A stretch of 37,279 nt of DNA from a bacterium (GTDB taxonomy: Bacteria; Chloroflexota; Dehalococcoidia; Tepidiformales; Tepidiformaceae): assembly GCA_017308185.1 (NCBI GenBank), contig JAFKFP010000107.1, positions 1-37,279 on the forward strand, written 5' to 3'. The translations under genes were made by a program, and so were the position numbers. The notes under the pieces are model-generated. The model worked only from the letters and a program-made list of their open reading frames with translations. It did not search any database and had not been told where the DNA came from. Below, one piece after another: positions 1-37,279 of the stretch. Numbering within the stretch: the stretch's first letter is position 1; each line of letters begins with the position of its first letter.

Positions 1-184
1 CTGCTGGATAGACGCCCTCGTGCTGCGCGCCGATCTCCAGCGCCTGTGCGTTTGTGGCGGCGTCGTACCCGCACAACACCATCTCAATGTCCGCAGCACG
101 CGCCCGCTCGATGGCAGCCAGTGTCGACTCCGCGTCGAACTTCGGATCCTGCAGGTGGCAGTGCGTGTCGATGAGCGTCGTCAT
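1..184 (-). CDS. tatD: TatD family metal-dependent hydrolase (N-terminal part)
   Basis: Only the first 61 residues lie in the window; the gene runs off the left edge. The product starts MTTLIDTHCHLQDPKF, the classic TatD opening in which the HxH pair binds divalent metal in a TIM-barrel amidohydrolase fold. Family members are cytoplasmic 3'-5' exonucleases or D-aminoacyl-tRNA deacylase-like enzymes. The ATG (184-182) overlaps the metG stop TGA (183-181) in an ATGA arrangement, so the two are translationally coupled. The metG-tatD order is common in bacteria and supports the call. Substrate cannot be decided from this fragment. Confidence 0.9.
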   Translation of the reverse strand, partial: MTTLIDTHCHLQDPKFDAESTLAAIERARAADIEMVLCGYDAATNAQALEIGAQHEGVYPA

Positions 185-1833
185 GCGTTCGCCTCGTCGC
201 CCGGCGGATCGAGCTTTGTGTAGAGCGGTGCGGGTGTTGGCAGTTTCGTACCGCCCGCCACTGGCGTGAGACCCCAACCCTGCGCGGCAATACTCCCTGG
301 CTGCGCCAGCAACTCGTGAAGACGTTCCGTCGAGAACGGCAGCACAGGATGCAACAGTGTCTTAAGCGCGTTGATTACCGTGAGCGTTGTCGCCAGCGTT
401 TCGCCCGCGTGCCCGCGGTCCTGTTTGACGGCCTTCCACGGCGCCCGCTCGTCGAGGTATTTGTTGGCGGCCTGCGCAAGCTTCAACGTCTCCTGCAGTC
501 CGTTCCGGAAACGGCAGGCAGCGTACTCCGTCCCGACGGTTTCGAAGGCCTGGGACGCTGCGGCGATCAACGCGGTGCTTTCCGGCGAAAGAGCTGTGGA
601 ATCCGGTACGATCCCATCGAAGTTGCGCTGGACCATCGAGAGTACGCGGTTGGCAAGATTTCCCCACGTGGCGATGAGCACATCGTTGTTGGTACGGATC
701 AGTTCGTCCTCGCGGAACTCCGAGTCGCTCGTCTCGGGCAGGATGGTCGTCAGGTAGAAGCGCACGACGTCGGCGTCGTAGCGGTCGAGCAGGTCCAGCA
801 TCCATGTGCCGGTGCCCTTCGACTTGCTTTGCTTTTGGCCGGAGGCGAAGTTCACATACTGGTTGGCGGGCACGTCGTAGGGAAGATTGAGGTCCCGGAG
901 TCCCATGATCATGCCCGGCCAGATGATCGTGTGGAACGTGATGTTGTCTTTGCCGATGAAGTAATAGCTGCGCGTCTCCGCGTTCTGCCAGTACGGCTTC
1001 CACGCGTCCGCGTCCCCGCGACCTGCGGCCCATTCACGGCTGGCTGAGAGATATCCGATCACGGCATCGAACCACACATAGATGCGCTTGCCTTCGTTGC
1101 CCTCCACCGGGACCGGCACGCCCCACGCCATGTCGCGCGTGATGGCCCGATCCTTCAATCCTTCGTCAAGCGATCCCAGCGTAGAGTTGAGGACCGCCCG
1201 TCTCCAGTGTGCCTGCTTACTCACCCATTCCCGGAGCGGCTCCTGAAGCGCGGAAAGCCGCAGGAAATAGTGTTCAGAAGGCTTCAAGACCGGGGTGGCG
1301 CCCGTGAGCTTGCTCCGCGGGTTGATCAGGTCAGTCGCGTCGAGGATCGCCCCGCAGTTGTCGCATTGATCGCCACGCGCCTCTTCGTACCCGCAGACCG
1401 GGCAGGTCCCTTCGACATAACGGTCCGGCAGAAAGCGTTCGTCGACGGGGTCATACAGGTACTCGTCCGTGCGGGGATAGAGGAGGCCGCCTTCGAGCAG
1501 CCGCAGGAACACTTCTTGCGTGGTCTTATAGTGGTTTTCGGTGAGGGTCGTGGTGTAGAGGTCGAACGAAGCGCCCATCCGCTCCAACACTTCGAGGATC
1601 CGCGCATGGTACCGCTCGACGATAACCTGCGGTTCGACGCCTTCTTTGTCGGCCGTCATCGTAATCGGCGTCCCGTGCGAGTCCGAACCCGAGACCATCA
1701 ACACATCATCGCCACGAAGCCGGTGATACCGCGCGAAAATGTCGCCCGGGAGGAACGTGCCGCCGATGTGCCCTACGTGCAGCAGGTAGTTCGCATAGGG
1801 CCATGCCACACAGACAAGAACACGGTCGGGCAA
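181..1833 (-). CDS. metG: Methionyl-tRNA synthetase
   Basis: Charges tRNA-Met with methionine in the cytoplasm. At about 550 residues it has the class I fold: a HIGH-like signature HVGHIGG near residue 20, preceded by the WPYAN segment, and a KMSKS-type loop as KQSKSKG near residue 335. A zinc knuckle with CPVC and CDNC pairs lies near residues 142-159, placing it in the zinc-containing MetG group. The C-terminal anticodon-binding helical domain is present but there is no EMAP/Trbp111-like tail. The start used is TTG at 1833, directly before the conserved PDRVLVCVAWPY segment; no strong ribosome-binding site is visible. It is first of the coupled metG-tatD pair. Confidence 0.95.
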   Translation of the reverse strand: MPDRVLVCVAWPYANYLLHVGHIGGTFLPGDIFARYHRLRGDDVLMVSGSDSHGTPITMTADKEGVEPQVIVERYHARILEVLERMGASFDLYTTTLTENHYKTTQEVFLRLLEGGLLYPRTDEYLYDPVDERFLPDRYVEGTCPVCGYEEARGDQCDNCGAILDATDLINPRSKLTGATPVLKPSEHYFLRLSALQEPLREWVSKQAHWRRAVLNSTLGSLDEGLKDRAITRDMAWGVPVPVEGNEGKRIYVWFDAVIGYLSASREWAAGRGDADAWKPYWQNAETRSYYFIGKDNITFHTIIWPGMIMGLRDLNLPYDVPANQYVNFASGQKQSKSKGTGTWMLDLLDRYDADVVRFYLTTILPETSDSEFREDELIRTNNDVLIATWGNLANRVLSMVQRNFDGIVPDSTALSPESTALIAAASQAFETVGTEYAACRFRNGLQETLKLAQAANKYLDERAPWKAVKQDRGHAGETLATTLTVINALKTLLHPVLPFSTERLHELLAQPGSIAAQGWGLTPVAGGTKLPTPAPLYTKLDPPGDEANA

Positions 1834-1893
1834 CTCGAATACCTGGAGAGTGAGGGTTTAGGTGAGCTTACCATACCTGCGCTTGCAGTCAGG

Positions 1894-2721
1894 TTATGAG
1901 GTCCCGTCCGCCGGCCACGCGTTGTATGCCTGGTCACGCGCCACGCCGTACCGTCGCACCGCTTCCCCGACCGCCAGCGAACGCTGCGCCCCCGCACGCT
2001 TCATCTCCCCGAGATAGGCCGCAACCTCGGCTATGTCGCCTTCTTGTTGTTCTGGCGACTGCACGACGATCGTGAACTCGCCGCGCGGATGTGCAAACCG
2101 CTCCGCCAGCGCCGAGGCCCGTCCTCGCACCACTTCTTCGTGAAGCTTTGTGAGCTCCCGGCACACCGTCACCACTGGGTCGCCAAGCGTCGCGGCGATG
2201 TCCTCAAGTGTCGACGACACCCTGTTCGGGCTTTCGAACAGGACTAGCACGGCCGCCACGCTCGCAGCCGACTCCAGCCGCCGCCGCCGTTCGCCCGACT
2301 TGCGCGGCAGAAATCCGAGAAAGTACACGTCCGACCCGGCCATCCCCGAGACCGACACAGCCGCTGCCAGCGCCGATGGGCCCGCCACTGCGAACACCGC
2401 CACGCCCGCCTCGTGCGCCGCCTCGACAAGCCGTGCCCCCGGGTCAGCCACACCGGGTGTGCCCGCATCACTCACGAGCGCCACAACCCCCGTCTTCGCC
2501 GCTTCGAGTAGGCCTGGCGTGCGCGCCTCCACGTTGTGCTCCGTGAGGCTGACGAGGCGCGCCTTGCTGCCCACGCGCTTCACGATCACGCCACTCGTGC
2601 GCGTGTCCTCGGCCGCCACAACCTCTGCTGCCACGAGGGTTTCGCTGGCTCGCGCGCTCAGATCGTTCAGGTTTCCTATTGGCGTCGCGACGACATAAAG
2701 GCCCGGCGGAAAGTGTGTCAT
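1894..2721 (-). CDS. rsmI: 16S rRNA (cytidine1402-2'-O)-methyltransferase
   Basis: RsmI methylates the ribose of C1402 in the decoding centre of 16S rRNA using SAM. The product (275 residues) begins MTHFPPGLYVVATPIGNLND, the diagnostic tetrapyrrole-methylase-fold opening, and has the AEDTR motif, the LVSDAGTPGVADPG loop that binds SAM, and the LFESPNRV segment. An upstream in-frame GTG at 2748 would add nine residues, but the ATG at 2721 matches the family start better. It lies about 60 bp upstream of metG on the same strand and diverges from guaB3. Confidence 0.95.
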   Translation of the reverse strand: MTHFPPGLYVVATPIGNLNDLSARASETLVAAEVVAAEDTRTSGVIVKRVGSKARLVSLTEHNVEARTPGLLEAAKTGVVALVSDAGTPGVADPGARLVEAAHEAGVAVFAVAGPSALAAAVSVSGMAGSDVYFLGFLPRKSGERRRRLESAASVAAVLVLFESPNRVSSTLEDIAATLGDPVVTVCRELTKLHEEVVRGRASALAERFAHPRGEFTIVVQSPEQQEGDIAEVAAYLGEMKRAGAQRSLAVGEAVRRYGVARDQAYNAWPADGTS

Positions 2722-2905
2722 TGAAAAAATGATGCCTTTCGATTGCACATAACGGTTATCGCCGCTGCAGATGTGATTGACCCCGCTCGCAGGCCAACTC
2801 TACACTCGATCAGTAAGACGGCCACGCGTGCAGGCCGCCACTCTCTCCCGGGATTGCGCTGTTTTGACTACTGCCCTCCACCCCTCCTCCGCCGCCTCCG
2901 TTGAT

Positions 2906-4078
2906 ATGGAGCGCGGCCTTGCGCCGTTGGACCCGGGCGGTCCGCAATTCAAGCAACTGCGCCGTGCTTACGGCTTTGATGAGGTTGCGATTGTGCCCGG
3001 CGAAGTGACCGTCAACCCCGAACTCACCCAACTCGGTCTCGACATCGGCCCCTACCATTTCGACGTGCCGTTCCTCGCTTCGGCGATGGATGCCGTGGTC
3101 GATCCGCGTTTCGCCATCGAAATGCACAGGGCCGGGGGGCTTGCAGTCCTCAACCTCGAAGGCGTCTGGACCCGCTACGATGACCCCGGAGCCATGCTCG
3201 AACAAGTGGCCTCTGCGAGCCGCGTCGAAGCGACTGCTATCCTCCAGGAAGCCTATCACGAGCCTATCCGCGATGACCTCATCGCCCGCCGCATCCGTGA
3301 GATCAAGGACGGGGGCGCCGTCGCCGCCATCTCCGTTACCCCGATGCTGACGAAGAAATACGCTCCGCTCATACAGGACTCCGGCGCCGATATCATCGTC
3401 GTCCAGAGTACGGTGACCACGGCACATCACGAGTCTAACAGCGTCGAAGGACTCCGCTTCGATAAGCTCTTCAAGAACATCCACATCCCCGTCGTCGTGG
3501 GGAACACCGTCGGCTTCGGCGCTACGCTCGAAATCATGCGCACCGGTGTGGCCGCCGTGCTTGTAGGCGTCGGCCCGGGCGCAGCCTGCACCAGCCGCGA
3601 AGTGCTTGGCATCGGCGTGCCGCAAGTCACTGCCACCATCGATTGCGCCGCCGCCCGCGACTTCTACTACCGCGAGTCGGGCAACTATGTGCCGATCATC
3701 ACCGATGGTGGTATCCGCACCGGCGGCGATGTCTGCAAATGCTTCGCCTCTGGCGCCGACGCTATCATGATGGGTTCGCCTTTCGCCGCGACTACCGAGG
3801 CGCCAGGCCGCGGCTACCACTGGGGCATGGCGACGCCCCACGCGAATCTTCCCCGCGGGACCCGCGTCTCGGTGGGTGTGAACACGACCATCCAGAAGCT
3901 GCTCTACGGCCCGACCAGCCGCACCGACGGCACCGAAAACCTCGTCGGCGCGCTGCGGACGGCCATGGGCATGTGCGGCGCCCACACCATCCGCGAGTTC
4001 CAGCAGGCCGAGATGGTGGTCGCCCCGGCCATCAAGACCGAAGGGAAAATCTACCAGTTTGCGCAGGCTAACTCGTAA
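2906..4078 (+). CDS. guaB3: GuaB3-type IMP dehydrogenase family protein
   Basis: A 390-residue IMP dehydrogenase/GMP reductase family TIM barrel without the CBS pair of GuaB, typical of the GuaB3 family found in Actinobacteria, Cyanobacteria and Chloroflexota. The visible core includes PFLASAMDAVVDPRFA, the substrate-loop cysteine in GPGAACTSREVLGIGVPQ (Cys near residue 230), and the phosphate-binding ITDGGIRTGGDVCKCFA. It probably acts in purine nucleotide interconversion, but whether members oxidise IMP or reduce GMP is not decidable here. ATG 2906 is chosen because the family opens close to MERGLAPLD; the open frame extends to 2777 without homology. The last 20 bases overlap the next gene. 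Confidence 0.9.
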   Translation: MERGLAPLDPGGPQFKQLRRAYGFDEVAIVPGEVTVNPELTQLGLDIGPYHFDVPFLASAMDAVVDPRFAIEMHRAGGLAVLNLEGVWTRYDDPGAMLEQVASASRVEATAILQEAYHEPIRDDLIARRIREIKDGGAVAAISVTPMLTKKYAPLIQDSGADIIVVQSTVTTAHHESNSVEGLRFDKLFKNIHIPVVVGNTVGFGATLEIMRTGVAAVLVGVGPGAACTSREVLGIGVPQVTATIDCAAARDFYYRESGNYVPIITDGGIRTGGDVCKCFASGADAIMMGSPFAATTEAPGRGYHWGMATPHANLPRGTRVSVGVNTTIQKLLYGPTSRTDGTENLVGALRTAMGMCGAHTIREFQQAEMVVAPAIKTEGKIYQFAQANS

Positions 4079-4709
4079 CGCCGGCGCGCTTGTAATCGCC
4101 CTTCTCGCAGCGGCCCTCATACCGGGGGCCGCTGTTTTTGCGCGCCCGGCTGCCATGCTCGAAAAGTGCGGCGGCCGCACGGACATCATGCCCACGCGCC
4201 AGTTCTTGAACTCGGCAGATGTCGTCGTCATCGGCGTGATTGCCCAAGTAGAGGGCGTCGGCGGCGATACCGCGAGCCTCAAACCCGAAGCGTTCCTCAA
4301 AGGCCCAACATCTGCCACCGACGTCGTGATTGGCGGCCCCATGGTAGCCGGGTGTGGCCGCATCCTCCTCCACGAGGGTGACCGCGTGCTCCTCACGCTC
4401 TCCAGCGACAAGGGTGTGTTCGCATGGCCGCTTATCGATAGCGAGGGCTCGTACCTGCTCGAAGATGGCCGCGCCGTGAGCCTCAACACCTTCAACAACC
4501 AGACCGTCGCCAACGCTCCCACCGAAGCCGCGGTCGTCGACCACATCCGTAGCATCACGGGCCAGTACGCTGTGCCGGCGCAGACCAACAGCCAGGGAGC
4601 GTCCCTCGACTGGATCAAGGTTGTGCTCCCGACCGCGCTCGTGGTGCTGGCGGTCTTCGGCATTGGGCTCTATCTGATGAAGATCTGGCACCGCATCGAC
4701 CCGACCTAG
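4059..4709 (+). CDS. Predicted exported membrane-anchored protein of unknown function
   Basis: A 216-residue protein starting at TTG 4059 inside the end of guaB3 (20-base overlap), with a possible AAGGGA ribosome-binding site upstream. It has an N-terminal signal segment (GALVIALLAAALIPGAAVFA), a soluble domain of about 150 residues and a C-terminal transmembrane helix (VVLPTALVVLAVFGIGLYLM) followed by a short charged tail. The soluble part has two cysteines (EKCGG and VAGCGR) that could form a disulfide outside the cell, and hydrophobic beta-strand patterns. I do not recognise the family. Overlap suggests translational coupling with guaB3, though a shared role is not obvious. It converges on the HAD gene with a 4-base overlap. 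Confidence 0.75.
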   Translation: MRRLTRNAGALVIALLAAALIPGAAVFARPAAMLEKCGGRTDIMPTRQFLNSADVVVIGVIAQVEGVGGDTASLKPEAFLKGPTSATDVVIGGPMVAGCGRILLHEGDRVLLTLSSDKGVFAWPLIDSEGSYLLEDGRAVSLNTFNNQTVANAPTEAAVVDHIRSITGQYAVPAQTNSQGASLDWIKVVLPTALVVLAVFGIGLYLMKIWHRIDPT

Positions 4710-5466
4710 CTCCGCGCGACCCGCTCCAGCAATTCCGCCAGTTCCTCACCCTCGGAAGCTCCGAGCACCTCGTCCGCGGCGTCGAGTGCGTAACGGTCGC
4801 TGTGGGACATCGCATAGCCGCGCCCGGCCCACGTGAGCATCGAAGCGTCGTTCACGCTGTCGCCGACGGCAATCGTTTCGTGCCGCTCGATACCAAGGTC
4901 GGCGCAGATGAGCGAGAGCGCGTGCCCTTTGTTTGCGTTCGCGGCCACCGCCACGGTGACGGTTGGAAAATCCAGTATGTGCACGCCTTCGCCGCATCGC
5001 TGATAATGCCCACACCGGTCGGGTCGATGCCTGAGTTCTCTGGGTCTGGGCGGTACTCCGGCGTGATGCCGGACACCGCCCCGTACTGTTCAGACGCCTC
5101 GGAGCGGCGGCTGGCAATGTAACGGAGCGGGTTGAACCACTCGTACGCGCGGTCTATCTGGCGCGCGTAGTCGATGATTTCGAGCGCAGTTGTGCGCTCA
5201 ATCGGAAACTCGTGCGTCATCGTGCCGTCGAGCAGATGTACGGAGCATCCCTGCTGGCAGATAACCGGCCCTGGCAGTTGGAGCGCGCGTGCAATCTTCT
5301 GCGTCCCGGGGAACATGCGGCCCGAAGCGAGTACCACCGCTATCCCCCGGTCGGCGAGTGCCGCAACCGCATTCAGGATGCGCTCTGAAGGGGCCACCTC
5401 GCTGCCACACGCGCCGGGCGGGATGAGCGTCCCGTCGATGTCGAGCGCGACCAGCTTCACGCCCAT
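4706..5466 (-). pseudogene. Cof-type HAD hydrolase, frameshifted with a shortened cap
   Basis: The N-terminal piece (about 5466-4985) starts MGVKLVALDIDGTLIPPG, HAD motif I with DxD, followed by VVLASGRM (motif II). The C-terminal piece (4984-4706, another frame) carries NKGHALSLICADLGI with the motif III lysine, and VGDSVNDASMLTWAG (motif IV). The frames switch near 4985-5000, where IISDAAKA jumps to HILDFPTVTVAV. Intact Cof proteins have roughly 40-60 more cap residues between these points, so this looks like an internal deletion plus frameshift, or an assembly error. An intact gene would be a cytoplasmic sugar-phosphate or flavin-type phosphatase. The start overlaps the end of prmC by 10 bases. 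Confidence 0.8.
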
Positions 5467-6278
5467 CGCGCCGTCACCACCCGTTCGACGCCGGCGAGGT
5501 CGCGGTGTGTCTCGGTGCCCGCGCCCGTCCGCGTTGCATAGCTGACAACATCGCCTGCCTGGCCCGCCATTACTTCGAGCGCCAGTAGCCGCGGCCGCAG
5601 CCGTGTACCGCAGTCGTCGATGAGGCGGCGCACGAGTTCGAGCCCATCGGCCCCGCCATCCAGCGCGCTGCGGGGTTCCCAGTCACGGACCTCCGGTTCG
5701 AGCTCGGCGATCTCACCACCAGGAATGTAGGGCAAATTAGCCACCACGATCGCTGCGTGCCTCAGCGTTTCGGCGAGATCGCATCTCACCGCGGACACTC
5801 GCACGCCGATGCTTGCAAAGTTCCTCGTCGCGATCGCGATCGCGCGGGCGCTTCGGTCAGTTGCTATGACGGTCGCATCAGGCGCGTGGGCTGCAATCGT
5901 CGCGGCAACGCATCCGCTGCCCGTCCCGATATCTGCCACGACGCTATGTGGAGCCTTCCGAAGCTCGGCGAGCGCGACATCAACAAGCAGTTCGGTCTCG
6001 GGGCGTGGGATGAGCACGTCGGGCCGGACGGCGAAGTCGATTCCGTAGAACTCCCGCCGCCCCAGGAGATAGGCCAGCGGTTCTCGCGCTGCCCGTCGCG
6101 CCGTGAGTCCCTGGAGTACCTCCGCGTTTCTGGGCTCGAGGCACGCATTCGAGAAGAATTGAGCCCGCGTCAGCCCCGCTGCCTCGCGCACAAGGATCTC
6201 CGCTTCGAACCCCGCGTCGGGGACGCCCGCCTCTGCAAGCTGCCGCCGTACGCCTACCGCGGCAGTGCGGGCATTCAC
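5457..6278 (-). CDS. prmC: Peptide chain release factor N(5)-glutamine methyltransferase
   Basis: PrmC (HemK) methylates the glutamine of the GGQ motif in release factors. The 273-residue product has the N-terminal helical domain, the linker RREFYGIDFAVRPDVLIPRPETE, the SAM-binding VADIGTGSGCVAATIA and the catalytic motif as NLPYIP near residue 190 instead of the usual NPPY. The GTG start (6278) overlaps the prfA stop (6277-6275), so enzyme and substrate are translated from one message, a common bacterial arrangement. It ends by overlapping the HAD gene. Confidence 0.93.
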   Translation of the reverse strand: MNARTAAVGVRRQLAEAGVPDAGFEAEILVREAAGLTRAQFFSNACLEPRNAEVLQGLTARRAAREPLAYLLGRREFYGIDFAVRPDVLIPRPETELLVDVALAELRKAPHSVVADIGTGSGCVAATIAAHAPDATVIATDRSARAIAIATRNFASIGVRVSAVRCDLAETLRHAAIVVANLPYIPGGEIAELEPEVRDWEPRSALDGGADGLELVRRLIDDCGTRLRPRLLALEVMAGQAGDVVSYATRTGAGTETHRDLAGVERVVTARWA

Positions 6279-7351
6279 CCCAGTCCCTCCAGCCGGTCAG
6301 CCTCGTCCGCAGTTGCGACCGCATCGATGATGTCGTCGAGATCGCCGTCGAGGCGGCCAGGGATGTTGTGCACCGTCAGTCCGATGCGGTGGTCCGTGAT
6401 CCGATCCTGCGGAAAATTGTACGTCCGTATCTTCTCGCTGCGGTCGCCATGGCCGACCTGCAAGCGCCGCTCCTGGCTTAGCTCGGCATCCTGCTTGGAT
6501 TGCTCGAGGTCCAGCAGCCGCGAGCGCATCACGGTCATCGCCTTCACCCGGTTCTTCATCTGTGAACGCTCGTCCTGGCACACCACCACGATGCCGGTGG
6601 GGATGTGCGTGAGCCGCACCGCCGTCGCCACCTTGTTCACGTTCTGTCCGCCCGCCCCCGACGAATGGAAGATGTCGACCCGCAGGTCCTTCTCTTCGAT
6701 GTCGACGTCGACCTCCTCCGCCTCCGGCAGTACCGCCACGGTAGCCGTCGACGTGTGGATGCGGCCCTGGGTTTCGGTTTCGGGCACCCGTTGCACGCGG
6801 TGGACGCCGCTCTCGTATTTGAGTCGCGAATATGCGCCATCGCCACGGATTTCGAATACGACTTCCTTGAATCCACCCTTTTCGGATTCCGACACGTCGA
6901 GCACTTCGGGCTGCCACCGTCGGCGCTCCGCATAGCGGGTGTACATGCGAAAGAGCTCAGCGGCGAACAGGGCCGCTTCTTCGCCGCCCGCCCCACCCCG
7001 GATCTCCATGATCACGTTCCGGCTGTCGCGCGGATCTTTCGGTAGAAGCGCCCGGCGGATCTTCCCGGTGAGCGATTCTATCTGAGTGTCGGCAGCTTCA
7101 AGTTCCGACTGTGCAAGCGATCGCATCTCCTCGTCGTCTTCATCGAGCATCTCGCGGGCGTCCGCTGCCGCCTGCTCCGCAGCCTCGTACGCGTCCAGCA
7201 GCGCAACGATCTCGGCGATGTCTGCACGTTCTTTCGCGAGCTTATTCATCTGTTCGAAGTCGGCCGCGACCTCGGGCTGACCCATTTCTGCGGTCAGTTC
7301 ACGGTAACGCTCGCGGATGCGGCGGAGTTGGGTGAGTATTGCATCGTCCAT
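6275..7351 (-). CDS. prfA: Peptide chain release factor 1
   Basis: RF1 reads UAA and UAG stop codons and triggers peptide release. The 358-residue product starts MDDAILTQLRRIRERY and has the catalytic loop GAGGQNVNK and the stop-codon recognition tripeptide in RVPETETQGRIHTS (PxT, RF1-type rather than the SPF of RF2). The open frame extends upstream to 7594, but the ATG at 7351 fits the family N-terminus. It is upstream of and coupled to prmC. Confidence 0.95.
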   Translation of the reverse strand: MDDAILTQLRRIRERYRELTAEMGQPEVAADFEQMNKLAKERADIAEIVALLDAYEAAEQAAADAREMLDEDDEEMRSLAQSELEAADTQIESLTGKIRRALLPKDPRDSRNVIMEIRGGAGGEEAALFAAELFRMYTRYAERRRWQPEVLDVSESEKGGFKEVVFEIRGDGAYSRLKYESGVHRVQRVPETETQGRIHTSTATVAVLPEAEEVDVDIEEKDLRVDIFHSSGAGGQNVNKVATAVRLTHIPTGIVVVCQDERSQMKNRVKAMTVMRSRLLDLEQSKQDAELSQERRLQVGHGDRSEKIRTYNFPQDRITDHRIGLTVHNIPGRLDGDLDDIIDAVATADEADRLEGLG

Positions 7352-7496
7352 AGAGAAAACGGACGTCCTGGTCTCGCCAGCACGTTCTTCGAGTATAACA
7401 AGCAGCGTCGTAGCTGCTTTGCATTCGATGGCGAGTCCTAACGCCTGAGATAGCGTAGTATCGACCGGCAAGCATATTTCAGGAGGAAGCCAACAC

Positions 7497-8426
7497 ATGG
7501 CAGTTTCATTGGAAGGCCAGGTAGCCCTCGTCACCGGCGCCGGCCGCGGCCTCGGCCGTGCGTATGCAATCGACCTCGCCAAGCACGGCGCCAAGGTAGT
7601 CGTGAACGACTACGGCGGGAGTGTCTCGGGCGATGGCACTGGCGACGAATCGCCGGCACAGCAGGTCGTCAACGAAATCAAGGCCGCCGGCGGTGATGCG
7701 ATCGCCAACCCTGGCGACGTCGGCAGCTACGAGGACACCTACCAGATGGTCAAGCAGGCCATGGACACCTGGGGGCGCCTCGATGCGGTCGTCTGCAACG
7801 CCGGCATCCTTCGCGACCTGACCATCCACAACATGTCCGAGAACGACTGGGATCTCGTGCTCCGCACGCACCTCAAGCAGTGCTACAACCTTGCTCATCA
7901 CAGCTGGCCCGTCTTCCGCCAGCAGTCGTACGGCCGCTTCGTAATGGCTACGTCCACGTCCGGCCTCATCGGCAACTTCGGACAGGGCAACTACGGTGCT
8001 GCCAAGGCCGGCATGTACGGCCTCATGAACGTCCTGAAGCTCGAGGGCGAAAAGTACAACATCAACGTGAACCTCATCTCGCCCGGCGCCGCCACGCGCA
8101 TGACGAACAACCTCGGTGGTGCGCAGCAACAGGACGCGGAAGAGCGCGCGCAGGTGATGGCGCCGGAGCACGTCGCGCCGGCCGTCACCTACCTCGCCTC
8201 GCCTCAGTGCCAGGAGTCCGGCGTGTGCGTCAACGCTTCCGGCGGCCACTACAGCCGCATCGCCATCGTCCGCAACGATGGCGTGAGCTTTGACCCGCAC
8301 GGGTTCAAGGACGCCGACTGGATCGAAGCCAATTGGGGAGCTATCACCGATCTCAGCGCCCCCAAGATCCCGTGGAGCTTCCGCGAGACACGCGACGAGC
8401 ACTACGCCGCGAAGGCCAAGGCCTAA
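7497..8426 (+). CDS. SDR family dehydrogenase, MFE-2 (R)-3-hydroxyacyl-CoA dehydrogenase-like
   Basis: A 309-residue short-chain dehydrogenase. The Rossmann motif TGAGRGLGRAYA is near residue 14, followed by VVVNDYGG, the NAGILRD segment, and the catalytic Ser...YGAAK (Y and K of YxxxK, in GQGNYGAAKAGM). The NDxGG segment, the insertion before PAQQVVNEI, and the NAGILRD and GNFGQxNY motifs match the dehydrogenase unit of peroxisomal multifunctional enzyme 2 (HSD17B4), suggesting NAD-dependent oxidation of 3-hydroxyacyl-CoA in beta-oxidation. The exact substrate is not decidable. A strong AGGAGG (7481-7486) sits 10 bases before the ATG. It diverges from prfA and is followed by a strong terminator, so it is probably monocistronic. 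Confidence 0.9.
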   Translation: MAVSLEGQVALVTGAGRGLGRAYAIDLAKHGAKVVVNDYGGSVSGDGTGDESPAQQVVNEIKAAGGDAIANPGDVGSYEDTYQMVKQAMDTWGRLDAVVCNAGILRDLTIHNMSENDWDLVLRTHLKQCYNLAHHSWPVFRQQSYGRFVMATSTSGLIGNFGQGNYGAAKAGMYGLMNVLKLEGEKYNINVNLISPGAATRMTNNLGGAQQQDAEERAQVMAPEHVAPAVTYLASPQCQESGVCVNASGGHYSRIAIVRNDGVSFDPHGFKDADWIEANWGAITDLSAPKIPWSFRETRDEHYAAKAKA

Positions 8427-8454
8427 CTCCACAAGGGCGATCCGCGCTACTCAA

Positions 8455-8487
8455 AGGGCCGGGAGCAACAGCTCCCGGCCCTCTTTT
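8455..8487 (+). terminator. Intrinsic terminator after the SDR gene
   Basis: A perfect 12-bp stem (8455-8466 with 8471-8482) closes on the 4-base loop AACA and is followed by CTTTT. It lies 28 bases after the SDR stop codon, between that gene and the convergent hisS. Confidence 0.9.
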
Positions 8488-8496
8488 GCGATCAAA

Positions 8497-8524
8497 CAGA
8501 TGGTGACAGGCAGATGGTGACAGG
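8497..8524. repeat. Perfect tandem duplication of a 14-base unit
   Basis: The unit CAGATGGTGACAGG occurs twice head to tail (8497-8510 and 8511-8524), ending one base before the hisS stop codon. It lies between the SDR terminator and hisS and so lengthens the intergenic space. It is probably a replication-slippage product. Confidence 0.9.
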
Positions 8525-9793
8525 TTAGTCAGCAGCCAGGCGGGCCGCCACAGCATCAAGTGCAACCTCGGCCTGTTCCCCGCCGTCGCGCAAGTCCTTC
8601 ACGATCGCCGCACCACGTGCCAACTCGTCATCGCCCAGGATCACCGCGAACGACGCACCGGACGCATTCGCGCTGCGCATCTGCGATTTCATCGAGCGCC
8701 CACTTTCGCCCACGATCGTCGCCCTGCCTACTCGCCGAAGCTGGCTTGCAAGCCTAAATGCTGCAGCCGGTCCGCCTTCGGCGCGGTGCACAATGAACAC
8801 TTCTGCGTGGGCCTCCGGCTGGAGTGTGGCCCCACGTTTCTGCATTTCAAGGATGATCCGCTCGATGCCGCTTCCAAACCCCATCCCTCCCGTTGGCGGG
8901 CCACCAAGGATCTCCATCAGCCCGTCGTACCGGCCGCCCCCACCGAGCGTACCCTGCGCCCGCTCATCGTCGGTCGGTACAATTTCGAAGACAGTACGGT
9001 TGTAGTAGTCCAGCCCGCGGACAAGCATCGGGTCAATGCGGTACGCGATGCCCGCCGACTCGAGTGCGGAACACACTATCGCGTGGTGCGCTGCGGCCGC
9101 GTCGCTGAGTTGATCCACCAGCTTCGGCGCATGCTCTTTGTACTCCAGGTCACGGTCGTCCTTGCTATCGAGCAGGCGCAGCGGGTTTCGCTCAAACCGC
9201 CGCTGGCTATCCTCGGAAAGCCTGGAAAGGTGAGGACGGTAGTAGTCCTTCAGCCGTTCGATGTAGGCTCGCCGCGGGCCGGGGTCGTCTATCGAGCCGA
9301 GCCGCACCTCGATTTCGCTCAGGTTCAGCCTCTGAAGGATCTCCCACAGCAGGGCGATGCACTCGGCGTCCACCAGCGCGTCGTACGAGCCGATCACCTC
9401 GCAGTCGATCTGCGTGTGCTGCCGGTAGCGCCCCTTCTGTGGCCGGTCATACCGAAACATCTGGTGCGTCGTGTATAGGCGAACCGGTTGCGGCCAACTC
9501 GCCATGCCATGCTCCAGGTAGGCTCGGCAAATGGCCGGCGTCCCTTCCGGCGTCAGCGCGAGCAGGTCCCCGCCACGGTCCTCAAAGGTGTACATCTCCT
9601 TTTCGACGATGTCTGTCGTGTCGCCGCTTCCCTTTTCGAAAACGGCTGCGTCTTCGAACACTGGCGTATCAATGCGCTGAAAACCGTGAAGCTTTGTGGT
9701 TTGTTTCGCGGCCGTCGTCACGGCAAGCCAGTAAGGCTGCGCATCCGGCAGCACATCCTGCGTGCCGCGAGGCGCCTGGAGTTTTATTGTCAT
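8525..9793 (-). CDS. hisS: Histidyl-tRNA synthetase
   Basis: Class II aminoacyl-tRNA synthetase charging tRNA-His. The 422-residue product opens MTIKLQAPRGTQDVLP and has class II motif 2 (RYDRPQKGRYRQHTQIDCEV), the histidine-specific loops LVRGLDYYNRTVFE and GGGGRYDGL, motif 3 (GMGFGSGIERI), and a C-terminal anticodon-binding domain. ATG 9793 is preferred over an upstream start at 9823 because family members start next to the PRGTQD motif. It diverges from rel. Confidence 0.95.
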   Translation of the reverse strand: MTIKLQAPRGTQDVLPDAQPYWLAVTTAAKQTTKLHGFQRIDTPVFEDAAVFEKGSGDTTDIVEKEMYTFEDRGGDLLALTPEGTPAICRAYLEHGMASWPQPVRLYTTHQMFRYDRPQKGRYRQHTQIDCEVIGSYDALVDAECIALLWEILQRLNLSEIEVRLGSIDDPGPRRAYIERLKDYYRPHLSRLSEDSQRRFERNPLRLLDSKDDRDLEYKEHAPKLVDQLSDAAAAHHAIVCSALESAGIAYRIDPMLVRGLDYYNRTVFEIVPTDDERAQGTLGGGGRYDGLMEILGGPPTGGMGFGSGIERIILEMQKRGATLQPEAHAEVFIVHRAEGGPAAAFRLASQLRRVGRATIVGESGRSMKSQMRSANASGASFAVILGDDELARGAAIVKDLRDGGEQAEVALDAVAARLAAD

Positions 9794-9836
9794 AATACGC
9801 CCAAGTGTGTGAGGTCTGTGCATGGTAGGATAGGAG

Positions 9837-12113
9837 ATGAGCCTTACTCATCATAGAGGTGTGCGTTTGCAGCTCCGCACCGCAGAGCCAGCTTCCGCCG
9901 GAGTGTCTATCGACTCCATAATCCAACGTGCTTCGGAATACCTCCCGGATGACCGGCTCCCGCTCATACGTGATGCATTCGCATTCGCCAACGAATGCCA
10001 CGCCGGTCAAACCCGTCGCACTGGCGATGCCTATATCACCCACCCCGTGGCCGTGACCGAACTCGTCGCGGGGCTCGAACTCGACCAGCATGCCATCGCG
10101 GCCGCCCTCCTCCACGACGTCCAGGAGGACTGTGGAATCCCCAACGAGCGTATCCGGGAACTCTTCGGCGACGACGTCGCCCGTCTTGTCGATGGCCTGA
10201 CCAAGCTCGACAAGCTACCGATTAAGTTCGCTCCCAGCGACATTGCCGCCCGTACCGGGGTGCAGGCCCAGAACCTCCGAAAAATGTTCCTCGCCATGGC
10301 GGAAGACATCCGCGTGGTCCTCATCAAGCTCTGCGACCGGCTGCACAACATGCGCACGCTCTGGGCATTTCCACCCGAAAAGCAGCGTCGCATCGCGCGC
10401 GAGACCATGGAGATCTTTGCGCCCCTGGCCAACCGCCTCGGCGTGTGGCAGATCAAGTGGGAACTTGAGGACCTTGCCTTCCGTTATCTCGAACCCGAGC
10501 GCTATCGCGAGATCGCGGAGCTGCTCGCCTCGAAGCGGGCGGTGCGCGAGAAGCAGGTCGCCGAGGCCATCGATGTGCTCAATGAACACCTGGCCAGCCA
10601 TGGCATCCATGCCGAAATCACTGGCCGCGCCAAGCACATCTACAGCATCTACCAGAAGCTGCAGCGCTACGCGGCGCAGTCTAAGTCCTTCGACCAGATC
10701 TATGACCTCCTCGCTGTCCGCGTGTTCGTCGATCGCGTGGAGGATTGCTACGCCGCGCTCGGTATCGTGCATGCCCTCTGGCGCCCCATCCAGGGGCAGT
10801 TCGATGACTACATCGGCAACCCGAAAGACAGCATGTACCAGTCGCTGCACACGACGGTGATGGCGATCGGGCAGCAGCCTCTCGAGATCCAGATCCGTAC
10901 GCACGAGATGCACCGTGTCGCGGAATACGGCATCGCCGCCCACTGGCGCTACAAAGAAGGCGGCAAGCAGGGGAAGGACGAAGAGCGCATCGCCTGGCTC
11001 CGGCAGTTGCTCGATTGGCAACGCGACCTCGCCGGGGCCGAGGAGTTTGTGGAGAGCGTCAAGACCGACATCTTCCACGACCAGGTCTTCGTCTACACCC
11101 CGAAGGGAGAGGTCCTGGACCTGCCGGCAGGCGCGACTCCCCTCGATTTCGCCTATCGCATCCACACCGACCTCGGCCACCAGACCGTCGGCGCCAAAGT
11201 CAACGGCCGCATGGTCGCGCTCAACTCCACCCTGAGTAACGGTGACATTGTCGAGGTCATGCGGAGCCGGGGGAGCAAAGGGCCTTCGCGCGACTGGCTT
11301 AATTCGAACCTGGGGTACGTCCGCACCAGTCATTCCAAAGAGAAAATCCGGCAGTGGTTCCGGAAGCAGCAGCGTGCCGAGAACATCGAGCGTGGCCGCG
11401 AACTCCTCGACAAAGAGATGCGCCGCCTCGGCGTCGATGTGTCCGAACACCAGGAACAGATGATTTCGATGTTTGGGTTCACCAACGCGGATGATTTTCT
11501 CGCGGCGCTGGGCTATGGCGGCGTCAGCACCATTTCAATCGCACGCCGCATGGGGGCTCTCTTGCAGGAGGAAGAGCCCGAACCGGAACTTCCTCCACTC
11601 CCGGCCAAGCAGCCGCCGGCGCCACTCGGTAGCCCCGGGCTGCGCGTTCTCGGCGTCGGCAACTTGCTTACCACAATGGCGCGCTGCTGCAATCCCGTAC
11701 CGGGGGACCAGATCGTGGGCTATGTCACGCGCACGCGTGGAGTCACGGTCCATCGTGCCGATTGCCATAACATCCTCAACGAAGACGAACGCGAGCGTAT
11801 TGTGGAAGTCGAGTGGGGTACCGTTTCTAAGCTCTACCCCGTGTCGATCGATATCGAAGCATGGGACCGTGTCGGACTCTTGCGCGATGTCACGACCGTG
11901 GTTACCGAGGACAAGGTCAACATGGTTGGTGTGCGCACCACCGAAAACAACGACGGCTCGGTGCGCATTCAGGCTACCCTTGAGACCACCGGCATCGAAC
12001 AGCTCTCACGCCTGCTTTCGCGCATCGAAATCATCCGCGGCGTGCGCTCCGTCGAGCGCCGTATCGACCACAAGCGTGGCCGTACCGTTGAGACACCGAT
12101 GCTGCGTGGCTGA
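9837..12113 (+). CDS. rel: Bifunctional (p)ppGpp synthetase/hydrolase, RelA/SpoT family
   Basis: A full-length 758-residue Rel protein that makes and degrades the stringent-response alarmone (p)ppGpp. Domains in order: HD hydrolase (about residues 50-200) with HAGQTRRTGDAYITHP and intact LLHDVQEDC; synthetase (about 250-370) with GRAKHIYSIYQKL and YQSLHTTV; TGS (about 420-480, VFVYTPKGEVLDLPAG); a conserved cysteine domain with MARCCNPVPGD and HRADC; and a C-terminal ACT domain. The charge motif ahead of the synthetase active site reads QFDD, unlike RFKD of typical bifunctional enzymes and close to EFDD of RelA. ATG 9837 is preceded by AGGA. Confidence 0.94.
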   Translation: MSLTHHRGVRLQLRTAEPASAGVSIDSIIQRASEYLPDDRLPLIRDAFAFANECHAGQTRRTGDAYITHPVAVTELVAGLELDQHAIAAALLHDVQEDCGIPNERIRELFGDDVARLVDGLTKLDKLPIKFAPSDIAARTGVQAQNLRKMFLAMAEDIRVVLIKLCDRLHNMRTLWAFPPEKQRRIARETMEIFAPLANRLGVWQIKWELEDLAFRYLEPERYREIAELLASKRAVREKQVAEAIDVLNEHLASHGIHAEITGRAKHIYSIYQKLQRYAAQSKSFDQIYDLLAVRVFVDRVEDCYAALGIVHALWRPIQGQFDDYIGNPKDSMYQSLHTTVMAIGQQPLEIQIRTHEMHRVAEYGIAAHWRYKEGGKQGKDEERIAWLRQLLDWQRDLAGAEEFVESVKTDIFHDQVFVYTPKGEVLDLPAGATPLDFAYRIHTDLGHQTVGAKVNGRMVALNSTLSNGDIVEVMRSRGSKGPSRDWLNSNLGYVRTSHSKEKIRQWFRKQQRAENIERGRELLDKEMRRLGVDVSEHQEQMISMFGFTNADDFLAALGYGGVSTISIARRMGALLQEEEPEPELPPLPAKQPPAPLGSPGLRVLGVGNLLTTMARCCNPVPGDQIVGYVTRTRGVTVHRADCHNILNEDERERIVEVEWGTVSKLYPVSIDIEAWDRVGLLRDVTTVVTEDKVNMVGVRTTENNDGSVRIQATLETTGIEQLSRLLSRIEIIRGVRSVERRIDHKRGRTVETPMLRG

Positions 12114-12118
12114 CGCTC

Positions 12119-12337
12119 TCATCCCCGCAACATGACTCCTCGCCGGTGTGGCGCCGCGCGCCGTGCCGTGAGGGAATGAGTACGACGCCTGGCCGCTCGA
12201 GGCGCTCGTCCATGGTTCGGCGCGCCCACTGACGGCTGCCGGTGCATGTACGTGTCGACAGCAATGCCCCCGATGATGCTGACGGTCGAGCCAATGAGGA
12301 GCACGTCGAAGAGAATCGTGACGAGTGGGTGGATCAT
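12119..12337 (-). CDS. Small single-pass membrane protein (hypothetical)
   Basis: A 72-residue open frame starting MIHPLVTILFDVLL with one hydrophobic helix of about 22 residues (LVTILFDVLLIGSTVSIIGGIAV) followed by a basic, low-complexity tail rich in Arg and His. No family recognised and the ribosome-binding site is weak. Support comes from a well-formed promoter with a perfect TTGACA about 54 bases upstream. The neighbours are rel (convergent) and the yifB remnant. It could be spurious. Confidence 0.45.
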   Translation of the reverse strand: MIHPLVTILFDVLLIGSTVSIIGGIAVDTYMHRQPSVGAPNHGRAPRAARRRTHSLTARRAAPHRRGVMLRG

Positions 12338-12366
12338 GGCAGCACATCCGTTCTGTAGTGCACCCC

Positions 12367-12408
12367 ACGCTAGCCGTACGCATGTTCTGGTGTCAAGACA
12401 AATGTTCT
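12367..12408 (-). promoter_or_regulatory. Predicted promoter with two direct AGAACAT repeats
   Basis: Reading the minus strand, a perfect -35 TTGACA (12396-12391) is followed after 18 bases by TAGCGT (12372-12367) as a moderate -10. The heptamer AGAACAT occurs at 12408-12402 and again at 12388-12382, exactly 20 bp apart (two helical turns), on either side of the -35. That spacing suits a repressor or activator binding one face of the DNA. The predicted transcript would lead into the small membrane protein starting at 12337. Confidence 0.5.
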
Positions 12409-12501
12409 AAACGCGACAGCTACTGACGCCAATGCCGACGGACCGCGACACGAAGCACAGTGGACTCCGCCACTGGTACCCTGAGGTCCCTCAGGCCCGC
12501 G

Positions 12502-12981
12502 CTACTCGACGCGGCGGCGGTACTGGAGCGCCTCGCCAAGATGCGCCGTCTCGATAATGTCGCTCTCGGCGAGGTCCGCAATTGTCCGGGCGACCTTGAG
12601 GATGCGGTGGAACGATCGCGCCGAGAGGTCGAGCCGTTCGACGGCGACTCGTAGCACTCCCGCTGCATCGTCGGCGAGCTGTGTCTGGGCGAACGCCCGC
12701 ACTTCCGTTGGCGACATATGAGCGTTCAACGTCGTCGGCGAGGCGAGGCCCGCGAACCGCGCATGTTGGACCGCCCGCGTGCGAGCGATGCGTGCCCGCA
12801 CGTCCGCGGAAGGTTCGCCGCGGCCTGCCGCAGCCAGCTTTTCGTACGGCACCCGCGGCACGTCCACAAAGAGGTCGATGCGGTCGAGCAACGGCCCCGA
12901 CAGCCTCCGCTGATAGCGCGAGATCGCCTGCGGGGAGCAGACACAGTCATGGCCCGGGTCGCCAAGGTGCCCACACGGACA
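12502..12981 (-). pseudogene. yifB: YifB/ComM-type Mg-chelatase-like ATPase, C-terminal fragment
   Basis: The minus strand encodes about 160 residues that match the C-terminal third of YifB/ComM (full length about 500): CPCGHLGDP, CSPQAISRYQRRLSGPLLDRIDLFVDVPRV, NAHMSPTEVR, and the terminal SARSFHRILKVARTIADLAESD helix region. Homology stops abruptly at about 12981, in the middle of the expected NPCPCG motif; the preceding residues (FHLHG) are unrelated. The N-terminal two thirds with the Walker A motif are absent and not found elsewhere in the window. ComM is a helicase used in natural transformation. The fragment is unlikely to be functional and marks the left edge of the accessory DNA. Confidence 0.85.
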
Positions 12982-13036
12982 ACCGTGTAGGTGAAATCTC
13001 AACCGGAGCAAACACTGTCTGCCGGGTGCTTGAGAA

Positions 13037-13999
13037 GTGAGCGAACTCCGACGCCACACGCGTCACGTCCCGTGTCCGGTGTGCGGTGGCGGGTCCGACC
13101 TGCCGCACGGCAAGGGTATCCGGTGCGCCGGGTTCAGCCTGGATGCAGTCGCGTACTGCACACGCGAAGAGCGCGCGGGCGGCCTCGAACTGGACATGCG
13201 CGAGAGCCCGCCGGCGTACAAGCATCTGCTTTATGGCGAATGCCGATGCGGCAGGCGCCACGGGACAGACCGTCGGCCCGCGCCGATTGCGCACGCGGCG
13301 ACCGCTTCGGGCCCAACGCCTGACCGGCTTGACGTCGAGGAGCGCCACACCATCTATAGCGCTGCGCTGGCGCTTCTGGATGTGCGCCGCGGAACACATG
13401 ACGACCTGCGACGCCGGGGCCTCGGTGACGAGACCATCGCCGATGTGGGCTATCGTTCGATCCCGCTCAAGGGGAACGCCCAGACGGCATTGATGGCCGC
13501 GATGCGCGAGCGGTTCGGAGATTCCACGCTGTTGCGATGCCCGGGCTTCCATGACAAGAACGGCCGCCTGACCTTTGCCTGTGCAGTTGGGAAGCGCGAC
13601 GGCTACGTGGTGCCCTACCGCGACGAGCGGGGCCGGGTGACCGGGTTTCAGGTGCGGCTTTTCGTCGGTGGGTATCAGACGCCGGCAGGTACGAAGGTGG
13701 CGGAGATCTATCACGTTGCGCGAAGCGGACGCGAGACAGGCGACCTGTATCTCACGGAGGGCGGGCTAAAGAGCCAGGTTGCCTCCAGCGTCGGTGGCAT
13801 CTGGTGCATGGGCATCCCGGGCCAGGCGCTCCAGGGCGCGCATATCGAGGTGATTCGGCGGCTCGAACCGAGGCGAGTAATCGTCGCGTTCGACCAGGAG
13901 CCGAACGACCAGACCAGGCAGGTAACGCTGCGCTGCTGTGACCTGCTGTGGGACGCGGGGCTGCCCGTGTACTCCTCGAAGTGGGAGGGGGTGCTGTGA
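13037..13999 (+). CDS. Primase-like protein with N-terminal zinc finger and TOPRIM-type (DUF3854-like) domain
   Basis: A 320-residue protein beginning at GTG 13037. The N-terminus has zinc-ligand pairs (CPVCGGG near 13, then CRCG near 70) as in phage and plasmid primases. The C-terminal half has TOPRIM-like features: LTEGGLKSQVASSVGG with the catalytic-type glutamate and VIVAFDQEPND with the metal-binding aspartate. Such proteins prime or process DNA for element replication. The TGA (13997-13999) overlaps the ATG of the helicase gene, giving a tightly coupled primase-helicase pair. It starts about 55 bases after the yifB break. Confidence 0.75.
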   Translation: MSELRRHTRHVPCPVCGGGSDLPHGKGIRCAGFSLDAVAYCTREERAGGLELDMRESPPAYKHLLYGECRCGRRHGTDRRPAPIAHAATASGPTPDRLDVEERHTIYSAALALLDVRRGTHDDLRRRGLGDETIADVGYRSIPLKGNAQTALMAAMRERFGDSTLLRCPGFHDKNGRLTFACAVGKRDGYVVPYRDERGRVTGFQVRLFVGGYQTPAGTKVAEIYHVARSGRETGDLYLTEGGLKSQVASSVGGIWCMGIPGQALQGAHIEVIRRLEPRRVIVAFDQEPNDQTRQVTLRCCDLLWDAGLPVYSSKWEGVL

Positions 14000-16464
14000 T
14001 GGGCTACAAGGGACTCGACGAATTGTTGGAGGCGGGCCGGCGTCCGAGGAACCGGGCCTACCACCGGGTGCCTCGGGATTTCGGGCGCCGCCGCGTCCCG
14101 TACGGCGTCGGTTCTGTGGGGCGGGTGGATGGCGGGACCACTCTTTCGGAGGCGCGCGAAAAGACCGGGCGGACGATACGGCGATTCATCCGCAGCCGCG
14201 GACGCGGTGCACAGGCGCTGCTCGTCAAGAGCGCGGCAGGGGCAGGGAAGACGACCGCCGTGGCAAACGCGCTGCGGGACGACCCGTGCGATGCCCGCAT
14301 CCTCGTAGGGACGACAAGACTTGCTCGCGAGCTCGTGCGTGAGAACCCGCACTATCGCCTGATAGAGGGGCGAAACCGCCAGAACTGCGGCCGATACGAC
14401 ATCGTGAAGGAGCTGGGCGACCGAGGCTATCCGGTCGAGCGGTTTGCCTGCATCGTCGGCGGGGAGCCGCTGTGCCCGTTGTTTGAATACTGTCTGTACT
14501 ACGCGCAGTTCGAACAGCCAGGCACCTGGGTCGCCGCGACGGAGCAGCTCTTCAATTCCCACTACCTCGAGACCGGCGAACTGATCGTGCTCGACGACGC
14601 GGACCTGCCACGCGCGCTGGTCGAGCGGCACGAACTCGACGGAGCAACACTGGCCGCCAGCGCTGAGCAGCTCCAGTCACTCAAAGCATCGGAGCGGGAT
14701 GCCGTCCAGACTGCGCTGCGGCTCGTCGAACACGCCCTCATCGACGCCCCGGAGCAATCGTTGCTGGGCGCGGCAGCATGGGACCACCTGGCTGCGGTTG
14801 CACACCGCAACGGCTATGACCTGCCGGACGTGGTCGAACGCCTCCCCAAACCTGGCGTCCTTCCATCGCCCACGGCGGATGAGGCGTACCTGACCGTGGA
14901 GGCGATCGAGCGCGTACCGCCGGCCGGTGTTGGCAAATTGCTCGCGGCACTCAAGGCAGAGCTGGCTGCCTTCCTTGCGGGCGAGGACTTCAATTCGTGG
15001 CTGAAGATCACGCGCGACCGCATCACCGTCGCTACGTTGCGCCAGCACACCCGCAGCCGCAAGGGCGTCGTGTATGCCGCTGAATTGCCCATGCTGATCC
15101 TGGACGCCACACCCGTCCGCTCGCTCGTTGACCACGTCACGCGTTCGCATACGCGGCTGTTAGATGTCGAAGCGCCGATCTCGTTGCCGGAGAACGTGAG
15201 AGTGGTGCAGTACGCCACGCAAACGAACGGCTACCTGCAAATGGCAGACGAACATAATGTCGCGCGGCTCGTTGCCCAGATTCAACGCGACCGCCAGTCC
15301 CATCCCGTGGCGCGGCCGGAGGACGAAGCGGTCGTGTGCTACAAGCGTACGTCCGCCGCGATAGTTGGCGCGGGCTTTGCTCCCGACCGGGTCCTCACCT
15401 ACGGCGCGCTGCGCGGGACCAATGCACTCCAGGATGTCACTCAGCTCTACGTAGTCGGCCGCCCGTTCCCGGCGCCCGACGACCTCGTCTACCTGGCGCA
15501 GGTGATCCACCACGGAGAGGGCGCGATCAGCGAGCAGCTGGTCTTGACGCCGCTGGCGTACGGCGGTCAGGCGGTGGCCGTCGATGTCGTCGATTACGAG
15601 GACCCGCGCGTATCCGAACTGCTCCATGCACGCCGCGAAGATGAACTGGTGCAGGTCATCCACCGCGCGCGCCTCCACACGCTCGCGACGCAGTCCAGCA
15701 TCGGCGGCAACGAGGGCCGAATGGGCGTCCGCCTAGTGCTGCTCACCAGCCAGCCGATACCCGGGCTGCGCGTGGACGAGCTACATCTGCCGGAGGGCGA
15801 CGGAATGGACCTCAACGACCAACGGAAGCGCGAGGCGGCAGAGCGCATACGCAGGGCACGCCAGGAATTGGTTGACGAGGGAAGCGCGCTCACCATTCGC
15901 GGGATCTCGGCACGGGCGGGGTCGAACCGCCAGACCGTGCGGAAGGTGCTGGATGACGCTCTGGGGAACATGGTTCAGACCCCTAAAGGCGGCGAGCCGG
16001 AAACGCAGCTCCCGGGCTCGGGAGCTCAAGGCCTGGGGACACCGGTTCACACCCTTACAGATAAGACTGATAAGGGTGTGAACCACGTTCCCCAGGCGGA
16101 TCGAATAGCTGCGGCGCAGCCCGCATTCGTCGTCGTCGTCCGGACTGAAGCGTTTCGTCGCTGTCCGGCATGCAACAGCCGACCCGCGCGGCCTGAACAT
16201 CTCTGTTTCCGATGCGAGCCTGATGCATACCGCGCAGGCCGTATGTCTGCTGAAGAGGCGGCAACGTCGGTCGCCACCTGGCAGGCGGTACGCGAGTGGG
16301 CGGCATCGAATCAGGCGGCCGACGACCGTTGCGTCTGTGAAGGCTGTCGCGCCTGCGGCGGCCACATCGGCCGCCCTTGCGGCCAGGCCGGGTTGAGCAG
16401 CATCGGCCGCACGGCCAGGCGCTGTACGTGGTGTCTTGAACAAACCCAGGAGGGTGTTGCATGA
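13999..16464 (+). CDS. Large replication-type helicase/ATPase with zinc-binding C-terminus
   Basis: An 821-residue protein starting at ATG 13999. It has Walker A (VKSAAGAGKTT near residue 75), a Walker B-like LIVLDDADLPR near 195, and a later LDATPVR motif typical of superfamily 1/2 helicases. Four cysteines between A and B (NCGRY, ACIV, and CPLFEYC with its preceding context) resemble the Fe-S or zinc cluster of Rad3/DinG-like enzymes. A helix-turn-helix (TIRGISARAGSNRQTVRKVLDD) near 640 and several CxxC pairs in the last 120 residues suggest DNA or protein contacts. Probably unwinds DNA during replication of the element with the upstream primase. ATGA overlap with the next gene. Confidence 0.7.
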   Translation: MGYKGLDELLEAGRRPRNRAYHRVPRDFGRRRVPYGVGSVGRVDGGTTLSEAREKTGRTIRRFIRSRGRGAQALLVKSAAGAGKTTAVANALRDDPCDARILVGTTRLARELVRENPHYRLIEGRNRQNCGRYDIVKELGDRGYPVERFACIVGGEPLCPLFEYCLYYAQFEQPGTWVAATEQLFNSHYLETGELIVLDDADLPRALVERHELDGATLAASAEQLQSLKASERDAVQTALRLVEHALIDAPEQSLLGAAAWDHLAAVAHRNGYDLPDVVERLPKPGVLPSPTADEAYLTVEAIERVPPAGVGKLLAALKAELAAFLAGEDFNSWLKITRDRITVATLRQHTRSRKGVVYAAELPMLILDATPVRSLVDHVTRSHTRLLDVEAPISLPENVRVVQYATQTNGYLQMADEHNVARLVAQIQRDRQSHPVARPEDEAVVCYKRTSAAIVGAGFAPDRVLTYGALRGTNALQDVTQLYVVGRPFPAPDDLVYLAQVIHHGEGAISEQLVLTPLAYGGQAVAVDVVDYEDPRVSELLHARREDELVQVIHRARLHTLATQSSIGGNEGRMGVRLVLLTSQPIPGLRVDELHLPEGDGMDLNDQRKREAAERIRRARQELVDEGSALTIRGISARAGSNRQTVRKVLDDALGNMVQTPKGGEPETQLPGSGAQGLGTPVHTLTDKTDKGVNHVPQADRIAAAQPAFVVVVRTEAFRRCPACNSRPARPEHLCFRCEPDAYRAGRMSAEEAATSVATWQAVREWAASNQAADDRCVCEGCRACGGHIGRPCGQAGLSSIGRTARRCTWCLEQTQEGVA

Positions 16465-16589
16465 ACGGGTTCGCCGCCGTTCGGTGTCCGCGCTGTAACC
16501 GGCTGGCATGTGAGGCCATGCCAGGTTCGCACGTGCGGGTCAAGTGTGTCCGATGCGGGCATCTCTACCAGCATGCTGTTGGGCCGTAG
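16461..16589 (+). CDS. Com-like small zinc ribbon protein
   Basis: A 42-residue protein, short but well supported: AGGAGG (16448-16453) lies 7 bases before the ATG, which overlaps the helicase stop (ATGA). It has two CxxC pairs, VRCPRCNRLACEA and VKCVRCGHLYQ, spaced as in the phage Mu Com family (zinc-ribbon proteins; Mu Com activates translation of the DNA-modification gene mom by binding its mRNA). The match is by eye on cysteine spacing and the RCPRCN..L pattern. Role inferred: RNA- or DNA-binding regulator. No mom-like gene is recognised immediately downstream. Confidence 0.7.
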   Translation: MNGFAAVRCPRCNRLACEAMPGSHVRVKCVRCGHLYQHAVGP

Positions 16590-16611
16590 GGTCCGATGAG
16601 GAAGGATCAAC

Positions 16612-16890
16612 GTGGACAACGATTTCTTCCAGATGATGTGGGATCGGACAGCCCAGGTTGTTGAGGAGGTGCTCATTGCCTGGGGGCATGTTGAATCGAT
16701 GACGCCGCTCGAAGTGGCACGCCGCGTTCTGCTGGGTGAACTTGAGACGCTGGCATTCGTCATGGATGTCGAAGACCGCTTCCCCGAGCATCTGTGTCCA
16801 CTCGACGACTTCCATCTCTGGATGCTCTTACAGGCCTTCATCAAGGAAACCAGCGTCGGCGCCCCGCATTCCACCGACACGATGAGTTGA
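16612..16890 (+). CDS. Hypothetical small acidic protein
   Basis: A 92-residue protein starting at GTG 16612, preceded by AGGAAGG (16600-16606). It is predicted mostly helical and acidic, with DFFQMMWDRTAQVVEEVLIAWG at the start and LEVARRVLLGELETLAFVMDVEDRF in the middle. No cysteine cluster, membrane segment or recognised motif. It is the last gene of the primase-helicase-Com run, 22 bases after the Com-like gene, so it is probably co-transcribed. Confidence 0.65.
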   Translation: MDNDFFQMMWDRTAQVVEEVLIAWGHVESMTPLEVARRVLLGELETLAFVMDVEDRFPEHLCPLDDFHLWMLLQAFIKETSVGAPHSTDTMS

Positions 16891-16999
16891 TCGTGCGGGC
16901 ATGGTGATCGCGCGCACACGGGTTGCGTCCCGCGCAACCGGCACCATACTCAAGCCTGCACGAATAGCATAGACTCAGCACCTTACGGGAGACTTCTCA

Positions 17000-17191
17000 G
17001 TGACCGGTACTGAAATGAAAGAACGACGCCAAGCATTGGCAATGACGACGAAGGATCTGGCCGATCGGGTGGGCGAACCCGAATCGCTTATCATCGCTAA
17101 CGAAGACCACGTTGGGGTAATGCAAGGAGGCTTGGCGCAAAGGGTAGACGCCATACTCAGCTCATTGGAAGAGGCTCGGAACAAACCCTAG
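17000..17191 (+). CDS. Small XRE-like helix-turn-helix protein
   Basis: A 63-residue protein starting at GTG 17000 after GGGAG. The segment MKERRQALAMTTKDLADRVGEPESLIIANED follows the XRE/Cro helix-turn-helix pattern (RRxxLxMTxxxLAxxVG), but the recognition helix and last helices are short and atypical. Probably a DNA-binding regulator of the element. It stands alone between the replication module and the next unknown gene. Confidence 0.6.
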   Translation: MTGTEMKERRQALAMTTKDLADRVGEPESLIIANEDHVGVMQGGLAQRVDAILSSLEEARNKP

Positions 17192-17211
17192 ATCGATGGT
17201 GCGATGACGAG

Positions 17212-17991
17212 ATGCGATTTCAGGACATCTGCATTGGCACTGACTACGGCATACGGATACGCGTCTCACGACAGGAACCGCTGGTGCGCGTGAGGGTCCT
17301 GGAGAAGGTGGACCGTACAAAGAAGCTGCGCGTGAGACACGTGAGCGAGCCTCACACGGGCATGGAAGAGTTCATCGCGCAGCGGCAGGTGATGGTCGCG
17401 TGGAAAGAGCGTCGTGCGTTCCTGCGGGATGAAGCGCGGCTGAAAGGGCTTCAGGAAGCCTCAGCCCTATATTTCGACCGCGTCACGGCAGACACCGTCC
17501 AACTGGTGTTGGAAGCGTCTGGAGAAGAGCCGTGGGTGCACGGCGATGGCCGCATAAGCATGGAGCGGTCAGTCTTTGAGCGGCTCGCGGGCAGGGCGGG
17601 CCTGGGCCCCGACCCGGCAGCGCTGGACCCGGACGCGTTCATCAGCCGCGAGGGCGAGTGCGTGCTGCCGTTGCGCGCCGGGGAGCACCTTGCGCGCGCG
17701 TTTGCAGCTGCAGAGCCAGAAGCGGTAACAATGTACGTCGCTGGGATGGAGCAGGACTACACGACCCGCGGCTACGCCGTGGGTGAGCGGTGGTGGCATG
17801 ACGAGCTCAGGAAGAAGCGGCCGATCTTCGCGCTGGCCCGCCAGTGGGCAGGCTTCGAGCAGGAGCTGGCCCGTTTGAACGCGGAAGTGCAGCGGTTGCG
17901 CAATCTCCTGTCGGTCGCAGAAGGCGACCTGCGCCGGGCAGGCGACGACCGTGCGGCAGTGCGGCTGCGACGTGCCGTGAACGGTGGCTAG
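17212..17991 (+). CDS. Hypothetical protein with C-terminal coiled coil
   Basis: A 259-residue protein of unrecognised family. The first 80 residues are basic and beta-rich (MRFQDICIGTDYGIRIRVSR), the middle is acidic, and the last 60 residues form a likely coiled coil (EQELARLNAEVQRLRNLLSVAEGDLRRA). No membrane segment or catalytic motif seen. It lies 20 bases after the small XRE gene. The ribosome-binding site is weak. I infer a structural or DNA-associated role in the element but cannot name a function. Confidence 0.6.
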   Translation: MRFQDICIGTDYGIRIRVSRQEPLVRVRVLEKVDRTKKLRVRHVSEPHTGMEEFIAQRQVMVAWKERRAFLRDEARLKGLQEASALYFDRVTADTVQLVLEASGEEPWVHGDGRISMERSVFERLAGRAGLGPDPAALDPDAFISREGECVLPLRAGEHLARAFAAAEPEAVTMYVAGMEQDYTTRGYAVGERWWHDELRKKRPIFALARQWAGFEQELARLNAEVQRLRNLLSVAEGDLRRAGDDRAAVRLRRAVNGG

Positions 17992-18119
17992 CGTCGGGAC
18001 CATGGCCTGCATGCGACGCCGTATAGCATCGGACAAGCGCCTCGGAGCGGCCGTCCGATGGGCAATACGGCGAGAATAAGGCTTCGAATTTTCAAGACAT
18101 CTCTCCCTCAGCGTGGTGC

Positions 18120-18407
18120 CTACGCGATCGCCCTGGCGGGCGGCGTCGCGGTAGGCGTTTCGGCATTCCATTGCACACCGGCGGGCGGGGACGCGTCTGT
18201 GTCTGACCTGGGCTCCATGGTGTGGGCTGCGAGGGCGACGGCAAACGCCACAGCCCCGAGGCTCGCGATAACGATGATGACGCGATCGGTTGTTCCCACT
18301 CGTCCCCTCTGGGCTCGGTATCTTACGCGCTTTGGAGCCGAGAGGGATACCGCAATAGGTTGTACCTCGGCCGCGGTCGCGCGACCAGTTCGCGCAACGG
18401 CAGTCAT
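18120..18407 (-). CDS. Possible small single-pass membrane protein
   Basis: A 95-residue minus-strand open frame: a basic N-terminus, one transmembrane helix (VIIVIASLGAVAFAVALAAH), then a Pro/Thr/Ala-rich tail probably outside the membrane. A GAAGG lies too close to the ATG to be a good ribosome-binding site. The opposite strand has a competing open frame (18058-18426) without recognisable features. Uncertain. Confidence 0.4.
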   Translation of the reverse strand: MTAVARTGRATAAEVQPIAVSLSAPKRVRYRAQRGRVGTTDRVIIVIASLGAVAFAVALAAHTMEPRSDTDASPPAGVQWNAETPTATPPARAIA

Positions 18408-18461
18408 GCCTTCAGGTCTGCCGTGAGGTGGTACGGTGATTGGACTGGAAAGGAGCCGAGT

Positions 18462-18671
18462 ATGGGCGACCGGACTGAACACGTATCGCACTTTCCGCCA
18501 GAGTGGGTTCAGAGATCGTCCGGAAGTCGCGAGCGAGGCAGGGGCTGCCGCCGCGGATCTCTGAACCAGTGGTTCTTGGACGATTGGCCACGCTTCTCCG
18601 CAGCCTCGACTCCTGAGAATGCCGCCAGCGCCGCAGCACGGAAACGCACAGAACGCCGCGGACGGAATTGA
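18462..18671 (+). CDS. Small Arg-rich hypothetical protein
   Basis: A 69-residue open frame with a near-ideal ribosome-binding site (AAAGGAG at 18449-18455, 6 bases before ATG). The product begins MGDRTEHVSHFPPEWVQRSS, has a tryptophan-rich middle (NQWFLDDWPRF) and a basic tail. No family recognised. It precedes the methyltransferase by about 120 bases that hold a predicted promoter and hairpin. Confidence 0.5.
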   Translation: MGDRTEHVSHFPPEWVQRSSGSRERGRGCRRGSLNQWFLDDWPRFSAASTPENAASAAARKRTERRGRN

Positions 18672-18685
18672 ACGGCCCGAGACCA

Positions 18686-18713
18686 CTGTCATTCCTCTTG
18701 CACGTGCTACACT
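18686..18713 (+). promoter_or_regulatory. Candidate promoter for the methyltransferase gene
   Basis: CTGTCA (18686-18691) and TACACT (18708-18713) are separated by 16 bases and match the sigma-70 -35 and -10 elements at 4 of 6 and 4 of 6 positions. TGCACGT repeats surround the -10. The predicted leader to the ATG at 18793 is about 70 bases. Confidence 0.4.
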
Positions 18714-18746
18714 GCACGTAGCAATCACGCGCAGTGAGCGCCTCCG

Positions 18747-18781
18747 AGCGCCGGTCCGAAAGGGCACGGCGCTTTTGTTTT
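18747..18781 (+). terminator. Hairpin with T-run (terminator or attenuator) in the methyltransferase leader
   Basis: A 7-bp stem AGCGCCG (18747-18753) pairs with CGGCGCT (18767-18773) around a 13-base loop and is followed by TTTTGTTTT. It lies just before the GGAGG of the methyltransferase gene and downstream of the candidate promoter, the layout of an attenuator; it may also terminate upstream transcription. Confidence 0.5.
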
Positions 18782-18792
18782 GGAGGCACTCG

Positions 18793-20076
18793 ATGGCAGA
18801 CAGTATTCCCACCTCGCAGCAGGTCCCGCTCAGCTCGCTCACGCCCGCCCCCTGGAACCCCCGCACGATCTCGGACGAGCGCTTCACCAACCTCTGCCGC
18901 TCGCTCGAATCAGACCCCGACTTCCTGCGGCTGCGCCCAATCCTCGCGACCACCGACGGCACCATCTTCGCGGGCAACATGCGTTACCGCGCCGCCCAGC
19001 ATTTGGGCTGGGAAACGGTCCCGGCCATCCTGGTGGACATCCCCGAGCAGCTTGCGCGCGAGCGAGCCCTCAGAGACAACGCCCAGTGGGGCGAGTGGCA
19101 GGAAGACGATCTCGCCGGACTCCTCCAGCGCTTGGACCAGGAGGGCAGCGACCTCGGGCTGCTCGGCTTCGAGGACCGCGAGCTGCGCGACCTCCTGAAC
19201 AGACTCGAGCACGAGGGCGGGCTGACCGACCCCGACGCCGTCCCGGACCTTCCCGAGGAAAGCATCACGAGACCCGGCGACCTCTGGCTGCTGGGCGACC
19301 ATCGTGTCCTCTGCGGCGACGCCACCAACCCGCACGATGTTGCCATCGTGATGGCAGGCGAGCAGGCGAAGCTCATGGCGACCGACCCGCCCTACCTGGT
19401 CAACTACGTGGGCGGCAACCATCCTCCCTCGGCCTCCAACCGCCCGGAGGTGCGCGACAAGCACTGGGACGACTACAAGGACCCCGAAAGCGCGGTGGGC
19501 TTCTACGTCGCCTTCCTCGAAGCGGCATTCCCGCACCTTGTCGAGCGCGCACCCGTCTACCAGTGGCACGCCAACACCAGGCAGTCGCTCGTGGACGAGG
19601 CCTGGCGGAAGGCCGGGCTCCTCGCCCACCAGGTCATCATCTGGGTCAAGACGCGTGGCGTCCTCACCCGGAGTCATTTCATGTGGCAGCACGAACCCTG
19701 CATGTACGGGTGGGTGGAAGGCAGGATGCCGAAGCTCAAGCCACCGGCCAACGAGACGACCGTCTGGCACGTGGACCAGAAAGGCGAGCAGGGCGGCATC
19801 CACCCGACGCAGAAGCCGGTGGAGCTCTTCAGGCGTCCCCTCAACTGGCACACGAAGCCTGGTGACCTCTGCTACGAACCGTTCCTCGGGAGCGGCACGT
19901 GTCTGATTGCGGCCGAGCAGCTGGGGCGGAGGTGTTACGGGATGGAGCAGGAACCGGCCTACGTGGATGTCGTGGTCAGGCGCTGGGAGGAGTACACGGG
20001 GCGCAAGGCCGAGCGCATCACCGCAGGAGACGAGGAAGCCCGGCTGGTTGAGCCGGGCTCCGAGGTGGTGGCGTGA
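18793..20076 (+). CDS. ParB-domain DNA N6-adenine/N4-cytosine methyltransferase
   Basis: A 427-residue protein starting at ATG 18793 with GGAGG 7 bases upstream. Residues about 5-130 are a ParB/sulfiredoxin-like domain (LSSLTPAPWNPRTI, and GNMRYRAAQHLGW). The C-terminal half is an amino-methyltransferase: motif IV DPPYLVNY near 200, HPTQKPVELFRR near 340, and the SAM-binding EPFLGSGTCLIAAEQLGR near 360, in the beta-class order (IV before I). Such fusions are common in phages and mobile elements and methylate adenine or cytosine to protect or mark DNA. No partner restriction enzyme is adjacent; an HNH nuclease lies 4.3 kb downstream. Target sequence unknown. Confidence 0.88.
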   Translation: MADSIPTSQQVPLSSLTPAPWNPRTISDERFTNLCRSLESDPDFLRLRPILATTDGTIFAGNMRYRAAQHLGWETVPAILVDIPEQLARERALRDNAQWGEWQEDDLAGLLQRLDQEGSDLGLLGFEDRELRDLLNRLEHEGGLTDPDAVPDLPEESITRPGDLWLLGDHRVLCGDATNPHDVAIVMAGEQAKLMATDPPYLVNYVGGNHPPSASNRPEVRDKHWDDYKDPESAVGFYVAFLEAAFPHLVERAPVYQWHANTRQSLVDEAWRKAGLLAHQVIIWVKTRGVLTRSHFMWQHEPCMYGWVEGRMPKLKPPANETTVWHVDQKGEQGGIHPTQKPVELFRRPLNWHTKPGDLCYEPFLGSGTCLIAAEQLGRRCYGMEQEPAYVDVVVRRWEEYTGRKAERITAGDEEARLVEPGSEVVA

Positions 20077-20084
20077 TGGAAGAG

Positions 20085-20345
20085 TCAGACGTCGTGGTAG
20101 GTGACGGCGCTGACCGGGGCCTCGTCGGTGACCCAGCGGCCCGAAAGCGGGTCGTATGGGTCGAGGCGCACGTTGCCCTCGTCGAAGAGGCTGCCGCCGA
20201 AGGTGTCGCGGAAGTCGAGCGCGTCGGTGATGCGCGCGAACTGCACTGCTTGGCTCTCCGTCCGAACGACGAAGCGCTGAGGGCGCGCTGGCCAGGTGCG
20301 CTGCCGGGTGTGGCGGGTGGCGATGCTGATGACCGGGACCTTCAT
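20085..20345 (-). CDS. Hypothetical small protein, convergent to the methyltransferase
   Basis: An 86-residue minus-strand gene supported by AGGAGG 7 bases before the ATG at 20345. The product starts MKVPVISIATRHTRQRTWPA and contains FRDTFGGSLFDEGNVRLDPYDPLSGRWV. It is beta-strand-like and soluble; I do not recognise it. Its end is 8 bases from the methyltransferase stop, so transcription converges there. Lone opposite orientation in a plus-strand cluster suggests a regulatory or accessory role (inference). Confidence 0.6.
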   Translation of the reverse strand: MKVPVISIATRHTRQRTWPARPQRFVVRTESQAVQFARITDALDFRDTFGGSLFDEGNVRLDPYDPLSGRWVTDEAPVSAVTYHDV

Positions 20346-20477
20346 GGGATGTCCTCCTGCGTTGGTGACCCTATAGACGCTCTCCCCCGAGACACCTGCA
20401 AGCGCCGCAGTGATAACGAACTGCATCCTCGTGCTGCTGAAGAGTTATCACCCGAAAGCTTGCTCAGGGGCGGGAGT

Positions 20478-20491
20478 GGAGTGAGTGATGT
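20478..20491 (+). repeat. 14-base leader repeat, copy 1
   Basis: GGAGTGAGTGATGT occurs identically here and at 23180-23193. Both copies sit upstream of a gene with a strong AGGAGG (20518 and 23237). Possibly a shared regulatory sequence or a remnant of duplication. Confidence 0.6.
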
Positions 20492-20517
20492 CCACCGACT
20501 TCCAAAGGAGGTGGCAG

Positions 20518-20967
20518 ATGCCACTGGACAAGCAGGACCTCAGCGCCAACACCGTGCTCGTGGGCACGTACAAGAAGCAGGAGCACCGCGTGCTGGTGCT
20601 CGGCGAACCCGGCCCGGAGCAGGGCTACGAACTGGACAGCGGGACGATCTACAAATCGCTCTCCTCGGCCGCGAAGGCCGTGATGGGTGGGATCTCGGCG
20701 AACGGCTGGCGCTTCTGGTCGCTGGAAGGCGAGGCGCAGGCGAAGCGCGCGGAGAAGCCGACGAAGACCGAGAAGGTCGAGACGGGTACGGGCTGGAAGC
20801 GTCAGCTGGTCCAGATCCGCAAGCTCCCCAACCAGAAGGGCGCACCGGAAGGCCAGACCCGCTGGTTCTGCTCGTCCTGCATGGCGGCCTTCAACGCGAC
20901 CACGGGCATCCGCCCGGAAGAGTGCCCGGAAGGCCATCCCCGCATGACTATCGACGAGCTGAGCTAG
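20518..20967 (+). CDS. RAMA-domain protein with C-terminal zinc ribbon
   Basis: A 149-residue protein starting at ATG 20518, with AAAGGAGG (20504-20511) 6 bases before. The central segment YKSLSSAAKAVMGGISANGWRFW matches the RAMA pattern (SLSxAAxxxxG...NGWxFW), a domain predicted to read modified DNA and found fused to restriction and methylation enzymes. The C-terminus has a zinc ribbon (FCSSC ... CPEGH). A linker rich in Lys/Glu joins them. Neighbouring the ParB-methyltransferase, it may bind DNA methylated by that enzyme (inference). An upstream in-frame ATG at 20485 is disfavoured by the ribosome-binding site. Confidence 0.75.
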   Translation: MPLDKQDLSANTVLVGTYKKQEHRVLVLGEPGPEQGYELDSGTIYKSLSSAAKAVMGGISANGWRFWSLEGEAQAKRAEKPTKTEKVETGTGWKRQLVQIRKLPNQKGAPEGQTRWFCSSCMAAFNATTGIRPEECPEGHPRMTIDELS

Positions 20968-20997
20968 CCGGCCACCAGCCGCCACACGGCACGCCAC

Positions 20998-21021
20998 AGC
21001 GGGCCCCTTCGGGGGCTCGCT
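20998..21021 (+). terminator. Hairpin with UUCG tetraloop after the RAMA gene
   Basis: A 10-bp stem (one G-T pair) from 20998-21007 with 21012-21021 closes on C(TTCG)G, the very stable tetraloop. No T-run follows, so it may be a weak terminator or an mRNA-stabilising hairpin. The nonamer CATAAGCAG is then repeated at 21035-21043 and 21052-21060 just before the next gene. Confidence 0.5.
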
Positions 21022-21069
21022 GCCGTCTGTGCGCCATAAGCAGCCACCACGCATAAGCAGAGGTTATTG

Positions 21070-21471
21070 ATGCTGCCACGCCGCCAGTGCCAGGGGACGA
21101 ACGAGAGCGGTACGCCATGCCGCCAGGCGCCGCTGCATGACGAGGCGTACTGCTTCTGGCACTCGCCCGGCCACGCCGAGGAGGCAGCCGAGGCACGGCG
21201 CCTCGGCGGGCATCGGCGTAAGCGCGAACGCGTCGTCTCGGGCGCCTACGACTTCGAGGGGCTCGGCTCGATCCCGGAGATCCTGCGGCTCGTGGAAGTG
21301 GCCGCATTCGACACGCTGGGGCTGGAGAACTCAGTCGCGCGCAACCGCACACTCGTGGCGGTGGCGCAGGCGGCCGCGAACCTCCACGAGAAAGGCGAAC
21401 TGGAAGAGCGCATCAGGGCGCTGGAAGCCGTCATGAGCACGCGCCCCGACCCGAAGGCGGTGAAGCGATGA
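21070..21471 (+). CDS. Phage-like protein with CxH-type zinc motif
   Basis: A 133-residue protein (ATG 21070; a TTG at 21067 is also possible). The N-terminus RRQCQGTNESGTPCRQAPLHDEAYCFWHSPGH has a C...C...CxxH zinc-binding pattern seen in small proteins encoded near terminase genes in phages. The C-terminal half is a helical segment ending in LHEKGELEERIRALEAVM, also typical of these proteins. The family's role is not known; a DNA-binding packaging or regulatory role is inferred. Its end overlaps the next gene (ATGA). Confidence 0.65.
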   Translation: MLPRRQCQGTNESGTPCRQAPLHDEAYCFWHSPGHAEEAAEARRLGGHRRKRERVVSGAYDFEGLGSIPEILRLVEVAAFDTLGLENSVARNRTLVAVAQAAANLHEKGELEERIRALEAVMSTRPDPKAVKR

Positions 21472-22478
21472 CCGCGCGAGACCAGCGGATGGAGAAGCTC
21501 AACATGTTCCTGACGGTGCCGGAACGCGCCCTCCTGCGGCTGCGCGCCTTCAAAGCGGACGAGCCGGAGGACCCCGCGCTGCGCAGGAGCACGCCCGAGT
21601 GGCAGCTGGCCGAAGTCAACCAGGCGATGCGCCTGGTGAACGGCGTCCACGACACCGTGGGCTGGTACGTCATCTGCCTGCAGACGCGGATGGAGACGCT
21701 CGAGGCGCGCCACGGGATCGTGGCCGCCCTGTCGCTCTGGAGCGCCCACGCCTATCGGGTGCGGGATGCGCTCATTTTCGACCTGCCCGAGCCCATCACC
21801 CAGAGCGAATACGCGGCCAGGCTCGCGGGAGCACGTACTGAATCCGTGACGCTCGCTGACCTCGCCGAACTGCTGGCCGACGACGACGGGGTGGAGGACG
21901 AGGCCACATGGGAGGCTGCAGTGGCGCGCCACCTGGCGGAACTCCAGGCGCTTGTCGGGGACAGGACACTGGCGTCAGCCAAGCGACACGATGGCGAGAT
22001 CGTGGTGGAGTGGGGCGCCTTCTGCGACTGGCGGGGCGAAGAGGTGCACGTCCTCCCCGAGTACGGCGTCAGGGTCAGCACCTGGCCCGACGAAGCGGCA
22101 GAACTCGTGGAGCAGCAGCGCACCACCCTCAGGGCGCTGCGGGAGCGCTGCAACGAAGCGCCCGGGCTCGGGAGCGGCGGCCAGGTGGACGGCCTGCGCG
22201 ACATGCTCCTGGGCGGCCTCTGCGCAGAACTCACACACCTCTGGGAAGACCTGCTGGCGGTGGAGGAGGTGCTCGCGTGGGCAACTGAGCGCTTCTCGGG
22301 CGAGGAGCCGCTCCACCCTGCCGGGCGGGAGATGCTGGACGGCGTGCGCGCCGCCGCTCAGGCCTTGCGCGACGATCTCGTGGACGAGGGCTGCGAGCTC
22401 ACACTTCCCGAGGAACCCGCCAACGACACCGCCAGGCTGCTGCGGCGCAAGGTCGAACAGCGCGAGGAGGAAGGCTAG
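21468..22478 (+). CDS. Unknown helical protein, paralogue A
   Basis: A 336-residue acidic, largely helical protein. It starts inside the end of the upstream zinc protein (ATGA) and is followed two bases later by a shorter gene with a similar N-terminus. The shared block reads LTVPERALLRLRAFKADEP here and LTVKERACLVLAAWCEDEEP in the next gene, followed by conserved VxxxVxxxN and a tryptophan-rich helix. No membrane segment, nucleotide-binding or nuclease motif seen. Encoded with paralogue B in one operon, the two may form a heteromer (inference). Confidence 0.65.
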   Translation: MTARDQRMEKLNMFLTVPERALLRLRAFKADEPEDPALRRSTPEWQLAEVNQAMRLVNGVHDTVGWYVICLQTRMETLEARHGIVAALSLWSAHAYRVRDALIFDLPEPITQSEYAARLAGARTESVTLADLAELLADDDGVEDEATWEAAVARHLAELQALVGDRTLASAKRHDGEIVVEWGAFCDWRGEEVHVLPEYGVRVSTWPDEAAELVEQQRTTLRALRERCNEAPGLGSGGQVDGLRDMLLGGLCAELTHLWEDLLAVEEVLAWATERFSGEEPLHPAGREMLDGVRAAAQALRDDLVDEGCELTLPEEPANDTARLLRRKVEQREEEG

Positions 22479-22480
22479 CG

Positions 22481-23164
22481 ATGGCGAAGACGATCGAAGG
22501 ACGCATCGACAACGTCGCGGGAGACCTGACGGTCAAAGAGCGGGCCTGCCTGGTGCTGGCCGCCTGGTGCGAGGACGAGGAACCCGACGAGGCGCTCCTG
22601 CGGCCATTGCGCTACGGCGACGAGATCGAGCACCGGAAGCTCGTGGAGCGCGTCGCGGACGCCAACAGCCTGGCGGGAGGGCAGCTCTCCTACTGGCAGG
22701 AGTACGTCTGCGAGCTGGAAGTGTATCTGCTCTGGCTGGAGAGCAACCGCCAATGGCAGGAGCGGTACGGATCGCCTGTGCCAGGCACGGGCGAGCCCTC
22801 GCGCTGGAACGCCGGTGCGGGGCTCACGCCGCTCGTGGGCACACGCACGCGGGAGCGCTGGGACGACGAGCCCCCACGTCTCGACCGGCTCAGCGAAGCG
22901 CTCGAAGACCACATAGCGCGCGACCTCGCGCAGCGCTGGCGTGCACTGGCCGCGGTGGACGCCATCTTCGCCGAGCTCTCGGCCGAGTACGGGTGCGCGA
23001 CGATGCACCGGGTGATCCGCCAGGCGGTGGCGGAACTGCGGGCGAAGCTGCTGGACCTCCGCCAGCGCCTCGGGCTCGTGCCGGAGGTGGAGCTTCCCGG
23101 ACCAACGGAGGAGGAGGTGGAGGCGCTGCGCGCCATCGTGTTTTCGGACGAGGCGACGGCTTGA
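22481..23164 (+). CDS. Unknown helical protein, paralogue B
   Basis: A 227-residue protein starting 2 bases after the stop of paralogue A, with GAGGAGGAAGG just before. Its N-terminal 90 residues resemble paralogue A (LTVKERACLVLAAWCEDEEP, a tryptophan-rich SYWQEYVCELEVYLLWLESN helix), while the C-terminal half is different and ends in an acidic tail. Soluble and mostly helical. Probably arose by duplication. Function unknown. Confidence 0.65.
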   Translation: MAKTIEGRIDNVAGDLTVKERACLVLAAWCEDEEPDEALLRPLRYGDEIEHRKLVERVADANSLAGGQLSYWQEYVCELEVYLLWLESNRQWQERYGSPVPGTGEPSRWNAGAGLTPLVGTRTRERWDDEPPRLDRLSEALEDHIARDLAQRWRALAAVDAIFAELSAEYGCATMHRVIRQAVAELRAKLLDLRQRLGLVPEVELPGPTEEEVEALRAIVFSDEATA

Positions 23165-23179
23165 CTTCGTCCCGCGAGC

Positions 23180-23193
23180 GGAGTGAGTGATGT
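23180..23193 (+). repeat. 14-base leader repeat, copy 2
   Basis: Identical to 20478-20491 and likewise 40-50 bases upstream of a start codon with a strong ribosome-binding site (23237). Confidence 0.6.
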
Positions 23194-23236
23194 GCGCCAG
23201 CCGGGTGGCGAGACCGCCCGCAAGGAGGAACGAACC

Positions 23237-23527
23237 ATGACCGTCGCCGAACTGATCGACCGCCTCGAACGCTGCGACCCGGAGGCCACCGTGCGCATCA
23301 TGATGCAGGAGAGCTGGCCGTTCGAGAACAGCATCCTCGGCATCGCGGTGCGCTCGGACTTCGCGAACGAGTGCGAATGCGACCAGCCGGGTGGCGAGCA
23401 CGCGGAAGGCTGCCCGGCGAACGACGATGACTACGGTGACCCGGAGCTGGCGGGCAACGACGTCTTCATCGTTGAGGGCAGGCAGGAGCGATATGGCAGC
23501 AAGGCCGCGTGGAATGTCTGCCGCTGA
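23237..23527 (+). CDS. Hypothetical protein typical of phages and mobile elements
   Basis: A 96-residue protein with AGGAGG 8 bases before ATG 23237. It begins MTVAELIDRLERCDPEATVR and contains ESWPFENSILGIAV, a pattern common to small proteins of phages and plasmids whose role is unknown. A Cys-rich acidic middle (CECDQPGGEHAEGC) may bind metal. It ends the plus-strand cluster and is followed by a GC hairpin. Confidence 0.65.
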   Translation: MTVAELIDRLERCDPEATVRIMMQESWPFENSILGIAVRSDFANECECDQPGGEHAEGCPANDDDYGDPELAGNDVFIVEGRQERYGSKAAWNVCR

Positions 23528-23552
23528 CGCGCGCGCATAACAGCACCGACAC

Positions 23553-23577
23553 GCGAGACCGCCCCCAAGGGGCGGCC
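23553..23577 (+). terminator. GC-rich hairpin after the mobile-element gene
   Basis: CCGCCCC (23557-23563) pairs with GGGGCGG (23567-23573) around CAA, with GAG/CTC pairing outside a single mismatch. No T-run follows. Likely a weak terminator for the cluster ending at 23527. Confidence 0.5.
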
Positions 23578-23603
23578 TCGTCGTCGAGACTCGACCATCC
23601 AAG

Positions 23604-23644
23604 GATCGGCTAACAAAATGAAAAACTCATTTTGTTAGCCGATC
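23604..23644. repeat. Perfect 18-bp inverted repeat P1 at the 3' end of the winged-helix gene
   Basis: Arms at 23604-23621 and 23627-23644 are perfectly complementary with a 5-base spacer. The stop codon of the minus-strand gene (23637-23635) lies inside the right arm. The core GATCGGCTAACAAAA is shared with the second palindrome at 24002-24041 upstream of the same gene. Confidence 0.9.
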
Positions 23645-23988
23645 TCGTCTCGCCCGGCACGAAGCTCCTCGAGCGCCGACTGGCCCGCAGCCAGGAGCTG
23701 GACATGCGTTGACCTGCCCCAGAGTGGGTCGTTGGGTGACTTCCGCATCGTGCCCATGCCGGGCAGGTCGCTGTAGCTGGGGCACGCCGTTTGCTGCTGG
23801 TTCTGACGGAGCACATAGCCGTGCTGCTCCAGGCGGGCGAGCGCGCGGGAGACGTCTGCACGGTCCACCGCGGACCAGCCTGGCCGGCGCTTGCCGGGAC
23901 GCCAGCGCACACCCCAACCCCACTCGGCAGGGCTCTCGTCAAGGAATTCGAGGATGTTGCGTTGGAGTATGCTCAGTCGTCTGTCCAT
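23635..23988 (-). CDS. Winged helix-like DNA-binding protein
   Basis: A 117-residue protein with GGAGG 5 bases before the ATG (23988). The N-terminal SILQRNILEFLDE and VDRADVSRALARLEQHGYVLR follow the winged-helix pattern of MarR/PadR-like regulators (helix, recognition helix, then a wing), and the C-terminus THVQLLAAGQSALEEL fits the family. Its stop codon lies within palindrome P1 and palindrome P2 sits about 14 bases upstream of its start, so it may regulate itself through P2. Ligand and targets unknown. Confidence 0.65.
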   Translation of the reverse strand: MDRRLSILQRNILEFLDESPAEWGWGVRWRPGKRRPGWSAVDRADVSRALARLEQHGYVLRQNQQQTACPSYSDLPGMGTMRKSPNDPLWGRSTHVQLLAAGQSALEELRAGRDEIG

Positions 23989-24001
23989 GTGGCCCTCCCG
24001 A

Positions 24002-24041
24002 ATCGGCTAACAAAAATGGCTTCCCGCTTTTGTTAGCCGAT
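24002..24041. repeat. Inverted repeat P2 upstream of the winged-helix gene
   Basis: Arms of 14 bp at 24002-24015 and 24028-24041 (ATCGGCTAACAAAA and its complement) around a 12-base spacer. The arm core is identical to P1 (23604-23644). The position directly upstream of the ribosome-binding site of the winged-helix gene fits an operator. Confidence 0.85.
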
Positions 24042-24092
24042 CTTGCCAGGGGTCGGAGTCAGGCGCTGTCGCGTGCATGTCACATTGGATGA

Positions 24093-24147
24093 GGACAACT
24101 CTGCACACGGCATAGAGGATCTCTTTAAGTGGTGTGCAGAGTTGTCC
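24093..24147. repeat. Perfect 16-bp inverted repeat with an extra half-site downstream
   Basis: GGACAACTCTGCACAC (24093-24108) is perfectly complementary to 24132-24147, with a 23-base spacer that holds a smaller AGAG/CTCT stem. The decamer ACTCTGCACA recurs alone at 24224-24233. The region from 24042 to 24376 has no convincing gene. It could be a regulatory region or an origin-like site. Confidence 0.75.
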
Positions 24148-24376
24148 CCGGACCGAGATCGGACTCAAGCGCCTGCCGCCGTCGGACGCACACACGACCG
24201 AGCGCATCGCCTTCGGCAGCTCTACTCTGCACAGCTTTCCCCGCCACACCCCTTTGCCATGTCGCAGAGCGCTTCTGAAAGTGGGCGCGTTTTCCCCACC
24301 TTCGGGTTAACCTGCCGGACCAAGCCGCATCGTGCGCGCACCGTGCCAGGCCTGCCGCGCTCCGCGGGCGTTCTAA

Positions 24377-24405
24377 TCCACAGCACCGCGTTCCACCCTT
24401 AGAAT
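24377..24405 (+). promoter_or_regulatory. Predicted promoter of the HNH nuclease gene
   Basis: TCCACA (24377-24382) and TAGAAT (24400-24405) are 17 bases apart and match sigma-70 elements at 4 of 6 and 5 of 6 positions. The predicted start of transcription falls at the GTG start codon region (24406-24415), implying a leaderless message. Confidence 0.5.
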
Positions 24406-24414
24406 GTGCGCGTC

Positions 24415-25377
24415 GTGAGTGGATTTGATGCAGTCGTCGCCAACACCGACCAGCGGTGGTTCCGTCACTTCCGAGGCCAGTCGAACTACGCGGCCGTCGA
24501 AGTCGATGAGGTGAACTTTTGGCGGCCCTTTGCCCAACAGGAGTTCAGAGCCCTGCTTCCGGGTCACCCCTTCTTCTTTCGGCTCAAAGCGCCCATCGCG
24601 GCAATCGCCGGCTTCGGGTTCTTCGCCGTCGAACACGCCGTGCCAGTCCCGGTCGCATGGGATCTGTTCGGTGAGAAGAACGGCACAACCAGCCCGGAGG
24701 ATTTTGTGCAGCGAATCGACAAGTTTCGGTCGCGGCCAGGCACGGCCGATCGAGTGAATGCCAAGCTGAGCTGTCTGGTCCTGCGCGACGCTGTCTTCCT
24801 TCCCGAATCAGCCTGGGTCTCGTGGCAACGAAATGAGGGCTGGTCTCCACGCGTGCAGACCTACAAGCGCTATGACCTCACCACCGCTGCGGGTTCCGTC
24901 CTGACCCGGCTGCTACGCGACAACCATCCTGCAGCCGTCCCGGAACTGACACCGGTTTTCCACCTGGTCGAGTCCGACAACCGAGTTCGTATTGGCGCCT
25001 CCATCGTGGCGCGCGCCGGTCAGGGAACTTTCAAGCTACGTCTACTTAAGGCCTACCAGGGACGATGCGCCGTGACAGGAGAGCACGCGGTGCCGGTCCT
25101 GGACGCGGCGCACATTCAGTCGTACCTCGGCCCGAGCTCTAACCACCTTCAGAACGGGCTGCTCCTGCGTACTGATCTGCATCGCCTGTACGACTCAGGG
25201 TACGTTACTGTGACGCCGGACTTTCGCTTTGAAGTCAGCCGCCGCCTCAAAGACGAGTTCGACAACGGGCAAACGTACTACGACTTAGCAGGGCGTGAAC
25301 TCACGGTGCCGAGCACTGCGAATGCCCGCCCCAGCGTCGAGGCGTTGCGGTGGCATGCAGAGAACGTTTTTCGCTAA
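24415..25377 (+). CDS. HNH endonuclease, COG3440-type predicted (modification-dependent) restriction enzyme
   Basis: A 320-residue protein (GTG 24415; GTG 24406 also possible). The N-terminal 180 residues match the PUA/EVE-like domain of this family: VNFWRPF, PGHPFFFRLKAPIAAIAGFGFF and AWDLFGEKNG. The C-terminal HNH_2 domain is intact: AYQGRCAVTG, LDAAHIQSYL and NGLLLRTDLHRLYDSG hold the catalytic histidines and asparagine. Related enzymes are thought to cut DNA with modified bases (type IV-like), but no activity is shown here. It is monocistronic with its own promoter and follows the dyad-rich region. Confidence 0.8.
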   Translation: MSGFDAVVANTDQRWFRHFRGQSNYAAVEVDEVNFWRPFAQQEFRALLPGHPFFFRLKAPIAAIAGFGFFAVEHAVPVPVAWDLFGEKNGTTSPEDFVQRIDKFRSRPGTADRVNAKLSCLVLRDAVFLPESAWVSWQRNEGWSPRVQTYKRYDLTTAAGSVLTRLLRDNHPAAVPELTPVFHLVESDNRVRIGASIVARAGQGTFKLRLLKAYQGRCAVTGEHAVPVLDAAHIQSYLGPSSNHLQNGLLLRTDLHRLYDSGYVTVTPDFRFEVSRRLKDEFDNGQTYYDLAGRELTVPSTANARPSVEALRWHAENVFR

Positions 25378-25434
25378 GCGCTAAGCAGACACCGGCCCCT
25401 CTGAGGTGTCGGGCTGTCGGCGCGCGCTTCGGCG

Positions 25435-25632
25435 ATGGACAACACCACGGCACTCAACATCACCACGCAATCGATCCATGACCTCACTGTCGCCGTTGAG
25501 CGCATCGCTCACGCCGTGCCCGAGCCGGACCGCAAGTCGGCGTTGGAGGCCAGCGACACGCCATCCCGCAAACGGCGCAGCAGCCTCCTCGCGATGCTGG
25601 ACCGGGAGAGAAACGTACAGCCCGACCAGTGA
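25435..25632 (+). CDS. Possible small hypothetical protein
   Basis: A 65-residue open frame beginning MDNTTALNITTQSIHDLTVA, with a basic C-terminal half. No ribosome-binding site of note and a competing minus-strand frame overlaps. It fills the gap between the HNH gene and the secreted beta-helix gene. Uncertain. Confidence 0.35.
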   Translation: MDNTTALNITTQSIHDLTVAVERIAHAVPEPDRKSALEASDTPSRKRRSSLLAMLDRERNVQPDQ

Positions 25633-25763
25633 GATGCCGCAGGTGGCCAACCCGACACGATGGACGCATCGTGTCGCGGCAACGCGGGCTGTCCGGATGT
25701 CCCTCCCTTGATATCGTGGGTCTCCGAGTTGGCCCGGGTGCGGACAGTCATTCCGCGCCGCGA

Positions 25764-27617
25764 CTAACAGCCGATGACGGCTTCGATCTGCCGTGCTGCA
25801 TCGATGAGGATATTCGCGGTGGTCAGTGATATCGTCTTGTCGGTCTGCGCGTTGATTTCATGGACGAGGGCGTTGAGCGTGCCGCACGCACGAGAAAGGT
25901 CACTTTTGTCGAAGTATGTCCGGGCAGCTTGAACTTTGTCCGCCAGGCTCGAACCAGGCCCAACTCCCTGGACGGCGGCGCTCAGCGCAGTCAACTGCAC
26001 GTCTCCACCTTCCACGGTTACGGAGAAGGTGGCCGTTACCGGGCTGTTCGTATCGTCAGCGTCGAACCCCGTGCAGACGACCGCTGTCGTCCCAATTGCA
26101 AACGTCGAGCCGGACGCCGACGAGCAATTCACGACCGCAGACGATGGGGAATCGTCATCCACAGCACTAGGCGCCGTGTAGGTCACAATTGCTCCGGACA
26201 CGCCGGTGGCATACACGGTGGTGTCGGGAGGGACATTGATGAGGGCAAGGTCCGTATCGAGTCCTGCGCCTGCCTCGAATGCGCCCGCGTCGCAGGATGA
26301 GGGGTCGCCATCTGTAAGGCGAGTGTAGCCGCGCTGATCGGTTATCGGGCAGTCGGTGGCGGGAATGATGCCATAGGCTGCGCTGCTCGACGTAATCGCC
26401 ATCGTTTGAGTAGTGCTTCCGTTCGCCGCGAGGGATCCGAGGCCGATGGCGGCAGATGTGGTTGCCACATCGAATGTCGGTGCAGGCGGACCGCCGAGGC
26501 ACGAGGGGTCGTCGCTCACGTTATAGCCGCTATCAGTGATCCCCCCATCGCAGTTATCGACCATGTGGGCGTCCGCGTGCGCCAGGTTCATGTTTCCCGC
26601 GATAACGCTGCTCTTGATTTCGACCGTGCCCCCGAGACTGTTGAAAATCCCGGCCCCTCGGGGATACGACCAATACGCCAGATTCCCACTAATCGTGCTA
26701 CTCGTGATGGTCACTGTGCCGGCAGCATTTGAGATGCCGCTACCTCCGACGTCGGCGTTGCCGGCGATCGTGCTATTGTCGATCACTATCGTACTACCGT
26801 CGTTGTCGATGCCACCGCCGAAGTTGTTGACTATGGCACTGTGACTGAGCGTGACCATGCCACCACCACGGGTGAAGATCCCCTGGGAACCGTTCGTCGC
26901 AAGACTACCGCTCACTGTACTGCTGTTCAGAGTTATGGCCCCACCATCGTTAAAGACGTTTCCGCCAAGGAATGCACTGTTGTCACGGATGGTGCTATCG
27001 ACTGCGGTAAGCGTCGCAGTCGAGAAATTGTAGATGCCTCCTCCAACGCTTCCGAGCGAAGTGGGTGAGGTATTCCCAGACACGGTACTGCGGATGAGGG
27101 TAAGCGTCCCAAAGTTGGCGATCCCGCCGCCTCGGCCATCTGCCGTGTTACCGTGCACGATGCAGTCGGTGAGTACGACGGTGCCGCCATTGTTCAGCCC
27201 CGCCCCGTCGCTGTCCCGGTTCCCACCCACGATGGCGAGGCCATACGCGTCCAAATGTCCGAATGAATTAACGCTAAACACGCTCGAATTCATGCTAGCG
27301 CCGCCACCGTCAACGGTTGATCCGTCGCCAAGAATAGTGACGTGCCCCGTGATAACGGGCACCGGGCCTGAGGCAGTCGTGAAGGTGTACGTGCAGCCAG
27401 CTGCTAACGCTAGGGTTCCAGATCCCGCTACGTTCGCGGCGTTGATCGCATCTCGCAAATCGATCGCGGAGCAGCCGACGACGGTAGCGGTGTCGGCGCG
27501 CGCGGTGAGCGCGCGCCCCGACCCGACAAGAGCGAGCATCGCGACCGCCACCAGCAGTGCGACAGACTGTGAGCGACTATGGCGTAGTGAGGAAGCTTGA
27601 ACGTACACGGAGCGCAT
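25764..27617 (-). CDS. Secreted parallel beta-helix protein with choice-of-anchor Q, HYR and FIMAH domains
   Basis: A 617-residue exported protein with a signal peptide (SVALLVAVAMLALVGSGRALTARA). Residues about 60-390 are imperfect 20-25-residue repeats of the polymorphic beta-helix kind (GGGIYNFSTATLTAVDSTIR, SGNLA...). Then follow a choice-of-anchor Q-type region (CPITDQRGYTR ... CDAGAFE), an HYR-type domain (AIVTYTAPSAVDDDSP) and a C-terminal FIMAH domain (LADKVQAARTYFDKSDLS). Probably displayed on or released from the surface for adhesion or polysaccharide binding (inference). Encoded alone on the minus strand; composition differs from neighbouring housekeeping genes. Confidence 0.8.
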   Translation of the reverse strand: MRSVYVQASSLRHSRSQSVALLVAVAMLALVGSGRALTARADTATVVGCSAIDLRDAINAANVAGSGTLALAAGCTYTFTTASGPVPVITGHVTILGDGSTVDGGGASMNSSVFSVNSFGHLDAYGLAIVGGNRDSDGAGLNNGGTVVLTDCIVHGNTADGRGGGIANFGTLTLIRSTVSGNTSPTSLGSVGGGIYNFSTATLTAVDSTIRDNSAFLGGNVFNDGGAITLNSSTVSGSLATNGSQGIFTRGGGMVTLSHSAIVNNFGGGIDNDGSTIVIDNSTIAGNADVGGSGISNAAGTVTITSSTISGNLAYWSYPRGAGIFNSLGGTVEIKSSVIAGNMNLAHADAHMVDNCDGGITDSGYNVSDDPSCLGGPPAPTFDVATTSAAIGLGSLAANGSTTQTMAITSSSAAYGIIPATDCPITDQRGYTRLTDGDPSSCDAGAFEAGAGLDTDLALINVPPDTTVYATGVSGAIVTYTAPSAVDDDSPSSAVVNCSSASGSTFAIGTTAVVCTGFDADDTNSPVTATFSVTVEGGDVQLTALSAAVQGVGPGSSLADKVQAARTYFDKSDLSRACGTLNALVHEINAQTDKTISLTTANILIDAARQIEAVIGC

Positions 27618-28016
27618 CCTTCAGCGGCGAGTTGCAGGTGGTTTTGCTGACGTGAGCGCACTATACATGTGGTGTTGGCGGATGGTCACGATACAGAACG
27701 GGCAGGGTGCTACTTGAACCTTCCGCACACACATTAGTTGCGCGCCGCACGATGGGTGGATCGTATCGGCCAGCACGGTGGGAGAGCCGACCATGTTGAC
27801 TGATCGGCGGGGCAAAACGGGGTGAGTCTCGTGCGCTGGGGTGCGGAAGCCGTGGGCTCTGCGGATACGCTCCCGGTCCCTCAAGAGCGGACTGAACGGG
27901 TTGTCAGTAGGAGGCGCAAGCGAGACTGCCACGGCGAGGCGTTAGCGCACGCCTTCAGATAAGATGCGGCTGTCCGAGGCTTCGGTTTGACGGCCACCGC
28001 CTCGGCGTCCCCTGGC
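27618..28016. other. Intergenic stretch without a convincing gene
   Basis: About 400 bases between two exported-protein genes. Several open frames exist but show no start signals, motifs or composition that support a gene. The right end adjoins the compound hairpin at 28017-28067. Confidence 0.5.
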
Positions 28017-28067
28017 GTGGCACGGGGATTCACCCCTTCCGGCGTTTGCCGGGATTCCCCGCGCCAC
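28017..28067 (+). repeat. Compound imperfect palindrome (cruciform-like hairpin)
   Basis: GTGGC (28017-28021) pairs with GCCAC (28063-28067), then CGGGGA with TCCCCG with an unpaired base, and an inner stem CCGGC/GCCGG closes around GTTT. A short T-run (TTTT) follows on the right. It lies about 55 bases beyond the 3' end of the metallo-hydrolase gene but is oriented as a plus-strand terminator; its role is unclear. Confidence 0.55.
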
Positions 28068-28120
28068 TCCTTTTAGCACTCCCGGCGAGGCTGGCTGTTG
28101 ATTGCACCGCTCCAGCTGGA

Positions 28121-29599
28121 TTACGGCAGGCTCTCGCAGACGATGCCATCGCCGTCGGAGTCGAGCTTGTTGATGTCGTTCGGGTCGTACATGTCGTGGA
28201 ACCACTGGGCCCACGCCTGTGTCGTGAAGTCGGAACAGTTACAGGTATTCTGGCCAGCCGCATAACAGGCGGGCAGCTGATACTGCGCGGGCGTAGACGA
28301 AGGCGTAGCCGTTGATGTGGGCGTTGGTGTCGTCTGTGTAACGGTCGGTGTAGGAGTGGTCGTGGTCGTGCCCAACAGCATGCCGGGATACTGAGCGGTG
28401 GTGGGCGGCTTCGACCAGGTGTAGGTTGAGCAGTCGGTCGTGAACGTGACCGAATCATCGCCCGCCGTCGTATCGGTGTACTCGAACTCGGCACCGACCG
28501 CGGCCAGGTCGGTCAACGTCTGCTGGGTCGGGTGACCGTACTGGTTGTCGATGCCCGCTGAGATCACCGCGAAGTCCGGCGTCACTGCATTGAGGAACGG
28601 CAGGCTGCTGGACGTGCTCGAGCCGTGGTGCCCGACCTTGAGGACCGTCACGTGGCTCAGGACGCCGGCATCGACCATCGACTGCTCTTCCGGCGCTTCG
28701 GCATCGCCTTCAAACTGGATGCTGACATTCCCGCAGCCGATGCGCGTGACGATGGAGTCGTTGTTCGTGTCGCCGCTGGGCGCGACCGGTGCGAGGACGG
28801 GCAGCGTCAGGTCACCCAGCGTGATGCTGTCGCCGCGTTTCGACGCAATCACCTGTGCGCCTGGTTCGGCGCTGGCAGCGGCCAGGAAGTCCGTGTAGGT
28901 CTGCGTCGTTGCGGGGTCACCGTCCACATAGATGCGCTCGACCGAGTAGGCCGCGAGAACCGCGCTGAGGCCGCCGACATGGTCCGCGTCGGGGTGGGTT
29001 GCCATGACGGCGTCGAGGTCTGTCACGCCCAGCGCCTGGAGTCGCTGCATGATCAGCGTCCCGCTTTTGCCGCCATCGATGAGGAGGTTGTGCGTCCCAA
29101 CACTGATCAACTCTGAGTCGCCCTGGCCGACATCGATGAAGGTGACCTTGAACCCGCTCGATGAAGGCGTCGATGTGGTGGTTGGCGTGGGAGTCACACT
29201 GCCGGGGCTGCCCGGCGTCCAGTCCTCAGCGGAGGTGACATTGATTAAGTAGCCGAGGCCCGACTGGAAGCTCGTGAGGTCATTCGCACCCGGGACAGAC
29301 GCTGCGGCCGGGAAGTAGCCATGCCACGTCTGCATCGCCTGGTCGAAGCCCCAGATCACCATCGTCTCGTCGGCAATAGGCGCGATGGCCGGGCCGATAT
29401 CCTGCGTCGGGTAGAGCCACCCGAAGAGGTTCCAGCCCGTTGTCAGGTGGATGGACTGTGGGTTAGAAGACTGTGCCCGTCCTGAGACGGTGAGCATTGC
29501 CATCCCGGCGATGGCCACCACGATGGTCAAGGAGAACAGGGCGACGCGATGTCGTGAAGCGCTCAACTTTTCACCCTCTGGCGCAGGAGCAGCAGCCAC
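28121..29599 (-). CDS. Secreted ComEC-like metallo-beta-lactamase-fold protein with Excalibur domain
   Basis: A 492-residue protein with an N-terminal membrane/signal helix (ALFSLTIVVAIAGMAMLTVSG), a beta-rich domain (TTGWNLFGWLYPTQ ... GLGYLIN), a Thr/Ser/Pro linker, a ComEC/Rec2-like metallo-hydrolase domain (FIDVGQGDSELI, ATHPDADHVGG, KVGHHGSSTS), a second linker, and a C-terminal Excalibur calcium-binding motif (DSDGDGIVCESLP). ComEC-like soluble domains degrade DNA strands at the surface, so an extracellular nuclease or phosphodiesterase is plausible but unproven. GTG 29599 is the longest start; TTG 29566 with an AGAGGG upstream is possible. Confidence 0.83.
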   Translation of the reverse strand: MAAAPAPEGEKLSASRHRVALFSLTIVVAIAGMAMLTVSGRAQSSNPQSIHLTTGWNLFGWLYPTQDIGPAIAPIADETMVIWGFDQAMQTWHGYFPAAASVPGANDLTSFQSGLGYLINVTSAEDWTPGSPGSVTPTPTTTSTPSSSGFKVTFIDVGQGDSELISVGTHNLLIDGGKSGTLIMQRLQALGVTDLDAVMATHPDADHVGGLSAVLAAYSVERIYVDGDPATTQTYTDFLAAASAEPGAQVIASKRGDSITLGDLTLPVLAPVAPSGDTNNDSIVTRIGCGNVSIQFEGDAEAPEEQSMVDAGVLSHVTVLKVGHHGSSTSSSLPFLNAVTPDFAVISAGIDNQYGHPTQQTLTDLAAVGAEFEYTDTTAGDDSVTFTTDCSTYTWSKPPTTAQYPGMLLGTTTTTPTPTVTQTTPTPTSTATPSSTPAQYQLPACYAAGQNTCNCSDFTTQAWAQWFHDMYDPNDINKLDSDGDGIVCESLP

Positions 29600-29824
29600 G
29601 ACCCGTACGCAGCCGCCGCCCGCGGTGATGGCCGGAAGTTTACGCTTCCTGGGGCGTCCGTCCAGACCTCAGCCGAAAGTCGTCAGCAGGTGTCGCGCTC
29701 GCACGACCGCACACGATTCTCCCATCGTGTGGAGGTGAGTCGAGCTCCATTCTGCTTCGAGGCACTCTAGCGTGCGGGCGCCGTCTCGGGTAGACTTCGG
29801 CCGGCGGGGTCGGGCCAGAGTCGG

Positions 29825-31396
29825 ATGACACAAGAAGTACTCAGCAGTGGCGACCTGTCGGCGGCGGTCGAAATGTACTCGGCGCTGCTGGGGGGTGGCA
29901 TGTCGCCGGAGATCGCCGCGGGGAATGTCGCGCGAGCCTGGGGCAGTGAGTTTGTTCCCGAGATTGTTGGCAGATTCGAGACACTCCTGGGCGGGATCAT
30001 TCGCCTTGGTGAACCGCAGACACTCGTGCAGGGTGCGAGGTCGGCGGGATGGTACATAGGGCCGAAGACTGGCGACCGGCACTGGCCGGCACTGGCGAGG
30101 GAACTGAAGCGCCGCGGCTGGAGCGGCGAGGATCTCGCCAGCCTGGATCGTGCGTCCACCCGCGTGGTGAGCCTGTTGCCACCCCCTGGCTCTGAACAGT
30201 TCTCGGCGCGCGGCCTGGTAATGGGTCACGTCCAGAGTGGGAAGACGACGAATTTCACGTCGGTCATGGCCAAGGCTGCCGATGCGGGCTACAAGGGCTT
30301 CATCGTTCTCGGTGGCATCCACAACGTGCTGCGCAACCAGACACAGAAGCGGCTGGAGGCCGACCTTGAACATCTGAACAGCCAGCTCTGGAACAAGCTT
30401 ACCAGTCGCGACATCGCGCCATCGAACGGACATGCTGGCACGAACGGCGACTTCTCCGCGTCGTTCCCGACCGGCGTCGATCCCTTTCTGACGAGCCTCG
30501 GGCAGCAGCGGATGCTCGCGGTTATCAAGAAGAACGGGACACGATTGCGTGCGCTTCGAAAATGGATCACGGGCGGCAGCGAACTCCTGCTGCGGAACTG
30601 TCCGTTCGTGGTCATTGACGACGAAGCGGACCAGGCGAGCCTGAATACCGCCGCCGATGAACAGCGGAGGACGGCCGTGAACAGGGAGATTCTGAATCTC
30701 CTCAAGGTGCTGCCGAAGTCGGTCTACATCGGCTATACCGCGACTCCCTTCGCCAACTTCTTCGTTGACCCGACGTTCCCGGAGCAGCTGTACCCGCGAG
30801 ACTTCATCGTCTCGCTCGATCGACCCGCAGGGTATTTCGGGGCCGAGCGCTTGTTCGGTCGCGAGCGGCTGGCGACAGAAGAGGAATCGGAGGACGTGGA
30901 CGGGCTCGACATGATCCGGATCATCCCGCCCGACGAGGTTCCTCTGCTCCGCCCGGCATCGAAGGCCGCGGCGGCATCATTTGTGCCGGACGTGACGCCG
31001 TCCGTCAGGCGGGCGCTGGCCTACTTCTGGCTATCCACCGCAGCCCGCCGAGTGCGGTCGGGGGATAGCGGCGTACCAATGCATGCCACGATGCTGGTGC
31101 ACACCACTGAACGGACGGCCGTCCACGCCCGCACGTGTTCAAGGATGATGGCGGAGCGGAATCGCGCGCTCGCCGCATTCGATGGCGGAGCCGACGACCT
31201 CGTGAGCGAGTGGCGCGCCCTGTGGCACGACGAAACCTCGCGGGTCCCGGCGGAGAGTCTGGGCGAGCGCCCCGTCGCATTTGACGAACTGATGCCCCAT
31301 CTGCGCCAGGTTCTGGAGGAGACGGCATTCATCGAAGAAAACTCGCAGAGCCTGACGCGCCTCTCCTACGAGATCCCGGGGCAGGTGGTCGTGCAG
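29825..31396 (+). pseudogene. Z1-domain helicase-like ATPase, C-terminally truncated
   Basis: About 524 residues match the Z1 family up to the junction: GLVMGHVQSGKTTNF (Walker A-type, near 139), FVVIDDEADQASLNT (Walker B-type) and YIGYTATPFANFFVD. The family normally continues with a GGxxLSRGLTLEGL segment, which is absent: homology stops after LTRLSYEIPGQVVVQ (to 31396) and the frame then runs through the antisense of a different gene to 31921. Z1 proteins are parts of defence clusters with MutL-like ATPases and DNA methylases. The gene is probably not functional in this form. Confidence 0.8.
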
Positions 31397-31852
31397 CCCC
31401 TTCGAATACGAGTTCTCGAACATGCTTTTCATGAAGAGCGCCTGGAAAATGAAGAGGCCAACGGCGAAGCCGCAGAGGTACTCGACCATGATATCGAGCC
31501 ACATCGGGAACCCCAGGACCGCCGTGATCGTCGCCGCCACGATGATCCCGGTAGCGTCGCCCGCGATGCAATGGACGGTCGAACCGATGCCTTGCTTCCA
31601 GAGCGGCCGGATGAACTCCTCATGTGCTCCCGGCCTCGGCTCTTTATCGGTGAGGATGTACAGGCCCGCGCCCACCGGTCCCATGTAAAGGATGATCAGC
31701 AGCCACGCCCACTTCATCACCGTGGCCTCCGGCGTGCTTCGGATGTCCCACGCTACGTAGACCAGCGACAGCAGGCACGCGAAGAACCAGGCGAGCACGA
31801 CGACATCAATCCACGCCAGCGGGCCGATACCGGGCAGCGACCAGTCAGTCAT
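31397..31852 (-). pseudogene. DUF4396 membrane protein, C-terminally truncated
   Basis: The minus-strand gene starts at ATG 31852 after GGGAG. The product begins MTDWSLPGIGPLAWIDVVVL, has a PLDc_N-like first part (VYVAWDIRSTPEATVMKWAW) and DUF4396 features: IGSTVHCIAGDATGIIVAA and EYLCGFAVGLFIFQALFMK. It loses homology after FENSYSKGL at about 31397, the point where the Z1 gene on the other strand also stops; the family usually continues for about 70 more residues with a conserved LSMNxxMAG. This family is found beside copper or mercury genes. Confidence 0.75.
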
Positions 31853-31923
31853 GCGCTCCCCACAGGATCACCCTCCTACCAACGGATCGGTCGATGCTCT
31901 CTCGTCCGGCCCGAGGCGTGAGC

Positions 31924-32223
31924 TCAAGCGTCGAGCGGAAATGCCCAAGCAACTTCGATTGTGCGCCCGTCAAACCCGAGCGACGAGGTGCCGCGTGCGT
32001 ATTCAGGCTCGCGCCGTTTTGTAACCTTTCGCTCCGCAAGGTACGCGTCGAGGCGTTCTGCGGCGCCAATACCGGCAAAGTGGACTTTACCGCAGCAACA
32101 GTGTTCCGAGCCGGCGTAACCGTCGGCGGCCGGTATCGCGGTTGGTGTGCATGGACATCCGCAGTCGTAGGTCACACCCTCACCGGCTTCCGTCCTGATC
32201 GTTCGAAAAATCGGGTCATCCAT
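31924..32223 (-). CDS. Small Cys-rich protein, probable metal binder
   Basis: A 99-residue protein with AGGAGG 9 bases before ATG 32223. Cysteines cluster in YDCGCPCTPT and SEHCCCGKVHF, a pattern that would suit a copper or iron-sulfur site. No export signal or membrane helix. It lies between the DUF4396 remnant and the propeller gene, in the same orientation, so it is probably part of the same metal-linked unit. I do not recognise the family. Confidence 0.7.
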   Translation of the reverse strand: MDDPIFRTIRTEAGEGVTYDCGCPCTPTAIPAADGYAGSEHCCCGKVHFAGIGAAERLDAYLAERKVTKRREPEYARGTSSLGFDGRTIEVAWAFPLDA

Positions 32224-32288
32224 GTACGTATTCCTCCTGACTTCGTTTACCAGCGCAACGCAGACTCCGTGTCCGTCGGCTTGATTGC

Positions 32289-33233
32289 TCACGAGCGCTT
32301 CCACGTCGCTGCGCCATCGCGGCTGCGGAAGACATGCCCAACTCCATCGCTACTTACCGTCACAGCGATGATATCATGCGCGTCGTCCGGGTTCACTGTC
32401 ACCACCGGTATGGGCCCGTTCGCGGGAAGTGTGCGCCGAGTCCATGTCGTACCGCCGTCGTCTGAGGAAAATAGGCCTGATTGAGTGCCGGCGTAGACCA
32501 AGTTGCCATCGAAGGCATACGTCGCGACGCTAAGGATCGGGCCTGATAATGGCGCGGTTGGTCGGAACGTCGCTCCACCATCGTTGCTGCGGAAGATCCC
32601 GCCCTGCACACTGGCTGCATAGACAACATTGCCGGTTGAGGCCGCCAACTGCATCACATCTGACGGTACTGAGGCCATCCGCCGCCAGTTTTGTCCGGCG
32701 TCGTCGCTTCGGTACACACCAAAACCAGGAAGGTGCACGTACATTTGCCGTCCATCCGGAGCGATTGCCAAACCGTGTATGTCCGATGATGGCAGACGGG
32801 CCTGTGTGCGCGTCCAAGTCTTGCCCCCGTCGGCGCTCTCGAAGAACGTGCCGTGGCCAACCGCGAAGGCGCTATTAGGGTCGGCTATCGAAATTCCTAT
32901 CCCCATGGCATCATCGCCCTGACCACTCAGGGTAGTTCGGTGCCACGTACGTCCACCGTCTTCGCTCATGAGGATCCCATTGTGGTAGCCATAGAGGATG
33001 ACAGCGGGTTCCGTGGCACTGATCGCCATCGAGTGAAAATCACTCGTTCTTATCTGAGAGAGTTCACCGATGCTGACGTCCCCCGGCCCGGTTAGTGCAT
33101 CAGCATTCGCCGCCGAGGATGATCCTCCCACGACCTTGAACACAATGACCAGGGCGAACGCCACCATGAGGCCCATCGCCGGGACCCCGACCCACCAGCG
33201 CAACGGAATCTTGCGATCTGCAGATTCCGTCAT
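32289..33233 (-). CDS. F510_1955-type beta-propeller protein (BNR/YCF48-like)
   Basis: A 314-residue membrane-anchored or exported protein starting at ATG 33233 (MTESADRKIPLRWWVGVP), with one N-terminal transmembrane helix (GVPAMGLMVAFALVIVFKVVGG). The rest is a BNR/sortilin-like propeller with recurring SxDGGxTW motifs (SEDGGRTWHR, SADGGKTWTR, SSDDGGTTWTR). Proteins like this (F510_1955 family glycosylhydrolase) often neighbour DUF2933, DUF4396 and copper genes. Enzyme activity is not shown. Confidence 0.8.
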   Translation of the reverse strand: MTESADRKIPLRWWVGVPAMGLMVAFALVIVFKVVGGSSSAANADALTGPGDVSIGELSQIRTSDFHSMAISATEPAVILYGYHNGILMSEDGGRTWHRTTLSGQGDDAMGIGISIADPNSAFAVGHGTFFESADGGKTWTRTQARLPSSDIHGLAIAPDGRQMYVHLPGFGVYRSDDAGQNWRRMASVPSDVMQLAASTGNVVYAASVQGGIFRSNDGGATFRPTAPLSGPILSVATYAFDGNLVYAGTQSGLFSSDDGGTTWTRRTLPANGPIPVVTVNPDDAHDIIAVTVSSDGVGHVFRSRDGAATWKRS

Positions 33234-33262
33234 GCTGTTAGACCGTCGCCGCGAGCGAGATG

Positions 33263-33577
33263 TCAACGCCTTGCCTCGAACCCGACACGAATCGGCTTGT
33301 CGGTCGAGGCCGGCGTACGGAGTTCATCGGCATGTGTTGCACCGTTTCCAGCCAACAGATCGTCACTGCGGGGTTTCACAGCCAGATCCTCGCCGATGGG
33401 ATTGCGCCTATTCATGTGCCGCATGCTAAACATCATGGCGATCATCGAGAGTGGACAAGCGGCAACTAGGAGTACCGGCAGGAGCGTCCGCGCGTAGTCG
33501 GATGCGAAGACCAGAATGGCTGCCGCGGCCACCCCGAGACCTAGCAGCACCTTCCAATTCAAACAATATCGAATCAT
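33263..33577 (-). CDS. DUF2933 membrane protein
   Basis: A 104-residue protein beginning MIRYCLNWKVLLGLGVAAAA at ATG 33577 with GGAG upstream. It has two hydrophobic helices separated by a short turn and the DUF2933 core YCLNWK ... CPLSMIAMMFSMRHM, with Cys, Met and His that could bind copper. It precedes the propeller gene by 29 bases; DUF2933 is often found in copper- or mercury-resistance operons. Function unknown. Confidence 0.8.
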   Translation of the reverse strand: MIRYCLNWKVLLGLGVAAAAILVFASDYARTLLPVLLVAACPLSMIAMMFSMRHMNRRNPIGEDLAVKPRSDDLLAGNGATHADELRTPASTDKPIRVGFEARR

Positions 33578-33786
33578 AGACGAAGCTCCATCCACAGCTA
33601 GCTACGACGATGAGAGTAGTAATTCGCGAGGGAGTCCGTCAACCCCCGCGAGGAGTTTGGGTAAGGTTTGGATAGTCTTGTTTTCCGCCTCGGCCCGCGC
33701 GCCGGTAGCAAGGCACGCAAAGGCCGGCGTGTCGTGGATGAACCGTACTCGTCCGGGCCTATCCTGGAGTGCGTTCGGGCGATTGT

Positions 33787-33814
33787 GCATCGACTTGCAA
33801 TTGCAAGTCGATGC
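33787..33814. promoter_or_regulatory. Perfect 28-bp palindrome, likely operator upstream of the nickel/cobalt transporter
   Basis: GCATCGACTTGCAA (33787-33800) is immediately followed by its exact complement (33801-33814), with no spacer. It lies in the 316-base divergent space between DUF2933 (start 33577) and the NiCoT gene (start 33894), 79 bases before the latter. Its size and symmetry suit a dimeric metal-sensing repressor, but no regulator is encoded next to it. Confidence 0.8.
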
Positions 33815-33893
33815 GGTCACTATCTAGGCTTGGATGTGCAGCGGGTGGCGATGGCAGTCTTACCCGGCGCGCAGGCACGGTTCGAGGTTGGCG

Positions 33894-34973
33894 ATGCAGC
33901 TAACGAACAAAATTGGCTTGACACGATCAGAGGTGGCGCGGCTCAGCGGCTTCTTCGGATTCGTGGCTGTCTTACATGCGGCCGGGTGGGGCCTCTTCCT
34001 CGCATACGCGCATTCCTTCGGGCCTGTCTACGCCGGCGCGGGTACCCTTGCTTACGGTTTCGGCCTACGCCACGCCTTCGATGCGGACCACATCTCAGCC
34101 ATCGACGATACGACGCGCTTCATGCTTCAACGTGGGAAGAAGCCGCTCGGCGTGGGTTTCTTCTTCTCGCTCGGCCACTCGACGATTGTCTTCTCGCTCT
34201 CCTTCGGCCTGGCGATCGCTGCACGGGCGGTGCAAGCCCACATGGATACCTTCCAAAGCGTGGGAGGCGTCATCGGCGCGAGTGTATCAGGCACATTTCT
34301 CTGGATCGTCGGGATTCTCAACCTGATCGTGCTCATCGGGATTGTGAAGGTCTATCGCGAGATGCAGCGGGGAACCTACCACGCAGAGGAGTTGGAAGAG
34401 CTCCTTACACAGCGTGGCTTTATGAACCGCATCCTTGGCTCAAGATTCCGAAACCTCGTGACAAAGAGCTGGCACATGTATCCAGTGGGGCTGCTCTTCG
34501 GTCTCGGGTTCGACACCGCAACAGAGGTCGGACTCCTGGCGATCACCGCCGGCGCGGCGAGTACCGCGACCACCGCGGGAGGGGGCAATCTCCCTGTGCT
34601 CGGCATCATCGCGTTGCCTATCCTCTTCGCCGCGGGCATGTCCCTCATGGACACGGCGGACGGCGTGTTCATGTCGAAGGCCTACCGGTGGGCCTTCACG
34701 AGTCCGCTGCGGAAGGTCTATTACAACATGACCACGACGGCACTTTCGGTGTTCGTAGCGCTGGCGATAGGCACAATCGAATACTTGCAGGTGGTTAGCA
34801 GCAAGCTCCACTTCAACAACGCGTTCTTCAACTGGTTGAACGCGCTCGACTTCGAAACGCTGGGCTACGCGATCGTGGGGATGTTCATCATTGCATGGCT
34901 CGCATCCGTGGCGCTCTTCAAATATCGGCGGATCGAAGAACGGTGGGTTGGACTCGCGGACGACGACGCGTAG
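33894..34973 (+). CDS. NiCoT family nickel/cobalt transporter (HoxN/HupN/NixA)
   Basis: A 359-residue membrane permease, ATG 33894 with GAGG upstream. All family signatures are present: RHAFDADHISAIDD (the metal-binding HxxxxDH), FFFSLGHSTIVF, LGFDTATEVGLL and LFAAGMSLMDTADG. About eight transmembrane helices. It imports Ni2+ or Co2+ with high affinity, for use in metalloenzymes such as hydrogenase or urease or for cobalamin; none of these is in the window. The metal choice cannot be read from sequence. Confidence 0.92.
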   Translation: MQLTNKIGLTRSEVARLSGFFGFVAVLHAAGWGLFLAYAHSFGPVYAGAGTLAYGFGLRHAFDADHISAIDDTTRFMLQRGKKPLGVGFFFSLGHSTIVFSLSFGLAIAARAVQAHMDTFQSVGGVIGASVSGTFLWIVGILNLIVLIGIVKVYREMQRGTYHAEELEELLTQRGFMNRILGSRFRNLVTKSWHMYPVGLLFGLGFDTATEVGLLAITAGAASTATTAGGGNLPVLGIIALPILFAAGMSLMDTADGVFMSKAYRWAFTSPLRKVYYNMTTTALSVFVALAIGTIEYLQVVSSKLHFNNAFFNWLNALDFETLGYAIVGMFIIAWLASVALFKYRRIEERWVGLADDDA

Positions 34974-34998
34974 CACAGCCTCGGCGCAACCGCTTCGC

Positions 34999-35475
34999 CT
35001 AGCTGACGGTGAAAGTCTCGTGCATACCCTTCGCGTAGTGAGAGATGGCATTGCCGTCCACCTGTTCGACGACGTTGCATTGCAGTTCGTACTCACCCGG
35101 TTCCAACGTAAGGTAAAGGCTCTTGCTCTCTCCCATACTGATGTCCTTCACCGAGCCCATCATCTTGTAGGACCCGTCGGCGGACTTGCGGGCAACGTCC
35201 AGGTCGTGCGTCTCACCACCCTGGCTGCCATCCATCATTGAGTGATCCATCTGGTGCGTGGCAACGAACTGGATAATGCCTGCCGGCACCCGATCGGGCG
35301 AGGCCTTGATGGCCCAGTTGCTGAGTTGAACCGCTACCTGGGTGGCGGAGGTGTCAGGCGTTATGCTCGTTGTCGTATGGTGCGCGGCGCTGTTCCCGCA
35401 CGCTGCCCCGAGCATGGCGAGCGTGGCCACTGCTGCGCTGGCCGCGCCTAAAGCTACGATTCGTCGCAAATTCAC
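34999..35475 (-). CDS. Cupredoxin-like blue copper lipoprotein
   Basis: A 158-residue exported lipoprotein starting at GTG 35475 with GGAGAG 7 bases upstream. The signal peptide ends in a lipobox (MLGAAC). The cupredoxin fold carries a plausible type 1 copper site: the His of ETHDLDV, then Cys of LQCNVVEQ, His of SHYAKGM and Met (C...H....M). The Met/His-rich HQMDHSMMDG segment may bind more copper. Probably carries electrons or copper outside the membrane. Convergent with the NiCoT gene (25 bases). Confidence 0.85.
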   Translation of the reverse strand: MNLRRIVALGAASAAVATLAMLGAACGNSAAHHTTTSITPDTSATQVAVQLSNWAIKASPDRVPAGIIQFVATHQMDHSMMDGSQGGETHDLDVARKSADGSYKMMGSVKDISMGESKSLYLTLEPGEYELQCNVVEQVDGNAISHYAKGMHETFTVS

Positions 35476-35638
35476 GGCGCTACTCTCCGGTTCGTAGGAC
35501 GTTGCGAAATCCTCATGTCGTCCGAAATTACGGTACGCCTACGCCCCACAATGCGCACCTGGACGGTGAAGGAAAAGGCAACTTCGGGCCCCGGTGAAGA
35601 GTCCATCTGAGTGCCTGGCGCACCTGTCATTCACACAC

Positions 35639-36535
35639 CTACATACCCGTGTAGCTGTGTAGACCACTGATCCAGAGGTTCACGCCAAAGTACGTGAACA
35701 TGACTAATGCCCACATGATCACGAGCCACCACATGGGGTCAGGACGCCAGCCCCGCCGAATGCGCTCGGGGACGATCCGACGGATGCCGGGTGCGCCCGC
35801 AACCGAGCCGTTTCCGGCGCGGGCGTGGAAATAGGCGGCCATGCTGAGCCACGTGACGAGCGCGCTCGTCTCTTTCGGGTCCCAGCCCCAGTAGCGGCCC
35901 CAGGCGCTGTTGGCCCACCAAGCGCCGAGCGCGATGCCACCCGCCAGGAGCGGGAAGCCGATAATCACGGCGCGATGCGCGAGATCGGCGGAAGCCTCGG
36001 CGCTCGGAAGTGAACCAAAGCGGCGGTGACCTTCGCCGCCCTGTGCGAGATAGACAACGGCGCCGCAGAATGCCACGGTCAATACTGCGTACGAGATCAT
36101 CATGACGCTCACATGGATCGTCAGGAGCGGGCCGTTCTGAAGGGCGGGGATGAGGGGCGTAATCGTCGTCGGGAAGAGCGTCGCAATGCCGAGCACGATG
36201 CAGACGATGGGGAGGGCGAGCACCCCGAAGCGGCGCTGACGCATAAATGTTTCAAATGCGAGGTAGGCAGCGGCGATGCCGAACCCGAATGTGGCCGTGA
36301 ACTCGTAGAGGTCGGAGATGGGCGCGTGCCCCGTGGCTGCCCAGCGCGAAGCAACCATGCCGCCCAGGAAGATGACAGCGACGGTGAGGAGCGTGGTCGC
36401 GAGGCGGCCGAAGCCGGGGTTTGGCACACCGGGTGCGCCCGAGATCGTGACTGTCCCGACATCGGTCTCGGCGGTCAAGCCGCGAAGCGAAACAGTCGCG
36501 CTCGCGACGTAGGCGGTGTAAGTGGCCGCGGCCAT
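35639..36535 (-). CDS. ccsA: Cytochrome c biogenesis protein CcsA/ResC
   Basis: A membrane protein of about 298 residues with multiple transmembrane helices and the heme-handling WWD motif (WGRYWGWDPKETSALVTW). Conserved features include PISDLYEF and the histidine near HVSVMMISYAVLT. With CcsB/ResB it forms the system II heme exporter-ligase for c-type cytochromes; no resB is in the window. The ATG at 36535 precedes the first helix (AATYTAYVASATVSL), but no ribosome-binding site is clear and the open frame continues upstream through the antisense of an XRE gene, so the N-terminus is uncertain. Confidence 0.85.
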   Translation of the reverse strand: MAAATYTAYVASATVSLRGLTAETDVGTVTISGAPGVPNPGFGRLATTLLTVAVIFLGGMVASRWAATGHAPISDLYEFTATFGFGIAAAYLAFETFMRQRRFGVLALPIVCIVLGIATLFPTTITPLIPALQNGPLLTIHVSVMMISYAVLTVAFCGAVVYLAQGGEGHRRFGSLPSAEASADLAHRAVIIGFPLLAGGIALGAWWANSAWGRYWGWDPKETSALVTWLSMAAYFHARAGNGSVAGAPGIRRIVPERIRRGWRPDPMWWLVIMWALVMFTYFGVNLWISGLHSYTGM

Positions 36536-36592
36536 GATGGCCGCAGCGTTGTTGGCCTTGACCGTATCGGCAATATTGGCGTTGTACTTGGG

Positions 36593-36886
36593 ATGGAACT
36601 GCGAGCAATAGTGCTTCGCATAGAGCACCGGGTGCTGCCCAAGCGGGCTCGCGAGCTCGGCCAGAACATCCAGCGGGAACGAGCGCGTGTCGGATACAGC
36701 CAGGACCGTGTGGCGTACGAGTCCAACCTGAGCCGCTACACGTACCAGAAGCTCGAGAAGGGTGAGTCGAAGCCCGGAACTCCCGCGAATCCGACCGTCA
36801 AGACTCTGCTGGCGGTAGCTCAGGTGCTCGACGTTCAGCTCACCGACCTCTTGCCCAGCGTGACGCCCGACCTCACGATCCGCTGA
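36593..36886 (+). CDS. XRE family transcriptional regulator
   Basis: A 97-residue protein (ATG 36593; GTG 36611 is possible). The helix-turn-helix region LGQNIQRERARVGYSQDRVAYESNLSRYTYQKLEKGESKPG follows the XRE pattern and is followed by the usual helical tail (TVKTLLAVAQVLDVQLTDLL). It is divergent from ccsA with 57 bases between starts, so it may control the neighbour or itself. No clear operator seen. Confidence 0.75.
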   Translation: MELRAIVLRIEHRVLPKRARELGQNIQRERARVGYSQDRVAYESNLSRYTYQKLEKGESKPGTPANPTVKTLLAVAQVLDVQLTDLLPSVTPDLTIR

Positions 36887-36994
36887 GGCACTTCGGCGTT
36901 GCGGGTGACAGCCCGCGACTACCAGGAGAGGCCTAATCTGTATGGCATTCTGCACTGTATGGGCGCTGCGGAACTCAACCAGGAGTCGTTCGTC

Positions 36995-37279
36995 ATGGCG
37001 GTGGAAGATCCCTACCTCACCGCCCTGATCGGAACGATCGAGGAGCCCGCCGGATCCAGCACCGCAGCCCAAGCCGGCAGGCTGACGATCGCATGGTGGG
37101 ACACACATGGCACTGGGCCGTCGTGCGCCGAACTCTTGAACGCGATGTTCACGAGCATCGCGTGGGACGACGTCATCGAAGACCCGGGACGGACACTCCT
37201 CGAACGCCGTGAACAGACCGAGCTCATCCAGCGCTGGCTGATCAGCTACTGGACCCGACTGGGCGCGATCGCCTTCATC
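36995..37279 (+). CDS. Unknown protein (N-terminal part)
   Basis: The first 95 residues of a gene running off the right edge. AGGAG (36981-36985) lies 9 bases before ATG 36995, a good start. The product begins MAVEDPYLTALIGTIEEPAG and contains a tryptophan-rich middle (TIAWWDTH, SIAWDDVIEDPGR) and LIQRWLISYWTRLGAIAF. No family recognised. It follows the XRE gene by about 110 bases. Confidence 0.6.
   Translation, partial: MAVEDPYLTALIGTIEEPAGSSTAAQAGRLTIAWWDTHGTGPSCAELLNAMFTSIAWDDVIEDPGRTLLERREQTELIQRWLISYWTRLGAIAFI

Follow-up and report, generated by a model that had tools for sequence, protein, structure and literature searches.

A predicted winged-helix gene bracketed by two palindromes with common arms in a likely integrative element of a Tepidiformaceae bacterium

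Introduction

Why should a gene of 117 codons carry a long palindrome at each of its ends, both built from the same arms? The question is raised by a locus on contig JAFKFP010000107.1 (assembly GCA_017308185.1; Chloroflexota, Dehalococcoidia, Tepidiformaceae), of which the whole stretch analysed, 37,279 nt, is here called the window. A preliminary description of this DNA saw in the locus either a self-regulated unit or a small mobile or cassette-like unit ending in palindromes. Here, we weigh these two readings against two further ones, that the palindromes act as RNA hairpins and that another protein of the same element binds them.

Results

Both inverted repeats were found as they had been described, one of 18 bp that includes the stop codon and one of 14 bp just before the start of the gene. 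The features of the unit are as follows.

23604-23644: palindrome 1, perfect 18-bp arms (23604-23621/23627-23644, 100% matched) and a 5-nt loop; written with the 15-bp common arm GATCGGCTAACAAAA, it has the 11-nt centre TGAAAAACTCA
24002-24041: palindrome 2, perfect 14-bp arms (24002-24015/24028-24041, 100% matched) and a 12-nt loop
24001-24042: palindrome 2 extended to a mismatched 15th pair, with the arm as in palindrome 1 and the 12-nt centre ATGGCTTCCCGC
23635-23988, minus strand: winged-helix-like open reading frame (ORF) of 117 aa, an orphan with sub-threshold MarR, HTH_36 and GntR matches
23993-23999, minus strand: Shine-Dalgarno-like GGGAGGG, 4 nt before the ATG

The TAA stop of the ORF (23635-23637, minus strand) lies inside palindrome 1, which itself sits between convergent genes, and 2 nt separate the Shine-Dalgarno-like sequence from the perfect arm of palindrome 2. 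The two palindromes had been called near-identical, which is true of their arms and not of their centres: the same 14 to 15 bp recur in all four arm copies, with the outermost base giving GATC on three and AATC on the fourth, and the centres (11 and 12 nt) are unrelated. Because the arms are alike while the centres are not, it is the arms that look constrained.

The rest of this genome has few inverted repeats that are both long and perfect. With a spacer of at most 15, arms of at least 13 bp were absent from 20 first-order Markov randomizations of the window, and the longest arm in approximately 123 kb of other contigs from the same genome was 13 bp; arms of at least 14 bp numbered zero in those contigs versus four in the window. 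Palindromes 1 and 2 are alone in forming a hairpin pair with common arms, and no second such pair occurred in 160 kb. Across the draft genome to which the window belongs (3.14 Mb in 443 contigs, 85.85% complete), all four occurrences of the arm, with one mismatch allowed, are around the 117-aa ORF, and the looser palindrome GGCTAAC-N8-38-GTTAGCC matches these two places only. The paired repeats around the ORF are a real, non-random, and somewhat unusual arrangement.

Further repeats lie in the window, the nearest of them between the winged-helix gene and its divergent neighbor.

24093-24147: third inverted repeat, GGACAACTCTGCACAC-N23-GTGTGCAGAGTTGTCC, with 16-bp arms and a 23-nt spacer, unrelated to palindromes 1 and 2
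24406-25377, plus strand: divergent gene with an HNH_2 nuclease domain

The third inverted repeat is possibly the HNH gene's own operator, and an extra half-copy of it, ACTCTGCACA, lies upstream of that gene at 24224-24233. A 27-nt inverted repeat (85%) at 16031-16097, within the ORF of an 838-aa protein, has GTGTG-N6-TGTCCCC in common with the third repeat, and these are the only two places in the genome where that motif is found; we take the resemblance to be coincidence because the copy at 16 kb is inside an ORF. Separately, a perfect 28-bp palindrome, GCATCGACTTGCAATTGCAAGTCGATGC, stands at 33787-33814 just before a NicO-type nickel-transporter gene (33834-34973) and has the look of an operator.

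The genes around the unit bear on the question of mobility.

12502-12990, minus strand: C-terminal half of comM/yifB, broken at a CPCG motif
Contig C384, 6056 to about 7150: N-terminal half of comM, breaking at the same CPCG motif
13037-16464, plus strand: start of the element, encoding a primase-like protein (weak phrog_47 match) and the 838-aa protein
18619-23527, plus strand: genes converging on the unit, comprising the next six lines
18619-20076, plus strand: ParB-N/DNA methylase fusion
20485-20967, plus strand: DUF2924/RAMA-like protein
21067-21471, plus strand: DUF5763-like protein
21468-22478, plus strand: 336-aa protein
22481-23164, plus strand: 227-aa protein
Ending at 23527, plus strand: protein of 96 to 114 aa

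On C384, which the assembly does not join to the window's contig (C429), the comM half is directly followed by the gene for a large serine recombinase with Resolvase, Recombinase, and zinc-ribbon domains (6056-8996 for the whole locus on C384), and the two comM junctions have CCGTGTG in common. A host gene with such an integrase at its attachment-site junction is the mark of a large-serine-recombinase integrative element, and that is the arrangement found here. Since comM is split and its other half lies beside such a recombinase, the unit most likely sits in an integrative element, together with the primase-like, ParB-methyltransferase, and HNH genes; the window from about 13.0 kb on is most likely part of that element. 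Relatives of the primase-like and 838-aa proteins occur in two other genomes of the class, on contigs that end before the position of the palindromes. A Z1-domain protein encoded at 29825-31921 is a relative of MzaC, from the anti-phage system MZA, scoring well below the equivalog cut-off, and may be a defense gene.

The mobile element around the unit is far larger than a cassette-like unit. A separate question is whether the unit is itself a small mobile segment, its ends being recombination sites of an attC-like, pdif-like, or transposon-end kind. Some features are suggestive of integron cassettes: a gene is bounded by two copies of one site in the form of terminal inverted repeats, the stop codon falls in an R''-like box (GGC-TAA-C), the ribosome-binding site is just inside the other palindrome, and the whole lies in a larger mobile element. 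The earlier remark that GTTAGCC resembles but does not match the integron core GTTRRRY proved accurate, as GGCTAAC/GTTAGCC differs at one position, having C where R is required. The geometry differs as well. attC sites are imperfect inverted repeats with a palindromic organization (PMC8876359), whereas the stems here are perfect over 14 to 18 bp and have no bulged or unpaired bases. Moreover, the draft genome, at 85.85% completeness, holds no integron integrase above the cut-off (best match to TIGR02249, 80.6 versus 265 bits), although one might be supplied in trans, and the unit is single, with no other cassettes. A second comparison is offered by the pdif (Xer) modules known from Acinetobacter plasmids, in which a small gene module lies between recombinase sites that resemble palindromes (PMC13141974). 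pdif sites have distinct XerC and XerD arms around a 6-bp spacer; the arms here are identical and symmetrical, the spacers are 11 to 12 nt, and no other module is present. No target-site duplication was seen in the sequence around the unit.

Copy number tells against this reading, too. The preliminary description raised the prospect that such palindromes flank different genes in related genomes, but the pattern GGCTAACAA-N4-34-TTGTTAGCC was absent from the 392 other class genomes searched, and neither there nor in the draft genome did we find the same kind of site bounding other genes or a second copy of the unit. In viral contigs, the pattern gave 15 matches, compared with 20 for a reversed-arm control; these matches, at chance level and most with unrelated centers and flanks, were rejected as relatives, as were 28 single-arm matches to the exact 15-mer (with no palindrome among them), which we attribute to chance. 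The shorter pattern GGCTAACAAAA-N3-33-TTTTGTTAGCC was found at 20 loci in genome contigs, mostly of AT-rich Bacteroidota and Firmicutes; these were likewise set aside, having unrelated flanks, in many cases terminator-like A/T tracts or stems, and in no case GATC-extended arms. One striking locus among other taxa, unrelated to the window, carries seven tandem GGCTAACAAAA hairpins at 72- to 73-bp spacing in Lachnospiraceae bacterium G41 (L066, 3475-3946). The arms are unique in the draft genome, and matches elsewhere are at control level or terminator-like. With no second locus in the genomes and contigs searched, no integrase above the cut-off, and neither attC nor pdif geometry, the proposal of a small mobile or cassette-like unit found no support, and we regard it as improbable. 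A variant in which a one-gene unit with the same dedicated palindrome at both ends, its stop codon and ribosome-binding site in or abutting those ends, would be moved or exchanged as a cassette by an unrecognized recombinase of the comM-integrated element seems to us highly improbable.

Do the palindromes instead function as RNA? As hairpins of the winged-helix transcript, the 5' one, beside the ribosome-binding site, could tune translation or stability, and the 3' one could protect the end or halt transcription from both sides. Predicted RNA folding is strong on either strand, both for palindrome 1 (-28 to -29 kcal/mol; z, -9 to -11) and for palindrome 2 (-22 to -25 kcal/mol; z, -6 to -7). 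The position of palindrome 1 between convergent genes is the classical place for a bidirectional terminator, and several of the chance resemblances to the arm found in other taxa are terminator-like. However, neither hairpin is followed by a T-run on either strand, a terminator scan calls nothing there, and no Rfam family matches the palindromes. The identity of the arms between palindromes 1 and 2 is also left unexplained, because a structural hairpin needs pairing and not the same letters; identical arms around unrelated centers favor sequence-specific recognition of the arms. We consider the RNA reading rather unlikely.

If the arms are recognized by a protein, one candidate is the product of the gene that they enclose. 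The 117-aa ORF is gene-like in its codon-position GC (0.70/0.52/0.79), and its Pfam and NCBIfam matches (MarR, HTH_36, and GntR), which fall at residues 39 to 66, are weak but mutually consistent and lie below the curated cut-offs. The best profiles, PF01047 and PF12802 (MarR type), cover the recognition-helix region, with a MarR score of 17.5 bits versus curated cut-offs of 24.6 and 27. A single-sequence structure model had a mean pLDDT of 39.8, too poor for a fold assignment or a structure search. Searches of 60 close relatives, of the class sample, of 400 genomes from a phylum sample, and of viral contigs and phage or plasmid records found no relatives of the protein; weak class-level matches were discarded as LexA-like N-termini or noise. 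From these profile matches, a winged-helix DNA-binding protein is weakly indicated.

Comparison with known regulators is instructive. MarR-type autoregulators give the best, if sub-threshold, profile matches, but MarR operators are compact pseudo-palindromes, unlike the widely spaced 15-bp arms found here. A published parallel in working comes from the winged-helix autorepressor AbiEi, whose target is TGTTGCTTTTA-N27-TAAAAGCAACA, with each arm bound independently (PMC3985639). Its operators (IR1/IR2 upstream of abiE; PMC3985639) resemble the present repeats in being perfect inverted repeats with a long spacer beside the regulator's own gene, and the N-terminal winged helix of AbiEi has its possible counterpart in the fold suggested by the sub-threshold matches. 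AbiEi has one inverted pair of 11-bp arms (N27), at the promoter only, whereas here there are two pairs of 15-bp arms (N11 and N12), one at each end of the gene. No AbiEii nucleotidyltransferase toxin gene was found among the neighboring proteins scanned, and the divergent neighbor has HNH_2. The parallel is an analogy of working and not one of membership. Since AbiEi binds its arms one by one, the unequal and long spacers of palindromes 1 and 2 are no obstacle to reading them as operators.

The arms might also be read as sites for some other protein of the element, for instance one that regulates the HNH gene, a recombination directionality factor, or a protein with a partition or nucleoid role, with the winged-helix gene a mere neighbor. 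The element does encode a ParB-N/methylase fusion and a serine recombinase, and the intergenic region holds the further, unrelated pair of long inverted repeats described above. Against this stands the distribution of the arms, which bracket exactly the 117-aa gene and occur nowhere else in the parts of the element examined or in the rest of the draft genome. We judge this reading distinctly unlikely.

Discussion

Of the two answers first proposed, the self-regulated unit is the best surviving one: the arms are unique to the gene, the arms and not the centers are kept, and AbiEi offers a precedent, although the family matches are sub-threshold and the searches found no homologs. Since the draft genome has these sites at the two ends of the 117-aa gene and nowhere else, economy favors a dedicated local regulator. 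We therefore tentatively favor, at a probability of roughly 45%, an interpretation in which the 117-aa protein is a dedicated autoregulator and each end of its gene carries inverted half-sites set widely apart, in the manner of AbiEi operators.

Under this autoregulator interpretation, the ORF would produce a small winged-helix DNA-binding protein of the integrative element, and the four 15-bp arms would be its dedicated half-sites, set as two widely spaced inverted pairs. Bound to palindrome 2, which adjoins the ribosome-binding site within the divergent region leading to the HNH gene, the protein would repress its own transcription. Bound to palindrome 1, which overlaps the stop codon and looks toward the convergent genes, it may assist, through looping over approximately 400 bp or as a roadblock to elongation or read-through. 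What we observe are the two repeats, found once in the draft genome, arms that are alike around unlike centers, an ORF of coding character, and its placement; the fold, DNA binding, the promoter position, autoregulation, looping, and the contribution of palindrome 1 are all elements that we infer.

Several observations temper this interpretation. The Pfam matches are under their cut-offs, homologs in which conservation of protein and site together could be followed number zero, and a scan upstream of the gene recognized no sigma-70-like promoter on the minus strand. A second operator over a stop codon is unusual. In addition, symmetry this long and perfect would exceed the need of most operators and would equally suit structure in single-stranded nucleic acid.

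As this case shows, a unit with the look of a cassette can be told from real cassettes by its geometry, its copy number, and the integrases present in the genome. If the autoregulator interpretation is right, the locus would represent a compact and testable case of a regulator on a mobile element whose gene is flanked by four identical half-sites for its own product; with one pair of these half-sites lying across the stop codon, the layout of the operators would be unusual.
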